The notes beneath the pieces were generated by a model. That model was not told the DNA's origin, did no database searches, and saw nothing but the letters and a program-made list of their open reading frames with translations. Source: Pseudomonas sp. LD120 (GTDB lineage Bacteria; Pseudomonadota; Gammaproteobacteria; Pseudomonadales; Pseudomonadaceae). Taken from it: a stretch of 64,000 nucleotides of DNA. How positions within the stretch are numbered: position 1 is the stretch's first letter; every line of letters starts with the position of its first letter. The stretch is from assembly GCF_009861525.1 (NCBI RefSeq), contig NZ_WVHL01000001.1, positions 434,001 to 498,000 of the forward strand, in the 5' to 3' direction. Positions 1 through 64,000 of the stretch are shown here, in pieces. The translations under genes were made by a program, and so were the position numbers.

Positions 1-80
1 GTCTCCGACAGGCACACGCCTCCTCGGGCCAGGGCCAGTTGTTGCATACCTTCGATAGTCTTGACGTGTTTTTCGGTCAT
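1..80 (-). CDS. 5' end of an unidentified gene, cut by the window edge
   Basis: A minus-strand reading frame opens with ATG at 80 and runs off the left edge without a stop. The 26 visible residues begin MTEKHVKTIEGMQQLALARG and continue GGVCLSE. The short helix followed by ARGGxCLS resembles the start of small zinc-ribbon proteins seen in many bacteria, but too little is visible to assign a family. No strong ribosome binding site precedes the ATG, so the start is uncertain. It is divergent from vgrG. Confidence 0.4.
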   Translation of the reverse strand, partial: MTEKHVKTIEGMQQLALARGGVCLSE

Positions 81-284
81 GGCATTTAAACGTTGGGCGG
101 GGCACGAAGCTTAAACACCACGGCTCTTGATTCGAGGCCGCTTTTTAATGCTCAGAAACTTCAAGCGACTTTCCAGACTCGTCCCATATTAGCGTTTGCG
201 CGCCCTTTGCTAGGTTGAGCGCCACTTCGCACCCGGGCCAGGTATGGCGCGGGCCTGGCCTCTCTCACGCTTAAGGATGAGCCT

Positions 285-2270
285 ATGTTCGCGCCGGCCG
301 ACACTGCGCATTTCGTGCTGTCCATCCTTGCCGTTCGCCACGACTTCAAGGTGCTGGCCTTCAAGGGTCACGAAGCCATCAGCGAGCTGTATGCAATTCA
401 TGTCGAGCTGGTTTCGGACAACCCCAATGTCGATCTGGAAAGCCTGCTCAACCGGCCGGCGTTCCTACAGTTCGGCCTCAAGGGTGAAGGCATTCATGGG
501 CTGATCGACGATATCGAAGTCGGCGACAGCGGCAAGCGCATGACCCGCTATCACCTGATCCTGCGCCCTCACCTGTACCAGTTGCAGCACCGCCACAACC
601 AGCGGGTCTACCAGAACCTGACAGTGCCGCAGATCATCGCCAAGGTGCTCAAGGAACACGGCATCCTCGCCGACCAATACCGCTTCAACATTGCTCCCAA
701 GCCTTCAGTGCCCAGGGTGTATTGCGTGCAATACGGGGAGACGGACTTCCAGTTTCTACAACGCCTGTGCTTTGAAGACGGCATTCACTGGCACCACGAA
801 CACAGCCTCGACCAGCACCTGCTGGTGTTTTCCGACAACCAGACCGACTACCCGATCCTCGCCACCGCGCGCTATCAGCAAGGCAGCGGCCTGGCCGCCG
901 AAGACCCGGTGGTCAGCCATTTCGCGGTGCGTTTCAGCACCCGCACCAGCCAGGTGGTGCGCCGCGACTACAACCTGAAAAAGCCCGACCCGCGCAGCGC
1001 CTCCAGCGGCGCTAAACTCGATCCGGTGCCCAGCACCTTGCACAGTGCTGTGCGCAGCGAGGCCACCCCGGTGCTGGAAGACTATCGCTACCCCGGCCGC
1101 TACAGCACCGGCGCGGTGGGCAAGCAGTTGAGCCAGATCGCCCTCGAAGGCCACCGCGCCGACTACCAATTGGCCAAGGGGCAGAGTGATCTGTCGACCT
1201 TTCGCTGCGGCCATCTGGTCACCCTCAGCGAGCACCCGCGCGGCGAATACAACCAGATGTGGTTGCTGGTCAGCGTCGAGCACAAAGGTCGACAACCGCA
1301 GGTGCTGGAAGAGTCGGTCACCAGCGACGACCGCCACGACGGCTTTACCCAGGGTTACCGCAACCGCTTCAGCGCCATCCCCTGGGACACCTTCTTTCGG
1401 CCGCAAGAGCCGGCCCCCAAGCCCCGCCTGAGCAGCCAGACCGCGCTGGTGACCGGTCCTGCGGGGGAGGAAATCTGGTGTGACGAACACTCAAGGATAA
1501 AGATTCAGTTTCATTGGGACCGCGAGGGTGAGCGCAACGAGTTCTCCAGCTGCTGGGTGCGGGTGGCCACCAGCTGGGCCGGTGAAGGTTTTGGCCACGT
1601 GATCATCCCGCGCATCGGCATGGAAGTGCTGGTGAGCTTTATCGGCGGCGACCCTGAGCAGCCCCTGGTCACCGGCTGCGTGCCGAACCAGCACACGCCG
1701 GTGCCCTACCCACTGCCGGCGAACAAGACCCGCAGCGTGTTCAAGACCCGCAGCAGCCTGGGCGGCAATGGCTCCAACGAGTTGCGCATCGAGGATCGCG
1801 CCGGCCAGGAGCAAATCTACATCCATGCCCAGCGCGATCAGGACTGCACCGTCAGGAACAATGAAAGCCATTGGGTCGGCGTCAACCGTGTGCACTCGGT
1901 CGGCCAGGACGAAACCATCAGCGTCGGCCAGAACAGCTTGAGAACGGTCAAGGTCGACGACACCCTGCAAGTCGGCGCCACCAAGAAGGACAGCATTGGC
2001 ACCCAATACCTGATCGAAGCCGGAGAAAAAATACGCCTGGTCTGCGGCCAGAGCGTGATCGAAATGCTGGCCACGGGGGAAATCAATCTCTACGGCAGCG
2101 CCTTCAACTTCTCGGTGACCGGCGACGCGCAAATCAACACCGGCGGCCAGCTCGACATGAATATGCCCGGTGGCGCCGCCGCCACAGGGCCCGAAGCGGA
2201 CGGCGTCAAAGGCAGCATCGAGGCCGGAGTCGAGGCCAGCTTCTCGCCGCCGCCAACCGCCGCCTCCTAA
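285..2270 (+). CDS. vgrG: T6SS spike protein VgrG (TssI)
   Basis: This is a 661-residue VgrG. Trimers of this family form the puncturing tip on the Hcp tube of the type VI secretion system and carry effectors out of the cell. The N-terminal 370 residues look like the gp27-like part (FVLSILAVRHDFKVLAFKGH, then the GETDFQFLQRLCFEDGIHWH block). The gp5 OB-fold follows at about 390-480 (SRIKIQFHWDREGERNEFSS, WVRVATSWAGEGFGHVIIPR, IGMEVLVSFIGGDPEQP). The C-terminal beta-helix ends in a Gly/Ala-rich tail with no added effector domain. AAGGA lies just upstream of the ATG. It is followed after 26 bp by an EagR-type chaperone gene and then a PAAR-Rhs gene, so this VgrG probably loads that Rhs toxin. 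The structural sheath genes are not in the window. Confidence 0.95.
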   Translation: MFAPADTAHFVLSILAVRHDFKVLAFKGHEAISELYAIHVELVSDNPNVDLESLLNRPAFLQFGLKGEGIHGLIDDIEVGDSGKRMTRYHLILRPHLYQLQHRHNQRVYQNLTVPQIIAKVLKEHGILADQYRFNIAPKPSVPRVYCVQYGETDFQFLQRLCFEDGIHWHHEHSLDQHLLVFSDNQTDYPILATARYQQGSGLAAEDPVVSHFAVRFSTRTSQVVRRDYNLKKPDPRSASSGAKLDPVPSTLHSAVRSEATPVLEDYRYPGRYSTGAVGKQLSQIALEGHRADYQLAKGQSDLSTFRCGHLVTLSEHPRGEYNQMWLLVSVEHKGRQPQVLEESVTSDDRHDGFTQGYRNRFSAIPWDTFFRPQEPAPKPRLSSQTALVTGPAGEEIWCDEHSRIKIQFHWDREGERNEFSSCWVRVATSWAGEGFGHVIIPRIGMEVLVSFIGGDPEQPLVTGCVPNQHTPVPYPLPANKTRSVFKTRSSLGGNGSNELRIEDRAGQEQIYIHAQRDQDCTVRNNESHWVGVNRVHSVGQDETISVGQNSLRTVKVDDTLQVGATKKDSIGTQYLIEAGEKIRLVCGQSVIEMLATGEINLYGSAFNFSVTGDAQINTGGQLDMNMPGGAAATGPEADGVKGSIEAGVEASFSPPPTAAS

Positions 2271-2296
2271 CCTTCACTTCCCCTGAGCAAACACCC

Positions 2297-2746
2297 ATGG
2301 ACTACCTGATCCAGGAAGGAAAACTCACGCTGCCCAACGGCTTTCAAGACCGCAGCGTCAATATGTTCGTCCCAGGCATCGCCCTGCCCGCGCCCTTCAG
2401 TCTGACCCTGTCGCGGGACATCACCTTGCCCGGGGAAAGCCTGGCGGAGTATGTCGAGCGCCAGGTCGGCCTGATTGCCGCCAAGTTGCGCAAATACAAA
2501 CGTCAGGACCTGCAAGAGGTCTGGCTTTCGACGCAATCCCCGGTGCCGGGCCTGCAAGTCGACGCCCATTACCAGAGCGACGGACGCCCGGTGTACCAGC
2601 GTCAGGCCGGCTTTATCGTCTCGCCTCAGCGCGTGCTGGTGTTTTCGGCCACCAGTCAGCAGCCCTTCGACGATTCGTTGAATCAGCTATGGACGGACGT
2701 CCTGGCGAGCTTCGAGGCCCATCCTCCGCCCCCGTCCAAGCCATAA
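2297..2746 (+). CDS. DcrB/DUF1795 family protein, EagR-type Rhs chaperone
   Basis: The protein has 149 residues and no signal peptide. It opens MDYLIQEGKLTLPNGFQDRS and contains FSLTLSRDITLPGESLAEYV and the late block GFIVSPQRVLVFSATSQQPF, the pattern of the DcrB/DUF1795 fold. Such proteins encoded between vgrG and a PAAR-Rhs effector are Eag chaperones. They shield the N-terminal membrane segments of the effector and help load it on VgrG. The placement here, 26 bp after vgrG and 43 bp before a Rhs protein with N-terminal hydrophobic segments, fits that role. ATG 2297 is the first in-frame start after the vgrG stop. Function is inferred from family and context. Confidence 0.85.
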   Translation: MDYLIQEGKLTLPNGFQDRSVNMFVPGIALPAPFSLTLSRDITLPGESLAEYVERQVGLIAAKLRKYKRQDLQEVWLSTQSPVPGLQVDAHYQSDGRPVYQRQAGFIVSPQRVLVFSATSQQPFDDSLNQLWTDVLASFEAHPPPPSKP

Positions 2747-2789
2747 GGCGCCTGCGGACTCAAGGAACGAGAGGCCTGGGAGGCCAAGC

Positions 2790-5700
2790 ATGTTTGAAGC
2801 GGCACGGTTAAACGACGAACTGGCCCACAGCAACGCGCTGGTGGGGTTTCTGGTGGGGGCGGCGTTGGGGATCGCCTTGATTGCGGCTGTGGCCATAATT
2901 ACCGTGGCCACCTGCGGATTTGGCACCGCCTTGCTGGCCGGGGTGCTCGCGGGTGTGGGAGGTATGGCACTGACCGCAGCCGGCGAAGCCATCGGACGAA
3001 TGTCCAAGGCTCCCGCCGGGGGCATTACCAGTGGCTCACCGGACGTCTTCATCAATGGCCTGAATGCCGCACAAGTACAGGACAGCCTGGGTATCTGCAC
3101 CAAGCATCCGGCTCCTCCGATGGTGGCGGAGGGCTCGGCCAAGGTGTTTATCAACGGCCTGCCGGCGGCGCGCAAAGGCGACAAGCTGACCTGCGGCAGC
3201 GTCATCGACAGTGGCTCGGACAGCGTTTTTATCGGCGCCGAAAAAGAGCAGTACCTGGAGATCGAAGACGAGATTCCAGAGTGGCTGCGCACCACGGTCG
3301 ATATCCTCATGGCCGTGGCCGGCGCCGCTGGCGGGCTGCTGAAACTGGCGCTGACCGCCGGCAAGATTGGCCTGAAGGCCGTCGCCCCTTGTGCATTGAA
3401 ATTTGCTGCCGGGTTTGTCGCGGGTGAACTGGCGGGACGCTTCGTCATTGGCCCGGCCATTGGCCGTGTGGCCGGCGGCCTGATCGGCAACCCGGTGGAC
3501 GCCATCAGCGGGCGCAAACTGCTGCTGGAAGAAAGCGAAACCGACTTCAGCCTGCCGGGATTGATGCCCATCACCTGGACGCGTTTCTATGCCAGCGACA
3601 TTATCCACGAAGGTTTGCTCGGGCGCGGCTGGGTGCTGCCCTGGGAGCAGAGCCTGCGCCTGGAAGATCAACAGTTGTTCCTGCGCGACAACCAGGGGCG
3701 TGACCTGCCCTTGCCGCCACTGGAGCCCGGCGAGCGCGCCTACCTGACGGACGAGCAACTGTTCGTGGTGCGCTCCGAAGGTGGGCACTACCTGCTGCAA
3801 AGCCTGGACAACACCTTCTTCTATTTCGGTGAACTGACCGATGACGGTCAGTCATCTCCCCTGCGGCGTATCGAAAACGCCCTCGGCCACTTTGTTAATT
3901 TCAGCTATGACCATCAGCAGCGTCTTCGCGATCTGTGCGCCTCGGGCGGTATGCGTTTGCACCTGTGCTACGAGCAGCATGAACAGCGCCTGAGCCGGGT
4001 CGAACGGGTCGTCGACAACCAGCCTGTCGAAACCCTGGTGCACTACCAATACGACGCCCACGGTCAACTGAGTCGGGTGATCAACCGCAACGGCGAACGG
4101 GTGCGCGGTTTTGCCTACGACCAGGGCCTGATGGTCGCCCACGAAAACGCCCTCGGCCTTCGCTGTCATTACCGCTGGGCGACCTTCAGCGACGGCCTGC
4201 ACAGGGTCGCCGAACACTGGACCAGTGACGGCGAACGCTACCTGTTCTACTACGACCTGGCGCAACGTCAAACCCATATCAAAGACGTGCTCGGTCGCAC
4301 CGCGCGGATCGACTACAGCGAAGGCAGGCGGGTCATCGCCAGCCGCGACTTTGGCGGCGAGCAGTACCGTTTCCAGCTCGATGAATCCGGCAACATGACC
4401 GGCCTGGAGCTACCCGACGGCAGCACCCTGAGCTTCACCTACGACAAGCTCTCGCGACTGGAGGAGGAAACCGATCCACTAGGTCGCTCAATACGCTACA
4501 GCTATCACCTGGACACCGACCTGATAACGGCAATCGAGCGTGCCGATGGTAGTAGCCAGCACTGGACCTATGACCGCCAAGGCAACCTGCTCGACAGCAC
4601 CGACCCTTTGGGTCACGTCACCCAATTCTTCAACACTGACGCCGGCCTGCCCCACACCCGCATCGACCCGCTGGGCAACCACACCCGACTATGGTGGAAC
4701 GAACTGGGGCAGATCGAGCAATACCAGGACTGCTCCGGACAGCTGACGCGCTATAGCTACGACAGCCACCTGCACCTGGCGAGCATCACCGATGCCCTGA
4801 AGTGCACCACGCGCCTGACCCGCAAAGCCGATGGCGAAGTGCTGCGCGTCGACCATCCAGGCGGTACCCATGACCAGTACCGTTACAACGCCCTTGGCCA
4901 GTTGCTCAGCCACACCAATGCCGACGGTCACACCACCAGCCTGGCGCGCACGTCCCGGGGCCTGCCCAGCCGGCGCAAGGATGCGCGTGGCCAGCAGGTT
5001 CACTATCAATACGACAAAGCCCAGCGCCTGATAGCCCTGCTCAACGAAAACAAGGCCGCCTACCGCTTCAGCTACGACGCCAGCGATCGCCTGCAGGAAG
5101 AAGTGCGTATCGATGGCCTACGCCGCCGCTTCAGCTATAGCCTCAACGGCCAACTGAGCCAACTGGAAGAAATCGCCACCGGCCCGAGCCTGCTCCAGGT
5201 CACTCGCGTGCAACAGTTCGAGCACGACGCCGCGGGGCGCCTGCTCAGCCGGGTCACCAGCGACGCTCGCCTGGATTATCACTACGACGATGCCGATCGC
5301 CTGATTGCCGTCGAGCGCCTGCCGGGAAAACTGGGCGAAGCCCTGGGCATCCGCCCCGATCGCCTGGCCTTCAGCTACGACGCCGCCGACCAACTGCTGA
5401 GCGAAAGCAGCAACACCGGCAATATTGCCTACCACTATGACGCCCTGGGCAATCTCACCGGCTTGACCCTGCCCGACGCTCGCCAGCTCAATCAGCTCTA
5501 TTACGGCAGCGGCCACCTGCACCAGATCAACCTCGACGGCCACTTGATCAGCGACTTCGAGCGCGACGCCCTGCACCGCGAAACCCTGCGCACCCAAGGC
5601 ACCCTCACCAGTCGCTACGGCTACGACAGCCAGGGGCGCAAGCTCTGGCAAGCCGCGATCCACCTGCCCCACGAACAACTGAGCCAACTGCAGGAAAAGA

Positions 5701-6956
5701 CCGACAGCCTGCTCGGCCTCCCGCAACATCCCGCCACCGCCCTGCACCGCCGCTATCACTACAGCCCGGGCGGTGAAGTACAGCGGATCGTCGACAAACA
5801 GCGCGGTATCACCGACTTCCATTACGACGCCAATGGCCAACTACGCAGCCGCCAACCAAACCACCCACAACTGCACACCGAAGACTTCTCCTACGACCCG
5901 GCCGGCAACCTTTGCGGCAGCGGCAGTTGGCAATTCGACAAGATCCAGAACAACCGCCTCATAGCCTTCAAGGACCTGCGTTTTACCTACGACGACTGGG
6001 GCAACCTCAGCGAAAAGAGCAGCGCCAATGGCGCAATGCAACGCTTCACCTACGATTGCGAAAACCGCCTGATCCACGCCCAGACCTGGCACGGCGCAAC
6101 CCTGCACAGCGAAGCGCGTTACCACTACGACGCCCTCGGGCGCCGCATTGGCAAGCAGGTCACCCAAAGCGGCCAGACCCAAGAAACGACCTTCCTCTGG
6201 CAAGGCCTGCGCCTGCTGCAAGAGCAACAACCGCAGCGCCACAGCACCTACGTCTACGAGACCGACAGCTACGCGCCCCTGGCGCGCATCGATACAGACC
6301 CCACACTGCCCGAGCAGCCGGGCCAGACCTACTACTTCCACACCGACCAGATCGGCACCCCACAGGAAATGACCGACGCCCAAGGACATGTCGTGTGGCG
6401 CGCGTACTACAAAGCCTGGGGCGGATTGGAAGCGATATCACCGAATACGGTGGAACAGAATCTACGCTTTCAGGGGCAATATCACGACCGGGAAAGCGGG
6501 CTGTACTACAACACCTTCAGGTACTACGATCCGGCGGTGGGACGGTTTACCACGCAGGACCCGATTGGCTTGGCGGGCGGCGAGAACCTGTATCGGTATG
6601 CGCCGAATGCGTTGGGGTGGGTTGATCCGCTTGGATTAACAGCTTGCTCTGTTAAATTCAGCAAAAATTTTGAGGGAAAATTAAAAAAACATGCTCAAGA
6701 TATATATATGACCTCTAGGCGGTTAGGTGTTCCCGTCGCAAAAGGAGATGTGGCAGGAAAGAAAAATTTTATTCTCTCCATAGTAAATGATAGCGGAAAC
6801 TTAGCTAATCCGAATTTTAAATGGAATACAATTGAGTCTATGCGCGTATACGTGAAGGATAAAGCCGTGATCTTAGTAAACAACTCAACGAATGAAATAA
6901 CTACATTTCTTCATAGGGATCGCATATCCTCATTTTTACAAGAGGCAATAAAGTGA
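2790..6956 (+). CDS. rhs: PAAR-domain Rhs effector with variable C-terminal toxin
   Basis: This 1388-residue Rhs toxin is delivered by the T6SS. A hydrophobic N-terminal segment (residues 18-55, LVGFLVGAALGIALIAAVAI) is followed by a PAAR-like tip (about 70-155: SGSPDVFINGLNAAQ, KVFINGLPAARKGDKLTCGS) and a second hydrophobic stretch (about 165-235). The YD-repeat shell fills about 240-1230. The conserved cleavage-site block DPIGLAGGENLYRYAPNALG and DPLG end near base 6640. The last ~105 residues are AT-rich and unlike the core: this is the polymorphic toxin tip (KNFEGKLKKHAQDIYMTSRR, SMRVYVKDKAVILVNNSTNE, FLHRDR). Its charged beta pattern suggests a small BECR-fold RNase, but I cannot name it. 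The stop overlaps the immunity gene by 4 bases. The 5110-6540 region is virtually identical in DNA to the second rhs copy. Confidence 0.93.
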   Translation: MFEAARLNDELAHSNALVGFLVGAALGIALIAAVAIITVATCGFGTALLAGVLAGVGGMALTAAGEAIGRMSKAPAGGITSGSPDVFINGLNAAQVQDSLGICTKHPAPPMVAEGSAKVFINGLPAARKGDKLTCGSVIDSGSDSVFIGAEKEQYLEIEDEIPEWLRTTVDILMAVAGAAGGLLKLALTAGKIGLKAVAPCALKFAAGFVAGELAGRFVIGPAIGRVAGGLIGNPVDAISGRKLLLEESETDFSLPGLMPITWTRFYASDIIHEGLLGRGWVLPWEQSLRLEDQQLFLRDNQGRDLPLPPLEPGERAYLTDEQLFVVRSEGGHYLLQSLDNTFFYFGELTDDGQSSPLRRIENALGHFVNFSYDHQQRLRDLCASGGMRLHLCYEQHEQRLSRVERVVDNQPVETLVHYQYDAHGQLSRVINRNGERVRGFAYDQGLMVAHENALGLRCHYRWATFSDGLHRVAEHWTSDGERYLFYYDLAQRQTHIKDVLGRTARIDYSEGRRVIASRDFGGEQYRFQLDESGNMTGLELPDGSTLSFTYDKLSRLEEETDPLGRSIRYSYHLDTDLITAIERADGSSQHWTYDRQGNLLDSTDPLGHVTQFFNTDAGLPHTRIDPLGNHTRLWWNELGQIEQYQDCSGQLTRYSYDSHLHLASITDALKCTTRLTRKADGEVLRVDHPGGTHDQYRYNALGQLLSHTNADGHTTSLARTSRGLPSRRKDARGQQVHYQYDKAQRLIALLNENKAAYRFSYDASDRLQEEVRIDGLRRRFSYSLNGQLSQLEEIATGPSLLQVTRVQQFEHDAAGRLLSRVTSDARLDYHYDDADRLIAVERLPGKLGEALGIRPDRLAFSYDAADQLLSESSNTGNIAYHYDALGNLTGLTLPDARQLNQLYYGSGHLHQINLDGHLISDFERDALHRETLRTQGTLTSRYGYDSQGRKLWQAAIHLPHEQLSQLQEKTDSLLGLPQHPATALHRRYHYSPGGEVQRIVDKQRGITDFHYDANGQLRSRQPNHPQLHTEDFSYDPAGNLCGSGSWQFDKIQNNRLIAFKDLRFTYDDWGNLSEKSSANGAMQRFTYDCENRLIHAQTWHGATLHSEARYHYDALGRRIGKQVTQSGQTQETTFLWQGLRLLQEQQPQRHSTYVYETDSYAPLARIDTDPTLPEQPGQTYYFHTDQIGTPQEMTDAQGHVVWRAYYKAWGGLEAISPNTVEQNLRFQGQYHDRESGLYYNTFRYYDPAVGRFTTQDPIGLAGGENLYRYAPNALGWVDPLGLTACSVKFSKNFEGKLKKHAQDIYMTSRRLGVPVAKGDVAGKKNFILSIVNDSGNLANPNFKWNTIESMRVYVKDKAVILVNNSTNEITTFLHRDRISSFLQEAIK

Positions 6957-7477
6957 AGGCAACTAATTATCATCGCTTTTTTCTAAAGAAAATATCATCA
7001 CTACTTTACAACAAAACCATCTCATCACTTATCATGGTAAGTGATGAGAATGGAGAGCTAATTGATAATGTGAGCTTTTTTGAAGTTGATTATGGCGGTG
7101 TAGTTGGATTTTATATAAATGGAGCCAATCCACTTATTTCCACCAACCTTATTAATGAATTCGATGATTTTAATTTGTATTCTTTGTATTCAGTCTTGAG
7201 CGAACGCAGGAGTGGAGATTTTCTTCCGTTTAAAGTTGAGTTTATAAAAGTTTTTTTCCACTCTGAATACAATGAAGCTTTCTCGATTTTTCTCTCATCT
7301 GCGGATTTTTCTTCATCCATCCTTATTGTGTTCTCTACAGATGAGATTCATGCATATATCAATTGTGGTGAGCGTGATTTGGTTAAAATGATCAAAGAGC
7401 ACTTAACTCAATTCGAAGACATTGATTTTTTTACGTGCAAGATAGATATTGGTGATGAAGAGTGGTTCTGCGTTTAA
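6953..7477 (+). CDS. Putative immunity protein for the first Rhs toxin
   Basis: A 174-residue acidic soluble protein starts with GTG inside the rhs stop (GTGA overlap, 4 bases), so the two are translationally coupled. This is the usual layout of a toxin tip and its cognate immunity gene. The DNA is AT-rich like the toxin tip and unlike the Rhs core, a sign that tip and immunity gene were acquired together. I do not recognise the family. The sequence has alternating hydrophobic and acidic stretches (SFFEVDYGGVVGFYINGANP, FFTCKIDIGDEEWFCV), no membrane span and no signal peptide. Function is inferred from position only. Confidence 0.75.
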   Translation: MKATNYHRFFLKKISSLLYNKTISSLIMVSDENGELIDNVSFFEVDYGGVVGFYINGANPLISTNLINEFDDFNLYSLYSVLSERRSGDFLPFKVEFIKVFFHSEYNEAFSIFLSSADFSSSILIVFSTDEIHAYINCGERDLVKMIKEHLTQFEDIDFFTCKIDIGDEEWFCV

Positions 7478-7504
7478 AGTAAATTATTTTTCCAACATCC
7501 TTTA

Positions 7505-7745
7505 GAGGGTGTAGACAAAATTAAGCTGTAAGCCGACGAGCCAGTATTCTGGCCTCGGCCAACCATACCCATGCCTCACTCACATCGAACAACCGATCGT
7601 GGTGCATGGTCAGCCTCCTAGGATTTACTCGGTGATACTGCGTTGAAACGGTCTCGGAATGCTCATTTACAACCAGTAAACTCCGCTTCCTCAACCGTTT
7701 TCACCTTGCCTGACCTTCGTCTCAAAGCTTTTCATACAGAGCCTA
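7505..7745 (-). pseudogene. Remnant of an insertion sequence (transposase C-terminus)
   Basis: On the minus strand the codons from 7607 to the stop at 7521 read MHHDRLFDVSEAWVWLAEAR and then ILARRLTA. I recognise this as the C-terminal tail of a transposase common in Pseudomonas, probably IS5-like. The bases up to about 7745 look like the rest of that element's end region. No body of the transposase remains on either side, so this is a scar. It separates the first immunity gene from an orphan AT-rich gene and suggests the region was rearranged through an IS. Confidence 0.6.
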
Positions 7746-7796
7746 ATACGCCAACGATGAAAAATCAGAAATTCATATGAAATAACGGGTGTCTTT

Positions 7797-8405
7797 ATGA
7801 AAAGCGAACGTCAAGAACTTGAAAAAGAGTTTTACGAAATCCAGTCAAAGTGTGATGTATTTCTTAACTCACTCTTAAAAATTTCCAAAGAAGAAGTAGC
7901 ACGAAAAATCATAAGCAAAGGGGCGTTATTTAATTTGAGGCCGTTTGAAATCCAGAGAGCCGGTTTTAAGCTAGGAAAAGAACTAAAAAACCTCCCAAAA
8001 ACCATTAAAAATACCCACGTTTACTACTTCGATAAAAGCGACAGAGTAGTGATGATAGATATTTACGGACAGTCTGAATCAATTATTAACAGAGACTTCT
8101 ATTTCTATGACAAAGAAAGCATAAAAAGCATATATATAAACAGCACAAAAACAATAAGAAATATAACCATTAGCTCTATAGTCAATGGAAAGGTTTTGCG
8201 AGATGCTAATTTCGGAAAGTATGGCAGCAGCACTTCTGATTACCTATATGATGGCGAAAGGCTGAGCTCGATATTGGTTATGCAAAAACAGCATGACCAA
8301 GAGCTTTGTTCAACATATCAAGTACTGTTCTATTATTTGGATGGTATAGTAAGCAAAATTATTAATGAATTCCCTAATGGCTATCAGGAGATCCGCTACC
8401 CATAG
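7797..8405 (+). CDS. Orphan AT-rich protein, possible immunity protein
   Basis: This 202-residue protein starts at ATG 7797 and ends with INEFPNGYQEIRYP. It has a charged helical N-terminus (MKSERQELEKEFYEIQSKCD), then repeated short beta stretches (VYYFDKSDRVVMIDIYGQSE, NRDFYFYDKESIKSIYINST) with Tyr/Asp-rich turns. No signal peptide or membrane span is visible. I do not recognise a family. Its AT-rich composition matches the toxin tips and immunity genes nearby, and it lies between an IS scar and the second small-gene unit with no toxin in front of it. The most likely explanation is an orphan immunity gene left after loss of its rhs tip, but this is inference. Confidence 0.6.
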   Translation: MKSERQELEKEFYEIQSKCDVFLNSLLKISKEEVARKIISKGALFNLRPFEIQRAGFKLGKELKNLPKTIKNTHVYYFDKSDRVVMIDIYGQSESIINRDFYFYDKESIKSIYINSTKTIRNITISSIVNGKVLRDANFGKYGSSTSDYLYDGERLSSILVMQKQHDQELCSTYQVLFYYLDGIVSKIINEFPNGYQEIRYP

Positions 8406-8956
8406 GAGGGCTAAGTCACGACAAAAGCCACAAATAAAATCTCATCCAGAACTAATTACGATTTCTTGAGCCCTTTGGATAAAAACACTGGCTAAGATGC
8501 AAAACCAGACTTACTTAATATAATTACTTTGATACCTCTTATAGCTATAACAAAGTTTGTTCTTTCAAAGAAAGACCTAAAAATATCTTGTTTTTTACTT
8601 GGGCAAGAAAAAAGAGAAGAATAGAGTGTAATCGACAATTTTTATCTTTGATTTTTCCTGACTTTTTGTCTTTTGCTACATCAGCGATGAGCACAGCTGC
8701 TGTGAGCTATGCATTTATGAGACGAATATCGATCAACCGTACGACCGCGAAACCCGTCACAGCGAAAGCATCGGCTTCGACTGAGGAATGCCATTGAACC
8801 GGCGGCGTGCTTGATCCACACTCGCGCTCCTGAGTCCTACAGCAAACTCAGAAAGTCCTGTCTCGCCAGGGCCTTGTTCCGTTCTGGAGTGCATGCCTAT
8901 AGTTCCGAGTCGTCCTGATGACGAACGGGTTTGGCGACCCTATGACCGTGTGCGAG
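8406..8956. other. AT-rich intergenic stretch, no gene supported
   Basis: No convincing coding region is seen. Composition changes from AT-rich (to about 8700) to balanced (after 8740), suggesting a junction between acquired DNA and backbone. A short open frame at 8588-8797 lacks a ribosome binding site and any recognisable sequence. The stretch ends at the terminator-like hairpin of the first leader element. Confidence 0.5.
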
Positions 8957-9133
8957 AACCCTGGGCTTGCTTTGCAGGGTTTTTCGCATCCGTAAAGCTG
9001 CCTTATGGCGGCTGTACGCGGGAGACCTTCGGGTCTGCCGGCTCCCCGGTCCCGGTTCGCCAACCTGCGTACAGCTGCCACCCTCCGTTTGGCGACGATC
9101 AAGTGGCGCTCTCAACCGACCGAGGCGTTATTT
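8957..9133 (+). promoter_or_regulatory. Structured leader element, copy A (candidate cis-RNA)
   Basis: A terminator-like hairpin comes first: AACCCTG (8957-8963) pairs with CAGGGTT (8975-8981) and runs into a T tract. A long stem follows, TGGCGGCTGTACGC (9006-9019) with GCGTACAGCTGCCA (9067-9080). It encloses a short hairpin AGACC-TTCG-GGTCT (9023-9036), a UUCG tetraloop when transcribed. The start codon of the small gene is at 9134. Copy B at 13941-14132 has the same layout with compensating changes. The element may be a cis-regulatory RNA; a DNA-level palindrome is the alternative. Confidence 0.6.
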
Positions 9134-9193
9134 ATGAACATGTCCCGTCCTGAATAAGGTTGACACCTTCTGACCTTATTCAAGGAGAGGGTG

Positions 9194-9595
9194 ATGAGCA
9201 CTGAGATCAAGCGCACGCAGAGTGATTACACGCTGGCTTTTAAACTGGCCGTGGTGGATCAGGTCGAAAAAGGCGAGTTGAGTTATAAAGAGGCTCAACA
9301 GCGCTACGGTATCCAAGGTCGATCAACTGTTCTGGTCTGGTTGCGCAAGCATGGCCTCCAGGACTGGAGCCAAGGCGCTTCAATTCGCTCTTCGAGGACC
9401 ATTTCCGTGAATGAGCCCGCCCTGCCGTTAACCCCGGAACAACGTATCAAGGAGCTGGAAGCGCAGCTCGCGCTGTCGAATCAGAAAGCCCAGTTCCTTG
9501 AGGCGGTAGTCAATGTTCTAAAGAACGATTACGGGATCAGCGTCGTAAAAAAGCGTCCCGGCAAGTCCTCACGCAAAAGCAAATCCAGGACCTGA
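9194..9595 (+). CDS. IS3-family transposase OrfA
   Basis: OrfA has 133 residues from ATG 9194; a GTG three bases upstream at 9191 is an alternative start. GGAGAGG precedes the start. The N-terminal half is a helix-turn-helix of the transposase-8 type (YTLAFKLAVVDQVEKGELSY, KEAQQRYGIQGRSTVLVWLR). A leucine-zipper-like coiled coil follows (PEQRIKELEAQLALSNQKAQ). In this family OrfA binds the inverted repeats and is also the N-terminal part of the OrfAB transposase made by frameshifting. The shift site lies at 9547-9553, 42 bases before the OrfA stop. Confidence 0.9.
   Translation: MSTEIKRTQSDYTLAFKLAVVDQVEKGELSYKEAQQRYGIQGRSTVLVWLRKHGLQDWSQGASIRSSRTISVNEPALPLTPEQRIKELEAQLALSNQKAQFLEAVVNVLKNDYGISVVKKRPGKSSRKSKSRT
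9547..9553 (+). promoter_or_regulatory. Programmed -1 frameshift site A AAA AAG
   Basis: In the OrfA frame the codons are GTA AAA AAG, so the heptamer A AAA AAG is in the correct phase for simultaneous tRNA slippage. A -1 shift here enters the OrfB frame, which is open from this point through 10416. This is the standard way IS3-family elements make the OrfAB transposase. Confidence 0.8.
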
Positions 9596-9618
9596 GTATC
9601 AGTAGGGCTTGCCAGTTC

Positions 9619-10416
9619 ATGGGGATTAGCCGACAGGCCTACTACAAGCGCAACCAAGCTCAGGACGCGCGCTTGACCCTCGACCAGAGAGTGATGGATT
9701 TCGTCCAATACAAGCGCTTGCACCAGCCCCGCTTGGGCACCCGCAAGCTGCACCATCTGCTGCATTGCCAGCCCCTGCTTGAACTTCAAGTAGGCCGTGA
9801 TCGGCTGTTTGCAATCTTGCGCGAACATCGCCTGCTGGTGGCTCGCAAGCGTGCTTACCATAAGACTACCGACAGTCATCATCGCTTCCGGCGCCATCCA
9901 AACCTGCTTAAATCCGGCCCTGATCAAGTGGTGCCAAATGGTCCGGAGCAGGTCTGGGTGGCCGACATCACCTATCTACCCACTCGCGAAGGTGTGGCGT
10001 ATCTGAGTCTTGTGACCGACGCTTACTCGCGCAAGATTGTGGGTTATCACGTCCATGAAAACTTACGGACCGAGTCGGTAATACGAGCGCTGCGCAGTGC
10101 CGTGAAGCAGCGTCAAACCGAATTACCGTTGGTGCATCACTCGGATCGGGGTAGCCAATACTGTTCTGCGCTTTATCAGGCGCTGCATGCCAAACACGGA
10201 ATCCGTTGTTCGATGACGGACGGTTATGACTGCTACCAGAATGCTTTGGCGGAGCGGGTGAATGGGATCTTGAAGACAGAGTTTCTGTTTCATCGACCAG
10301 AGAACTTGGCGCATGCAAGGAAGATGGTGAGTGAGTCGGTATCAATTTATAACGCTGAGCGACCCCATCTAGCGCTCAAATACAAAACGCCCGATGCGGT
10401 GCATCGGGCGTTTTGA
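9619..10416 (+). CDS. IS3-family transposase OrfB (DDE integrase core)
   Basis: OrfB has 265 residues when counted from ATG 9619, but the frame is open back to the slippery site, so the real product is probably the OrfAB fusion. The N-terminus is an HTH_21 region (MGISRQAYYKRNQAQDARLT). The rve integrase core carries the catalytic triad: Asp in VWVADITYLPT, Asp in VHHSDRGSQYCS and Glu in NALAERVNGILKTE. It ends with AERPHLALKYKTPDAVHRAF, typical of the family. No inactivating change is seen. Confidence 0.92.
   Translation: MGISRQAYYKRNQAQDARLTLDQRVMDFVQYKRLHQPRLGTRKLHHLLHCQPLLELQVGRDRLFAILREHRLLVARKRAYHKTTDSHHRFRRHPNLLKSGPDQVVPNGPEQVWVADITYLPTREGVAYLSLVTDAYSRKIVGYHVHENLRTESVIRALRSAVKQRQTELPLVHHSDRGSQYCSALYQALHAKHGIRCSMTDGYDCYQNALAERVNGILKTEFLFHRPENLAHARKMVSESVSIYNAERPHLALKYKTPDAVHRAF
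10384..10414 (+). terminator. Terminator at the end of the IS
   Basis: AAAACGCCCGATGC and GCATCGGGCGTTTT form a perfect 14-bp stem with loop GGT, ending in four T. It overlaps the last codons of orfB. It would stop IS transcription before the disrupted small gene. Confidence 0.75.
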
Positions 10417-10728
10417 GTGAAACAAGTGTCAACCTATTTCAGGACTAGACAACAGATACATGCCGATCACCGGCCACGATTGCACCATCCCTTCCCTGCT
10501 GATCGATACCCAGGCCCCTGCCGATGTACTGTACGAAGCAGCCGCCTACCGCATCCGCGCTGTCACTCAACTGCTGGAAAACTTCGCCGCCCGCCCCGAC
10601 ATCCCAGGCGATGCCGTGGTGCTGCAAGAGCTGGCCCTAGTCTGTGCCATTCCGCTGCGCGATGGCTGTGATGTGCTGGATGTGTTAGGACGTCATTTGC
10701 AGGCGCAGGCCGTGAGCTGAATGCTGCC

Positions 10729-10758
10729 TGTAGCGAGGGAGCAAGCTCCCTCGCTACA
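10729..10758. repeat. 30-bp perfect palindrome (REP-like)
   Basis: TGTAGCGAGGGAGC, loop AA, GCTCCCTCGCTACA. This type of extragenic palindrome is common in Pseudomonas. It sits exactly where rhs-homologous sequence begins, so it may mark the recombination junction of the second rhs copy. Confidence 0.7.
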
Positions 10759-13034
10759 ACCGCTACAGCAACCTGCTCGACAGCACCGATCCTCTGGGTC
10801 ACGTCACCCAGTTCTTCAACACCGATGCCCTGAAGTGCACCACGCGCCTGACCCGCAAAGCCGATGGCGAAGTGCTGCGCGTTGACCATCCAGATGGCAG
10901 CCACGACCAGTACCGTTACAACGCCCTTGGCCAGTTGCTCAGCCACACCAATGCCGATGGCCACACCACCAGCCTGGCGCGCACGCCCCGGGGCCTGCCC
11001 AGCCAACGCAAGGACGCCCGTGGCCAGCAGGTTCACTATCAATACGACAAAGCCCAGCGCCTGATCGCTCTGCTGAATGAAAACAAGGCCGCCTACCGCT
11101 TCAGCTACGACGCCAGCGATCGCCTGCAGGAAGAAGTGCGCATCGATGGCCTACGCCGCCGCTTCAGCTATAGCCTCAACGGCCAACTGAGCCAACTGGA
11201 AGAAATCGCCACCGGCCCGAGCCTGCTCCAGGTCACTCGCGTGCAACAGTTCGAGCACGACGCCGCGGGGCGCCTGCTCAGCCGGGTCACCAGCGACGCT
11301 CGCCTGGATTATCACTACGACGATGCCGATCGCCTGATTGCCGTCGAGCGCCTGCCGGGAAAACTGGGCGAAGCCCTGGGCATCCGCCCCGATCGCCTGG
11401 CCTTCAGCTACGACGCCGCCGACCAACTGCTGAGCGAAAGCAGCAACACCGGCAATATTGCCTACCACTATGACGCCCTGGGCAATCTCACCGGCTTGAC
11501 CCTGCCCGACGCTCGCCAGCTCAATCAGCTCTATTACGGCAGCGGCCACCTGCACCAGATCAACCTCGACGGCCACTTGATCAGCGACTTCGAGCGCGAC
11601 GCCCTGCACCGCGAAACCCTGCGCACCCAAGGCACCCTCACCAGTCGCTACGGCTACGACAGCCAGGGGCGCAAGCTCTGGCAAGCCGCGATCCACCTGC
11701 CCCACGAACAACTGAGCCAACTGCAGGAAAAGACCGACAGCCTGCTCGGCCTCCCGCAACATCCCGCCACCGCCCTGCACCGCCGCTATCACTACAGCCC
11801 GGGCGGTGAAGTACAGCGGATCGTCGACAAACAGCGCGGTATCACCGACTTCCATTACGACGCCAATGGCCAACTACGCAGCCGCCAACCAAACCACCCA
11901 CAACTGCACACCGAAGACTTCTCCTACGACCCGGCCGGCAACCTTTGCGGCAGCGGCAGTTGGCAATTCGACAAGATCCAGAACAACCGCCTCATAGCCT
12001 TCAAGGACCTGCGTTTTACCTACGACGACTGGGGCAACCTCAGCGAAAAGAGCAGCGCCAATGGCGCAATGCAACGCTTCACCTACGATTGCGAAAACCG
12101 CCTGATCCACGCCCAGACCTGGCACGGCGCAACCCTGCACAGCGAAGCGCGTTACCACTACGACGCCCTCGGGCGCCGCATTGGCAAGCAGGTCACCCAA
12201 AGCGGCCAGACCCAAGAAACGACCTTCCTCTGGCAAGGCCTGCGCCTGCTGCAAGAGCAACAACCGCAGCGCCACAGCACCTACGTCTACGAGACCGACA
12301 GCTACGCGCCCCTGGCGCGCATCGATACAGACCCCACACTGCCCGAGCAGCCGGGCCAGACCTACTACTTCCACACCGACCAGATCGGCACCCCACAGGA
12401 AATGACCGACGCCCAAGGACATGTCGTGTGGCGCGCGTACTACAAAGCCTGGGGCGGATTGGAAGCGATATCACCGAATACGGTGGAACAGAATCTACGC
12501 TTTCAGGGGCAATATCACGACCGGGAAAGCGGGCTGTACTACAACACCTTCAGGTACTACGATCCGGCGGTGGGGCGGTTTACCACCCAGGACCCGATTG
12601 GGTTGGCGGGTGGGGACAACCTATATCGGTATGCGCCGAATGCGTTGGGGTGGGTTGATCCGTGGGGATTAAGTTGTTCCCCTAAAGTTGCTAAACCAGG
12701 CAAGGTTGTTAATGATCTTAACGGGTTTACTGGTAAAGATTTCCACGTTGGAAATCAGACGCTTAAATTAGACAAGAAAGGGATGAAACATATATTGGAA
12801 CGTCACCACCCTGAATATTGGGATGGTTCAATAAAAGCCAAGCAAAGTTTCTTATCAGGCAAAATGTCAATAGATGATGTTTCTAAGGCTATTGGTGATG
12901 TAATGAAGCAAAATAGAAGTGCCTTATCAAACAAAGGTGGTTTAGGGCAATACCAAATAACAGGCACGTCCAATGGTGTTGAATATGTAGTTGGATTAAA
13001 AAATGGAAGAATAGGACAATTTTACCCAAAATGA
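10734..13034 (+). pseudogene. rhs: Orphan rhs tip 2: 5'-truncated rhs with intact toxin domain
   Basis: The rhs frame is open from 10734 but has no credible start; the first ATG is 10872. It lacks the PAAR and N-terminal half. Homology begins at the NLLDSTDPLGHVTQFFNTDA block, and about 50 codons are missing compared with the full rhs (NTDA joined to LKCTTRL). From about 11143 to 12570 the DNA is virtually identical to bases 5110-6540. After DPIGLAGGDNLYRYAPNALG the sequence becomes AT-rich near 12671. The ~120-residue tip contains GMKHILERHHPEYWDGSIKA, KMSIDDVSKAIGDVMKQN and YVVGLKNGRIGQFYP. The HILERHH segment suggests an EndoU-like/BECR RNase, but this is tentative. This is probably a silent tip cassette that could recombine into the complete rhs. 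Confidence 0.85.
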
Positions 13035-13486
13035 AAAACATAGTAATAGAGACATATATAAAGCAAGATAATAAGTATATAAGCATCTTTGATTTTGATG
13101 GCAATATAGCTGATCCGGATTATATCGAAGGTGCGTTAGTACTTTCAATAAATGGAGTTAGTCTTATTGATCTGTCGATGTATGACTATATTGATGAGCT
13201 CTGGTGTTATTTATCAGAAGGGCTGTCATTAATACATGAGGGAAAAAATTTTAGCTGTTTCTTTCCTGATCAGCCAATAGAAGTCAAGTTTATTTGTTTA
13301 AATCGAGAGGTTAGAGTTATCGTTAATTGCCATGAAGAAGTCAAGATTGATGTGGACAAGGATTATTTTTTGATATCGATGAGTAATCACGCTCGGGCCT
13401 TCTTTAATCGCTTAATGGAGATAGAACCATCATCAAAAGAGTCGAGCATGCGTATTATTAGTTGCTTGAATGAGATCAAGTTATAA
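13031..13486 (+). CDS. Putative immunity protein for orphan Rhs tip 2
   Basis: A 151-residue protein whose ATG overlaps the toxin stop (ATGA, 4 bases). It is acidic and AT-rich like the tip. Segments such as NKYISIFDFDGNIADPDYIE and ELWCYLSEGLSLIHEGKNFS suggest a soluble alpha/beta protein with no export signal. I do not recognise a family. The translational coupling and the position directly behind a toxin tip are what support the immunity call. Retention of an intact immunity gene behind a truncated rhs fits protection against sibling strains that carry this tip. Confidence 0.75.
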   Translation: MKNIVIETYIKQDNKYISIFDFDGNIADPDYIEGALVLSINGVSLIDLSMYDYIDELWCYLSEGLSLIHEGKNFSCFFPDQPIEVKFICLNREVRVIVNCHEEVKIDVDKDYFLISMSNHARAFFNRLMEIEPSSKESSMRIISCLNEIKL

Positions 13487-13940
13487 TTTTATTCCTATGT
13501 ATATTTAGGGAGGCGCTGAGTTATTCAGTTTTAGCCCCGAGGGCGCGCTGCAAGCCTTGATTTATAAGGGCGGCGTTCGCCGAACTGGGAGTTAATCAGC
13601 GGTTCATTAGTAGAGTGACACGTCAGGTTAATTTTTGTGCAGCATGGCTCTTCAAAAAAATCACGTTCTGAAACGTATATGAGAGTTTGCCTTCTAACAT
13701 TTAATCGTTCCGCACTCGCTACTACAGCCTTATGATGAGTGTAAATATAAATGAGCGCGGCCGTGAAAACTGAGTGCAGACTCTTTTCTGAGAACGAGAC
13801 GTTACATTAAGATTTCACGACCGCTCTTTTACATTTCGGAAAACAATGCTCTTGCACTGACGATGTGGTGTCCATATAGTTACGCCCGTCGCTGCCAATT
13901 CAGCGACCGGACTTGGCCGTCCGACCCTCCATGCGCATCA
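13487..13940. other. Intergenic region between immunity gene 2 and leader copy B
   Basis: No gene is supported. One imperfect inverted repeat is visible, GAGCGCGGCCGTGAAA (13753-13768) with TTTCACGACCGCTC (13813-13826). Otherwise it is of mixed composition without recognisable content. Confidence 0.5.
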
Positions 13941-14132
13941 AGCGCCACCATCCGAAAGCGGGCGCTTTTTTCGCGCTCGCACATTCGTATTATGGCGACT
14001 GTGCGTGGGACACCTTCGGGTGTGCCGGGGTCATGGAGCTCGGTCGGCCAACCCGCGTACAGTTGCCACCCTATTTTCGTTTGGCCGCGAAAAGTGGCAG
14101 CTCATTAACCCTCTCCATGGAGCGTCACCGTT
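13941..14132 (+). promoter_or_regulatory. Structured leader element, copy B (candidate cis-RNA)
   Basis: The order is the same as in copy A. A terminator-like hairpin AGCGCC (13941-13946) with GGCGCT (13961-13966) runs into six T. A long stem follows, TGGCGACTGTGCGTGGG (13993-14009) with CCCGCGTACAGTTGCCA (14052-14068). Inside it is ACACC-TTCG-GGTGT (14010-14023). In the UUCG hairpin one base pair is swapped relative to copy A (G-C to C-G), and long-stem changes keep pairing through G-U wobbles. The start codon of the small gene is at 14133. Confidence 0.6.
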
Positions 14133-14405
14133 ATGGATTACCACGCTTTCACCTCCTCCAACACCACCGACCACCCCGTCGCCTTTATCAACCCTCAAGC
14201 AACTCTGCTTGATCTACTGAACTACGCCGGCCTGCACATCCGCGCTGCCCGCGACATGTTGGACAGCGTCTCCAGCATGACCAGCCGCAACGCCGACAAT
14301 CTCGACCTGACGCGCTTCTCCAGCGTGGCAACCTTGTTGTTGCAGGACGGATGCGACGTATTGCGGGTGGCGGAACAACAGGCCATGGATTTACCAGAAC
14401 CTTAA
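14133..14405 (+). CDS. Small DUF3077-like protein
   Basis: A 90-residue helical protein starting MDYHAFTSSNTTDHPVAFIN, with a middle helix LLDLLNYAGLHIRAARDMLD and the ending LLLQDGCDVLRVAEQQAMDL. It is a paralogue of the IS-split gene ending at 10720, sharing the DGCDVL motif and the overall plan of a Pro/Asn-rich start and two helices. The DUF3077/DUF6124 label is my best family guess; the function is unknown to me. It lies 65 bases after the long stem of leader copy B, with a weak GGAG upstream, and is followed by an orphan rhs tip just as its paralogue is. Confidence 0.65.
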   Translation: MDYHAFTSSNTTDHPVAFINPQATLLDLLNYAGLHIRAARDMLDSVSSMTSRNADNLDLTRFSSVATLLLQDGCDVLRVAEQQAMDLPEP

Positions 14406-14567
14406 CCCTCCAAGTCCAGGTTCGCGTGCCGGTACTCGTCATCGGGCATCTAGACCAGGCCCTGGTTGTTCTGCTGTGAAGCCTGCCGGTAACGGCAGGC
14501 GTCAAACACACAACGATAATGCTAGCCGTTCGGTCAAGGTCTTTATCATTGGCGGCCGGCAAGCTCC

Positions 14568-16028
14568 TTGCCCTACGCTTTGAAATTCGCGGCCGGTGCG
14601 ATAACCGGTGAATTGGTCAGTTGCTATGCCGTCGACCCGACTATCAGTCGTGTGGCCGGTGCCCTGTTCGGCAATTCGGTGAATGCCATCAGCGGGCGCA
14701 AACTGCTCTACTACGGCAGCGGCCATTTGCCCCACGTACAACTGAGCCAACTGCAGGAAAAGACCGACAGCCTGCTCGGCCTCCCGCAACATCCCGCCAC
14801 CGCCCTGCACCGCCGCTATCACTACAGCCCGGGCGGTGAAGTACAGCGGATCGTCGACAAACAGCGCGGTATCACCGACTTCCATTACGACGCCAATGGC
14901 CAACTACGCAGCCGCCAACCAAACCACCCACAACTGCACACCGAAGACTTCTCCTACGACCCGGCCGGCAACCTTTGCGGCAGCGGCAGTTGGCAATTCG
15001 ACAAGATCCAGAACAACCGCCTCATAGCCTTCAAGGACCTGCGTTTTACCTACGACGACTGGGGCAACCTCAGCGAAAAGAGCAGCGCCAATGGCGCAAT
15101 GCAACGCTTCACCTACGATTGCGAAAACCGCCTGATCCACGCCCAGACCTGGCACGGCGCAACCCTGCACAGCGAAGCGCGTTACCACTACGACGCCCTC
15201 GGGCGCCGCATCGCTAAAGCAGTCATGCAAAGCGGCCAGACCCAAGAAACGACCTTCCTCTGGCAAGGCCTGCGCCTGCTGCAAGAACAACAACCCCAGC
15301 GCCACAGCACCTACGTCTACGAGACCGACAGTTACGTACCATTGGCCCGAATCGACACTGATCCCGGACTGCCAGAGCGAGAAGCCAGGCTCTACTACTT
15401 CCACACCGACCAGATCGGCACCCCACAGGAAATGAGCGACGCCCAAGGGCACGTGGTGTGGCGCGCGTACTACAAAGCCTGGGGCGGATTGGAGGCGTTA
15501 TCACCGAATACGGTGGAGCAGAATCTGCGCTTTCAGGGGCAGTATCACGACCGGGAAAGCGGGCTGTACTACAACACCTTCAGGTACTACGATCCGGCGG
15601 TGGGACGGTTTACCACGCAAGACCCAATCGGGTTGGCGGGTGGGGACAACCTATATCGGTATGCGCCGAATGCGTTGGGGTGGGTTGATCCGTGGGGTTG
15701 GGAGTGCTGGAGCACTGCAAGGAAAAATTTCTGGAAAAACGAGATTAAAGTAAACGCATCAAATTACTCTGCTGCAAACGCACAAAGAATGGCTAAGGGG
15801 AGTGCACCTCGCATACAGGTTGAGGTACTGAAGAATGGTCGGCGTATCATTAAAGACGTTTCGATGGAGTTGCATCATACCAATATTCCTCAACGGGTCG
15901 GAGGGGCTGGAGTCCACAACTCTAGCAACCTTACCGCATTAACCCCATGGGCACACGAAGCCATTGATCCATTTAGAAAAACTGGCAAAACTCTAATCAA
16001 GATAATAAAGGACACAAGTACATGGTAA
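14568..16028 (+). pseudogene. rhs: Orphan rhs tip 3: rhs fragment with intact HNH nuclease toxin
   Basis: The frame can start only at a weak TTG (14568). About 45 codons match the membrane/pre-shell part of the full Rhs (ALKFAAG...AISGRKLL). This is fused to YYGSGHL from deep in the YD core, and then to LPHxQLSQLQEK further on: two internal deletions with short shared motifs at the joints. The remainder follows the Rhs core to NALGWVDPWG near 15700. The ~105-residue tip (ARKNFWKNEIKVNASNYSAA, SMELHHTNIPQR, HNSSNLTALTPWAHEAIDPF) has the ELHH...H...N...H layout of HNH/endonuclease VII-like toxins, so it is probably a DNase. Without the N-terminal delivery region it is likely a silent cassette. 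Confidence 0.85.
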
Positions 16029-16492
16029 ATGAATCCGAAGAGATTCGAGCTTTTCTAGAGTCTGAAAAATACATTTATCTGACAAAAAAAAATAATAAAA
16101 ATCACAGAAAAAAACTTTGTGACGACCTGTATGACGCCGAACTTGAATTCGGAAGCAACTGCCTAAAAAGCTCAGAATTAAGCCTGCTCGATATTGATAA
16201 ACTTCTTGAAAACGACGCGGACACTCTAGAAAAATTCTGCATAAAACTTATAAGAGCCGAAGATACATTTGCCGTTGACCAAGAGTTCAACCTTCTTGAT
16301 GAAAACGAAAAAGAAAAAGAAAACGAAGTATATGTTGGGCACAGCCAAACTTTTTTGCTCACATTCGCAATTTTGTTCTTGTTGCTGAGGGATAGACGGG
16401 ATCACCTGCCAACTTACTTAAAAAAAACAAGACAACCAAATGCTAAAAAATATCAGCATGCTCTTGAGGTGGCATACGAGTCCATCACATGA
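16022..16492 (+). CDS. Putative immunity protein for the HNH tip
   Basis: A 156-residue AT-rich, highly charged protein. Its ATG lies seven bases inside the end of the toxin frame, so translation is coupled. It is Lys/Glu-rich and helical (DIDKLLENDADTLEKFCIKL, LLDENEKEKENEVYVGHSQT), with one hydrophobic stretch FLLTFAILFLLL that is probably a buried helix. Acidic patches suit neutralisation of a basic nuclease. Family not recognised; the immunity role is inferred from position directly behind the toxin tip. Confidence 0.75.
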   Translation: MVNESEEIRAFLESEKYIYLTKKNNKNHRKKLCDDLYDAELEFGSNCLKSSELSLLDIDKLLENDADTLEKFCIKLIRAEDTFAVDQEFNLLDENEKEKENEVYVGHSQTFLLTFAILFLLLRDRRDHLPTYLKKTRQPNAKKYQHALEVAYESIT

Positions 16493-16659
16493 TCTCTAAT
16501 CATTAACGCACTTGGATTTGATACGGACAGTTAAATAATTCGATAGATAGTAAATAATACCCAAAAATGAAGTCGATTATATTTAGTGAAAAGATAGACT
16601 ATAATATGCTACATTAAATCCGCTACAGAACTTAAAAAATTTAAGAGCATGAAGATACC

Positions 16660-16985
16660 ATGACCGCATTAGACCCAAAAAGTACTGCACTATCTGGTGT
16701 ATCGCATAAAGAACACATAAGGCATTAAATAATGAAGAGGGTTTATTAAAATCTCCCATAAACCAACTAACAAAAAGCAAGAAATTGGAGCAGAAAGGGT
16801 TTGATCCCAGCGCATTTGTAAAGTCGCATTGGTATTTAAAAGGCTTTTTCTTAATTAACCTTGTGGATTAATAGTAGCTAAACGAGGTGCAAAGGAATTT
16901 AAGCAATATTTAAAATCCTCCCGTATTCCTGACTGGAAGAAATATTCAAAAAAAATTTAAGCTTTGTGCCTTGGGAGATTTTTAT
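16660..16985 (+). pseudogene. Decayed AT-rich coding remnant
   Basis: Three collinear open pieces in different frames can be followed. They are MTALDPKSTALSGVSHKEH from 16660, then KALNNEEGLLKSPINQLTKS and QKGFDPSAFVKSHWYLKGFF, then LIVAKRGAKEFKQYLKSSRI and PDWKKYSKK. Two frame changes would link them into a ~100-residue protein. Composition matches the immunity and tip genes, so this is plausibly a dead immunity or tip gene. The family is unknown, and part of the apparent continuity could be chance. Confidence 0.35.
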
Positions 16986-16988
16986 ACT

Positions 16989-17514
16989 ACAAGAACCGCC
17001 TGATCCATGCCCAGACCTAGCATATCGCAACCCTGTACAGCGAGGCCCGCTACAACAACGACGCGCTAAGGCACGGGATCGGTAAACAGGTCACGCAAGA
17101 TGACCAGACCCAAAACACTACCTTTCCCTGCGCCTGCTGCAAGAACAACAACCGCAGCGCCACAGCACCTATGTTTATGAGCCGGACAGCGCACCATTAG
17201 CCCGAATCGACACTGATCCGACGCTGCCCGGAAAGCCTGGCCAGATCTACTACTTCCACACCGACCAGATCGGCACGCCACAGGAAATGACCGACGCCCA
17301 AGGGCACGTGGTGTGGCGCGCGTACTACAAAGCCTGGGGCGGATTGGAGGCGTTATCACCGAATACGGTGGAGCAGAATTCGCGCTTTCAGGGGCAGTAT
17401 CACGACCGGGAAAGCGGGCTGTACTACAACACCTTCAGGTACTACGATCCGGCGGTGGGGCGGTTTACCACCCTGGACCCGATTGGGTAGGCGGGTGAGG
17501 AGAACCTGTACCGG
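16989..17514 (+). pseudogene. rhs remnant 4, stop-containing
   Basis: Translated pieces match the end of the Rhs core: NRLIHAQT then an in-frame TAG, SEARY, TYVYEPDS, YYFHTDQIGTPQEMTDAQGH, VVWRAYYKAWGGLEALSPNT and YNTFRYYDPAVGRFTTLDPI. Several frame changes and a TAG at 17488 break it, and no toxin tip follows. Homology stops at about 17514, 34 bases from the end of gbcB, which marks the right border of the Rhs island against the betaine genes. Confidence 0.85.
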
Positions 17515-17547
17515 AATGAGAGCCAGTTCCCTTGCACCCACTCCAAA

Positions 17548-18648
17548 TCAGAACTCCACGCGCACGTCGCCCTTGGGCACGCTGCAACAGGACAGGATGT
17601 AGCCTTCGGCTTCGTCTTCCTCGGTGATCCCGCCGTTGTGTTCCATCTCCACTTCTCCTCCCAGCTTGAGCACCTTGCAAGTACCACAGATACCCATGCC
17701 GCAAGCCTTGGGGATCATCAGCCCAAGTTTGGCCGCCGCTGCGTGCACGGTTTCGCCCGGGGCCACGCGGATGCTCTTGCCGGAAGCGGTGAACTCCACT
17801 TGATGCAGGTCGGCGACGTCGATCTCCGGGGCCTCGGCGGCCTGTTCGGCATGCTCCACGGCGTCGGCACGGGCCTCGGCGGGGGTCGCACCGAAGGATT
17901 CTTCGTGGTAGCGCGCCATGTCGAAACCGGCAGCTTCCAGCAGGCGCTTGACCGCATTCATGTAGGGCGTGGGGCCACAGCAGAACACTTCCCGCTCCAG
18001 GAAGTCAGGGGCCATCAGTTCGAGCATCTTGTGGTTCAGGTAGCCGCGATAACCGGCCCAGGGTTCGCCCAGGCCGTGTTTTTCACAGATCAAGTGCAGG
18101 CTGAAGTTATCGATCCGCGAGGCCATGTGCTCCAGCTCGCGGTGATAAATGATGTCTTTGGGTGAACGGGCGCTGTGGATAAACACCATGTCGACGTTGG
18201 CATTGGTGTCGTAGAACCAGCGGGCCATGGACATCACCGGGGTAATACCGACACCACCACTGAGGTAAAGGACTTTCGGGCTGGGGAAGTCGATGGCATT
18301 GAACAACCCCACCGGCCCGTGCACCGCCAGTTCCTGCCCTTCTTGCAGGGTGTCGTGCAGCCAGTTGGAAACCTTGCCCCCGGGCACCCGCTTGATGGTC
18401 ACCGAAAAGCTGTAGGGCACCGACGGCGAACTGGAAATGGTGTAGGAGCGCATCACCGGCTGGCCTTCGATTTCCAGCTCCAGGGTGACGAACTGCCCGG
18501 GTTTGAAGAAGAACAGGATCGGCAGATCGGCCATAAAGCAAAAGGTCCGCACGTCCCAGGTTTCCTGGATGACTTTGACGCAACGGACGATGTGACGGCC
18601 ATTGGCCCAGGTCTGGGTGGTTACCGGGTTGAGGAAGGTGTTGGACAT
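17548..18648 (-). CDS. gbcB: Glycine betaine demethylase reductase subunit GbcB
   Basis: This 366-residue protein passes electrons from NAD(P)H through FAD and a 2Fe-2S cluster to the Rieske oxygenase GbcA, which demethylates glycine betaine to dimethylglycine. An FAD-binding domain comes first (VMRSYTISSSPSVPYSFSVT). The NAD domain follows (LYLSGGVGITPVMSMARWFY, CCGPTPYMNAVKRLLEAAGF). The C-terminal plant-type ferredoxin has CGMGICGTC plus the later SCC as cluster ligands. ATG 18648 is preferred over the GTG at 18660 because GGAG is spaced well upstream of it. It is divergent from gbcA, the pair being separated by 285 bp. It is known in P. aeruginosa to be induced by GbdR, whose gene is at 50165-51268. 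Confidence 0.95.
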   Translation of the reverse strand: MSNTFLNPVTTQTWANGRHIVRCVKVIQETWDVRTFCFMADLPILFFFKPGQFVTLELEIEGQPVMRSYTISSSPSVPYSFSVTIKRVPGGKVSNWLHDTLQEGQELAVHGPVGLFNAIDFPSPKVLYLSGGVGITPVMSMARWFYDTNANVDMVFIHSARSPKDIIYHRELEHMASRIDNFSLHLICEKHGLGEPWAGYRGYLNHKMLELMAPDFLEREVFCCGPTPYMNAVKRLLEAAGFDMARYHEESFGATPAEARADAVEHAEQAAEAPEIDVADLHQVEFTASGKSIRVAPGETVHAAAAKLGLMIPKACGMGICGTCKVLKLGGEVEMEHNGGITEEDEAEGYILSCCSVPKGDVRVEF

Positions 18649-18933
18649 GCTGTTCTCCACGGCCGACTGTCGGCGTCTTGTCAGCGATTTTGCGTAAGGC
18701 GACTGACGCCCATTTACCTAACTGCGACATTCACATGCTTATCGCGACCAGGCCCCAATTACCGGGGCCCACGCGTCGGGAACAGATTGGGCCATGTCGC
18801 CCATGGATAAGGTTCAAGGCGTCTGCGGACCCACACTCGCCTCCACCACAACAGCTGTTTTTTCGTGACTTGCGTAGCACACACCGTAGCCACTTTTCGT
18901 CGGCCGCACAGAACGGCCATGAGGACCTGAACG
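18649..18933. promoter_or_regulatory. Divergent gbcB/gbcA promoter region
   Basis: This region must hold both promoters. GCGAC half-sites occur at 18699, 18724 and 18744; the last two are 20 bp apart (CTGCGACA and TCGCGACC). They resemble the 21-bp-spaced repeats upstream of cbcX. They may form the GbdR site, but the spacing is less regular, so this is tentative. No terminator is seen. Confidence 0.4.
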
Positions 18934-20229
18934 ATGGACGTCACCGCAACCCTGAGCTTGGGCGATCCACTGGAACCCGCACGCAAGGCCACTGCACAAA
19001 TGCTGCAGGAGCGCGAGCGGACTTTCTCCCTGCCGCAGCCCTTCTACTGCGACGACAGGCTGTTCGATATCGACATGCAGGAGATCTTCCACAAGGAATG
19101 GCTGATCGCCGGCATGACGTGCGAGATCCCCACCAAGGGCAACTACATCACCTTGCAGATCGGCAAAAACCCGATCATCGTCATCCGCGGCGCCGACGGT
19201 GTGGTCCACGCCTTCCACAACGTCTGCCGCCACCGCGGCTCGCGGCTGTGCACCAGCGACAAGGGCAAGGTGGCCAAGCTGGTCTGCCACTACCACCAGT
19301 GGACCTACGAACTGGACGGGCGCCTGCTGTTCGCCGGCACCGAGATGGGCGCCGACTTCGACATGAAGCAATACGGCCTGAAACCGGTGAACGTGAAAAC
19401 CGCCGGCGGCTACATCTTCATTTCCCTGGCCGAGAATCCGCCGGCCATCGACGATTTCCTGGCGACCCTGGCCCATTACATGGAGCCCTACGACATGGAG
19501 AACACTAAGGTGGCGGTGCAGACCACCTTGCACGAAAAGGCCAACTGGAAGCTGGTACTGGAGAACAACCGCGAGTGCTACCACTGCGTTGGCTCACACC
19601 CCGAGTTGTTGAAAACCCTGCTGGAATGGGACGACGTCACCGACCCCCGCGCCGACCAGGCGTTCAAGGACCATGTGGCCGCTTCCGCCGCCGCCTGGGA
19701 AGCCGAAAAGATCCCTTACGCCCACGCCAGCTTCGGCCTGCGCAATCGCATCGTACGCATGCCCCTGCTCAAGGGCACCGTGTCCATGACCCTGGACGGC
19801 AAGCAAGGCTGCGCCAAGCTGATGGGACGGATCAAGAACCCGGACCTGGGCTCGATGCGCATCCTGCACCTGCCGCACTCATGGAACCACTGCATGGGCG
19901 ATCACATCATCGTGTTCACCGTGTGGCCCATCAGCGCTCAGGAAACCATCGTCACCACCAAGTGGATCGTGCACAAAGACGCGGTGGAAGGCGTGGATTA
20001 CGATGTGGCGCGCATGCGCCAGGTATGGGATGCGACCAACGATCAGGATCGGCGCCTGGCGGAAGAAAACCAGCGCGGCATCAACTCCACCGCCTACCAG
20101 CCCGGTCCGTACTCCAAGACCTATGAGTTTGGCGTGGTCAACTTCGTCGACTGGTACAGCGAACGTATGCTGAGCAACCTCGGCGCCGAGCCGGCGCCGT
20201 ATCTCAAGGGCGTGCCGGTTAACGGCTAA
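18934..20229 (+). CDS. gbcA: Glycine betaine demethylase oxygenase subunit GbcA
   Basis: A 431-residue Rieske-type oxygenase alpha subunit. With GbcB it oxidatively removes one methyl group from glycine betaine, giving dimethylglycine and formaldehyde. The Rieske cluster ligands are visible: Cys98 and His100 in NVCRHRGSRLC, and Cys118 and His121 in LVCHYHQW. The mononuclear iron site begins at NNRECYHCVGSHPE. The C-terminal half is the catalytic alpha-subunit fold (DLGSMRILHLPHSWNHCMGD). ATG 18934 is preceded by a GAGG motif. Length and sequence fit the P. aeruginosa enzyme. It is followed by a palindromic repeat region rather than another betaine gene. Confidence 0.95.
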   Translation: MDVTATLSLGDPLEPARKATAQMLQERERTFSLPQPFYCDDRLFDIDMQEIFHKEWLIAGMTCEIPTKGNYITLQIGKNPIIVIRGADGVVHAFHNVCRHRGSRLCTSDKGKVAKLVCHYHQWTYELDGRLLFAGTEMGADFDMKQYGLKPVNVKTAGGYIFISLAENPPAIDDFLATLAHYMEPYDMENTKVAVQTTLHEKANWKLVLENNRECYHCVGSHPELLKTLLEWDDVTDPRADQAFKDHVAASAAAWEAEKIPYAHASFGLRNRIVRMPLLKGTVSMTLDGKQGCAKLMGRIKNPDLGSMRILHLPHSWNHCMGDHIIVFTVWPISAQETIVTTKWIVHKDAVEGVDYDVARMRQVWDATNDQDRRLAEENQRGINSTAYQPGPYSKTYEFGVVNFVDWYSERMLSNLGAEPAPYLKGVPVNG

Positions 20230-20241
20230 AACCGCAAGCTC

Positions 20242-20413
20242 GGCAGCGGCTACACCCCCTGTAGCCGCTGCCGCAGGCTGCGAACGAGTTGGGCGGCATT
20301 CCGATGTAGTGCGTGCAAGGATCGATCGTGCAGGCGACAGAGGTTTGTCTGGCGATTGCCAAGCAAGGTCCTGCGGACCTTTGCGCAGCCTCGCGGGCTC
20401 GGCAGCGGCTACA
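20242..20413. repeat. REP/BIME-type palindromic cluster
   Basis: GGCAGCGGCTACA (20242-20254) pairs with TGTAGCCGCTGCC (20260-20272), and another copy of GGCAGCGGCTACA closes the cluster at 20401-20413. Between them lie further GC-rich imperfect palindromes. The last copy contains the stop codon of the convergent metallophosphoesterase gene. The same core recurs at 33176 and 61358. Confidence 0.8.
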
Positions 20414-21662
20414 CCGGCCAGCTCAGCGCACCAGTTTCGCTCACGAAGGCTTCGCTGATCTGCGAGCCGTCCAATTTCACCCTCACGTAGCCGTTGCGTA
20501 CCCGCAGCGGGTAGTTCGGATCATTCGCCGACAGGGTTTCCGACCATTGCACCCGGGGGTTGCCTTGCAACTCGCGGGTGACGCCATAGGGAATCGCCCC
20601 GTGGCCGATGCAGCGCCCGTACATGCCGCCCTGGGGCGCATAGCAGATGCCATTGTGCAGGTGCCCCCAGTACCAGTAGTCCGGCACCCGGCCCAGGGCC
20701 GCGACCACCTGCTTGTACAGCGCGGTCTGCTGCTGACCACTGATATCCAGCCCCTGGTGATGACTGAGCACCATGATCTTGCGCCCCTGCCCCTTGCTCG
20801 CCACCAGGTCCTTGAGCCATTGCTGCTGCGGGGGATTGAGGTTGCCGTCCATGTACAGGTTCATTTCATCGGCGGCATAGGCGCTGTCCAGGCCGACGAT
20901 CAGCCAGTGGCTGTTGAACAGGGCGAAGTAGCTGGTGCCTTGCTGCTTGGGAAACAGCGCGGCGATCTCGGCAAAGTAGCCATGGGCACCGCTGTACATT
21001 TCATGGTTGGAGTTGAGGCTGAATGACGCCTGGCGGCCCATGGGCCAGTCGGCAAGGTCGGCGTTCTCTTCGCTGCCGGTACCGGCGTAATACACATCTC
21101 CCAGGTGGACGGTGAAATCCGGCTGGTCCTGCTTGATCAGGTCCGCCACGCGCTGCGCCGCCGAATTGGGCTGGAAGTAGCCGGTGCCCCAATCTCCGGC
21201 CATGCCCAGCAGCACGGTGTCCGGCATTTCGATCAGCGCCGGGGTGATGCCGAACGGTGCATGGTCGCGCAGGTTCTCGATCCAGTTGAGCAAGGCCTCG
21301 CTCCAGCGTAGATCCAACAGTTCCCATTGGCGACACCCCAGCAGGGTACCGTCCTTCATCACCTGGGTCTGCAATTGGGCCACCGTTTGCGGCAAGGGCG
21401 TGGCGTTGCCCAGGTGCAGCACCGACAGGCCGTGGGCCAGCTCCCAGGGTACGGGGGCTTGGCCGGGTGGCAGGTCGCCGTGGATCAAGGCGTACTGCGC
21501 CTGATCATGGGCACGCTGCAGCAGTTGTACGATCGCCTGCAGTTCGGCGGGTTCGAGCTGATGACGGAGTTTTTTCCAGGCCAGATCGAGCCTGGCGAGC
21601 AAACCGTCGATCCGGGTTTTTACCCGGTCGACATCATGTTCCAGATTGCTGATAAGTGGCAT
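20409..21662 (-). CDS. Calcineurin-like metallophosphoesterase
   Basis: A 417-residue protein starting at ATG 21662 (AGAGGG upstream); the frame is open further upstream but without a better start. After a ~150-residue helical N-terminal region (EPAELQAIVQLLQRAHDQAQ) comes a metallophosphoesterase domain with all the usual motifs: GDWG, GDVYYAG, SNHEMYSG, VLSHHQG and GHLHNG. These bind the two-metal centre. The substrate is unknown. It has no signal peptide, so it is probably cytoplasmic. It lies 130 bp downstream of the GMC-hydrolase fusion gene on the same strand, so the two may be co-transcribed. Confidence 0.85.
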   Translation of the reverse strand: MPLISNLEHDVDRVKTRIDGLLARLDLAWKKLRHQLEPAELQAIVQLLQRAHDQAQYALIHGDLPPGQAPVPWELAHGLSVLHLGNATPLPQTVAQLQTQVMKDGTLLGCRQWELLDLRWSEALLNWIENLRDHAPFGITPALIEMPDTVLLGMAGDWGTGYFQPNSAAQRVADLIKQDQPDFTVHLGDVYYAGTGSEENADLADWPMGRQASFSLNSNHEMYSGAHGYFAEIAALFPKQQGTSYFALFNSHWLIVGLDSAYAADEMNLYMDGNLNPPQQQWLKDLVASKGQGRKIMVLSHHQGLDISGQQQTALYKQVVAALGRVPDYWYWGHLHNGICYAPQGGMYGRCIGHGAIPYGVTRELQGNPRVQWSETLSANDPNYPLRVRNGYVRVKLDGSQISEAFVSETGALSWPV

Positions 21663-21791
21663 ACCGGCATCCCTCTTGGGTGGGTGGTCCTTGCCCCGCT
21701 CCCGGTGGTTCCAGGGGCTCATGTGTGCACTCAACGCCATGTCTACCGGGTGCGACGAAGCGGCCTTGGCGCGGGCCGCGACGGGCGCCCA

Positions 21792-24700
21792 TCAACCCAG
21801 GGCGGTCTTCTCCAGGTGCGCGAGGATCAGCGGGTAGACGTCGACCACCGCGTTCTTGCCGAAGATGCAGTCGATGTGTCCGTAGCCCGGTACTACGTGG
21901 CGGCTATAGCGCTCAGGACCATGCAGTTGGCACAGGCGTTCATAGGTTTTCTGGGTGCTTTGCGGCAGGTAGCACTGGTTGTCCGCACCACTGATGAAGC
22001 AAATGGGCAACGCCAACCGGTCGAAATGCGGCATATAGACGTCACGCCCCTTGAAGTCCACCAGGTGGCCCTTGCGGCAGATCAGGGCCAAATGCTCGAA
22101 GGTCTCGATGTTGGACTCGCCGAACAGCTCATGCAGGTTGTCATGCAGGGCCTGATTAAGGGTGTCATGGCGGTACAGCGAGGCATACATGAAGGTGATG
22201 CGATGGCACACCGGATTGCTGCAGTAGCCCTGAGCCTCAAGCCGCGCGTAGCCATTGAGTGCGGTGTCGTAGAGTTTGTTGAACCAGCTCTCCTTGGCGT
22301 CGGCGTAGGCGGTCAGGGATTTAACCCCAATGGCATCGAGCATCCCCGGCAGGTGCAACCCGGCCTTGATTCCGGTGGCCTTGGCGACCACGGCGTCGGT
22401 GGCGATCTGTGAGCAGACCACCGAACGCACACCCTGTAGGCCCGCCAGCAACGACATGAAGAACGTGGTGGCACCGTAGCAATGCACCACGCATTGCACG
22501 TCCCGGGCCGCCGTCGCCTGCTGGATCTGGGCAATCGCGGCCTTGAAATCGTAGGCCGCAATCTGATCGCCATTGCATTCCTGCTTGCTCGCCGGCAACA
22601 GGATGCTGACCCGAAAATCCAGGAGCCAGACGTCATAGTCGTGCTTGCACAGGTATTCCAGCAGGTTGGTCTGGATGGTGTCGGTGGAAAAAATACCCGA
22701 GCCCACGCCCAGGCCATGCACCAGCATCACCGGGCCTTTGCCGCCGGCCTGGTAACGGGTCAGGCGCAACCGCACCTGGTCGTCGGTCTGGAAGAAATGC
22801 ACGGTGGGCGCCGGCGCATCCAGGGGCCGCTTGCTGCGTGGCGGCGCGTCGGGGTTGAAGTAGATATCCCCGGCAAACACCCCACCGTAGCTCTCCCAGA
22901 GCACGCCGGCAAAGAACTTGCCAAAACGCGCCAAGGCGTCGATACGCTCGAGCTCGTTGCTCGCATTGAGCACCTTCATGGTGGTCATCTGCTTGGCGAA
23001 GTCCGACGGCAAGATGTGCATCACCCCCGAGCCCAGCACCGGGCCGTTTTTGTCCCGACCGCGATAGAGGGTGACGTAAAGGGTGCTGGTGTCGGACCAG
23101 ATATTCAGTACGCCATGGTCTTCGGGCACGCTCTTGAAGGCGCTGAAGTAATACTCGTTGCCATCTTCGGCGCTCAGGCGCATGTCGTAATTCATGTGGC
23201 GCACGCCGACCTGCTGCCGGTACTCCTCAAACAGGTTGAACACACCCTGGCTGGCCACCAAGGGTTGCGCCGACAACCCTGGCGCGCTGAGGGTGCCGAC
23301 CAAGGTCGCGCCATGCTCGGGCTCGTTGAGCATGCGGTTGAGGTCGGCGGCGGTGATGGTCAGGGTAAATTCGATCGGCGAGTTTTCCGCTTCGCCACGC
23401 CTGGCCGCTTCTCGATAGCGCGCCAGGTCCGTGCCGGGTGGCTGGGTGAAGGCGCTGGAGAAATAGCCCCTCATGGTTTCAGTGAACTGCACCCCCAGGG
23501 TCGGCGCTGCCACCGCTTTACTGGGGGCCGACGGCAAGCGGTAGTCGATCTGCCAGCCGCGATCCTCGGCCAGCAGGCGCATGTTGCGCTCGCTGATCGC
23601 GGATATGGTCAGCAACGGGTTAACCGCGAGCGAGGTTGGAATCACCGCCCCGTCCGCCACGTACAGCCCGGGGTAAACCTCATTGCCGCTGCTGGCGCTG
23701 AACACTTGGCCTTTGTGATTGACCACGCCCTGGCTGGCGTCCTCGCCCATCACGCAGCCCCCCAATGGATGCACCGACACGATGCTGTGCTTGAGCAGTT
23801 GGGTCCAGATCGGGTTTTCCACCCAGATCCCGCCCAAGGCCCGGGTTGCCTGATGCAACCGCTCGTTGCCCAGGATCACGTTGGGCTGCTGACCCACTCC
23901 CGGCCAATCGATGCGCAACTGGTCATGGGCGTCCAAGCGCATGCGCCCGCGGCCATTGTCATGGCTCATGATCAGGTAGGTCTGCATGGCGTGCAGCGCA
24001 CCGTAATACGGACCGCGCACGACCCCCTCGGCCTCGCGCTCCTTGTAGCCCAATCTGCCGCTCAAGCTGTGGTCGGTGGGTTTGCCCAGGGTCCTGGCGA
24101 ACAGCGCCATGCTCGGTACCATGGCGCGACCCAGGGCGCCGGGGATCGAGCCCTCCTCAATGACCATGCGGCTGCGCCAATCGCCTTCGGTACGCAGGTC
24201 GATGATCGAGGTGATGCACGGGCCCACGGGTTTCAACTCGTTGGTCGGGTGGTTGCCAAAACCGACGCCGTTGATGGCCTGCTCACAGTTGTAGGCAAAA
24301 CCGAGGATGTCGCCGTTACCGCTCATGTGCGCCCCCAACTGCGCCGAGGTGGCCAGGCCCTTGGCCCTGGAACGCAGGAGGATCTCCGTGGAGCCCAGGG
24401 TGCCGGCACTGAGCACGACGATGTCGGCCTTGACGAACAGGGTCGGCGCCGAGAATTTCTCGCGGCCGCTGTCCAGGTACTGGAAGTGCACAATCCAGCC
24501 GTCACCGTCGCGCACCAGATAGCGCACCTGAGCCTGACAGAAGATCTCGGCACCATAATTACTGGCATCTGGCAGGTAGTTCATCAAGGTGGTGTTCTTG
24601 GCCTTGTTATTACAACCCGAGACGCAGTCGCCGCAGTGATTGCAGGGCAGCTGCTCGACCCCAACATGGTTGAGGTTGTTGCTCAGCTTGGCGAAGTTGA

Positions 24701-25244
24701 CGTTGATCGGCGGTTTGTAGAAGTGCGCGCTCTGCTGGAGGAAATCCGCGGATTTACGGTGGGCTTCAAGCTTGCGCAAGGGGGGTGCCGAATCGGGATA
24801 AGGGCTGGGCTTGAGCATCTCCCGGGCTCGGGCAAACCCCTCCTTGAGCAGGGTGTCGCGGTGTTCACGTACGGCTTGAGGCCAGCGCGGATCATCAAAT
24901 ACACCCGGCTCGGGCTCCAGGGAAACATTGGCATTGATCAGCGACGTGCCACCCAGGCCGCAGCCGACCACCACGTTCTGCTGGTCGTTGACGTGCAGAT
25001 CAAACAACCCGGTGCGCGAGCCGATGTGCCCCTCGGGATCATGCACCTGCAACTCCTCGGTGGCGGTGGCCAAGGTGTTGGGGTACTCGCCGGGCTGAAT
25101 CTCCCGTCCCCGCTCCAGCAGGCACACCCGCTGCCCGGCCCGGGACAATCGGGAAGCGGCTATACCACCGCCGTAGCCCGAGCCGATGACGACAACGTCA
25201 TAGTGCTCCTGGATCTCGCTGATGGGGGTCGCGATCCGAGTCAT
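21792..25244 (-). CDS. GMC oxidoreductase fused to an alpha/beta hydrolase
   Basis: A 1150-residue fusion protein. The N-terminal ~550 residues are a cholesterol-oxidase-like GMC flavoprotein: FAD-binding GSGYGGG at 21-27, GCGLGGTSLINANVSLEPEP, and a C-terminal HPLGGCVMG block. Inside it, near residues 200-211, is CNHCGDCVSGC, the spacing of a 4Fe-4S ferredoxin site. A ~230-residue middle region with beta-rich repeats follows. From about residue 835 comes an alpha/beta hydrolase (PVMLVHGLGVGSGIF, PGYGHIDCIFG with the late His). At its nucleophile elbow the sequence is VVHCYGATT, with Cys922 where Ser is usual. The start at 25244 has AGAGG upstream. The substrate is unknown; a sterol- or lipid-like molecule is possible. 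It is not part of known betaine metabolism. Confidence 0.85.
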   Translation of the reverse strand: MTRIATPISEIQEHYDVVVIGSGYGGGIAASRLSRAGQRVCLLERGREIQPGEYPNTLATATEELQVHDPEGHIGSRTGLFDLHVNDQQNVVVGCGLGGTSLINANVSLEPEPGVFDDPRWPQAVREHRDTLLKEGFARAREMLKPSPYPDSAPPLRKLEAHRKSADFLQQSAHFYKPPINVNFAKLSNNLNHVGVEQLPCNHCGDCVSGCNNKAKNTTLMNYLPDASNYGAEIFCQAQVRYLVRDGDGWIVHFQYLDSGREKFSAPTLFVKADIVVLSAGTLGSTEILLRSRAKGLATSAQLGAHMSGNGDILGFAYNCEQAINGVGFGNHPTNELKPVGPCITSIIDLRTEGDWRSRMVIEEGSIPGALGRAMVPSMALFARTLGKPTDHSLSGRLGYKEREAEGVVRGPYYGALHAMQTYLIMSHDNGRGRMRLDAHDQLRIDWPGVGQQPNVILGNERLHQATRALGGIWVENPIWTQLLKHSIVSVHPLGGCVMGEDASQGVVNHKGQVFSASSGNEVYPGLYVADGAVIPTSLAVNPLLTISAISERNMRLLAEDRGWQIDYRLPSAPSKAVAAPTLGVQFTETMRGYFSSAFTQPPGTDLARYREAARRGEAENSPIEFTLTITAADLNRMLNEPEHGATLVGTLSAPGLSAQPLVASQGVFNLFEEYRQQVGVRHMNYDMRLSAEDGNEYYFSAFKSVPEDHGVLNIWSDTSTLYVTLYRGRDKNGPVLGSGVMHILPSDFAKQMTTMKVLNASNELERIDALARFGKFFAGVLWESYGGVFAGDIYFNPDAPPRSKRPLDAPAPTVHFFQTDDQVRLRLTRYQAGGKGPVMLVHGLGVGSGIFSTDTIQTNLLEYLCKHDYDVWLLDFRVSILLPASKQECNGDQIAAYDFKAAIAQIQQATAARDVQCVVHCYGATTFFMSLLAGLQGVRSVVCSQIATDAVVAKATGIKAGLHLPGMLDAIGVKSLTAYADAKESWFNKLYDTALNGYARLEAQGYCSNPVCHRITFMYASLYRHDTLNQALHDNLHELFGESNIETFEHLALICRKGHLVDFKGRDVYMPHFDRLALPICFISGADNQCYLPQSTQKTYERLCQLHGPERYSRHVVPGYGHIDCIFGKNAVVDVYPLILAHLEKTALG

Positions 25245-25515
25245 AACGGGATTCCTCTCAGGCAGATGGGGCAGCTCTGCGGCCACCTCTGATAGGTGAA
25301 GCCGATCATGCACCGGGCAGCCGCACCGGCAGGCCTGGGGGCCAGAAACACAAACCCTGGAGTCAGTGATGAGGACGGGGCCGATAAACCGCAGGCAGGT
25401 CTATAAGCGAGCGTGCTGGTTGGCGACACGGCGCAGGGTGCGTCGGGGCCGGGGAGCCCGAGTCGCAGACGACTGCGGTAAACGACAATCCATTGCCTGA
25501 GCTCCTTACATGGGA
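25245..25515. other. Upstream region of the GMC-hydrolase gene
   Basis: This region should contain the promoter of the minus-strand gene. No coding potential or clear promoter motif was recognised. It leads into the DnaA-box cluster. Confidence 0.4.
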
Positions 25516-26216
25516 TGTGGATAAGTCAGTGCTCATTCCCTGAGGGATGAGTGAAGACAGACCACTTGCCGGTGTCAAGAAAGCCATTAGAACTGTATGA
25601 AATTTGATCTATTGCTTTACACGCTATGGATTACAAGGGCTACAGCCTTCAGCAAACACGTTATCCACACCTTGGCCCACAGTAACTGTGGGCAAGTGCC
25701 AGGCGCCAGGGGATATTTTATCGGGCAACGCCAATAAAATCCGTGGCTTATGACAAAACAGCCGTTTGCGGGACAATTGATCGATTTTCAACCAATTGTC
25801 TGTATGCCTTGTATTTAAGGAGCTGTAGCGGAGGGCGAACACCTTATCCACAGAACCACCAACAGACTTTGGGGGCAAGTCGGGTGGTCGGCACCGGAAA
25901 CTGTGGAAAAGCGCTCAAAGCCATGAATTATCGGGGCTCAAGCGGATTAATCGACAGAAAAGCAAGGATTTGGTTGTTTTTTAATCAATCCTACGTAACC
26001 CCCGATCCACCTGGCCTGTAGCGCTAAGCGAACATCTTATCCACAGAAACGCCAACAGACTTTGGGGGCAAGTGCTGTGCAAAAGTCTCTTCGGCTGTTG
26101 CCCTGCACAGGAAAAAAGCCATGAAAAACCCCAGCTTAGCCTGGTCAAGTTTCGTACAAACGGCTACAGGGCTTGTTGTACACGGGCTTGAGCAAGGCGC
26201 GAACACCTTATCCACA
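25516..26216. repeat. Cluster of five perfect DnaA boxes, four in spaced repeats
   Basis: TTATCCACA occurs at 25661-25669, 25844-25852, 26037-26045 and 26208-26216 on the plus strand, and at 25516-25524 on the minus strand. The four plus-strand copies are 183, 193 and 171 bp apart. They sit in related sequence: GCGAACACCTTATCCACAG or close variants, with CCAACAGACTTTGGGGGCAAG directly after the middle two (25844, 26037). A GCTGTAGC-like motif precedes several copies. The repeat is noncoding. Its closeness to a DnaA-titrating array is discussed in the findings. Confidence 0.8.
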
Positions 26217-26369
26217 GGTCCGCGCACAGGGATTGTGAGTAACCCCGCCAGCCCGATGTCGGCGCTGGCTCGCCAGCGAACAGCGGTGCCGGGAATCGGG
26301 CACGACCTTCGCCACCAGGCCGGCTCCTACGGTGGCTAAGGGCGGCGAAGGCTGTGCATAACCTTGAAC

Positions 26370-27140
26370 TCAGCGCACCACGCCTTCTTCGATGAGCAGT
26401 TTGAGAATGGCCTCGGCCCCCGCTTCGGGGCTGACGCCCTTGAGTACCTGGCCGGTGCCGCCGCTGGCCTTGGCGGTGGCGGCCTTCATGCGGTCGGCGC
26501 CGCTCTTGGCCTTGATCACCTTCAGGCGCTTGGGCCGCGGTTTGGCCGGTTGCAGGCTGGAAGCTGTGAGTAACTCATCGTCCACCACCACGACCTGATC
26601 GGCCTGCAACAGACCACGGCGTGCCGGGCCATAGGCGCTCTGGCGCGGCTTGGGCGCGGCGTTATCCACAGTGGCCAGAAATGGCAGACGCACCTTGAGC
26701 CGACGCCGCTGCCCCCGAGGCAGGGCTTGCAGCACATGGGCCACGCCATCGGCCAGGGATTCGACCTCGGCCAGCCCCACCACCAACGGCCAGCCGAGAT
26801 TTTCCGCCAACAGAAACGGCAGCATGCCCGAACCTTCGCCGGTTTCCGCCTGGCTGCCGGTGAGCACCATCTGGGCACCGGCGTCGCGCAGGTACTGAGT
26901 CAGGATCGGCAGCGCATCGGAGCCCGCGGGCTGTTCCAGCACATGTAACTGTCCCAGGCCCATGCCCAGGTAAGCACGCAGGGCCGGTTCGGCCACATCG
27001 CCGGCATGCAGCACCTGCAGTTTGTCCCCCGCCAGTTGCAGGCCCAGCTCCACCGCCCGGGCATCCTGCTCGGCGCGCCGTGGGCGACCGGAAGTGGGGT
27101 GGGCGCCAATCGACACCAGGCTGATCACATTGCTGTTCAT
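26370..27140 (-). CDS. etfB: Electron transfer flavoprotein, beta-type subunit (dgc cluster)
   Basis: A 256-residue ETF beta-like protein. With its alpha partner it should take electrons from the dimethylglycine demethylation complex and pass them towards the quinone pool. Visible family features are NSNVISLVSIGAHPTSGRPR, the ALRAYLGMGLGQLHVLEQ region, MVLTGSQAETGEGSGMLPFL and RRLKVRLPFLATVDN. It diverges from the housekeeping EtfB. It ends with a Lys/Ala-rich tail. ATG 27140 is chosen over the adjacent GTG (27143). It starts 10 bp after the alpha-subunit stop. In P. aeruginosa the matching gene follows dgcB in the same order. A perfect DnaA box lies inside the gene at 26662. Confidence 0.85.
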   Translation of the reverse strand: MNSNVISLVSIGAHPTSGRPRRAEQDARAVELGLQLAGDKLQVLHAGDVAEPALRAYLGMGLGQLHVLEQPAGSDALPILTQYLRDAGAQMVLTGSQAETGEGSGMLPFLLAENLGWPLVVGLAEVESLADGVAHVLQALPRGQRRRLKVRLPFLATVDNAAPKPRQSAYGPARRGLLQADQVVVVDDELLTASSLQPAKPRPKRLKVIKAKSGADRMKAATAKASGGTGQVLKGVSPEAGAEAILKLLIEEGVVR

Positions 27141-27150
27141 CACGTTCCCC

Positions 27151-28371
27151 TTAAGCCGCGTCGCGCTTGGCGCCGTCGCGGTAGGCCGCTACCGCCGCGA
27201 TCAAGGCCTTGAGAATGTCACCGCTGTCGCCAATCACCGACAGGTCGGCGCGTTTGATCATGTCGCAGCCCGGGTCGAGGTTGATCGCCACCACCTTGTC
27301 GCAAGCGCCGATGCCTTGCAGGTGCTGGATCGCCCCGGAAATGCCCACCGCCACATAAACCCTGGCGGTGACCCAGATGCCACTGGCCCCCACTTGCCGG
27401 TCACGGGCCATGAAGCCGTCGTCCACCGCCACCCGCGAGGCGCCTTCGGTGGCGCCCAGGGCCGCGGCGGTCTGGTGGAACAGCGGCCAGTCCTTGACCC
27501 CGTTGCCCCCGGAAAAGATGAATTCGGCTTCGGCCATGGGAATCGCCGCCGGGTCCACCGCCACCGCACCCAAGTCCTCGATCCGCGCCAGACTGCGGAC
27601 CACCGCTGTGGATAACTCCACCGGCAAGGCTTCGTGGCGGGTTTCGCTGACCGGCTCGGCGCATTCGGCGGCCGCCAGGATCAAGCGTGGTGCCGGTCGC
27701 GCCAGGTCCTGTAGGCCGGCACCGGCCCTGCCGATGCACTGCCCATCCTTGACCTGCCAGACCCGGGTCGCCGGGCGTTCGCCCAGGGCCGCGGCCAAGC
27801 GCCGGCCGAGTTCGCCGCCACCGCTGCGGCTGTCGGGCAGCAGCCAGTGGCGCGGGTGGAGCTGGTTATCCACAGCTCGCAAGCCCTGCACCCGTTGTTC
27901 CGGTGCATAACCGTCGAATTCGCTGCCTTCGAGGATCAGCAGGCGGTCGACGCCGGCCGTGGCAAAGGCCGATTCCTTGTGCTCGCCAAACACCACCGCC
28001 AGTACCGCGCCGTCCTGGCCCGCCAACTGCCGGGCCAGGCCCAACAGGTCGCGGTCGTGACTGCTCAAGCGGCCGCCGACCATGTCCGGCACCACGCTGA
28101 TGTAGAACGCCGGCTGCGCCACTTGATGCAGCGGCAACTGCACTTCGGCCGCTGCCGTGCGCTTGGCCGTGCCGCCCTGCTGGGCGCCACTGCGGTCGAT
28201 GCGCTTGAGGCCATTGGGCCCGATGAAACCGACGCCGTGGGGGTTCTTGCGGATCAGGCCATTGGGCCCCATCCAACTGTGTTGCGCCGGCTGCATGGCC
28301 GCATGCAGCGGGTGCAGGCGGTTGCGGGCAATCCATTCGGCGCGGGGATCGCGGCGGATAATGTCGCTCAT
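27151..28371 (-). CDS. etfA: Electron transfer flavoprotein, alpha-type subunit (dgc cluster)
   Basis: A 406-residue ETF alpha-like protein, longer than the usual ~310 residues. The extra ~80 N-terminal residues contain two related Trp/Gly motifs, WMGPNGLIRKN and FIGPNGLKRID. The core has the alpha-subunit features: AVVFGEHKES, RVAVDDGFMARDRQVGASG, the FAD-binding SGAIQHLQGIGACDKVVAIN and CDMIKRADLSVIGDSGDILK. The first base of the ATG coincides with the last of the dgcB stop (1-base overlap), so translation is coupled. Perfect DnaA boxes occur inside at 27607 and 27866. The assignment to dimethylglycine demethylation rests on gene order. Confidence 0.85.
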   Translation of the reverse strand: MSDIIRRDPRAEWIARNRLHPLHAAMQPAQHSWMGPNGLIRKNPHGVGFIGPNGLKRIDRSGAQQGGTAKRTAAAEVQLPLHQVAQPAFYISVVPDMVGGRLSSHDRDLLGLARQLAGQDGAVLAVVFGEHKESAFATAGVDRLLILEGSEFDGYAPEQRVQGLRAVDNQLHPRHWLLPDSRSGGGELGRRLAAALGERPATRVWQVKDGQCIGRAGAGLQDLARPAPRLILAAAECAEPVSETRHEALPVELSTAVVRSLARIEDLGAVAVDPAAIPMAEAEFIFSGGNGVKDWPLFHQTAAALGATEGASRVAVDDGFMARDRQVGASGIWVTARVYVAVGISGAIQHLQGIGACDKVVAINLDPGCDMIKRADLSVIGDSGDILKALIAAVAAYRDGAKRDAA

Positions 28372-30320
28372 CAGTGCACCTCCGCAGGTTCAGGTTTCAG
28401 CGACGCCGGGGCGTTGCCTGGGGCGGCGTCTTCGAGCAAGGCATCGGCCACCAGTTCGGCGATGTCCTTGATCATCGGCCGTGGCTCCACCACCCCTTCG
28501 AGCATCGCCGTGCACTGTGGACAACCCACGGCCACCAGCTCAGCGCCGGTCTCGCGGATGTCCTCCATGCGCATGTCGGGTATGCGCTGTTTGCCCGGAA
28601 TGTCGGTGATCGGCGCGCCTCCTCCGCCGCCGCAACAACGGGAACGGAAGCCCGAGCGCTGCATTTCCTTGATCTCGATGCCCAGGGCCCGCAGCACGTC
28701 GCGCGGTGCTTCGTACTCGCCGTTGTAGCGTCCCAGGTAGCAGGGGTCGTGATAGGTCACGCTGCTGCCCTTGTGCTGGCCCAGGTTCAGCGCACCGGCG
28801 TCGATCAGTTCAGCCAGGTAGGTGCTGTGGTGCTGCACCAGATAGTGACCGTTGAAGGCGCCGTATTCGTTCTTCAGCACATGGAAACTGTGTGGATCGC
28901 AGGTGACGATGCGTTTGAAGCGGTACTTGGCCAGGGTCTGGATATTGCGCTTGGCCAACAGCTGGAAGGTTGCTTCGTCGCCCAGACGTCGGGCCACGTC
29001 GCCGCTGTCGCGCTCCTCCAGGCCGAGCACGGCGAAGTCCACCTTGGCCGCCTTGAGCACTTTGACGAAGGCCCGCAAGGTGCGTTGGTTGCGCATGTCG
29101 AAGGCGCCGTCGCCGACCCAGAACAGCACCTCGGTGCTTTGTTTCTCGCTGAGCAGGGACAGGTTCAGGTCCGCCGCCCAGTTCATCCGCCCGCCCGGGT
29201 TGAAGCCGCCGGGGTTGTCGGTGGCGATCAGGTTTTCCAGGACCTCGGCGCCCTTGTTCGGGGTCGCGCCCTTCTCCAGGGTCAGGTGACGGCGCATGTC
29301 GACGATGGCATCGACGTGCTCGATCATCATCGGGCATTCCTCGACGCAGGCCCGGCAGGTGGTGCAGGACCACAGGGTCTCGGCGTCCACCAGGCCGTTG
29401 ACGATGGGCTGGTGCGGATGGCCGCCATGTTCGCCAATGGCTTTGCCAGGGTACGGGCTGCCGGCGAACTGCGCGTCGGTGCCACCGGCCAGGCCGACCA
29501 CCATGTCCTGGATCAGTTTCTTCGGGTTCAGCGGCTGGCCGGCGGCGAAGGCCGGGCATGCGGCCTCGCACTTGCCGCACTGCACGCAGGCGTCGAAGCC
29601 CAGCAGTTGGTTCCAGGTGAAGTCCTTGGGTTTTTCCACTCCCAAAGGCGCGCTCGGGTCTTCCAGGTCCAACGGCTTGAGGCCGGTGGAGCGCCCACCA
29701 CCAAAGCGCTCGGCGCGGCGGTGCCAGGCCAAGTGCAAGGCGCCAGCGAAGGCGTGCTTCATCGGCCCGCCCCAGGTCATGCCGAAGAACAACTCGGACA
29801 CGCCCCACAGCACGCCGACCGCCAGGATCGCCGCCAGTACCCAGCCACCAAAGTGTTCCGGCAGGATCCCGGCCACAGGCAGGGTTACCACAAAGAAACT
29901 CACCGAGAACGCCAGCAGACTTTTCGGCAGGCGCATCCACGGGCCCTTGGACAACCGCGCCGGCGGGTTGCGCCGGCGCTTGGCGACAAACAGCGCGCCG
30001 ACGAACATCAGCGTGGTGGCCAGCAGCAAGGCGTAACCAAGAATGCGGCTGTGCAAGCCAAAGCCGTGCACCAGGATCGCCAGCACCGCGGCCAGGACAA
30101 AACCGCCCGCCGTGGCCACGTGGGTGTTGGCTATGTACTTGTCCCGGGCCACCACATGGTGCAGATCCACCATATAGCGCTTGGGCATGGCCAAGAGGCC
30201 ACCGATCAGGTCGACCTTGGAGGCTCGCCCCCGGCGCCACATGGTCATGCGTCGCAGCGCACCGAGGAGCGCAAGGCCAACGGCGGCGAACAACAGAATG
30301 GGAAGCAGGGTGTTCAACAT
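28371..30320 (-). CDS. dgcB: Dimethylglycine demethylation iron-sulfur protein DgcB
   Basis: A 649-residue membrane-linked iron-sulfur protein needed with DgcA to convert dimethylglycine to sarcosine. The N-terminal ~220 residues carry several hydrophobic spans (LNTLLPILLFAAVGLALLGA, GFVLAAVLAILVHGFGLHSR, ALLLATTLMFVGALFVAKRR). Two 4Fe-4S motifs follow, CVQCGKCEAACP and CTTCRACVEECP. The C-terminal half has CCG-type motifs (DPCYLGRYNGEYEAPRDVLR, SRCCGGGGGAPI, CPQCTAMLEG), as in heterodisulfide-reductase-like electron carriers. ATG 30320 is chosen over an upstream frame opening at 30353 because AAGGTGA precedes it and it begins the first membrane span. Confidence 0.92.
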   Translation of the reverse strand: MLNTLLPILLFAAVGLALLGALRRMTMWRRGRASKVDLIGGLLAMPKRYMVDLHHVVARDKYIANTHVATAGGFVLAAVLAILVHGFGLHSRILGYALLLATTLMFVGALFVAKRRRNPPARLSKGPWMRLPKSLLAFSVSFFVVTLPVAGILPEHFGGWVLAAILAVGVLWGVSELFFGMTWGGPMKHAFAGALHLAWHRRAERFGGGRSTGLKPLDLEDPSAPLGVEKPKDFTWNQLLGFDACVQCGKCEAACPAFAAGQPLNPKKLIQDMVVGLAGGTDAQFAGSPYPGKAIGEHGGHPHQPIVNGLVDAETLWSCTTCRACVEECPMMIEHVDAIVDMRRHLTLEKGATPNKGAEVLENLIATDNPGGFNPGGRMNWAADLNLSLLSEKQSTEVLFWVGDGAFDMRNQRTLRAFVKVLKAAKVDFAVLGLEERDSGDVARRLGDEATFQLLAKRNIQTLAKYRFKRIVTCDPHSFHVLKNEYGAFNGHYLVQHHSTYLAELIDAGALNLGQHKGSSVTYHDPCYLGRYNGEYEAPRDVLRALGIEIKEMQRSGFRSRCCGGGGGAPITDIPGKQRIPDMRMEDIRETGAELVAVGCPQCTAMLEGVVEPRPMIKDIAELVADALLEDAAPGNAPASLKPEPAEVH

Positions 30321-30336
30321 CACAATCACCTTAGGG

Positions 30337-30540
30337 TCAGCTGCAAGCGGCAAGTTTCAAGCGGCAAGAAAGAGCAATGTGAGCAGCGCTTTCGCTTGCA
30401 GCCGGAAACTTGCAGTTGCTGCTAAAAATCCTCACAGAGCCGAGTGCGTCCTATCGACCGCGCGTTTCCAGCAGCAAGACAGAGCAATCGCGGAAGCCTG
30501 CTTCAACTTGCCGCTTGAAACTTGCAGTTGCCGCTAAAAG
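30337..30540. repeat. Tandem ~110-bp repeat between dgcA and dgcB
   Basis: Two imperfect copies begin GCAAGAAAGAGCAAT (30365) and GCAAGACAGAGCAAT (30475). Both contain GAAACTTGCAGTTGCTGC or GAAACTTGCAGTTGCCGC (30405, 30517) followed by TAAAAATCCT or TAAAAGTCCT. The second copy runs into the end of dgcA, so the first holds a degenerate duplicate of the dgcA stop region. A partial third unit lies at 30340-30365. Confidence 0.7.
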
Positions 30541-32594
30541 TCCTTGCACAGGCGCAGTGCGTCGTAGATCGCGGCATGGGTATTGCGCTGGGATACGCAG
30601 TCGCCGATGCGGAACAACAGGTAGCCCTCCCCCGCCTCGCTCAGGCACGGCTGCGGCTTGATCGCGAACAGCGCCTCGACGTCCATCTGGCCCTTATTGC
30701 GCGAACCTTCCTTGAGCCCGTAGTAGAGTTCCTCGTCGGGACGCACGCCGTTCTCCACCACCACCTGGTCCACCACTCGTTCTTCGCGGGCGCCGGTGTA
30801 TTCGTTCTCCAGCACCGCCACCAGTTTGTCGCCCTCGCGGTAGACCTTCTCCAGGGTCAGGTCCCCGGTCATGATCACTTCCTTGGGGTACAGACTGCGG
30901 TAGTAGGTGGGGAATGAGGTGCCGCCCACGGCGATGCCCGGCTTGATGTCGTCGGTGACGATCTCCACTTGCGAGCCCTTGTCGGCGATGAAATCGGTGA
31001 CCGACATGCCGGTGAACTCGCAGATGGTGTCGTAGACCAGTACGTTCTTGCCCGGCGCGACCTTGCCGTCGAGGATGTCCCAACTGCTGACCACCAATCC
31101 TTCTTCGGCGCCCCAGTGTTCGTTCTGCTCGATGAACGGATGGCCGCCCACGGCCAGCACCACCACATCGGGGCGCAGGTCGAGGATGCTCGCGGTGTCC
31201 GCCGCGGTGCCCAGGCGCAGGTCGACCTTCAGGCGCGCCAGCTCCAGCTGGTACCAGCGGGTGATGCCAGCGATCTGGTCCCGCTGCGGGGCCTTGGAGG
31301 CGGTGGTGATCTGCCCGCCAATGGCGTCTTTTTTCTCGAACAGGGTCACGTCGTGGCCACGTTCGGCGGCGACGCGAGCGGCTTCCATGCCGGCAGGACC
31401 GGCGCCGACCACCACCACCTTGCGCTTGATGCCGGTGGTTTTCTCGATGATGTGCGGCACGCCCATGTATTCACGGGACGTGGCGGCGTTCTGGATGCAC
31501 AGCACGTCCAGGCCCTGGTACTGGCGATCGATGCAGTAGTTGGCGCCGACGCACTGCTTGATCTGGTCGATCTGGCCCATCTTGATCTTGGCGATCAGGT
31601 GCGGATCGGCCATGTGGGCGCGGGTCATGCCGACCATGTCGACGTAACCGCCTTCGAGAATCCGCGTGGCTTGGTTCGGGTCCTTGATGTTCTGCGCATG
31701 CAGCACCGGGACCTTGACCACTTCCTTGATGCCCGCCGCCAGGTGCAGGAACGGCTCCGGCGGGAAGCTCATGTTGGGAATCACGTTGGCCAGGGTGTTG
31801 TGGGTGTCGCAGCCCGAACCCACCACGCCGATGAAGTCGAGCATGCCGGTGTCGTCGTAGTACTTGGCGATCTGCTTCATGTCCTCGTGGGACAGGCCGT
31901 CCGGGTGGAATTCATCGCCACACAAGCGGATACCGACGCAGAAGTCGTCACCGACTTCGGCGCGCACCGCCTTGAGTACCTCCAGGCCGAAGCGCATGCG
32001 CTTCTCGAAGGTGCCGCCCCATTCGTCGGTGCGCTTGTTGACCCGCGGGCTCCAGAACTGGTCGATCATGTGCTGGTGCACCGCCGACAGTTCGACGCCG
32101 TCCAGGCCGCCAGCCTTGGCCCGGCGCGCGGCCTGGGCGTAGTTGCCGATCACCCGCCAGATCTCTTCCGGCTCGATGGTCTTGCAGGTGGCGCGGTGCA
32201 CCGGCTCACGCACCCCGGATGGCGACATCAGGGTCGGCCAGTTGTAGCCATCCCAACGCGAGCGCCGACCCATGTGGGTAATCTGGATCATGATCTTGGC
32301 GCCATGCTTGTGCATGGCGTCGGCCAGGTTCTGGAAGTGCGGAATGATGCGGTCGGTGGACAGGTTCACCGAGCTCCACCATTCCTGGGGGCTGTCGATG
32401 GCCACCACCGAGGAACCACCGCAGATCGCCAGGCCAATGCCGCCCTTGGCCTTTTCTTCGTAGTACTTCACGTAGCGCTCGGTGGTCATGCCGCCGTCAG
32501 TGGCATAGACCTCGGCGTGGGCGGTACTGAGCACACGGTTGCGGATGGTCAGTTTGCCGATCTGGATCGGCTGGAACATCGCTTCGAAAGCCAT
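30534..32594 (-). CDS. dgcA: Dimethylglycine demethylase flavoprotein DgcA
   Basis: A 686-residue protein of the old yellow enzyme/trimethylamine dehydrogenase group that demethylates dimethylglycine to sarcosine. The N-terminal TIM barrel binds FMN (MFQPIQIGKLTIRNRVLSTA, GGLDGVELSAVHQHMIDQF, GMTRAHMADPHLIAKIKMGQ). The iron-sulfur segment is CVGANYC...C, which lacks the second Cys of the trimethylamine dehydrogenase motif. A C-terminal FAD/NAD-type domain has VVVGAGPAGMEAARVAAERG. ATG 32594 fits homologous N-termini and has GGAG upstream; the frame is open further upstream without family similarity. It starts 14 bp after the DUF5943 gene. Confidence 0.93.
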   Translation of the reverse strand: MAFEAMFQPIQIGKLTIRNRVLSTAHAEVYATDGGMTTERYVKYYEEKAKGGIGLAICGGSSVVAIDSPQEWWSSVNLSTDRIIPHFQNLADAMHKHGAKIMIQITHMGRRSRWDGYNWPTLMSPSGVREPVHRATCKTIEPEEIWRVIGNYAQAARRAKAGGLDGVELSAVHQHMIDQFWSPRVNKRTDEWGGTFEKRMRFGLEVLKAVRAEVGDDFCVGIRLCGDEFHPDGLSHEDMKQIAKYYDDTGMLDFIGVVGSGCDTHNTLANVIPNMSFPPEPFLHLAAGIKEVVKVPVLHAQNIKDPNQATRILEGGYVDMVGMTRAHMADPHLIAKIKMGQIDQIKQCVGANYCIDRQYQGLDVLCIQNAATSREYMGVPHIIEKTTGIKRKVVVVGAGPAGMEAARVAAERGHDVTLFEKKDAIGGQITTASKAPQRDQIAGITRWYQLELARLKVDLRLGTAADTASILDLRPDVVVLAVGGHPFIEQNEHWGAEEGLVVSSWDILDGKVAPGKNVLVYDTICEFTGMSVTDFIADKGSQVEIVTDDIKPGIAVGGTSFPTYYRSLYPKEVIMTGDLTLEKVYREGDKLVAVLENEYTGAREERVVDQVVVENGVRPDEELYYGLKEGSRNKGQMDVEALFAIKPQPCLSEAGEGYLLFRIGDCVSQRNTHAAIYDALRLCKDF

Positions 32595-32608
32595 TTTCTT
32601 AACTCCGC

Positions 32609-33139
32609 TTACAACGGTTTGACGACGAACAGGCCATCGTCGTGGCCTTCTTCGGAACCACCGTAAACCTGCTCTGCCACGGTGCGGATCTGGCTGCCAC
32701 GGGCGGCCAGGATCTGGTCCATGGCGCCAGCGAACCAACCGGTGAACATGTAGTCGACCTTGCGCCCGACCTTGCCGTAGACGTAGACGAACGCCGAGTG
32801 TTCGAGCTTGACGCTGGCGGTGCCTTTATCCAGGTCGATGTCCTGGATCTTGAACAGCCCCCAGCCGCGCTGGGACAGGCGCTTCATGTAGTGCTCGAAC
32901 ACCGCGACGCCTTCTAGGCCGTGGCATTCGGCTTCTTTTTCGCACCAGTGCCAGGCGGACTTGTAGCCGGCCTTGTAGAGGATCTCGGCGTAGGCTTCGG
33001 CCCCCAGGACTTCCTCGATGCCCATGTGGTTGTTGACGAAGAAATGCCGTGGCACGTAGAGCATCGGCAGGGCGTCGGAGGTCCAGACACCGGTTTCGCT
33101 GTCGACTTCGATAGGCAGTTGCGGGGCGATCTTGGCCAT
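32609..33139 (-). CDS. DUF5943/V4R-like protein of the dgc cluster
   Basis: A 176-residue soluble protein (MAKIAPQLPIEVDSETGVWT, ILYKAGYKSAWHWCEKEAEC, YMFTGWFAGAMDQILAARGS). It resembles the 4-vinyl reductase (V4R)-type ligand-binding fold annotated as DUF5943. Its exact role in dimethylglycine breakdown is not known to me, but it always seems to travel with dgcA and dgcB in Pseudomonas. It lies 14 bp upstream of dgcA and 93 bp downstream of the dipeptidase gene. That spacer holds a REP palindrome and a DnaA box. Cys residues in WCEKEAECHG could bind a metal or cofactor, which is speculation. Confidence 0.75.
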   Translation of the reverse strand: MAKIAPQLPIEVDSETGVWTSDALPMLYVPRHFFVNNHMGIEEVLGAEAYAEILYKAGYKSAWHWCEKEAECHGLEGVAVFEHYMKRLSQRGWGLFKIQDIDLDKGTASVKLEHSAFVYVYGKVGRKVDYMFTGWFAGAMDQILAARGSQIRTVAEQVYGGSEEGHDDGLFVVKPL

Positions 33140-33159
33140 GTTTCAAAACTCCGGAATTC

Positions 33160-33210
33160 TGTGGATAAGTACGTCTGTAGCCGCTGCCGCAGGCTGCGGC
33201 AGCGGCTACA
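33160..33210. repeat. DnaA box and 35-bp REP palindrome
   Basis: A minus-strand TTATCCACA lies at 33160-33168. A perfect palindrome follows at 33176-33210: TGTAGCCGCTGCCGCA, loop GGC, TGCGGCAGCGGCTACA. Both sit between the dipeptidase and DUF5943 genes. The palindrome may act as an mRNA stabiliser within the operon. Confidence 0.75.
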
Positions 33211-33232
33211 GGGATAAACGTGACGGGTGGCC

Positions 33233-34210
33233 TTATTCGCCCCAGACATCCTTGAGGACGTTGACCCAGTTCTCGCCCATGATCTTGCGCACCACACGCT
33301 CGCTATGGCCGCGCTTGAGCAGGGTTTCGGTGAGGTTGGGGAACTCGCCCACGGTGCGGATGCCCAGGGGGTTGATGATCTTGCCGAAGTTGGTCAGGCG
33401 CCGGGCGTAGCCCTTGTCGTGGGTCAGGTATTCGAAGAAGTCCTGGCCGTGGCCCTGGGTGAAGTCGGTGCCGATGCCGATGGAATCCTCACCGACGATG
33501 TTCATCGTGTATTCGATGGCTTCGGCGTAATCGTCGATGGTCGAATCGATGCCCTTGGCCAGGAACGGCGCGAACATGGTCACGCCGACGAAACCGCCGT
33601 GATCGGCGATGAATTTCAGTTCTGCATCGGACTTGTTGCGCGGGTGCTCCTTGAGCCCGGACGGCAGGCAGTGGGAGTAGCAGACCGGTTTCTTGGATTC
33701 GAGGATCACTTCCTCGCTGGTCTTGGAACCGACGTGGGACAGGTCGCACATCACCCCGACGCGGTTCATCTCGGCGACGATCTCGCGGCCGAATCCGGAG
33801 AGCCCGCCATCACGCTCGTAGCAGCCGGTGCCCACCAGGTTCTGGGTGTTGTAGCACATCTGCACGATGCCCACGCCCAGCTGCTTGAACACCTCGACGT
33901 AGCCGATCTGGTCTTCGAAAGCGTGGGCATTCTGGAAGCCGAAGAGAATGCCGGTCTTGCCCACTTCCTTGGCCTTGCGAATGTCCGCGGTGGTGCGCAC
34001 CGGCATCACCAGGTCACTGTTTTCGCGGATCAGTTTCTGGCTGGCGGCAATGTTATTGACCGTGGCCTGAAACCCTTCCCACACCGACACCGTGCAATTG
34101 GCCGCGGTCAGGCCGCCCTTGCGCATGTCCTCGAACAGCTCGCGGTTCCACTTGGCAATGATCAGCCCGTCGATAACGATGCTGTCGGCGTGTAATTCGG
34201 CTGGGCTCAT
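33233..34210 (-). CDS. Membrane-dipeptidase-family protein (M19) of the dgc cluster
   Basis: A 325-residue member of the renal dipeptidase family, first gene of the minus-strand dgc cluster. It begins MSPAELHADSIVIDGLIIAK; the normal metal motif HxD near the N-terminus is not obvious. Family features are GVGIVQMCYNTQNLVGTGCY, GVMCDLSHVGSKTSEEVILE, CYSHCLPSG and IGIGTDFTQGHGQDFFEYLT. It is the counterpart of the P. aeruginosa dipeptidase next to dgcA. The true substrate is unknown; a role in betaine or sarcosine use is inferred from gene order. The start at 34210 removes an upstream frame extension that lacks similarity. Upstream, 236 bp separate it from a divergent gene. Confidence 0.85.
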   Translation of the reverse strand: MSPAELHADSIVIDGLIIAKWNRELFEDMRKGGLTAANCTVSVWEGFQATVNNIAASQKLIRENSDLVMPVRTTADIRKAKEVGKTGILFGFQNAHAFEDQIGYVEVFKQLGVGIVQMCYNTQNLVGTGCYERDGGLSGFGREIVAEMNRVGVMCDLSHVGSKTSEEVILESKKPVCYSHCLPSGLKEHPRNKSDAELKFIADHGGFVGVTMFAPFLAKGIDSTIDDYAEAIEYTMNIVGEDSIGIGTDFTQGHGQDFFEYLTHDKGYARRLTNFGKIINPLGIRTVGEFPNLTETLLKRGHSERVVRKIMGENWVNVLKDVWGE

Positions 34211-34446
34211 CAGGCTGTCCCCTTGTTGGCGATTCACGCGCCGAATCGTCTGCCGGCGCTTTGGGGTCAGCATATGCTTGAGGACCGGGGCGCCTCGGTG
34301 CAAAAACGACAGGGGAATTGCCGAAAGCGTCAAGACCCGACAAAGGGCCGGACGCAGGGCATTGGCGGGCTCTGTTCTTTGCCGGGGGCTTGCGCCAGAA
34401 TCCGCCGCTTAGACCAACGCTTCACTGGATGAGGGGCCATGCTGCA

Positions 34447-34848
34447 ATGAAACCGATCTTCCTGGCCGTGGTACTGATGGCAACCGGCGTGCAGGCGGCC
34501 GAAGAGGCCGACAACACACCGTGCGACGGAGTGGAAAACGACAGGCAAACCCTGGAATGCGCCGCTTATAACCGGATCACCGCCGAACAATTGCTCAATG
34601 ACAACGTGCAAAGCCTGCTAGAACGTCTAGGCACGCTGTACGGCAATGACAACGCGCAACTGAGCGACATCAGCGCCAAGGTCAAACATGCACAGCAGTT
34701 GTGGCAGAAGCAGCGCGATGCCGACTGCGCGGTGGAGTCCTTTCCGGCCAAGCCCGGGACCCAGGCCTACACCATCGCCACCAACGATTGCCTGGCACGG
34801 ATGAGCGACGAGCGCTCGGAGTTCATCGAGTCCATCGCCCAGGAATGA
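34447..34848 (+). CDS. LprI-like lysozyme inhibitor family protein
   Basis: A 133-residue secreted protein. The signal peptide MKPIFLAVVLMATGVQAA is followed by a domain with four or five Cys (TPCDGVENDRQTLECAAYNR, DADCAVESF, TNDCLARMSDERSEFIESIA). This is the pattern of the LprI/DUF1311 domain, which in studied cases inhibits lysozyme. Its role here is unverified. ATG 34447 is chosen because it starts directly at the signal peptide with a GAGG upstream. It is monocistronic and divergent from the dipeptidase gene; a palindromic repeat follows. Confidence 0.75.
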   Translation: MKPIFLAVVLMATGVQAAEEADNTPCDGVENDRQTLECAAYNRITAEQLLNDNVQSLLERLGTLYGNDNAQLSDISAKVKHAQQLWQKQRDADCAVESFPAKPGTQAYTIATNDCLARMSDERSEFIESIAQE

Positions 34849-34858
34849 CCCGTCACCG

Positions 34859-34942
34859 GTAGACGCGGGCTTGCCCGCCAAGCGTGTCTGGCCGAAGCCC
34901 ATGGCGCGGCAGGCAACGCTTGGCGAGCAAGCTCGCGCCTAC
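34859..34942. repeat. Long imperfect palindrome (REP-like)
   Basis: GTAGACGCGGGCTTGCCCGC at the left and GCGAGCAAGCTCGCGCCTAC at the right can pair around CGCTTGG/CCAAGCG arms. It lies between two convergent genes. Confidence 0.65.
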
Positions 34943-34967
34943 AGCAGAGCGCCGGGACAGCGACGAG

Positions 34968-35318
34968 TCAGGCGCCACCGCGAAAGCACGAGACGCCCCA
35001 GGCGGTGAGCTTGAACGGCAGATGGTAGTGCTGGCGCGGGTCGTCCAGGCCAAAGCGGTACACCAGCACATCGAGGAAGGGCACCGGCGGCAGCGCCTGG
35101 CCTTGCTCGCGATAGAACGCCGCCACCTCCAGCTCCACCTCATAGACGCCCCGAGTGAAGTCCTGCGCCTGCTCGCTCAATTCAGCCAGCAGGCCGTCAG
35201 CGGCAACTCGCCCTGCGCAGAGCAACTCCCCGCCCGGGCGGCGCACCCGCACCGCCATGCCTTCGGCCACCTGGCCGCTGGCGACATCCACCACGTGGAT
35301 GGACACTCCGCCGTTCAT
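34968..35318 (-). CDS. uraH: 5-hydroxyisourate hydrolase
   Basis: A 116-residue transthyretin-like protein that hydrolyses 5-hydroxyisourate in the urate-to-allantoin pathway. It opens with VSIHVVDVASGQVAEGMAVR, where the His is an active-site residue, and ends FKLTAWGVSCFRGGA. The classical ending of this family is YRGS; here it is FRGGA, a mild departure. The block YHLPFKLTAWGVS is conserved. The ATG overlaps the deaminase stop by 4 bases, so the two are one operon: permease, deaminase, uraH. The usual OHCU decarboxylase and allantoin genes are not in the window. Confidence 0.88.
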   Translation of the reverse strand: MNGGVSIHVVDVASGQVAEGMAVRVRRPGGELLCAGRVAADGLLAELSEQAQDFTRGVYEVELEVAAFYREQGQALPPVPFLDVLVYRFGLDDPRQHYHLPFKLTAWGVSCFRGGA

Positions 35319-35824
35319 TTCCAGAACCCCACGTGAGCCTGGGCCGCTTCGTGTTCCAGCATCGGCCCGAACACCTGGATCTGCCGCTGTCCACGGGCAA
35401 AGACTTCACGGCACGGCAGGGAAAAGGTCGGGTTCTCCGGGTGATCGCCGGTCAATTCCAGCAAGGCGTGTTCGGACAGGGCGTAGACCACTCGGCCAAT
35501 CCCGGTCCAGTAGATGGCCCCGGCGCACATGCAGCAGGGCTCGGCGCTGGTGTACAGGGTGCACTCGGCCAGGGCCTGGGGGCTGAGGAGCCTGGCCGCC
35601 TTGGCAGCGGCAGCCAATTCGGCGTGCTGGGTCGGGTCGCCTTCGGGAGGCATCGAATTGTTGCCAGCACGGGCGATGATCTTGCCATCACGATCCGCCA
35701 CCAGGGCGGCGAACGGGTGCCGGCCACGGGCCTTGGCCTCCCCGGCCAGTTCGATGCTCTGACGCAGCAGGTGCAGGTCCAGTTCGCTGACGCCGGAAGG
35801 GATGGGAGAAAGCATCTGGGTCAT
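35315..35824 (-). CDS. Nucleoside/guanine deaminase (CDA family)
   Basis: A 169-residue cytidine deaminase-fold protein with the zinc site intact: HAELAAAAKA (His and catalytic Glu) and SAEPCCMCAGAIYW (two Cys). HPFAALVADRDGKIIARAGN is the substrate-side block. Pairing with uraH and a xanthine/uracil-type permease favours a purine substrate such as guanine, but this is inference. ATG 35824 has the near-perfect ribosome site AAGGAGGT. It starts 58 bp after the permease stop. Confidence 0.85.
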   Translation of the reverse strand: MTQMLSPIPSGVSELDLHLLRQSIELAGEAKARGRHPFAALVADRDGKIIARAGNNSMPPEGDPTQHAELAAAAKAARLLSPQALAECTLYTSAEPCCMCAGAIYWTGIGRVVYALSEHALLELTGDHPENPTFSLPCREVFARGQRQIQVFGPMLEHEAAQAHVGFWK

Positions 35825-35882
35825 GGTGACCTCCTTTTCATGGGCAGAGTCCCGCCGAAAAAGACGGGTTGGAAAGCGACCT

Positions 35883-37220
35883 TCAGTCATTGAGCCCGGC
35901 ATGGGCCGGCAACGCGTCGGCCGCTGGCTCGTGAGGGTTGAGCAGCAGATTGAGGACGATGGCGGTGATGGCACCGAGAAAGATGCCGCTTTCCAGCAGC
36001 AGCTTGAGCGGCCCGTGGGCTTGGGCGAACAGTGCCGGAAAGGACATCGGCAGCACACCGACACTGACCGACACCGCGACAACGATCGCGTTGCGGGTGC
36101 CCTCGAACCTCACCCGCGACAGCTCCTGGATGCCGGCCACGGTGGTCATGCCGAACATGACGATGGCGCAGCCCCCCAATACCGGGGTCGGCACCGCAGC
36201 CACCAGTGCCCCGAGCTTGGGAAACAGCCCCATGAGCACCATGATCGTGCCGGCTGCCGCCACCACAAAGCGGCTCTTGATCTTGGAGAGCGCGATCAGT
36301 CCGGTGTTCTGGGTAAAGGCGTTGTAGGGAAAGCTGTTGCACAGTCCGCCCACCAGGGTCGACAGGCCGTCGGCACGAAAGGCATCGCCCAGGGTGCGCT
36401 GGGTGGTTGGCCTGCCGGTGAGCTTGCCGATGGCCAGGCAGTTGCCGGTGGTCTCGGCCATGATCACCAGCATCGCCAGGGTCATGATCAGGATCGGCAT
36501 CAGGGAAAACCGCGGGGCGCCGAAAGCCATGGGCGGGCTCAGTTCGAACCAGGCCGCGTCGCCGACCTGGGCGAAGTGGGTCATACCGAAGGCGGCAGCG
36601 ATCAGGCTGCCAGCCAGCAGGCCGATCAACACGCTGAGGTTGCCGATAAACCCGGAGAACTTGCCGTAGATCACCAGGGTCACCACCACCGTGGCCAGGC
36701 CCAGCAGCAGGTTGGCCGGCGCGCCGAAATCCGCCGCCGCCGGGTTGCCGCCCCCCAGCCAGATGGCCGCCGCCGGCATCAGGGAAATGCCGATGATGGT
36801 GATCAGGCTGCCAATCACCACCGGCGGAAAGAACCGCAGCAGGCGGCTGAACAGCGGCGCCAGGGCAATGGTCAGGGCACCGGCGGCGATTACCGCGCCA
36901 AACACCTCGGTCAGGCCGAACTGCTTGCCGATCATGATCATCGGCGCCAGGGCGATGAAGGAGCAGCCCTGGATCAACGGCAGCCTCGCGCCGAACCGCC
37001 AGAAGCCCAGGGTCTGGATCAGGGTGGCAATACCGGAGGTCAGCAGATTGGCGTTGATCAACAGAACCACCTGGGCCGGGGTCAGGCCCAGGGCATTGCC
37101 TAGAATCAACGGCACCGCCACCGCGCCGGCATACATCACCAGCACGTGTTGCAGGCCGAAGCTGAACAACTGGCGAACGGGCAGAACCTCGTCCACGGGA
37201 TGTACACGGGAAATAGTCAT
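35883..37220 (-). CDS. NCS2 nucleobase permease (xanthine/urate type)
   Basis: A 445-residue inner-membrane transporter with about 14 hydrophobic spans. Family signatures are GLQHVLVMYAGAVAVPLILG in the first span, ATLIQTLGFWRFGARLPLIQ, ETTGNCLAIGKLTGR and FPYNAFTQNTGLIALSKIKS. These match the uric acid/xanthine branch (UacT/PbuX-like). It is the first gene of an operon with the deaminase and uraH, so purine or urate uptake is likely. ATG 37220 follows AGGAG. It is divergent from the LysR gene across 177 bp. Confidence 0.9.
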   Translation of the reverse strand: MTISRVHPVDEVLPVRQLFSFGLQHVLVMYAGAVAVPLILGNALGLTPAQVVLLINANLLTSGIATLIQTLGFWRFGARLPLIQGCSFIALAPMIMIGKQFGLTEVFGAVIAAGALTIALAPLFSRLLRFFPPVVIGSLITIIGISLMPAAAIWLGGGNPAAADFGAPANLLLGLATVVVTLVIYGKFSGFIGNLSVLIGLLAGSLIAAAFGMTHFAQVGDAAWFELSPPMAFGAPRFSLMPILIMTLAMLVIMAETTGNCLAIGKLTGRPTTQRTLGDAFRADGLSTLVGGLCNSFPYNAFTQNTGLIALSKIKSRFVVAAAGTIMVLMGLFPKLGALVAAVPTPVLGGCAIVMFGMTTVAGIQELSRVRFEGTRNAIVVAVSVSVGVLPMSFPALFAQAHGPLKLLLESGIFLGAITAIVLNLLLNPHEPAADALPAHAGLND

Positions 37221-37397
37221 GTCGCAGGTCTCCTGAAGGTGCGGCTGTTGTTGTTCTGGCAGGCATCCGGAGCAGGGCCCCGGCAGGAAGTTCGGACGGC
37301 GGCGTCCATGATCTGTGCTTGACTGCGATGCACCAAATGAGCAGCCATCGTTTTTAACGATGGATTGCACAAACCTGTCCTGGGCTCAGGAGACGCG

Positions 37398-38312
37398 ATG
37401 CGCTTTTCACTGGAGCAACTGCAAATGTTCGTCCAAGCCGCACAAACCGGCTCGTTTTCGGCCGCTGCGCGCAAGCTGGGCAAGACCCAGTCCACGGTCA
37501 GCGTGGCCATCGCCAACCTGGAGGCCGACCTGGGCGTGGCGCTGTTCGACCGCAGCAGCCGCAGCCCGGTGCTGACTGCCATCGGGCAGAAGATGCGGCT
37601 GCAGGCCGAGGCGGTGTTGGAGCGCTGCCTGACCCTGCAGGCCAGTGCCGACTGCCTGTCGCAGACCCTGGAGGCGCAGCTGTCGATCGTGATCGAAACC
37701 CCTTACGGCCCGCTGATGCCGGTCTTGCGCGAGTTCGAGCAGGCCTTCCCCTACGTCGACCTGCTGATCCGTCACCCGCTGTCTGGGGATGGCAGCGAGC
37801 TGGTGGCCCGGGGCAATGCGGTGCTGGGAATCGCCTTTTCGCAACCGGGCTATCCCCAGGAGCTGGAGTTCCAGCAGATGGGCAAGCTGATCATGCTGCA
37901 CGTCTGTCACCCGGATCATCCCCTGGCCCGGCTGGACAACCTGACCTTCGACGACCTGCATGAGTACCGGCGCCTGGCCTTCAGCGCCCACGCCGACAAG
38001 TTGCCCAGCAGCGAGTACTTGCGCTGCAGCCAACTGTGGCAGGCGGAAAACTACCTGGCGCTGCTGGAGATGGTCCGCGCCGGCCTGGGCTGGGCCACCC
38101 TGCCCCGGCAACTGATCCAGCGCGAACTGGCCCAGGGCGAGCTGGTGGAACTGCAACTGGGCGCCTACCCCCACACCGACTGGCTGGTGGGCGTAGACCT
38201 GCTGTGGGCCCGGCAACGGGTGATGGGCAAGGCCGAACGCTGGCTCAAGGAACGCCTGCTGCGGCACAAGGTGTACGAAGTGGACCGGCGCGGGCAGTCC
38301 ACGACCTGGTAA
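37398..38312 (+). CDS. LysR-family regulator, probably of the purine cluster
   Basis: A 304-residue LysR-type protein. The winged helix at residues 1-60 reads MRFSLEQLQMFVQAAQTGSF, SAAARKLGKTQSTVSVAIAN. A substrate-binding domain follows from about residue 90 (LSIVIETPYGPLMPVLREFE). Start ATG 37398 is preceded by CAGGAG. It is divergent from the nucleobase permease, the usual arrangement for a LysR regulator and its target. The effector is probably a purine or urate intermediate, by inference. Confidence 0.88.
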   Translation: MRFSLEQLQMFVQAAQTGSFSAAARKLGKTQSTVSVAIANLEADLGVALFDRSSRSPVLTAIGQKMRLQAEAVLERCLTLQASADCLSQTLEAQLSIVIETPYGPLMPVLREFEQAFPYVDLLIRHPLSGDGSELVARGNAVLGIAFSQPGYPQELEFQQMGKLIMLHVCHPDHPLARLDNLTFDDLHEYRRLAFSAHADKLPSSEYLRCSQLWQAENYLALLEMVRAGLGWATLPRQLIQRELAQGELVELQLGAYPHTDWLVGVDLLWARQRVMGKAERWLKERLLRHKVYEVDRRGQSTTW

Positions 38313-38363
38313 CGCTGGCGCGGGCAACAAAGGGACAAGGTTCTAGGCTTGGCCGGACAGCAA

Positions 38364-38403
38364 ATATAAGCAAGGATTCGCAATACTTATAAAAGGCTTA
38401 TAT
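38364..38403. promoter_or_regulatory. Inverted repeat in the toxin-antitoxin promoter
   Basis: ATATAAGC (38364-38371) and GCTTATAT (38396-38403) form an inverted repeat in an AT-rich stretch directly upstream of the toxin gene, overlapping a likely -10 (TATAGT). It is a candidate operator for the Xre-type antitoxin. Confidence 0.5.
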
Positions 38404-38411
38404 AGTCCGCC

Positions 38412-38666
38412 ATGAACGAAATCCTCTGGAGTCGAAAAGCGGTCAAGCAGTTGATGCGACTGCACCACGAGCATCAGGTCCAGGTTCGTGATGCGATCGC
38501 CCTGCAGGCCGACATGCCCGCCAGTGGCAACGTCAAAGCCCTGTCCGGCCACACCTATGCCTATCGCCTGCGGGTTGGCCAGTACCGCGTGCTGTTTGAT
38601 TGGGACGGGGTTATCCATATCGTCAGTGTTCAAGAGGTCAAAAAACGTGATGAACGCACCTACTGA
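38412..38666 (+). CDS. RelE/ParE-family toxin
   Basis: An 84-residue basic protein (MNEILWSRKAVKQLMRLHHE, KALSGHTYAYRLRVGQYRVL, FDWDGVIHIVSVQEVKKRDE). The ending YRLRVGQYRVLFxxxxxxxxVxxVxxRxxxY is typical of RelE-fold mRNA interferases. It precedes its antitoxin gene, the reversed order seen in HigBA-like systems. The 17-bp overlap with the antitoxin gene links their translation. Confidence 0.88.
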   Translation: MNEILWSRKAVKQLMRLHHEHQVQVRDAIALQADMPASGNVKALSGHTYAYRLRVGQYRVLFDWDGVIHIVSVQEVKKRDERTY

Positions 38667-38973
38667 CATCCAGATCATCCACGGCCCGGACGGCAAGCCG
38701 GCGTTCGTGGTGATTCCCTACGCGCAGTACGTTGCGCAGCAGAATGAGCCTGATCTGATCCCCCATGGCGTGGTCAGTCGCATGGTCGATGGCGCCACGC
38801 CGATCCGGGCCTGGCGCGAGCACCTGCACCTGACCCAGGATGAGGTTGCCAAGCGGCTGGGAATCTCTCAGCCGGCCTTCGCCCAACAAGAGAGCGTGGC
38901 CCGCCCCCGCAAGAGCACCCGGGAAAAAATTGCCGCCGTCTTCGGTATACGCGCCGACCAGCTGGAGCTGTAA
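38650..38973 (+). CDS. Xre-type antitoxin
   Basis: A 107-residue protein starting at ATG 38650 (GTG 38647 is an alternative) within the toxin gene. Residues 1-40 (IIHGPDGKPAFVVIPYAQYV) resemble the toxin-binding half. Residues 55-105 form an Xre helix-turn-helix: WREHLHLTQDEVAKRLGISQ, PAFAQQESVARPRKSTREKI. It should neutralise the RelE-like toxin and repress the operon, possibly at the inverted repeat upstream. Both genes look intact. Confidence 0.85.
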   Translation: MNAPTDIQIIHGPDGKPAFVVIPYAQYVAQQNEPDLIPHGVVSRMVDGATPIRAWREHLHLTQDEVAKRLGISQPAFAQQESVARPRKSTREKIAAVFGIRADQLEL

Positions 38974-39007
38974 GCTGCGCCCCACTCAACGATTGAAAGG
39001 GTTACTC

Positions 39008-39424
39008 ATGAGCATCTGCGGTATCGAGATCAAGGGCAGCGAAGCCATCTTCGCCCTCGCCTCCCTGCAAGACGGCGCACCGCACCACCAGGCGCTGGCG
39101 ATCAAGAAGATCGCCCTGGAAGACGACGATGACGCGGGCAACGTTCGCGACTTCGCCGCCCGGATCGGCGCCTTTGTCCGCGAACACGGAGTGACCCGCA
39201 TCGCCATCAAGAAACGCAGCAAGAAAGGCGAATTTGCCGGCGGCCCTACCACCTTCAAGATCGAAGGCGTGTTTCAGTTGCTGGATAATTGCGAAGTGAC
39301 CCTGCTGTCGCCGCAAACCATCAACGCCCAGCACAAGAAGCATGGCTTCGAGCTGGGGGCGAGCCTCAACAAATACCAGCACGAAGCCTACAAGACCGCC
39401 TGCGCCGCCTTGCTGAAGAAATGA
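39008..39424 (+). CDS. DUF3010 family protein
   Basis: A 138-residue conserved protein (MSICGIEIKGSEAIFALASL, TRIAIKKRSKKGEFAGGPTT, FKIEGVFQLLDNCEVTLLSP). The RNase H-like fold pattern, with an acidic GIEIKG start, matches DUF3010. Function is unknown. It has its own start at 39008, 34 bp after the antitoxin. ACGATTGAAAGGG upstream contains a moderate ribosome site. It is probably part of the normal chromosome rather than the toxin-antitoxin unit. Confidence 0.75.
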   Translation: MSICGIEIKGSEAIFALASLQDGAPHHQALAIKKIALEDDDDAGNVRDFAARIGAFVREHGVTRIAIKKRSKKGEFAGGPTTFKIEGVFQLLDNCEVTLLSPQTINAQHKKHGFELGASLNKYQHEAYKTACAALLKK

Positions 39425-39516
39425 TCCTGAGGCCCTGCTTAGCGGTCTAACGCCAAACATCCAGCGCGCCTGAGATCCTCGCGTCTCTGCGGGCCGTTCG
39501 CAGCCTGCGGCAGCAG

Positions 39517-40692
39517 CTACAGTTGGCGCCGATAATGCTGCAGCCAGTCGGCGAATGAGTTGTCTTCCAGGGCATAGGCGCCCCGGCTGGATTTCCACAC
39601 CAACTCCTTTTCCCGCAGGGCATCGATACAGGCCTGCACCGTCTGGGTGCCCGGTTGCGTATCGCTGCCCATGGCCTGCAAGGCCTTGGCCACCGCCGCC
39701 AGGGTGTCGTCGGTAAAGGGCGCGAACGGCAGGTTGTTACGCGAGCGTTCCACCATCACTTCCAGCACCGCGCGCTGGGAACGGGTCAGGCCGTTCCAGG
39801 CGCTTTCAAACTCGCTCCAGACCCCAGCGCGCAAGACCTCGGCACTGCTGCGCAGGAGTTCGTTGAGTTGCCCTGCCTCTCCCAGCTCCAGAGCCACCTG
39901 GCCAATAATGCTGCGAAGCATCTCCGGACGGCGCCCCACCCACTCGAACGCCTGGTCCAGATCATCGGCGTTAAACTGATTGGTCGGCGCCAGGTGGGCA
40001 TTGAGATGTGCGGTGTAAGCCTTGGTGAAGTCCCGTCCCAGCAACGGAAACGGGGTGATGCTGGAACCAAAGAACGGCTGGTTACGGTTGAGCACCAGAT
40101 GCGCCAGCTTGTCGCGATTGGAGCCGGTGAACACCAGGCGCAGGCCGTTGGTGGCCATGTCCCGGCCCTGATTGAGCTGATCCCGGGCCGCCTTCAGGGC
40201 GAACATGGCGTTCAGTCCAGCCTCGGAGCTCAGGGCGTGTTGGGCTTCGTCGATCACCAGAACCACGGTCTTGCCCGCGGCGCTGTGCAGCAATTCCAGA
40301 GCCTGGGTCAGGGTAGCGCCTTCGGGGAGTTGGGATTGGCTGAAATCCCAGGAGAGGGTCCGCAGGAAGCTGAGCTTCTCCACCCCAAGGGACTTGGCCA
40401 GTTTGCGGATGCCTTTCTCAAAGGGCACCAGAGCCCCGGCGATGGCTGCGGCAATCAGCTCGGCGGGATCTTTCTCGCGATTGGCCCACAGATCGACATA
40501 CACCGCCAGCCAGCCGCGCTGCTGACACTCAGGCAGCAGGTCTTCGCGCAGGAAGGTGCTTTTGCCGGTGCGCCGTGGCGCGGCCAGAAACAGTCCCGAG
40601 CTGTAATCCTGAATCCCGCAACCCACCAGACCATCGGCAATATTGAGTGCCAGGGCAGGACGACGAAACACGAAGCCGGTGTTTTTCGACAT
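39517..40692 (-). CDS. Lone AAA-type ATPase of unknown role
   Basis: A 391-residue P-loop ATPase with Walker A APRRTGKST (about 38-46), Walker B VVLVIDEAQHA (about 141-151) and sensor-like RLVFTGSNRDKLAHLV. The C-terminal third looks like a winged-helix region (LTRSQRAVLEVMVERSRNNL, EKELVWKSSRGAYALEDNSF). The plan resembles the STAND/ORC-like ATPase group also found in mobile and defence loci, but there is no partner gene beside it. It is flanked by a REP-like sequence at its end and an inverted repeat in its promoter. Function is not known to me. Confidence 0.75.
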   Translation of the reverse strand: MSKNTGFVFRRPALALNIADGLVGCGIQDYSSGLFLAAPRRTGKSTFLREDLLPECQQRGWLAVYVDLWANREKDPAELIAAAIAGALVPFEKGIRKLAKSLGVEKLSFLRTLSWDFSQSQLPEGATLTQALELLHSAAGKTVVLVIDEAQHALSSEAGLNAMFALKAARDQLNQGRDMATNGLRLVFTGSNRDKLAHLVLNRNQPFFGSSITPFPLLGRDFTKAYTAHLNAHLAPTNQFNADDLDQAFEWVGRRPEMLRSIIGQVALELGEAGQLNELLRSSAEVLRAGVWSEFESAWNGLTRSQRAVLEVMVERSRNNLPFAPFTDDTLAAVAKALQAMGSDTQPGTQTVQACIDALREKELVWKSSRGAYALEDNSFADWLQHYRRQL

Positions 40693-40696
40693 GTTT

Positions 40697-40743
40697 TTAT
40701 ACTCAATTATTGCCAGGACTGTAATTTATAGCCGCGAGTATAA
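40697..40743. promoter_or_regulatory. Inverted repeat upstream of the AAA ATPase gene
   Basis: TTATACTC (40697-40704) and GAGTATAA (40736-40743) flank an AT-rich centre directly upstream of the ATG at 40692. The winged-helix C-terminus of the ATPase would be consistent with autoregulation here, by inference. Confidence 0.4.
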
Positions 40744-40760
40744 TTAACTATAAAACCCTG

Positions 40761-41720
40761 TCAAACCAGCTCCCGTCCTCCTCCCAAGAGGCGCCGGTCC
40801 TCCCGGGGACAGTGCACGAAACGCGCACGGTAGCTGCGGGTGAAGTAGGACGGCGACTCAAAGCCGCAGGCGATGCTCACCTCCAGCACGCTCATGTCGG
40901 TCTGGCGCAGCAGTTGCCGGGCCTTCTCCAGGCGCAGGCCGAGGTAAAAGTTGCTCGGGGTGTCGTTCAGGTGCAGGCGAAACAGGCGCTCCAGCTGGCG
41001 CCGGGTGACCTTGATCGATTCGGCCAGGGCCAGGGTGCTCAGGGGCGGTTCGCTGTGCTGTTCCATCTCGCCGATCACCTGCACCAGTTTCTTGTTGCTG
41101 ATGCCATAGCGGCTGGCGACTTCCATGCGCTGGTGATCCTTGCGCGGGCGGATGCGCCCGAGCACGAATTGCTCGCTGACCTGGATCGCCAGTTGCGGGC
41201 CGTGGGCCTGGGCGATCAGGTCGAGCATCATGTCGATGGACGCGGTGCCACCGGCGCAGGTGATCCTGCGGCGATCGATCTCGAACAGTTCCTGGGTCAC
41301 GCTCAACTGCGCATAGGACTCCTTGAACGCCTCGATGGCTTCCCAGTGCAGGGTCACCCGGTGCCCCTCCAGCAGCCCGGCCTCGGCGAGGATCACGCTG
41401 CCGGTGTCGATACCGCCCAGGGTCACGCCCTCCATGTCCAGACGTCGCAGCCAGTGCTCCAGGGCTGGAGTCAGGCACTTCAACGGCTCGAAGCCGGCCA
41501 CTACCCACAAGGTCGCGCCCTTCTTCAGCGGCTCCAGGGCAGCATCGACATTGACCGACATGCCGTTGCTGGCCAGCACCGCGCCGCCGTCGGCGCTGAG
41601 CACATGCCAGCGATACAGCTCACCGCGAAAACGATTGGCCACCCGCAACGGCTCGATGGCGGAAATAAAGCCGATGGCGGAAAACCCCGGCATCAGCAGG
41701 AAGTAGAAGTCCTGTGACAT
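40761..41720 (-). CDS. cdhR: Carnitine-responsive regulator CdhR
   Basis: A 319-residue AraC/GlxA-type activator. The N-terminal DJ-1/PfpI-like domain (1-190: FYFLLMPGFSAIGFISAIEP, GGIDTGSVILAEAGLLEG) should sense carnitine or an intermediate. The C-terminal AraC DNA-binding domain carries two helix-turn-helix units (STLALAESIKVTRRQLERLF, VLEVSIACGFESPSYFTRSY). ATG 41720 begins the DJ-1 domain; the frame is open upstream without similarity. It is divergent from caiX, and in P. aeruginosa CdhR activates the caiX-cdhCAB operon. Confidence 0.92.
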   Translation of the reverse strand: MSQDFYFLLMPGFSAIGFISAIEPLRVANRFRGELYRWHVLSADGGAVLASNGMSVNVDAALEPLKKGATLWVVAGFEPLKCLTPALEHWLRRLDMEGVTLGGIDTGSVILAEAGLLEGHRVTLHWEAIEAFKESYAQLSVTQELFEIDRRRITCAGGTASIDMMLDLIAQAHGPQLAIQVSEQFVLGRIRPRKDHQRMEVASRYGISNKKLVQVIGEMEQHSEPPLSTLALAESIKVTRRQLERLFRLHLNDTPSNFYLGLRLEKARQLLRQTDMSVLEVSIACGFESPSYFTRSYRARFVHCPREDRRLLGGGRELV

Positions 41721-41790
41721 GCAATTCACTCCCGTGACGGCCAGCGTGGGCCTTGTGATACGCCAAATGCCCAGCGCCCACAAGGGTACT

Positions 41791-41832
41791 GGTCGCTGCA
41801 GTGCAAGAGTCGGTCGCCGCTGTGCGTTTAGC
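41791..41832. promoter_or_regulatory. Direct repeat, 21-bp spacing: candidate CdhR/GbdR operator
   Basis: GGTCGCTGCAGTGC (41791-41804) is repeated as GGTCGCCGCTGTGC (41812-41825), exactly 21 bp or two helical turns apart. AraC-type activators bind this arrangement on one DNA face. Read on the other strand the half-site is GCGACC, the same as in the cbcX region. The site is in the divergent cdhR/caiX promoter region, 90 bp before caiX. Confidence 0.6.
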
Positions 41833-41914
41833 CGATACGGCGCCCGCGTACCTTGGCCACACCGGCGCACCAAGACGCCGGAATCGACAATAACAACCTG
41901 CCGAGGGAACCCAC

Positions 41915-42859
41915 ATGAAACGACTGATCAGCCGCTGTGTGCTTGCGCTTAGTGGTAGCGTTTTTCTGACATCGGGAGCCATGGCCGCCGACGCCCCCAG
42001 TTGCCAGAACGTACGCCTGGGCGTGGTCAACTGGACCGACGTGATCGCCACCAGCGCCATGACCCAGGTTCTGCTCGACGGCCTCGGCTACAAGACCAAG
42101 CAAACCAGCGCCTCGCAGCAGATCATCTTCGCCGGCATCCGCGACCAACGCCTGGACCTGTTCCTCGGCTACTGGAACCCGCTGATGACCCAGACCATCA
42201 CCCCGTTCGTCGAGGCCAATCAGGTCAAGGTCCTGGCCGAGCCCAGCCTCAAGGACGCCCGCGCCACCCTGGCCGTCCCCTCCTACCTGGCGGACAAGGG
42301 CCTGAAGACCTTCGCCGACATCGCCAGGTTCCAGAAAGAACTGGGCGGCAAAATCTACGGCATCGAACCCGGCTCGGGCGCCAATACCCAGATCAAGGAC
42401 ATGATCGCCAAGAACCAGTTCGGCCTGGGCCGGTTCCAGCTGGTGGAGTCCAGTGAGGCCGGCATGCTGTCGGCGGTGGCCCGGGCGGTGAAGCGCAACG
42501 AAGCCATCGTGTTCTTCGGCTGGGCACCGCACCCGATGAACGTCAACTTCAAGATGACCTACCTCAACGGCAGCCAGGATGCCCTGGGGCCGAACGAGGG
42601 CCAGGCCACGGTCTGGACCGTCACCGCACCGACCTATGCCGAGCAGTGTCCGAACGTGCACCGGCTGCTGACCAACCTGACCTTCAGCGCCGAAGACGAG
42701 AGCCGCATGATGCAACCGCTGCTGGAGCACAAGGACGCCCTGGAATCCGCCCGTCAGTGGCTCAAGGACCACCCGCAGGACCAGCAGCGCTGGCTGGAAG
42801 GGGTGACCACCTTCGATGGCAAGCCGGCCGCCGAACACCTGCAACTGACCCGCAAATAA
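41915..42859 (+). CDS. caiX: Carnitine-binding ABC transporter protein CaiX
   Basis: A 314-residue periplasmic binding protein of the OpuAC/ProX-like group. A signal peptide ([16 protein letters not shown]) precedes [20 protein letters not shown]. Trp-containing segments such as [17 protein letters not shown] and [20 protein letters not shown] likely form the aromatic cage for the trimethylammonium group. It is a paralogue of CbcX at 53489. In P. aeruginosa CaiX delivers carnitine to the shared CbcWV core, whose genes are at 54503-56523. It is the first gene of the carnitine operon. Confidence 0.92.
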
Positions 42860-42947
42860 GCCACCAACGCTCGCGCCCCGCAGCCCACCCTGGGCTGCGC
42901 ACGGCCATCTCATGCCCCCAGCAAACCCGCCTGTAAGGAACCGCACC

Positions 42948-43835
42948 ATGAACCACGACGTCATCATCACCTGCGCACTCACCGGTGCTGGCGACACCAC
43001 CGCCAAGAGCCCCCACGTGCCGGTGACCCCGAAACAGATCGCCGCCGCCGCGGTGGAGGCCGCCAAGGCCGGGGCCACCGTGGTCCACTGCCATGTGCGC
43101 GACCCGGCCACTGGCAAGTTCAGCCGGGACGTGGCGCTGTACCGCGAAGTGATGGAGCGGATTCGCGAGGCCGACGTTGACATCATCGTCAACCTCACCG
43201 CCGGCATGGGCGGCGACCTGGAGATCGGCGCCGACGAAAACCCCATGGAGTTCGGCCCCAACACCGACCTGGTCGGCCCCCTGACCCGCCTGGCCCATGT
43301 CGAGGAGCTGCTGCCGGAGATCTGCACCCTGGACTGCGGCACCCTGAACTTCGGCGACGGCGACACCATCTACGTGTCCACCCCGGCCCAGCTGCGAGCC
43401 GGCGCCAAGCGCATCCAGGAGCTGGGGGTGAAGGCCGAGCTGGAAATCTTCGACACCGGCCACCTGTGGTTTGCCAAGCAGATGATCAAGGAAGGCCTGC
43501 TGGACGACCCGCTGTTCCAGTTGTGCCTGGGCATTCCCTGGGGCGCCCCGGCGGACACCACCACCATGAAAGCCATGGTCGACAACCTGCCGGCGGATGC
43601 GGTATGGGCCGGTTTCGGCATCGGCCGCATGCAGATGCCCATGGCCGCGCAAGCGGTGCTGCTGGGGGGTAACGTGCGGGTCGGCCTGGAAGACAACCTG
43701 TGGCTGGACCGCGGCGTGCTCGCCACCAACGGCCAACTGGTGGAACGGGCCACGGAGATTCTCAGCCGCCTCGGTGCCCGGGTCCTGACCCCAGCCGAAG
43801 GGCGGCAAAAAATGGGCCTTAAGCAACGCGGTTAA
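42948..43835 (+). CDS. cdhC: Dehydrocarnitine cleavage enzyme (BKACE family)
   Basis: A 295-residue beta-keto acid cleavage enzyme (DUF849 family). In the carnitine pathway it converts 3-dehydrocarnitine plus acetyl-CoA into betainyl-CoA and acetoacetate. The zinc-binding [17 protein letters not shown] and the later [16 protein letters not shown] are family features. ATG 42948 follows TAAGGA; the frame is open upstream without similarity. It lies 88 bp after caiX and before cdhA, matching P. aeruginosa. Confidence 0.92.
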
Positions 43836-44014
43836 TCCGTATTCATTTGCACCTCTGCAGAAGCGAGCAAACCGCCAAGAGGGCCGTCAGCGCCGACATT
43901 CCAGTCGCCTGAGGCCCTCCCTGTGCTCCGTTGGCCAGCGAACAGGCCCCCATGGCCGTTCACAGCGTCGCTGGCAAGCCAGCTCCTTCGGCCCCTTTAT
44001 TTTAGGAAGACGCC

Positions 44015-44980
44015 ATGACCTTTATCACCGAGATCAAAACCTTCGCCGCCCTGGGCAGCGGCGTGATCGGCAGCGGCTGGGTGGCCCGCGCCCTGGCCCA
44101 CGGCCTGGACGTGGTGGCCTGGGACCCGGCCCCCGGGGCCGAAGCCGCCCTGCACCAGCGCATCGCCAATGCCTGGGGGGCCCTGGAAAAACAGGGCCTG
44201 GCCCCGGGCGCCTCGCCACAGCGCCTGCGCTTTGTCAGCACCATTGAAGCATGCGTGAAAGACGCCGACTTCATTCAGGAAAGTGCTCCAGAACGCCTGG
44301 AACTCAAGCTGGAGCTGCACAGCAAGATCAGCGCGGCGGCCAAGCCCGATGCCCTGATCGGCTCCAGCACCTCGGGCCTGTTGCCCAGTGAATTCTATGA
44401 GGGTTCGACCCACCCGGAACGCTGCGTGGTGGGCCACCCGTTCAACCCGGTGTACCTGCTGCCGCTGGTGGAAGTGGTGGGCGGCCAGCGCACCGCACCC
44501 GCCGCGATCCAGGCGGCGATCAAGGTCTATGAATCCTTAGGGATGCGGCCACTGCACGTGCGCAAGGAAGTGCCGGGGTTCATCGCCGACCGCCTACTCG
44601 AAGCGCTGTGGCGCGAAGCCCTGCACCTGGTCAACGACGGCGTGGCAACCACCGGGGAAATCGACGATGCGATCCGTTTTGGCGCCGGCCTGCGCTGGTC
44701 GTTCATGGGCACCTTCCTCACCTACACCCTGGCCGGGGGCGACGCCGGCATGCGCCACTTCATGGCCCAGTTCGGCCCGGCGCTGCAACTGCCCTGGACC
44801 TACCTGCCGGCCCCGGAACTGACCGACAAGCTGATCGACGACGTGGTCGAAGGCACGGCCGAGCAACTGGGCGCGCACAGCATCTCGGCCCTGGAGCGCT
44901 ATCGTGATGACTGCCTGCTGGCGGTGCTGGAGGCGGTGAAAACCACCAAGGCCAAGCACGGCATGCACTTTCACGACTAA
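44015..44980 (+). CDS. cdhA: L-carnitine 3-dehydrogenase
   Basis: A 321-residue NAD-dependent dehydrogenase of the 3-hydroxyacyl-CoA dehydrogenase fold that oxidises L-carnitine to 3-dehydrocarnitine. The Rossmann motif GSGVIGSGW is at about residues 14-22. Other family segments are [40 protein letters not shown] and [20 protein letters not shown]. Its 179-bp upstream spacer contains a palindromic repeat but no obvious terminator, so it is probably co-transcribed with caiX-cdhC. Confidence 0.94.
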
Positions 44981-45089
44981 CCCAAGCCCCTAGGAGCCAG
45001 CTTGCCGGCGAAGCGTCCAACGCAGCCTTGCTGCGCCCTGAAGGACACCTTCGCCGACAAGTCGGCGCCGACATCCAACCGGTGATTCC

Positions 45090-45566
45090 ATGCCTGCCCT
45101 GAACACCTACAGCACCCGCATCGTCAGCGATTGGGTCGACTACAACGGCCATCTGCGCGATGCCTTTTACCTACTGATCTTCAGCTACGCCACCGATGCC
45201 CTGATGGATCGACTGGGGCTCGACAGCGACAACCGCGAAGCCAGCGGCCACTCGCTGTTCACCCTGGAACTGCACCTGAACTACCTGCACGAAGTGAAGC
45301 AGGGCACCGAGGTCCAAGTGCGCACCCAGATCATCGGCCACGACCGCAAGCGTCTGCACCTGTATCACAGCCTGCACAGGGCCGGTGATCACCAGGAGCT
45401 GGCCGGCAACGAGCAGATGCTGCTCCACGTCGATCTGGCCGGGCCGCGTTCGGCGCCGTTCAGCGAGCCGGTCCTGCAGCGCCTGCAAGCTCTGAGCGAC
45501 GAACAGGCCGATCTGCCGCGCCCCGCCTACATCGGCCGAGTCATCGGCCTGCCCGCAGCGCAATAG
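45090..45566 (+). CDS. cdhB: Betainyl-CoA thioesterase
   Basis: A 158-residue hot-dog-fold thioesterase. It begins TRIVSDWVDYNGHLRDAFYL, where the DYNGHL segment contains the catalytic Asp and active-site Asn. LYHSLHRAGDHQELAGNEQM is the core helix region. It should hydrolyse betainyl-CoA to glycine betaine and CoA, completing conversion of carnitine to betaine, which then enters the gbc/dgc pathway. The start follows a 109-bp repeat-like spacer. Confidence 0.9.
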   Translation: MPALNTYSTRIVSDWVDYNGHLRDAFYLLIFSYATDALMDRLGLDSDNREASGHSLFTLELHLNYLHEVKQGTEVQVRTQIIGHDRKRLHLYHSLHRAGDHQELAGNEQMLLHVDLAGPRSAPFSEPVLQRLQALSDEQADLPRPAYIGRVIGLPAAQ

Positions 45567-45591
45567 CCATCCGCCCGAAAAGGAGATCACC

Positions 45592-46752
45592 GTGAACACC
45601 GCCGCCCTTGCCGACTATCGCCGTTACCCGCTGACCAGCCCGTTAAGCGCCGTCCAGGTATTGCCGGACCGGGTTCAGGTGCGCTGGGCCGATGATCGCC
45701 TCAGCCCCTTTCACCATCAGTGGCTGCGGGACAACTGCCCCTGCGCGCAATGCGTCTACAGCGTGACCCGCGAACAGCTAGTGGAAATCATCGACGTCCC
45801 CGAAGACCTGGACTGCCTCGCAGCGCGCATCGATAGCCAGGGTTGCCTGTGCCTTGACTGGTCGGACGGCCACCAGAGTCGTTTCGACCCCGGCTGGTTG
45901 CGGGCCCACGCCTATGACCGGCAATCCCGCGAGGAACGCCGCACCAACAAGGCGCAGAGCCAGCTGTGGGACAGCCACCTGCAACTGCCGGTATTCGACT
46001 ATCAGTCCCTGATGGACGACCCCAAGGCGCTGCTGCAATGGCTGCTGGCCCTGCGCGACATCGGTCTGACCCAGGTGCGCGGCGCGCCCACCGAACCCGG
46101 CTCCCTGGCCCTGATCGCCCGGCGCATTGCGTTCATCCGCGAGAGCAACTTCGGCGTGCTGTTCAACGTGCAGTCCAAGGCCGACGCCGACAGCAATGCC
46201 TACACTGCCTTCAACCTGCCTTTGCACAGCGACCTGCCGACCCGCGAACTGCAACCGGGGCTGCAATTTCTGCATTGCCTGGTGAATGACGCCGAGGGCG
46301 GCGAAAGCATCTTCGTCGACGGTTTCGCCATTGCCCAAGCCTTGCGCCACGAAGACCCCGACGCCTTCCGCGCGCTGTGTGAAATACCGGTGGAGTTTCG
46401 CAACAAGGACCGCCACAGCGACTACCGCTGCCTGGCGCCGATCATTGCCCTGAATGCCCTGGGCGACGTGGCGGAAATCCGCATGGCCAACTTCCTGCGC
46501 GGTCCTTTCGACACCACCGAACAACAGATGCCCCGGCTGTATCGCGCCTACCGCCGTTTTATCGCCCTGACCCGCGAAGCCCGGTTCCGGGTGATCCGGC
46601 GCCTTGATCCGGGCCAGCTCTGGTGCTTCGACAACCGCCGCACCCTGCACGCGCGCAACGCCTTCGACCCGGCCAGCGGCGCCCGGCACTTCCAGGGCTG
46701 CTACATCGACCGCGACGAACTGCTCTCCAGAATCCTCGTCCTGCAACGCTGA
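45592..46752 (+). CDS. Gamma-butyrobetaine dioxygenase family enzyme
   Basis: A 386-residue Fe(II)/2-oxoglutarate oxygenase of the gamma-butyrobetaine/trimethyllysine group. The N-terminal zinc-binding part has WLRDNCPCAQCVYS. The catalytic domain has the HxD of LPLHSDLPTRE, the distal His in FDNRRTLHARNAF, and a 2-oxoglutarate-binding Arg in that region. It should hydroxylate gamma-butyrobetaine to L-carnitine, feeding cdhA. It starts with GTG 45592 after AGGAG. In the P. aeruginosa PAO1 operon this position is held, to my knowledge, by the acylcarnitine hydrolase hocS; here it is a dioxygenase. Confidence 0.88.
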   Translation: MNTAALADYRRYPLTSPLSAVQVLPDRVQVRWADDRLSPFHHQWLRDNCPCAQCVYSVTREQLVEIIDVPEDLDCLAARIDSQGCLCLDWSDGHQSRFDPGWLRAHAYDRQSREERRTNKAQSQLWDSHLQLPVFDYQSLMDDPKALLQWLLALRDIGLTQVRGAPTEPGSLALIARRIAFIRESNFGVLFNVQSKADADSNAYTAFNLPLHSDLPTRELQPGLQFLHCLVNDAEGGESIFVDGFAIAQALRHEDPDAFRALCEIPVEFRNKDRHSDYRCLAPIIALNALGDVAEIRMANFLRGPFDTTEQQMPRLYRAYRRFIALTREARFRVIRRLDPGQLWCFDNRRTLHARNAFDPASGARHFQGCYIDRDELLSRILVLQR

Positions 46753-46827
46753 TCCTCATGTCGCCAGCACTGGCTCCCGGTAGGAGCCGGCTTGCCGGCG
46801 AAACTGGCCGGCCAGCCTTCCACAGAC

Positions 46828-46863
46828 AAAAAAAGCCCCGATCAAGCCGTGACAGGATCGAGG
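46828..46863 (-). terminator. Intrinsic terminator for the DUF4952 gene
   Basis: On the minus strand CCTCGATC (46863-46856) pairs with GATCGGGG (46843-46836, one G-U), followed by CTTTTTTT. It is 140 bp after the stop of the minus-strand gene at 47003. Confidence 0.7.
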
Positions 46864-46953
46864 CAGGGACTACTGCTGAGGAGCTGCGGTGAGAAGGTGA
46901 CCAAACCATCACGACGCCAGCTGGGTTCAGTCTGCCGATTCGGCCCTGACTCC

Positions 46954-46992
46954 AGTTAGCCGAAAGCGACGTGTTCGTAGGTAAAAGGGCCA
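46954..46992. repeat. Left direct repeat of the decayed effector module
   Basis: AGTTAGCCGAAAGCGACGTG and the following 19 bases match 49266-49304 at 34 of 39 positions. Read on the minus strand both copies encode GPFTYE followed by a short ending and a stop, so they are probably leftovers of the 3' end of the same gene. They bracket the effector/immunity module. Confidence 0.65.
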
Positions 46993-47002
46993 GCGTCGCC
47001 CT

Positions 47003-47431
47003 TCAGACCTCCTCCGTATACAGCACCACCCTCACATAGAAATAGCCGATCTTGCCCCACTGCTCGCGCCGGCTATAGGGCGTCTCCTCGGACCCCATGC
47101 CGAGCTGATAGCGGCGCCCGGTGGTTTTATCCCTGTAATAGGTGAACCCCGTTGTTTCCCAGCCACAGCAGACAAACTTCAAATAGCTCGCCTCCCCCGA
47201 TAGACGCTGCAGATAGCGCTCCATCTCATAGGCATGCCTGCCTTCAACCCGATAGGTGGCGGTCAGCGGTGACCCTTGATACTGCGGTGCGGATTCACAC
47301 CCGACAAACTCGAGAACCTGCGGTGGGTCGGCGGCGTCCCGCAGAAAGTCGGCACACTCGGGAGCGGCCCAGGCACCACTGGAAAACACCCACAACACAC
47401 CGGCCAGGCATCCTTTGAACAACGCTTTCAT
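47003..47431 (-). CDS. DUF4952 family secreted protein, possible T6SS immunity
   Basis: A 142-residue protein starting at ATG 47431 with a signal peptide (FKGCLAGVLWVFSSGAWAAP). It continues ECADFLRDAADPPQVLEFVG, ATYRVEGRHAYEMERYL and LKFVCCGWETTGFTYYRDKT, the pattern of DUF4952. A broken paralogue lies directly upstream (47575-47987), behind a broken effector-like gene. This context suggests these periplasmic proteins are immunity proteins against a cell-wall-acting T6SS effector; the role is inferred. This copy is intact. GGAG lies upstream of the start. Confidence 0.65.
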   Translation of the reverse strand: MKALFKGCLAGVLWVFSSGAWAAPECADFLRDAADPPQVLEFVGCESAPQYQGSPLTATYRVEGRHAYEMERYLQRLSGEASYLKFVCCGWETTGFTYYRDKTTGRRYQLGMGSEETPYSRREQWGKIGYFYVRVVLYTEEV

Positions 47432-47574
47432 CCACTGCAGCTCCACGGTTTCCGAGTGGGCGGTCGCCCTGCCGACAAAGCTCCATCGGCGTCGGATTAT
47501 TCCACTTATTGGAGGATCAGGAAAAATACGAAGTAAATCAGCTCATGAACATCCGGCCTTAAGCATGAACACCG

Positions 47575-47987
47575 TCAAAGGGGCTCTCTCAAGTGAACAA
47601 CCGAAATATAAAAGTATCCAATGTTGTCCCACTCCTCCCTTTTGTAGTGAATCGTTTCCTCAGAAGCCAATCTGATGTGATATCCAAGACCGGTACTTTT
47701 ATCTTCGTAGTAAGTCTCAGCTCTTACCTCCCACATACAGCAGGCAAACTTCACCCCCCTTGTACGCCCAACTCACGATGTAAATACTGTTCTACATCAT
47801 GCGCAATTTCTCCTTCTACTCGATAGATGGCTTTTAGTGGCGCACTTTGGCTCTTGGGCTTGGATTCACAACTGACAAACTCGATAGCGTTGGGTGGATT
47901 GGCAATAGTCCTCAGAAAATCTCCACACTCAGGCGACCCCGAGACACAATGTGAGCTCATCAGCAAAAAAAGCAGAACATACAGCAA
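47575..47987 (-). pseudogene. Frameshifted DUF4952 paralogue
   Basis: From ATG 47987 the frame reads a signal peptide (LYVLLFLLMSSHCVSGSPEC), then GDFLRTIANPPNAIEFVSCE and QYLHRELGVQGG, and stops. In the next frame it continues KFACCMWEVRAETYYEDKST, YHIRLASEETIHYKREEWDN and IGYFYISVVHLREPL to a stop at 47575. The break is at a run of six C (47754-47759, G on the coding strand); one extra base would restore a ~137-residue protein. It starts 17 bases after the effector-like pseudogene, in the place of a cognate immunity gene. A sequencing or assembly slip is possible. Confidence 0.75.
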
Positions 47988-48003
47988 GCATTATTTTCAC
48001 TCG

Positions 48004-48764
48004 TTACGCCTCAACGATCAGTTCACCAATAGACTTCCTTTTACTACCCGAAACATGCTTGCTAATAAGGCACTCATATAGCGAATTCCACTTGACCAGT
48101 TCATAACAAGTAACACTGCCCTCCGAAATGTGCCCGATGTGTATATATCGAATGCTATTAACGGCCGTCCCTTCCAATACAATGGAAAACCAGACATCTG
48201 TACAGTTAACTTGCCCAGGATGAGTACCTCTATAACCCGCAGTACTAATGTGCGCATGAGAATAGTCTGGCGCCATGATTCGATGCCTGCCAGGAGGTAT
48301 TGGCGTGTACCTCCCATCCCAGATGCTGTTAAGCGTAACCCGCGCATTCAAATCGCCAAAACGCGCTATGGCCCATTACTGCCGGAGTGAAAAACATTGA
48401 ATATCTGACTCAACGCCCTCTTGTAAATTGGCGAACTTCACCCTGACTGTTGCCCCAGCTTGTTCAGCCCCCACATCAGACATATATAAAGGAACGTTAC
48501 TGTTACTCAACGCCACGTCTTTACCGCCCCCCGTTACCGTCAAGCACCTTAAAAGGCGTATACCTACCATCAACTCTCAAAATGGCTGCCTTTGTATACT
48601 CACATAAAAACACCTTATCAAACCCATAAGAAAACACAGGCTTACACCTCCCCCCCTTCATCATCCGCTCGCCTCACATACGTGGCGGTCACACCAACAC
48701 GCTGTCCAGAGTTCGGCTCCCTGGTAGTAGCATGCAGATTGTTAGCCAGCACAATCTGATTCAT
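48004..48764 (-). pseudogene. Broken T6SS effector-like gene (L,D-transpeptidase-like)
   Basis: From ATG 48764 (AAGGAG upstream) the frame reads MNQIVLANNLHATTREPNSG and QRVGVTATYVRRADDEGG. It breaks at a C7 run (48650-48656) and continues CKPVFSYGFDKVFLCEYTKA. It breaks again at a C6 run near 48527 and continues KDVALSNSNVPLYMSDVGAE to SLRQ, then a TAA nonsense codon. It resumes in the same frame as WAIARFGDLNARVTLNSIWD, GRYTPIPPGRHRIM and HIGHISEGSVTCYELVKW. The last block resembles the active site of L,D-transpeptidase-like (YkuD/Tlde1-type) effectors, SxGC, with Ser instead of Cys. The reconstructed length is about 250 residues. Confidence 0.65.
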
Positions 48765-48774
48765 GAGCGACTCC

Positions 48775-49116
48775 TTAAACGACATCATCCGGTTCTATGC
48801 GAAGCAGTTCGCTCGCGTTGGTAAAAACACGTTGCGTCAATCCATTGGAGTCCGTTACATCCCGATAGACCTTCCCTCCCGGCGTCACAATCTTGTAGCT
48901 AAACCCGGGAACCGGTTCGCCTTCAGCGTCCAGCCGCTCAAACTGCTCGTTGTATGGCTGTTGAGTAGATCCACACGCGGTCTAGTCCCCCTCACGGGCA
49001 ACGGGCGATCCGTCAAAAATGACATCGGGCGATCCACTGACAATCGGGTTCACGCCATGCCCGGGAATCGGGCGGGCAGTGGGATCGGAGACACGAGCGG
49101 CGGGCTTCCCTGACAT
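48775..49116 (-). pseudogene. PAAR-domain protein, interrupted by TAG and internally shortened
   Basis: From ATG 49116 (AAGGAG upstream) the frame reads MSGKPAARVSDPTARPIPGH, NPIVSGSPDVIFDGSPVARE, GD, a TAG at codon 45, then TACGSTQQPYNEQFERLDAE, GEPVPGFSYKIVTPGGKVYR and DVTDSNGLTQRVFTNASELL. The first half is a PAAR repeat (the stop probably replaces Lys in GDKTACG). After CGS the second half of the PAAR fold is missing, and the sequence jumps to the transthyretin-like segment often found on VgrG- or PAAR-linked effectors. It is 10 bases upstream of the effector-like pseudogene, so the unit was PAAR adaptor, effector, immunity. Confidence 0.75.
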
Positions 49117-49265
49117 GATGATTGCTCCTTGTGAATGGCGTTCAGCGATTAGGCCTGAATCATTGCCCCATCTCTTATGCCGCCAGGAGCTGGGTCAAAT
49201 AAGGCAGAAACATCTGAAATACAAGTCAGATCCGTAGCTACACAACGACAGCGCCAATCGCATCG

Positions 49266-49304
49266 AGTTAGTCGAAAACGACCTGTTCATAGGTAAACGG
49301 GCCA
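49266..49304. repeat. Right direct repeat of the decayed effector module
   Basis: Imperfect copy (34/39) of 46954-46992. On the minus strand it reads GPFTYEQVVFD then a stop. It lies between the PAAR pseudogene and the next plus-strand gene, marking the right side of the module. Confidence 0.65.
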
Positions 49305-49387
49305 TCACGACAATCTGCCCTTGCCGCCACCCGGACGCCCTACCAGAATCGACTGACGACCACGCTCCCTGAACAAGGATAAAAGTC

Positions 49388-49651
49388 ATGATGCATGCGG
49401 ATTTGATTGACCAGGACGACCTGCTGGGACAACTCCGGGCCCTGGGTTTCGAAATGCCCGCAGGCGCCAGCGCCGAGCAGGCCTGCGAATGTGCGGTAAG
49501 GGGTTTGAGCGACGCGCGGGCCCAGGCGCTCAAGGGCATGGTGGAGCAGATGCTCACCGGCAATGCGACCATTCTGCCGGCGGTGCGCCAGGCCATCGAC
49601 CGTCAGTTGCTGCCGGCCCTGGCCGAATACCTGCAACACAAGCGCGCGTGA
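49388..49651 (+). CDS. Small conserved hypothetical protein
   Basis: An 87-residue acidic, mostly helical protein (MMHADLIDQDDLLGQLRALG, ASAEQACECAVRGLSDARAQ, AIDRQLLPALAEYLQHKRA) with no signal peptide or membrane span. AAGGAT precedes the two adjacent ATG codons (49388, 49391). I recognise no family. Codon use is that of the GC-rich backbone, unlike the module to its left, so it is probably a resident gene. It lies 66 bp upstream of the acetyltransferase pseudogene on the same strand. Confidence 0.65.
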   Translation: MMHADLIDQDDLLGQLRALGFEMPAGASAEQACECAVRGLSDARAQALKGMVEQMLTGNATILPAVRQAIDRQLLPALAEYLQHKRA

Positions 49652-49717
49652 ATGTCCCCAATGCCTGAGTCGGTTGCTAGAGCCCGCTTTCCCCAGACCG
49701 ACACAGGCAATTTCCTC

Positions 49718-50164
49718 ATGATCCGCATTCAACCCGGCGTCCTCAGCGAACAATCCGCTTGATTGCCATTGCGCCAGGACCTATGGCCCGACTGTTCGCC
49801 GCAAGAATACCAAGCTGAAATCCGGCACATGTTGGCGCAGCCCCAGCGCTATGGCTGCTGGCTGGCCCATGGGCCAAAGGGTGCGGTGGCGGAACTGGCC
49901 GAGGCGGCGTTGCGCCGCGACTACGTCAACGGCACCGACAGCTCGCCGGTGGTCTTTCTCGAAGGCCGCTATGTAGCGCCCGCGTACCGCCGCCTTGGCA
50001 TCGCCCAGCGCCTGATCGAGCAGGTGGCTACATGGGGACACCAACAAGGCTGCGTGGAACTGGCTTCGGATACCAGCCTGGACAATCTGCCCAGCCAGAC
50101 CCTGCACAACGCGCTGGGTTTGGAGGAAACCGAGCGCGTGGTGTATTTCAAGAAACGCCTGTGA
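49718..50164 (+). pseudogene. AAC(6')-like N-acetyltransferase gene with in-frame TGA
   Basis: ATG 49718 reads MIRIQPGVLSEQSA, then TGA at 49760-49762, and continues LPLRQDLWPDCSPQEYQAEI to the stop at 50164 in the same frame. In aminoglycoside 6'-N-acetyltransferases this region is typically WxxLRxxLWPD, so TGA most likely replaces TGG (Trp). The GNAT core is otherwise intact, with the acetyl-CoA loop PAYRRLGIAQRLIEQV. Re-initiation at TTG 49763 would give 133 residues lacking the first strand. It ends directly against gbdR. Natural substrate unknown. Confidence 0.75.
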
Positions 50165-51268
50165 CTACAGGCGCACGCTGGCGAATGTCGACTCGTTGCG
50201 CGCCTGGCTCAGGGCCGATATCGGGCCGGACAGCGGCGCCAGGACCATGGCTTGCGGCAACGGCATCATCGCCACTTGCTGGGTGGTGTTGGAGCCAACG
50301 CGCTCATCTCGCGGTGGAATGCCGAAGTATTCGCGGTAGCACTTGGAGAAGTGCGGCGTAGAAACGAAACCGCAGACCGAAGCCACCTCGATAATCGACA
50401 TCGGCGTTTGCTTGAGCAGTTGCCGCGCGCGGATCAGCCGCAGCTTGAGGTAGTAACGCGATGGCGAACAGTGCAGGTATTTCTGGAACAACCGCTCCAG
50501 TTGGCGCCGGGACACGGCGACGTACACCGCCAGTTCGTCGAGGTCGATCGGCTCTTCGAGGTTGGCCTCCATCAACGCGACGATTTCCTGAAGCTTGGGC
50601 TGGTTGGTGCCGAGCATGTGCTTGAGGGGCACGCGCTGGTGATCCTGTTCGTTGCGGATGCGCTCATAGACGAACATTTCCGAGATCGCCGCCGACAGCT
50701 CGCGGCCGTGATCACGGCTGATCAGGTGCAGCATCATGTCCAGCGGCGCGGTGCCGCCGGAGCTGGTGAAGCGGTTACGGTCGAGGGTGAACAGGCGCGT
50801 GCTCATGGCCACCCGCGGGAAAGCTTCCTGCATCGACGCCAGGCATTCCCAGTGCACACTGCAATCAAAACCATCCAGCAGGCCGGCGCACGCCAGGGCC
50901 CAACTGCCGGTGCACACCGCGCCGAGACGACGAGACTGGCGGGCCTGACTTTGCAACCAGGTCACATGCTCGCGGGTCACGGAGCGCTGGATACCGACGC
51001 CGCCGCAGACGATGACGGTGTCGAGGCTGGGCGCTTTGTGTACCGAGGCATCGGGGGTGATTTGCAAGCCATCACTGGCCCAGACCTGACCGCCATCGAC
51101 GCTGAGGGTGGTCCAGCGATACAACTCGCGACCGGACAGCTGGTTGGCCATGCGCAGGGGTTCGACTGCGGAGGCCAGGGAAATCAGCGTGAAATTGTCC
51201 AGCAGCAGAAAGCCGATGGATTGAGGCGCACGGTTCTGGGGTTGAGCCCCGGAGTTGAACGACGTCAT
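50165..51268 (-). CDS. gbdR: Glycine betaine/dimethylglycine-responsive regulator GbdR
   Basis: A 367-residue AraC-family activator with an N-terminal DJ-1/PfpI-like sensor (SIGFLLLDNFTLISLASAVE, RLGAVCTGSWALACAGLL) and a C-terminal AraC domain (LDELAVYVAVSRRQLERLFQ, SIIEVASVCGFVSTPHFSKC). In P. aeruginosa it responds to glycine betaine and dimethylglycine and activates gbcA, gbcB, the dgc genes, sdaB, cbcXWV and others, all of which are in this window. It has a ~40-residue tail after the DNA-binding domain. It resembles CdhR in plan, and both are proposed to use GCGACC half-sites. Confidence 0.94.
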   Translation of the reverse strand: MTSFNSGAQPQNRAPQSIGFLLLDNFTLISLASAVEPLRMANQLSGRELYRWTTLSVDGGQVWASDGLQITPDASVHKAPSLDTVIVCGGVGIQRSVTREHVTWLQSQARQSRRLGAVCTGSWALACAGLLDGFDCSVHWECLASMQEAFPRVAMSTRLFTLDRNRFTSSGGTAPLDMMLHLISRDHGRELSAAISEMFVYERIRNEQDHQRVPLKHMLGTNQPKLQEIVALMEANLEEPIDLDELAVYVAVSRRQLERLFQKYLHCSPSRYYLKLRLIRARQLLKQTPMSIIEVASVCGFVSTPHFSKCYREYFGIPPRDERVGSNTTQQVAMMPLPQAMVLAPLSGPISALSQARNESTFASVRL

Positions 51269-51685
51269 CGCGATATCTCCTCACACAAAGCGGGTGATGG
51301 CCTCAGGCGGAGGCTCTTTTTATGTGCCCTGAAACGCAAAAGAGGCGGGCTTGATACTCACAGAGCAATTGCCATGCCTAAAGTTGAATGGGTATTCAAT
51401 AACTTCTAAAAACGACATCCCGAAGCGTCTATATAGCCCTTGTCATTGTGCGGATAAGAAATGCCGGATAACCCGGCCGACAGAAGCAGGACCCGGGCAC
51501 TGAGCAGTTAGGTAGCACTTATGCGGCCGGTTCGTCGCGCCGAGAGCGGCAGGTGTAACTCAACGCACAACCGGCCGCAGACGGCCATCTGTCCGCGACT
51601 CGGCTGGTGACTTGTCTATTCACGACGCGCTAAAAGGTGGCGTCAGTCCTCGACCGTGAGCGATTTGCGCGCGTTCACGCGTCCC
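51269..51685. other. gbdR promoter region and spacer to sdaB
   Basis: No gene is supported in these 417 bp. A palindrome TTGAATGGGTATTCAA (51384-51399) lies about 115 bp upstream of gbdR and could be an operator. The rest shows no recognisable motif. Confidence 0.4.
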
Positions 51686-53062
51686 TCAGCACTCCACCGC
51701 ACTCACCGCCAACCCGCCCCGCGAGGTTTCTTTGTATTTGTCATGCATGTCCGCGCCGGTATCGCGCATGGTGCGGATCACCCGGTCCAGGGAGATGAAG
51801 TGCTGACCGTCGCCGCGCAAGGCCATCTGAGCGGCATTGATCGCCTTTACCGCGGCGATCGCATTGCGCTCAATGCACGGCACTTGCACCAGCCCGCCCA
51901 CCGGGTCACAGGTCAGGCCCAGGTTGTGTTCCAGGCCGATTTCCGCGGCGTTACACAGCTGTTCCGGCGTCGCGCCGAGAATTTCCGATAGCCCGGCCGC
52001 CGCCATGGCACAGGCTGACCCGACTTCCCCCTGGCAGCCGACTTCAGCGCCCGAGATCGAAGCGTTCTTTTTACACAGGATGCCGATCGCCGCCGCGCTG
52101 AGGAAAAAGTCCACGACGTTGGCTTCGGTCACGTCTTCGCTGAACTTCATGAAGTAATGCAACACTGCCGGAATGATGCCCGCCGCGCCGTTGGTGGGGG
52201 CGGTGACCATGCGCCCACCGGCGGCGTTTTCTTCATTCACCGCCAGGGCGAACAGGTTGACCCATTCCATGGCGCTCAAGGTCGAGCCGATCACGTTGGG
52301 CTTGTTCAACTCCTGCAGGCTGCGATGCAATTTGGCCGCGCGACGGCGCACATTGAGCCCGCCCGGCAGGATGCCTTCGTGCTTGAGGCCCTGCTCCACG
52401 CACGCTTGCATGGCCCGCCAGAGTGTCATCAGGCCGCTGCGGATTTCCTCCTCTGAACGCCAGACCTTCTCGTTGGCCATCATCAGTTCGGCGACCCGCA
52501 GATTGTGCTGCTGACACAAACCGAGCAATTGCACCGCGCTGGAAAAATCGTAAGGCAGTTCGCTGCGATCCAGGTCCGCCACACCGCTGTTGGCCTGAGC
52601 CTGGTCGACGACAAAACCACCGCCTACCGAATAGTAAGTGTCGCGGTGCAACAGGCCACCCTCGCCCTCGGCGATCAGGGTCATGGCGTTGGGGTGAAAG
52701 GGCAGGTTTTCGTCCACCAGTTGCATGTCCCGGGACCAGATGAAAGGCACCGGCAGGCGTCCGTCCAGCCACAGTGTGTCGGTTGCGCGCAGTTGCTGGA
52801 TGTGGCCGCCGATCAGCGACGGATCGATCGCGTCCGGCCACTCCCCCATCAAGCCCATGATCACCGCGTTGTCGCTGCCGTGGCCGATGCCGGTGGCGGA
52901 CAATGAACCAAAAAGCTGAACCTCGATACGCTGCACCGATTCCAACACCTGTCGTTCCTTTAATGCCTGGACGAACAACGCCGCGGCACGCATTGGTCCA
53001 ACTGTATGGGAACTGGAAGGCCCGATACCTATCTTAAACAAGTCGAAAACACTGATAGCCAT
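51686..53062 (-). CDS. sdaB: L-serine ammonia-lyase
   Basis: A 458-residue single-chain, iron-sulfur L-serine dehydratase that converts serine to pyruvate and ammonia. The beta domain has FDLFKIGIGPSSSHTVGPMR. The alpha domain has APTNGAAGIIPAVLHYFMKF, ISGAEVGCQGEVGSACAMAA and LTCDPVGGLVQVPCIERNAI, with the three Cys cluster ligands. It links betaine breakdown (betaine to glycine to serine) to central metabolism. It is known to be GbdR-controlled in P. aeruginosa. It is divergent from cbcX; the 426-bp spacer contains tandem GCGACC half-sites. Confidence 0.93.
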   Translation of the reverse strand: MAISVFDLFKIGIGPSSSHTVGPMRAAALFVQALKERQVLESVQRIEVQLFGSLSATGIGHGSDNAVIMGLMGEWPDAIDPSLIGGHIQQLRATDTLWLDGRLPVPFIWSRDMQLVDENLPFHPNAMTLIAEGEGGLLHRDTYYSVGGGFVVDQAQANSGVADLDRSELPYDFSSAVQLLGLCQQHNLRVAELMMANEKVWRSEEEIRSGLMTLWRAMQACVEQGLKHEGILPGGLNVRRRAAKLHRSLQELNKPNVIGSTLSAMEWVNLFALAVNEENAAGGRMVTAPTNGAAGIIPAVLHYFMKFSEDVTEANVVDFFLSAAAIGILCKKNASISGAEVGCQGEVGSACAMAAAGLSEILGATPEQLCNAAEIGLEHNLGLTCDPVGGLVQVPCIERNAIAAVKAINAAQMALRGDGQHFISLDRVIRTMRDTGADMHDKYKETSRGGLAVSAVEC

Positions 53063-53291
53063 TGCTGCGTAACTCCTCGATGAGCACAGTCCGGGCGCTC
53101 AAAACACCCACTGACGGAGCTGCTACGCTCAAGCTGCAATCCGCCGAGAAGTGCGCATCATCGGGCTTTTACAACGCCTCACGGCGTCTGACACCGACCC
53201 ACTCATGCCCACCAACGCCGCCAGGCGACAGCCTCGGGTTCTGGGCGTTTTTAGCGGTGCAGATGCAGGGTAAATGCTTGAAAAACACTGT

Positions 53292-53357
53292 ATGCGACCT
53301 CACCGACACTAGATGCGACCCTCCCTGTACTGGATACGACGCACCCGGTAGGCGACA
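53292..53357. promoter_or_regulatory. Tandem 21-bp repeats: candidate GbdR operator
   Basis: ATGCGACC (53292), ATGCGACC (53313) and ATACGACG (53334) are spaced exactly 21 bp apart, and a fourth weaker AGGCGACA starts at 53350. The repeat units also share later positions (CNCC, ACT). Face-of-helix spacing fits an AraC-type activator. The site is 132 bp before the cbcX start and 230 bp from sdaB, so it could serve both. Confidence 0.6.
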
Positions 53358-53488
53358 GTTTTTCACTGGTACATGATCAGTCTCGACTCGATTGCAAGGC
53401 ACGGTGGTAGAGCTGTTCCCGACACACCAACCGCCACACATATAAGCGCGGTCCAAACGCCGCCATAAAATCCAGGAGTCCCCGCTTT

Positions 53489-54436
53489 ATGAAAGGTTCC
53501 CCCTCGTTGTTACTAGCCGCCATGCTGAGTCTGCCGCTTCTGGCACAGGCCGCAGAGCCGGAACAATGCAGCACCGTCAACTTCTCCGATGTCGGCTGGA
53601 CCGATATCACCGTCACCACCGCCACGACCAGCGTCGTGCTCGAAGCCCTGGGTTACAAAACCAAGACCACGATGATTTCCGTGCCGGTGACCTACAAGTC
53701 CCTGGCCGATGGCAAGAACATGGACGTGTTCCTCGGTAACTGGATGCCGACCATGGAAAACGACATCAAGCCCTACCGTGATGCCGGCACCGTGGAAACC
53801 GTGCGCGCCAACCTGGAAAACGCCAAGTACACCCTGGCCGTACCCGAGTCGCTGTATGACAAGGGTCTGAAAGACTTTGCCGACATCGCCAAGTTCAAGA
53901 AAGAGCTGGCCGGCAAGATCTACGGCATCGAGCCGGGCAACGATGGCAACCGCACCATCCAGAGCATGATCGACAAGAACGCCTTCGGCCTCAAAGACGC
54001 CGGTTTCAAGGTGGTGGAATCCAGTGAAGCGGGCATGCTGTCACAGGTCGAGCGCGCCCAGCGTCGCGACACCGCGGTGGTGTTCCTGGGCTGGGAACCG
54101 CACCCAATGAACACCCGATTCAAGATGAAGTACCTGACCGGCGGCGACGACTTCTTCGGCCCCAACTTCGGCCAGGCGACCATCTACACCAACACCCGTA
54201 AGGGCTACACCAACGAGTGCAGTAACGTGGGCCAGTTGCTGAAGAACCTGTCGTTCACCCTGAACATGGAAAGCACCCTGATGGGCAATGTGCTGGACGA
54301 CAAAATGAAGCCTGAGGCGGCCGCCAAGGCCTGGCTGAAAAAGAACCCGCAGGTGCTCGATACCTGGCTCGCAGGCGTGACCACCATTGACGGCAAACCA
54401 GGACTTGCAGCCGTGAAAGCCAAGCTTGAGTTGTAA
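53489..54436 (+). CDS. cbcX: Choline-binding ABC transporter protein CbcX
   Basis: A 315-residue periplasmic binding protein with signal peptide (SPSLLLAAMLSLPLLAQAAE). Mature start EPEQCSTVNFSDVGWTDITV. The aromatic cage segments DVFLGNWMPTMENDIKPYRD and AVVFLGWEPHPMNTRFKMKY parallel those of CaiX. It binds choline and works with the CbcWV core encoded next to it. Start ATG 53489 has AGGAG upstream. It is the first gene of the cbcXWV operon. Confidence 0.92.
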   Translation: MKGSPSLLLAAMLSLPLLAQAAEPEQCSTVNFSDVGWTDITVTTATTSVVLEALGYKTKTTMISVPVTYKSLADGKNMDVFLGNWMPTMENDIKPYRDAGTVETVRANLENAKYTLAVPESLYDKGLKDFADIAKFKKELAGKIYGIEPGNDGNRTIQSMIDKNAFGLKDAGFKVVESSEAGMLSQVERAQRRDTAVVFLGWEPHPMNTRFKMKYLTGGDDFFGPNFGQATIYTNTRKGYTNECSNVGQLLKNLSFTLNMESTLMGNVLDDKMKPEAAAKAWLKKNPQVLDTWLAGVTTIDGKPGLAAVKAKLEL

Positions 54437-54502
54437 TCGCTTACGCCGGGCGGGCTTGCCCCGCCCGGGCTGTTTCTTCCCTGTATGCGGACGTTCACTA
54501 CC

Positions 54503-55348
54503 ATGCTCATTGATCAAAAAATACCCCTGGGCGAGTACATCGCGGCTTTCGTCGACTGGTTGACGAAACACGGTGCCGACACCTTCGACGCGATCGCTAT
54601 TACCCTGGAAACCATGATCCACGGCGTGACGTTCGCGCTGACCTGGTTCAACCCCCTGGCCCTGATCGGCCTGATCGCCCTGCTGGCGCACCTGATTCAG
54701 CGCAAATGGGGCCTGACAGTGTTTGTCGTGCTGTCCTTTCTGCTGATCCTCAACCTGGGGTACTGGCAGGAAACCATGGAAACCCTGGCCCAGGTGATGT
54801 TCGCCACCCTGGTCTGCGTGGTCATCGGCGTGCCCTTAGGGATCATTGCCGCGCACAAGCCCCTGTTCTTCACATTGATGCGTCCGGTGCTCGACCTGAT
54901 GCAGACCGTTCCCACCTTTGTGTACCTGATCCCAACCCTGACCCTGTTCGGCCTGGGTGTGGTACCCGGACTGATTTCCACCGTGGTGTTCGCCATCGCG
55001 GCGCCGATCCGCCTGACCTACCTCGGCATTCGCGATGTTCCACAAGAGTTGATGGACGCCGGCAAGGCCTTTGGCTGCTCGCGCCGTCAGTTGTTGTCGC
55101 GCATTGAACTGCCTCACGCCATGCCCAGCATCGCTGCCGGCATCACCCAATGCATCATGCTGTCGCTGTCGATGGTGGTGATCGCCGCCCTGGTGGGTGC
55201 CGACGGCCTGGGCAAACCGGTGGTCAACGCCTTGAACACCGCCGACATTGCCTTGGGCTTCGAGGCCGGCCTGGCGATCGTGTTGCTGGCCATCATGCTC
55301 GATCGCATCTGCAAACAACCCGAAGCTAAAAAAGGAGGTGACGCATGA
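54503..55348 (+). CDS. cbcW: Choline/betaine/carnitine ABC transporter permease CbcW
   Basis: A 281-residue inner-membrane permease of the ProW/OpuAB family with about six spans (LALIGLIALLAHLIQRKWG, VMFATLVCVVIGVPLGIIAA, ITQCIMLSLSMVVIAALVGA). The EAA-like loop facing the ATPase is MDAGKAFGCSRRQLLSRIEL. It is shared by CbcX, CaiX and a betaine-binding protein elsewhere. Start ATG 54503 gives the 281-residue length of P. aeruginosa CbcW. It overlaps cbcV by 4 bases. Confidence 0.92.
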   Translation: MLIDQKIPLGEYIAAFVDWLTKHGADTFDAIAITLETMIHGVTFALTWFNPLALIGLIALLAHLIQRKWGLTVFVVLSFLLILNLGYWQETMETLAQVMFATLVCVVIGVPLGIIAAHKPLFFTLMRPVLDLMQTVPTFVYLIPTLTLFGLGVVPGLISTVVFAIAAPIRLTYLGIRDVPQELMDAGKAFGCSRRQLLSRIELPHAMPSIAAGITQCIMLSLSMVVIAALVGADGLGKPVVNALNTADIALGFEAGLAIVLLAIMLDRICKQPEAKKGGDA

Positions 55349-56523
55349 GCATAATCCGCTTCGATAACGTCGACGTTATCTTCTCCAAGGACCCACGCGA
55401 GGCGCTCAAGCTGCTGGATGAGGGCATGACCCGCAACGAGATCCTGAAAAAAACCGGACAGATCGTTGGCGTGGAAAGTGCCAGCCTGGATATCGAAAAG
55501 GGCGAGATCTGCGTATTGATGGGCCTCTCCGGCTCCGGCAAATCCAGCCTCCTGCGTTGCATCAACGGCCTCAACACTGTCAGCCGGGGCCAGTTGTTCG
55601 TCGAGCACGAAGGACGGCAGATCGACATCGCCTCCTGCACCCCGGCCGAGCTGAAAATGATGCGCACCAAACGCATCGCCATGGTGTTCCAGAAGTTCGC
55701 CCTGATGCCTTGGCTGACCGTGCGCGAGAACATCAGCTTCGGTCTGGAAATGCAGGGTCGACCGGAAAAGGAACGGCGCAAGCTGGTGGACGAGAAGCTC
55801 GAGCTGGTGGGCCTGGCCCAATGGCGCAACAAGAAGCCCGACGAGTTGTCCGGCGGCATGCAGCAGCGGGTCGGCCTGGCCCGCGCCCTGGCCATGGACG
55901 CCGACATCCTGCTGATGGACGAACCCTTCTCGGCCCTCGACCCGCTGATCCGCCAGGGTTTGCAGGACGAGTTGCTGGAGCTGCAACGCAAGCTGAGCAA
56001 GACCATCGTGTTCGTCAGCCACGACCTGGACGAGGCCCTGAAACTGGGCAGCCGCATCGCCATCATGAAAGACGGCCGCATCATCCAGTACAGCAACCCG
56101 GAAGAAATCGTCCTCAACCCGGCGGACGATTACGTGCGCACCTTCGTCGCTCACACCAACCCGCTGAACGTGCTCTGCGGTCGCAGCCTGATGCGCAGCC
56201 TGGACAACTGCAAGCGGGTCAACGGTTCGGTGTGCCTGGACCCAGGCGGCGATTCCTGGCTTGACCTGGCGGAAGGCAACACCATCAAGGGCGCGCGCTG
56301 CAACGGCTCGCAGCTGGACCTGCAGAACTGGGTGCCCGGGCAAGCGGTGGAGGAACTGGGCCGGCGTCCGACCCTGGTGGACTCCAACATCGGCATGCGC
56401 GACGCCTTGCAGATCCGCTACCAGACCGGCAACAAACTGGTGCTCCACGACAACCAGAAGGTGGTGGGGATTCTTGGCGACAGTGAGCTGTATCACGCCC
56501 TGCTCGGCAAGAACCTGGGCTGA
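55345..56523 (+). CDS. cbcV: Choline/betaine/carnitine ABC transporter ATPase CbcV
   Basis: A 392-residue ATPase of the ProV type. Walker A GLSGSGKSS (about 60-68), Q-loop MVFQKFALMPW, signature LSGGMQQRVG and Walker B ILLMDEPFSALD are intact. The C-terminal ~120 residues after the ABC core (DYVRTFVAHTNPLNVLCGRS onwards) resemble a degenerate CBS/regulatory tail. The ATG overlaps the cbcW stop (ATGA). A strong terminator follows at 56537. Confidence 0.93.
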   Translation: MSIIRFDNVDVIFSKDPREALKLLDEGMTRNEILKKTGQIVGVESASLDIEKGEICVLMGLSGSGKSSLLRCINGLNTVSRGQLFVEHEGRQIDIASCTPAELKMMRTKRIAMVFQKFALMPWLTVRENISFGLEMQGRPEKERRKLVDEKLELVGLAQWRNKKPDELSGGMQQRVGLARALAMDADILLMDEPFSALDPLIRQGLQDELLELQRKLSKTIVFVSHDLDEALKLGSRIAIMKDGRIIQYSNPEEIVLNPADDYVRTFVAHTNPLNVLCGRSLMRSLDNCKRVNGSVCLDPGGDSWLDLAEGNTIKGARCNGSQLDLQNWVPGQAVEELGRRPTLVDSNIGMRDALQIRYQTGNKLVLHDNQKVVGILGDSELYHALLGKNLG

Positions 56524-56536
56524 CCAGGCAGGCACA

Positions 56537-56568
56537 AAAACGCCGCGAGCAATCGCGGCGTTTTGTTT
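56537..56568. terminator. Intrinsic terminator after cbcV
   Basis: AAAACGCCGCGA and TCGCGGCGTTTT form a perfect stem with loop GCAA... followed by TTGTTTTA. The A-rich left side may let it act in both directions, ending the convergent betT transcript as well. Confidence 0.85.
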
Positions 56569-56718
56569 TAACCAAAGCCCACCATCGTGCAGGAAGTTGC
56601 GCATAACGACGCAACGGCCCTAGAGCCCGACCGCGCCCCTGAGGACGCGCTTACCCGCAAGCCGGACCTGCAAAAGAAAGCCATCGCTCGTCGACCAGAG
56701 AGCGATCCGTCAACTCAC

Positions 56719-58728
56719 TCAGCTATAGACACGGCCAAGGAGATGCCGATGGCTTTCGAACTGATCGAGCACATCGTGGGTGATCTGCTCTTGGGTAAAG
56801 CCCATCAAGTCGTATTCTTGACTGCCGTTGTGCAGGTACACCTCGGCGCGGTAGAAACGACTGCGCACTTCGCTGTCCGCCCCTTCCGGCTGGGCCGATT
56901 CGCTCGGCGCCGCCAGGTAGCCGTCCAGGCTCACTTCATAGACGAAGGGATTGCCTTCCTCCATTTCCACCCGCAGGCCCAGCAAACTCTTGGACTTGCC
57001 CAGGTTGGTCTGCACTTCATGGCCCAGGGTGCGCAGTTGCGCGACGGCTTCCTGCAGCGCCGGGCTGATGTGCTTGTCCATGTAACGCTGCACCACCGAC
57101 TGGCTCGGTTGCAGGTCCAGCTGGGTCAGGCGCTCGCTGAAACCCCGGCGACCGCGCTCGGCCAGTTGCGCCTGTTCCTGTTCAATCTGCACGTCCTGGC
57201 GCATGGCCTTGTGCAAACCGAACATGAAGAAGATCAGCACCACCGAGAACGGCAGGCCGGCCAGCACCACCATGGTCTGCATGGCTTCGAAGTTGCCGGC
57301 GAACAACAGACCGATGGTCACCAGGGTGATCACCACCGACCAAAAGATCCGCAGCCAGTGCGGGGCGTCTTCGTCGACGTTGCCACCCTTGCAGGACAGG
57401 TTGGCCATCATCACCGCACCAGAGTCGGCGGGGGTCAGGAACAGCACGAAGCCGACGAAGATCGATACACCGATGACAATCTTCGAGGCCGGGTAGTGCT
57501 CAAGCAATTGATAGATCGCCATCGACGGCTGTTCCAGCGCCGTCTTGCCCAGCTCCACCGCGCCCTGGTTGACCACCAGATCCAAAGCCGAGTTGCCGAA
57601 GATCGACAGCCAGGCCAGGGTGAAACCCAGGGGAATCAGCAGCACGCCGGCCACCAGCTCACGCACTGTGCGACCGCGAGAAATACGCGCAATGAACATG
57701 CCTACGAACGGTGCCCAGGAAATCCACCAGGCCCAGTAGAACAGGGTCCACAGGCCGAGCCAGCGATCGGACTTGGCGCTGTCGCCTTCATACACATACA
57801 GGTCGAAGGTTTTCAGCACCGCGCCGTTGAGGTAGTCGCCGATGTTCTGCACGAAACCGTTGAGCAAGTGCAGGGTCGGGCCGAACAGCAGGACAAAGAT
57901 CAGCAGGCCGCTGAACAGCACGATGTTCAGGTTGGACAGACGACGGATGCCGTTCTCCACGCCAGACACCGCAGCAATGGTGGCCACCGTGCTCATGACG
58001 ATGATCACGATCAGCAGGTTGGTGTTGCTGTGCTCCATGCCGAACAGGTTCTCCAGACCGGAAGACACCTGCATCGAACCAATCCCCAGGTTGGTCACCA
58101 GACCCAGCAGGGTCACGAACATGCCGAAGCCGTCCACCGCGTGACCGGCCGCGCCCTTGACCCAGCGCTCGCCCGCCAGCGGATACAACGCCGAACGCAG
58201 CGCCAGCGGCTGGTTATGCCGATAGGCAAAGTACGCAACCGCCAGCCCGACCAGCGCGTAGATCGCCCAGCCATGCAGGCCCCAGTGCAGGAAGGTCAGT
58301 TGCAACGCCTGGCGTGCGGCCAGGTTGCTGCCGGGTACGCCTTCGGGCGGGTTGAAGTAATGATCCAGAGGCTCGGAGGCGCCGAAGTACAGCAGCGAGA
58401 TACCGATACCCGAGGAAAACAACATGCCAGCCCAGGCGCCGTAGCTGAAGTCCGGGGTGTCTTGCTTGGTCCCCAGCTTGAGCTTGCCGTAGGAGGAAAA
58501 CGCCAGGCCCACCACGAACACCAGGTAAGCGGCGATCACCACCATGTAGTACCAGCCGAAGCTGCGGGACAACCACTCCTGAGCAATCCCGAGCAGTCTG
58601 CCGGCCTCTTGCGGGGCGATGATCAGAATGGCGGTCAACAACAGGATCAGCGCGGTAGAGGTGTAGAACACCCAACCGTTGACCCGCACCTTCTCTGGTG
58701 GGGTCTTTATAAGAGAGGCAGAACTCAT
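56719..58728 (-). CDS. betT: BCCT-family choline transporter BetT
   Basis: A 669-residue proton-coupled choline transporter with about 12 spans. The BCCT signature FYWAWWISWAPFVGMFIARI and the nearby SRGRTVRELVAGVLLIPLGF are intact, as is the Trp-rich choline site. A long C-terminal cytoplasmic domain (about residues 515-669: MRQDVQIEQEQAQLAERGRR, LFFMFGLHKA before it) is typical of the osmosensitive BetT type. Start 58728 begins MSSASLIKTPPEKVRVNGWV; no good ribosome site is visible. It is divergent from betI across 429 bp and convergent with cbcV. Confidence 0.92.
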   Translation of the reverse strand: MSSASLIKTPPEKVRVNGWVFYTSTALILLLTAILIIAPQEAGRLLGIAQEWLSRSFGWYYMVVIAAYLVFVVGLAFSSYGKLKLGTKQDTPDFSYGAWAGMLFSSGIGISLLYFGASEPLDHYFNPPEGVPGSNLAARQALQLTFLHWGLHGWAIYALVGLAVAYFAYRHNQPLALRSALYPLAGERWVKGAAGHAVDGFGMFVTLLGLVTNLGIGSMQVSSGLENLFGMEHSNTNLLIVIIVMSTVATIAAVSGVENGIRRLSNLNIVLFSGLLIFVLLFGPTLHLLNGFVQNIGDYLNGAVLKTFDLYVYEGDSAKSDRWLGLWTLFYWAWWISWAPFVGMFIARISRGRTVRELVAGVLLIPLGFTLAWLSIFGNSALDLVVNQGAVELGKTALEQPSMAIYQLLEHYPASKIVIGVSIFVGFVLFLTPADSGAVMMANLSCKGGNVDEDAPHWLRIFWSVVITLVTIGLLFAGNFEAMQTMVVLAGLPFSVVLIFFMFGLHKAMRQDVQIEQEQAQLAERGRRGFSERLTQLDLQPSQSVVQRYMDKHISPALQEAVAQLRTLGHEVQTNLGKSKSLLGLRVEMEEGNPFVYEVSLDGYLAAPSESAQPEGADSEVRSRFYRAEVYLHNGSQEYDLMGFTQEQITHDVLDQFESHRHLLGRVYS

Positions 58729-59157
58729 TGCACAGATGCTCCAGGCAGTGCGAGAGAAGGACACAAGGCAACACCGCACCCGACCAATCGGTTAGTTGGC
58801 AGCCGATCGTCGGGTGATATAAAGACACCCCGAAAAAACCCGAAACCGCAAAAGCCGCGTTGCGCACCCGCATCCGAGGTCGGTGACAAACCTGCAGTTC
58901 ATCGCCTGGCCCCCAGCGCGTCCTGCCCCTTCAACACGTCCGTTCTCTTGCCGGTCCACGCCATGCCGCATGTAAGTTTTGGGCTATTTCGGAGGTCGCT
59001 TTCCCGCCGTCTACCAGTAGGAAAAAAACCTCAGGCAGCGACGATTTGTCGCAGATCTTATTCTTTGTTGATTGAACGTTCAATCAAAACAAAATAGACT
59101 GGCCCGCAAGTCGACTGGCGTCATTCGCCTGTCGACGGGCCTAAGGAGAGCTATCAG
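58729..59157. other. Divergent betT/betI control region
   Basis: The 429-bp region carries one perfect 20-bp palindrome (59068-59087, listed separately) close to betI. No further gene is supported. Confidence 0.6.
59068..59087. promoter_or_regulatory. Perfect 20-bp palindrome, probable BetI operator
   Basis: TTGATTGAACGTTCAATCAA lies 70 bp upstream of betI in the divergent betT/betI region. Symmetry and position suit the TetR-type repressor BetI, which releases DNA on binding choline. Assignment is by position. Confidence 0.7.
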
Positions 59158-59751
59158 ATGCCCAAGGTCGGTATGCAACCCATACGCCGCCAGCAATTGA
59201 TCGAAGCCACGCTGCAAGCGGTCGATCAGGTCGGAATGGGGGACGCCAGCATTGCGCTGATCGCCCGTTTGGCCGGTGTCTCGAACGGCATCATCAGTCA
59301 CTACTTTCAGGACAAGAACGGCCTGATCGCCGCCACCATGCGGTACCTGATGAATGTCCTGATAGAGAACGTCACCGCGCGCCGCCTGGCGCTGACAGAT
59401 GACAGCCCGCGGGCCCATCTGCAGGTGATCATCGAAGGCAACTTCGACGCCAGCCAGGTCAATGGCCCGGCAATGAAAACCTGGCTGGCCTTTTGGGCCA
59501 CCAGCATGCACCACCCGTCATTGCACAGGTTGCAGCGGATCAACGATCACCGCCTGTACTCCAACCTGTGTTGCCAGTTCCGTCGCGTCCTGCCGCTGGA
59601 TCAAGCACGCAACGCAGCCCGTGGCCTGGCAGCCCTGATTGACGGTTTGTGGTTGCGCGGTGCGCTGTCGGGAGACGCTTTCGACACCGAGCAAGCGCAG
59701 CAGATCGCTTATGAATACATGGATTTCCAACTGGCTAAGCAGGAGCGCTAG
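59158..59751 (+). CDS. betI: Choline-responsive repressor BetI
   Basis: A 197-residue TetR-family repressor. The N-terminal helix-turn-helix reads [20 protein letters not shown] and [20 protein letters not shown]. The ligand domain has the conserved [20 protein letters not shown], where Trp residues suit choline binding. Start ATG 59158 follows AGGAGAG. It heads betIBA; the spacer to betB is 108 bp. Confidence 0.94.
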
Positions 59752-59859
59752 AGCACAAAAGAGACGCTCGGCCCCTGAACCGCCACTGATCAACGTGTCC
59801 TGAACTTAGCGACACGCCCGGTGGTCAAGCCCACTACTTAATGCACTTGCGAGGACACT

Positions 59860-61332
59860 ATGGCCCGTTTCGAACTGCAAAAACTCTACATCGACGGCGG
59901 CTACACCGATGCCGGCAGCGACGCCACTTTCGACGCCATCAACCCGGCCAACGGTGAAGTTCTCGCACAAGTGCAGCGTGCGACCTTTGATGACGTGGAA
60001 CGCGCCGTGGTCAGCGCCGAAAAGGGCCAGAAGATCTGGGTCGCCATGACCGCCATGGAGCGTTCGCGCATTCTGCGTCGCGCCGTGGAAATCCTCCGCG
60101 AGCGCAACGACGAACTGGCCGCTCTGGAAACCCTGGACACCGGTAAAGCCTTCTCCGAAACCAAGTACGTGGACATCGTCACTGGCGCCGACGTGCTGGA
60201 GTACTACGCAGGCCTGGTACCGGCCATCGAAGGCGAGCAGATCCCGCTGCGCACCACCTCCTTCGTCTACACCCGTCGCGAGCCCCTGGGCGTGGTCGCC
60301 GGCATCGGCGCCTGGAACTACCCGATCCAGATCGCCCTGTGGAAATCCGCGCCCGCCCTGGCCGCCGGTAACGCGATGATCTTCAAGCCAAGTGAAGTGA
60401 CCTCGCTGACCACCCTGAAACTGGCCGAGATCTACACCGAAGCGGGCGTACCGGCGGGCGTGTTCAACGTGCTGACCGGCAGCGGCCGTGAAGTCGGCAC
60501 CTGGCTGACCGAGCACCCGCGCATCGAGAAAGTCTCCTTCACCGGCGGCACCGACACCGGCAAGAAGGTCATGGCCAGCGCTTCCAGCTCGTCGCTCAAA
60601 GACGTGACCATGGAACTGGGCGGCAAGTCGCCGCTGATCATCTTCGACGACGCCGACCTGGATCGCGCCGCCGACACCGCGATGATGGCCAACTTCTACA
60701 GCTCCGGTCAGGTCTGCACCAACGGCACTCGCGTATTCGTGCCAAGCCACCTGAAAGCCGCTTTCGAAGCCAAGATCGCCGAGCGCGTAGCGCGCATCCG
60801 CATCGGCAACCCGGAAGACGAAAACACCAACTTCGGTCCACTGGTCAGCTTCCAGCACATGGAAAGCGTGCTGGGCTACATCGCCAAGGGCAAGGAAGAA
60901 GGTGCCCGCGTACTGTGCGGCGGTGAGCGTCTGACCGACGGCGAATTCGCCAAGGGTGCCTTCGTTGCGCCAACCGTGTTCACCGACTGCACCGACGACA
61001 TGACCATCGTGCGTGAAGAAATCTTCGGCCCAGTGATGGCGATCCTGACTTATGAAACCGAAGAAGAGGTGATCCGCCGCGCCAACGACACCGACTTCGG
61101 TCTGGCCGCCGGTATCGTCACCAAGGACCTGAACCGCGCCCACCGCGTGATTCATCAACTCGAAGCCGGCATCTGCTGGATCAACGCCTGGGGCGAATCC
61201 GACGCCAAGATGCCGGTTGGCGGCTACAAGCAATCGGGCGTGGGCCGTGAGAACGGCATCAGCTCGCTGAACAACTTCACCCGCATCAAATCGGTGCAGG
61301 TCGAGCTGGGCGACTACGCCTCGGTGTTCTAA
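59860..61332 (+). CDS. betB: Betaine aldehyde dehydrogenase
   Basis: A 490-residue NAD(P)-dependent enzyme oxidising betaine aldehyde to glycine betaine. The nucleotide loop [12 protein letters not shown], catalytic Glu in [10 protein letters not shown] and catalytic Cys in [13 protein letters not shown] are present. [20 protein letters not shown] is the usual late block. Length is identical to the P. aeruginosa enzyme. A REP-type repeat separates it from betA. Confidence 0.96.
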
Positions 61333-61357
61333 GACACCCAGCCTCAGCGACAACCCC

Positions 61358-61458
61358 TGTAGCCGCTGCCGCGGGCTGCGAAAAGGTCCGAAGGACCTTC
61401 CTGCGATCGCCGAAGCACGTCCGCTGCGCGGCGATCGCAGCCTTCGGCAGCGGCTACA
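61358..61458. repeat. REP-type palindrome between betB and betA
   Basis: TGTAGCCGCTGCC (61358-61370) and GGCAGCGGCTACA (61446-61458) enclose inner inverted repeats (AAGGTCC/GGACCTT, GCGATCGC). Same family as at 20242 and 33176. Confidence 0.8.
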
Positions 61459-61505
61459 GGCCTATTGATCGTGCGACCTGACCAACCTCAAAGAGGGTGC
61501 ATTCA

Positions 61506-63209
61506 ATGTCCCAAGAATTCGACTACATCATCATCGGTGCCGGCTCCGCCGGTAACACCCTGGCGACCCGCCTGACTGAAGACGAAGGCGTCACCGTCCT
61601 GCTGCTCGAAGCCGGCGGCCCGGACTACCGTTTCGACTTCCGTACCCAAATGCCAGCGGCCCTGGCGTTCCCCCTGCAAGGCCGTCGCTACAACTGGGCC
61701 TACGAAACCGATCCAGAGCCGCACATGGACGGTCGGCGCATGGAGTGCGGGCGCGGCAAGGGCCTGGGCGGCTCCTCGCTGATCAACGGCATGTGCTACA
61801 TCCGTGGTAACGCCATGGACTATGACGGCTGGGCCAAGCTGCCAGGCCTGGAAGACTGGACCTACCTGGACTGCCTGCCGTATTTCCGCAAGGCGGAAAC
61901 CCGTGACATCGGCCCCAACGACTACCACGGCGGCGATGGCCCGGTCAGCGTGACCACGCCCAAAGCCGGCAACAACCCGCTGTTCCACGCCATGGTCGAA
62001 GCCGGCGTGCAGGCCGGCTATCCGCGCACCGAAGACCTGAACGGCTACCAGCAGGAAGGCTTCGGCCCGATGGACCGTACCGTGACCCCGAAAGGACGTC
62101 GCGCCAGTACCGCCCGCGGCTACCTGGATGTGGCCAAGCAGCGCTCGACCCTGACCATCGTCACCCATGCGCTGACCGACAAGATCCTGTTTGACGGCAA
62201 GCGCGCCATCGGCGTGAGCTACCTGCAAGGCAGCACCGAAGAGCGCGTGGAAGCCCGTGCCCGCAAGGAAGTGATTGTCAGCTCCGGCGCCATCGCCTCG
62301 CCGCAACTGCTGCAACGCTCTGGCGTCGGCCCGCGCGCCCTGCTGGAAAGCCTGGACATCCCCGTGGTTCACGACCTGCCGGGCGTGGGTGAAAACCTGC
62401 AGGACCACCTAGAGCTGTACCTGCAATACGCTTGCACCCAGCCGGTGTCGCTGTACCCCTCGCTGCTGTGGTGGAACCAACCGGCCATCGGCGCCGAGTG
62501 GCTGTTCAACGGCACCGGCATCGGCGCCAGCAACCAGTTCGAGGCTGGCGGTTTCATCCGTACACGTGAAGAGTTCGAATGGCCGAATATCCAGTACCAC
62601 TTCCTGCCGGTGGCGATTAACTACAACGGCAGCAACGGTGTGAAAGAGCACGGTTTCCAGGCGCACATGGGTTCCATGCGCTCGCCGAGCCGCGGCCGCG
62701 TGCAACTCAAGTCCAAGGACCCGCGCCAGCACCCGAGCATTCTCTTCAACTACATGGCCACCGAGCAGGACTGGCAGGAATTTCGCGACGGCATCCGCCT
62801 GACCCGGGAAATCATGCAGCAGCCAGCCCTGGACGCCTTCCGTGGCCGCGAGATCAGCCCGGGCATCGAGGTGCAGACTGACGAGCAACTGGACACGTTC
62901 ATCCGCGAACACGCCGAGACCGCGTTCCACCCATCCTGCTCGTGCAAGATGGGCACCGACGAGATGGCGGTCGTGGACGGCCAGGGTCGCGTGCATGGCA
63001 TGCAAGGCCTGCGTGTGGTGGATGCCTCGATCATGCCGATCATCACCACCGGCAACCTCAACGCGCCGACGATCATGATGGCCGAAAAAATTGCCGACAA
63101 GATCCGTGGCCGTCAGCCGCTGCCCCGCAGCAAGGCTGCCTACTACGTAGCGGGCGACGCCCCGGTGCGTGGCAAGCCAATGCGCGATATCACTCCGACC
63201 GCGCAGTAA
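61506..63209 (+). CDS. betA: Choline dehydrogenase
   Basis: A 567-residue GMC flavoprotein, membrane associated, oxidising choline to betaine aldehyde. The FAD motif is GAGSAGN. The block [20 protein letters not shown] is the GMC signature 1. The active-site His lies in [10 protein letters not shown] and the second in the [12 protein letters not shown] block. Start ATG 61506 follows AGAGGG; a GTG nine bases upstream (61497) is less likely. A terminator follows at 63218. Confidence 0.95.
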
Positions 63210-63217
63210 GCCGCACG

Positions 63218-63247
63218 GGCACCGACCGCAAGGGTCGGTGCCTTTTT
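63218..63247 (+). terminator. Intrinsic terminator after betA
   Basis: GGCACCGACC and GGTCGGTGCC form a perfect 10-bp stem with loop GCAAG, followed by five T. It ends the betIBA transcript. Confidence 0.88.
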
Positions 63248-63450
63248 CACCTCACCGCGTATTTCCTGCCCCCGCATTGCCCGCACTGCCTCCTTGATCG
63301 CAGCCTCCGGCAGCAGCTACAGTTCTGCAACTTGCCCATCCCCTTCGCCCCGGAGTCCACCGACGCCTATATCTGTAGGAGCCGCCGGGCAGCGTTCCGT
63401 TTGCTGGCGACAAGACCCGCCCGCTATCGCGTCTCACAAGGAGGTCCTCC

Positions 63451-64000
63451 ATGTTCGACTTTCACCCCCGGCTCAAGCAGCGCTTTGCTGCCTTGCGCAC
63501 GGGCGCCGAATTCTTTTCTCTGCGCTACGTGCGCGAGTCGGACCAATACCTGTCAGTGCGCAAGAACGTTGCCGAACCACCGAGCCTGGGCCGCGACGAA
63601 GGGGCGATGCTGACCGTACGGGTGCGTGGTGTGGAAGCCTACGCCGCCACCAGTGACCTCTCGCAAGGCGGCCTGCAAGCCGCCCTCGACCGCGCCGAAC
63701 ACCTGGCTCGGGTGATCGCCGCCCACGCCCTGCTGGACCTGCGCGAGCAGCCGGTGTCCAGCCACCGTGGCGACTACCTTTCGCCGAATCTGGACCAGCC
63801 CTTCCCATCCCTCAGCGACTGCTACCAGCTGCTGGGCGACGAGTCGGCCTCGGTGCCCAAGGACGAGCGCCTGGTGAACTGGCAAGTGGGCATCGGCGTG
63901 ACCCAGGTCGAGCAGATCTACCTCAACAGCGCCGGCGCCGAGCTGCGCCAGGCTCAGCGGTTTGTCTACCCGGGCCTGGATGTCACCGCCTACGACGGTA
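63451..64000 (+). CDS. TldD/PmbA-family protein, 5' part (cut by window edge)
   Basis: The frame from ATG 63451 has a near-perfect ribosome site (AAGGAGGT) and runs off the window. The 183 visible residues include YVRESDQYLSVRKNVAEPPS, EGAMLTVRVRGVEAYAATSD and LSQGGLQAALDRAEHLARVI. This is the N-terminal domain of TldD/PmbA-type metalloprotease-like proteins (microcin maturation/gyrase modulator family). The HExxxH-like metal motif would lie beyond the edge. Substrate unknown. Confidence 0.8.
   Translation, partial: MFDFHPRLKQRFAALRTGAEFFSLRYVRESDQYLSVRKNVAEPPSLGRDEGAMLTVRVRGVEAYAATSDLSQGGLQAALDRAEHLARVIAAHALLDLREQPVSSHRGDYLSPNLDQPFPSLSDCYQLLGDESASVPKDERLVNWQVGIGVTQVEQIYLNSAGAELRQAQRFVYPGLDVTAYDG

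What the first reader, a model, noticed from the sequence alone, without database searches (positions are those of the whole stretch)
8957..14132. Two copies of a candidate structured leader RNA with compensatory changes
Upstream of two paralogous small genes lies the same structure: a 14-17 bp stem (9006-9019 with 9067-9080; 13993-14009 with 14052-14068) enclosing a UUCG hairpin. The hairpin stem is AGACC/GGTCT in one copy and ACACC/GGTGT in the other, a clean G-C to C-G swap. Long-stem differences are wobble-compatible. The surrounding sequence has diverged much more. I do not recognise this as a named RNA family. It could be a riboswitch, thermosensor or protein-binding leader of DUF3077-like genes.
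Basis: partly seen in the sequence, partly recalled or inferred. Interest (0 to 1): 0.75.

Follow-up and report, generated by a model that had tools for sequence, protein, structure and literature searches.

The report
Self-silencing antisense RNA gene cassettes
The two RNA structures match the known phage C4 antisense RNA family and carry loops complementary to their own leader and to the start region of the small gene behind them, so each is predicted to switch that gene off; this bacterium holds 28 such copies and a related species about 40, mostly in front of small proteins of unknown function rather than known phage genes.

Summary
Both copies are full-length C4 antisense RNAs (Rfam RF01695; 79.0 and 75.6 bits, cut-off 45). 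The genome has 28 copies; 110 of 119 sampled genomes of its genus have at least one (median 14, capped search), against 21 of 280 others sampled from the class, with 1-6 copies and once 10. The common layout is a cassette: promoter-like box, target sites b1/a1, sometimes a terminator, C4, target sites b2/a2 near the ribosome-binding site, small gene. In five sets (144 loci) C4's two specificity segments fit their own targets better than other copies' (0 of 20,000 permutations each; control window not significant). Between homologous cassettes with changed loops, own downstream targets beat swapped ones in 53 of 53 pairs (14 of 14 with each locus used once). Cargo is mostly DUF3077-like, DUF6124-like, BRO-N or, in this window, an unnamed family. 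Most likely mechanism: C4-type self-silencing by leader termination and start-site occlusion; these steps are inferred, there are no RNA data. Not found in my paper searches: the expansion in Pseudomonas, this cargo, and the co-evolving private addresses. What the cargo does stays unknown.

The parts
8874..8903 (+). copy 1: promoter-like TTGTTC-N18-TATAGT
   Evidence: pattern found in locus L011 = copy 1; the stricter consensus scan did not list it
8931..8937 (+). copy 1: upstream target b1 (TTGGCGA), complementary to b'
8944..8948 (+). copy 1: possible upstream target a1 (GACCG, 5 bases only; weak)
   Evidence: the a' loop of copy 1 ranks its own upstream window only 24th of 28
8956..8982 (+). 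copy 1: terminator-like hairpin with T run
   Evidence: fold -10.4 kcal/mol; a terminator-like site at 8966-8978 in the scan
9001..9085 (+). copy 1: C4 antisense RNA; a' CGGTC 9047-9051, b' TCGCCAA 9057-9063
   Evidence: RF01695 79.0 bits; sites
9089..9125 (+). copy 1: downstream targets b2 9089-9095 (TTGGCGA) and a2 9118-9125 (GACCGAGG, one mismatch), a2 covering the GAGG ribosome-binding site
9134..9140 (+). copy 1: start of the F3-family gene, cut off by the insertion
   Evidence: read by eye
9141..10451 (+). insertion sequence with rve-domain transposase (ORFs 9191-9595, 9619-10416), ACA duplicated on both sides
   Evidence: PF00665; ends
10452..10720 (+). copy 1: rest of the F3-family gene
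   Evidence: open frame; resembles the F3 protein of L012
13852..13880 (+). copy 2: promoter-like TTGCAC-N17-TATAGT
   Evidence: pattern in L016 = copy 2; not listed by the stricter scan
13874..13927 (+). copy 2: c4-a1b1-like target region
   Evidence: RF03163 43.9 bits, cut-off 46.7, E 7.2e-9
13913..13933 (+). copy 2: upstream targets b1 13913-13919 (TTGGCCG) and a1 13927-13933 (CTCCATG)
13940..13972 (+). copy 2: terminator-like hairpin with T run
   Evidence: fold; inside an isrK match of 41.4 bits, cut-off 50; not listed by the consensus scan, whose loop limit is 8
13988..14073 (+). copy 2: C4 antisense RNA; a' CATGGAG 14032-14038, b' CGGCCAA 14045-14051
   Evidence: RF01695 75.6 bits; sites
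14081..14119 (+). copy 2: downstream targets b2 14081-14087 (TTGGCCG) and a2 14113-14119 (CTCCATG), a2 ending at the first G of the GGAG ribosome-binding site
14133..14405 (+). copy 2: intact gene of the unnamed F3 family, 90 aa, predicted strand plus helical hairpin
   Evidence: AlphaFold2 mean pLDDT 82.1

Best explanation
Each element is a copy of the C4 antisense RNA inside the leader of a small gene, with two segments complementary to sites before and after itself in that leader, and is predicted to silence its own transcript. From the promoter-like box the transcript would run through b1/a1, a terminator-like hairpin (clear in some copies only), C4 and b2/a2 into the gene. C4 is likely cut out by RNase P, as reported for phages P1 and P7. 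Its third-stem loop (a') and junction segment (b') would then bind b1/a1 of later transcripts, favouring early termination, and b2/a2 next to the ribosome-binding site, blocking translation. In some copies a short leader ORF overlaps the main gene at ATGA, like icd before ant in P1 (icd/ant layout recalled). SHOWN by sequence: family membership, stem covariation, fit to own targets far above non-cognate and swapped controls, placement near the start site, cargo families. INFERRED: processing, termination, translational block, and that absence of the cognate C4 (for example on entry into a cell without it) is what turns the gene on.
For: RF01695 over cut-off for both copies and for 28 of 28 own-genome matches. 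Stem covariation. Own-target fit: 0 of 20,000 permutations in each of five sets for both segments and both windows, control window not significant; own target first in 120 of 144 loci when both segments and windows are summed, ties counted as first. Swap test 53 of 53 pairs downstream, 50 of 53 upstream; 14 of 14 and 13 of 14 with each locus used once. a2 carries SD-like bases and is followed by a start codon within 2-13 nt in 51 of 88 loci against 19.4% for random segments of the same windows. Promoter-like box in 59 of 88 loci, about 1 per set of 28-30 in shuffles. T run between a1 and C4 in 34 of 88, shuffled mean 10. 49 of 59 DUF6124 domains in three genomes have C4 within 700 nt upstream on the same strand. 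C4 RNAs of A. baumannii are expressed and look processed by RNA-seq (PMC5320573, passages).
Against: No transcript, processing or repression data for any Pseudomonas copy. Copy 1: a1 is weak (own upstream window 24th of 28 for a') and its gene is broken by an IS. In 24 of 144 loci another locus' target fits better. 37 of 88 loci fail the SD-plus-start-codon criterion, copy 2 among them by one base, and 54 of 88 have no T run, so termination cannot be general in this form. The variable loop lies at the ribosome-binding site here, whereas PMC5320573 words the phage case the other way round (a' upstream, b' at the site); my a'/b' labels go by position in the RNA. Six of 28 own loci have no recognised cargo.
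Confidence: 0.85

Rival explanations
1. The C4 copies act mainly in trans, on other bacterial messages or on incoming phages, and their fit to the neighbouring gene is inherited baggage.
For: PMC5320573 suggests both roles for A. baumannii (passages). Non-cognate fits as strong as the own one occur: 29 of 756, 7 of 870 and 108 of 870 ordered pairs in three genomes for both segments together.
Against: The fit is to the own leader and the own start site and is kept through loop changes; baggage would decay.
Confidence: 0.08
2. The copies are decaying remnants of prophage immunity regions; sequence still scores as C4 but most regulate nothing.
For: Some own copies lack recognised cargo or fit poorly (L015, L024, L027); copy 1 is broken by an IS; BRO-N and, outside the genus, AntA and Rha antirepressors occur as cargo.
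Against: Compensatory change of loops and two target sites, a promoter-like box in 59 of 88 loci and intact cargo frames in front of the start sites speak for use. Single proteins of F3, DUF3077-like and DUF6124-like groups find no match in 50,697 phage records, while a BRO-N cargo protein finds 872.
Confidence: 0.05
3. A riboswitch, thermosensor or protein-binding leader.
For: A stable structured leader in front of small genes.
Against: The third-stem loop, where a binding core could sit, varies (similarity 0.58 against 0.90 for the scaffold in 169 within-genome pairs of scaffold identity 0.85 or more) and follows complementary sites in the same leader.
Confidence: 0.02

Closest known systems
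C4 antisense RNA of phages P1 and P7 (Rfam RF01695)
   Same: Same fold and family by covariance model; two specificity segments; targets before and after C4 in the same leader region; small gene(s) behind.
   Different: Many chromosomal copies per genome; cargo here mostly DUF3077-like, DUF6124-like or F3 instead of the antirepressor ant; the variable loop lies at the ribosome-binding site, while PMC5320573 describes the phage case the other way round.
c4-a1b1 target motif (Rfam RF03163)
   Same: Copy 2 matches over its full length just upstream of C4.
   Different: 43.9 bits, under the cut-off of 46.7; no match listed for copy 1.
isrK RNA (Rfam RF01394)
   Same: Copy 2's leader including the terminator hairpin matches.
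   Different: 41.4 bits, under the cut-off of 50; followed by C4 and an F3 gene.
Group 1 sRNAs of Acinetobacter baumannii AB5075 (PMC5320573, passages only)
   Same: 21 C4-like RNAs in one genome, expressed and apparently processed.
   Different: Targets were left open in the passages I saw; here the own leader and start site are identified and the cargo named.
CI RNA immunity of phage P4 (recalled, no call)
   Same: A small RNA from a leader pairs with sites flanking it and causes early termination.
   Different: Not compared by any search.

Membership tests
C4 antisense RNA (RF01695) | Covariance-model score over the curated cut-off | tested here: met
   79.0 and 75.6 bits, cut-off 45, model positions 1-87 of 87
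C4 antisense RNA (RF01695) | Outer stem enclosing a tetraloop hairpin, a third stem-loop and a single-stranded b' segment, with covariation | tested here: met
   alignment to the model; 0 of 500 shuffles
C4 antisense RNA (RF01695) | a' and b' complementary to sites around the start region of the controlled gene | tested here: met
   for copy 2 own target ranks first, for copy 1 third of 28
C4 antisense RNA (RF01695) | Processing of the precursor by RNase P | not testable with these tools
   known for P1/P7 from PMC5320573's passages; no RNA data here
P1/P7-type phage immunity (immI) operon | Controlled gene is an antirepressor | tested here: not met
   window cargo has no Pfam match; BRO-N does occur behind other Pseudomonas copies
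P1/P7-type phage immunity (immI) operon | Lies in a phage or prophage | tested here: inconclusive
   cargo proteins not in 50,697 phage records; 7 of 20 flanking frames tested match Pfam, all ordinary chromosomal families; no prophage finder was run
c4-a1b1 (RF03163) | Score over the curated cut-off | tested here: not met
   copy 2: 43.9 against 46.7 with E 7.2e-9; nothing listed for copy 1
isrK (RF01394) | Score over the curated cut-off | tested here: not met
   copy 2: 41.4 against 50
DUF3077 / DUF6124 (cargo) | Pfam match of the two window genes | tested here: not met
   no family at E up to 5; profile comparison of F3 with DUF3077-like 8% and with DUF6124-like 0.3% probability

The most novel reading that the evidence does not exclude
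Pseudomonas has domesticated a phage immunity switch into a genus-wide system: commonly 10-40 self-silencing gene cassettes per genome, each with a private two-part antisense address that is written three times (once in C4, twice as target) and changes as a set. Each cassette keeps a small, mostly helical protein off in its home cell; the protein would appear only when its C4 runs short, for instance when the cassette enters a naive cell, so the proteins may be a large family of diversified antirepressors or transfer-triggered effectors.
Probability: 0.35. Interest if true: 0.78.

Novelty: new variant of a known kind. Interest (0 to 1): 0.57.

Why it matters
C4 is known as a phage immunity RNA, and the multi-copy C4 RNAs of A. 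baumannii were left with open targets in the passages I saw. Here the likely targets are named from sequence in 120 of 144 loci, in the own leader, and the cargo of dozens of copies per Pseudomonas genome turns out to be small proteins of unknown function (DUF3077-like, DUF6124-like, one unnamed family). That would give a large group of hypothetical genes a concrete, testable control mechanism and a reason why they might look silent, and it offers a natural collection of diverse antisense pairs for work on RNA-RNA specificity.

Tried and rejected
Riboswitch or thermosensor: set aside, because the loop varies and follows its targets. Selection for insulation between copies of one genome: not supported. 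Cross-pairing of a' within genomes is like that between genomes; close paralogues look more diverged than close homologues elsewhere when the high-scoring loci of other species are included (loop similarity p 2.6e-5, cross-pairing p 0.11), but not in the comparison of the three genomes searched alone (p 0.99 and 1.00). Faster change of the loop than of third codon positions: not supported (lower in 7 of 32 pairs). RNAduplex energies, which allow long bulges, gave the same direction (0 of 20,000 permutations) but ranked single loci poorly (own first in 3-9 of 28); I then used an ungapped pairing score. Cargo function by fold: the F3 model is fair (pLDDT 82) but Foldseek lists no solved structure with E up to 0.001; the DUF6124 model is weak (pLDDT 68). 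Conserved position: only 3 of 28 own loci share a flanking protein with the other Pseudomonas loci held. A mobility test with locus L010 was spoiled by a repeated element next to it. F3 related to DUF3077 or DUF6124: not shown.

Limits. Of G005's 42 matches (39 over the cut-off) only 30 had loci. Loci L145-L190 were not analysed. The 28 'other Pseudomonas' loci are the best-scoring ones of their genomes, not a random draw. The cargo profiles were seeded with some of the same loci, and the first-ORF picks are mechanical.
Full report
WHAT WAS CHECKED. The two structures are at the stated coordinates. Rfam identifies both as C4 antisense RNA, RF01695, over the curated cut-off and full length. The target-site family c4-a1b1 (RF03163) and isrK (RF01394) match just upstream of copy 2, both below their cut-offs.

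HOW MANY. The genome holds 28 C4 copies, all over the cut-off. Two genomes searched alone have 42 matches (39 over the cut-off) and 30. In a sample of the class 22 of 281 genomes have C4, one of them the window's own; the other 21 carry 1-6 copies except one with 10 (cap 15). In a sample of the order 25 of 145 do, with 14 copies in one genome of another genus of the same family (cap 28).

ANATOMY. The oriented loci mostly show one order: a TTGnnn-N16-18-TAnnnT promoter-like box (59 of 88 loci of three genomes; 0.8-1.1 per set in shuffles), then b1 (median start -68.5 from C4) and a1 (-57), C4, b2 (offset +4) and a2 (+34), medians over the 63-80 loci whose pairing passes a score limit. A run of at least four T lies between a1 and C4 in 34 of 88 loci against 10 in shuffles. 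a2 contains SD-like bases and is followed by a start codon within 2-13 nt in 51 of 88 loci, against 19.4% for random segments of the same windows. In L002, L005 and L018 of this genome a short leader ORF overlaps the main gene at ATGA (read).

PAIRING TEST. With an ungapped pairing score, the third-stem loop (a') and the junction segment (b') were compared with the upstream and downstream windows of their own and of the other loci of the set. In each of five sets (own genome 28; G005 30 of 42; G018 30; best loci of 28 other Pseudomonas genomes; 28 loci outside the genus) none of 20,000 permutations reached the observed mean, for either segment and either window; a control window at +300..360 was not significant in any set (lowest: 1,164 of 20,000 for G005's a'). 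Summing both segments and windows, the own target ranks first (ties included) in 22 of 28, 27 of 30, 23 of 30, 20 of 28 and 28 of 28, i.e. 120 of 144. In this window copy 2 (L016) ranks first and copy 1 (L011) third of 28; the other own-genome misses are L003, L015, L024, L025 and L027. For a' alone copy 2's own windows rank 2nd upstream and 5th downstream, copy 1's 24th and 3rd.

SWAP TEST. Among 81 pairs of Pseudomonas loci in different genomes whose first ORFs are at least 50% identical, 53 have a' loops differing by three or more edits. The own downstream target scores better than the swapped one in 53 of 53, the upstream one in 50 of 53 (one equal, two worse); with each locus used once, 14 of 14 and 13 of 14. 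Two cassettes with 98.9% identical proteins (L003, L036) already have different loops. The loop and its targets therefore change together. Whether this reflects selection for insulation is open; my tests give no support for it, and the loop is not generally faster than third codon positions.

CARGO. With profiles seeded from some of these loci, the first genes after C4 fall into four groups in 22 of 28 (own), 30 of 30 (G005) and 26 of 30 (G018) loci: DUF3077-like, DUF6124-like, BRO-N, and an unnamed family called F3 here, which includes the window gene 14133-14405; the IS-broken gene of copy 1 belongs to it by eye but counts as 'none' in that call. DUF3077-like and DUF6124-like profiles are related (94.7%), F3 is not shown to be (8%). 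Conversely 49 of 59 DUF6124 domains of the three genomes have C4 within 700 nt upstream (7 of 10, 26 of 32, 16 of 17). Outside the genus, six of 28 cargo proteins that I picked by eye are AntA (2), Rha (2) and BRO-N (2). One protein each of F3, DUF3077-like and DUF6124-like groups finds no match in 50,697 phage records at E up to 0.01, while a BRO-N cargo protein finds 872 records. AlphaFold2 gives F3 as short strands plus a helical hairpin with pLDDT 82 and DUF6124 as a helical hairpin with pLDDT 68; no informative fold match.

SURROUNDINGS. Of 56 flanking frames of own-genome copies 20 were tested; seven have Pfam matches, all ordinary chromosomal families (gamma-glutamyltranspeptidase, LysR twice, AraC-type, MCP, HsdM, VirJ) and none a phage structural family. 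The two window copies sit among Rhs fragments; whether other copies do was not tested beyond this.

LITERATURE. Searches: 'C4 antisense RNA' (17 papers, 15 listed), 'DUF3077' or 'DUF6124' (1 paper, which names a DUF3077 pseudogene in a mutation list), two of 'C4 RNA', 'Pseudomonas', 'RF01695' (5), 'c4 antisense', 'Pseudomonas', 'sRNA' (4), and 'c4-a1b1' or the title of a later RNA survey (68 hold at least one, 10 listed; none of those ten holds 'c4-a1b1'). I saw passages only of PMC2864571, PMC5320573, PMC12189769, PMC8546580 and PMC9630843; the rest as listings. Nothing I saw describes C4 as controller of DUF3077 or DUF6124 genes or its expansion in Pseudomonas; PMC2864571 lists C4 for Proteobacteria and phages, and PMC5320573 says that it predicted C4 in Pseudomonadales among others. 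The library lacks most subscription journals and supplements were not available.

MECHANISM AND VERDICT. Most likely each copy silences its own cassette the way C4 silences ant in P1: termination in the leader and occlusion of the start site by a processed antisense RNA. Pairing and anatomy are shown by sequence; processing, termination, translational block and the inducing condition are inferred. The RNA is a member of a known family; its expansion in Pseudomonas with mostly non-phage cargo and private co-evolving addresses is a new variant.

Noticed in passing
window 9141-10451: Insertion sequence with rve-domain transposase that splits the copy-1 cassette gene just after its start codon; imperfect inverted ends and a 3-bp ACA duplication read by eye.
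   Followed up: partly
window 2790-17500: A full-length prePAAR/PAAR Rhs protein followed by displaced Rhs fragments (10872-13034, 14568-16028 and a remnant near 17287-17490) with different C-termini; the second fragment has sub-cut-off matches to nuclease toxin families.
   Followed up: no
window 49022-49093 (-): Pseudomonas sRNA P10 (RF01668), 62 bits, cut-off 37.
   Followed up: no
L080, L081 and G005:C1:3630531-3630617: Three C4-DUF6124 cassettes in a row in one related genome, two with identical C4: recent tandem duplication.
   Followed up: no
L038, L045, L048 (different genomes): BRO-N cassettes with identical a' loops although third codon positions of the cargo are only 70-78% identical: in this lineage the address is kept, unlike in most others compared.
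   Followed up: partly
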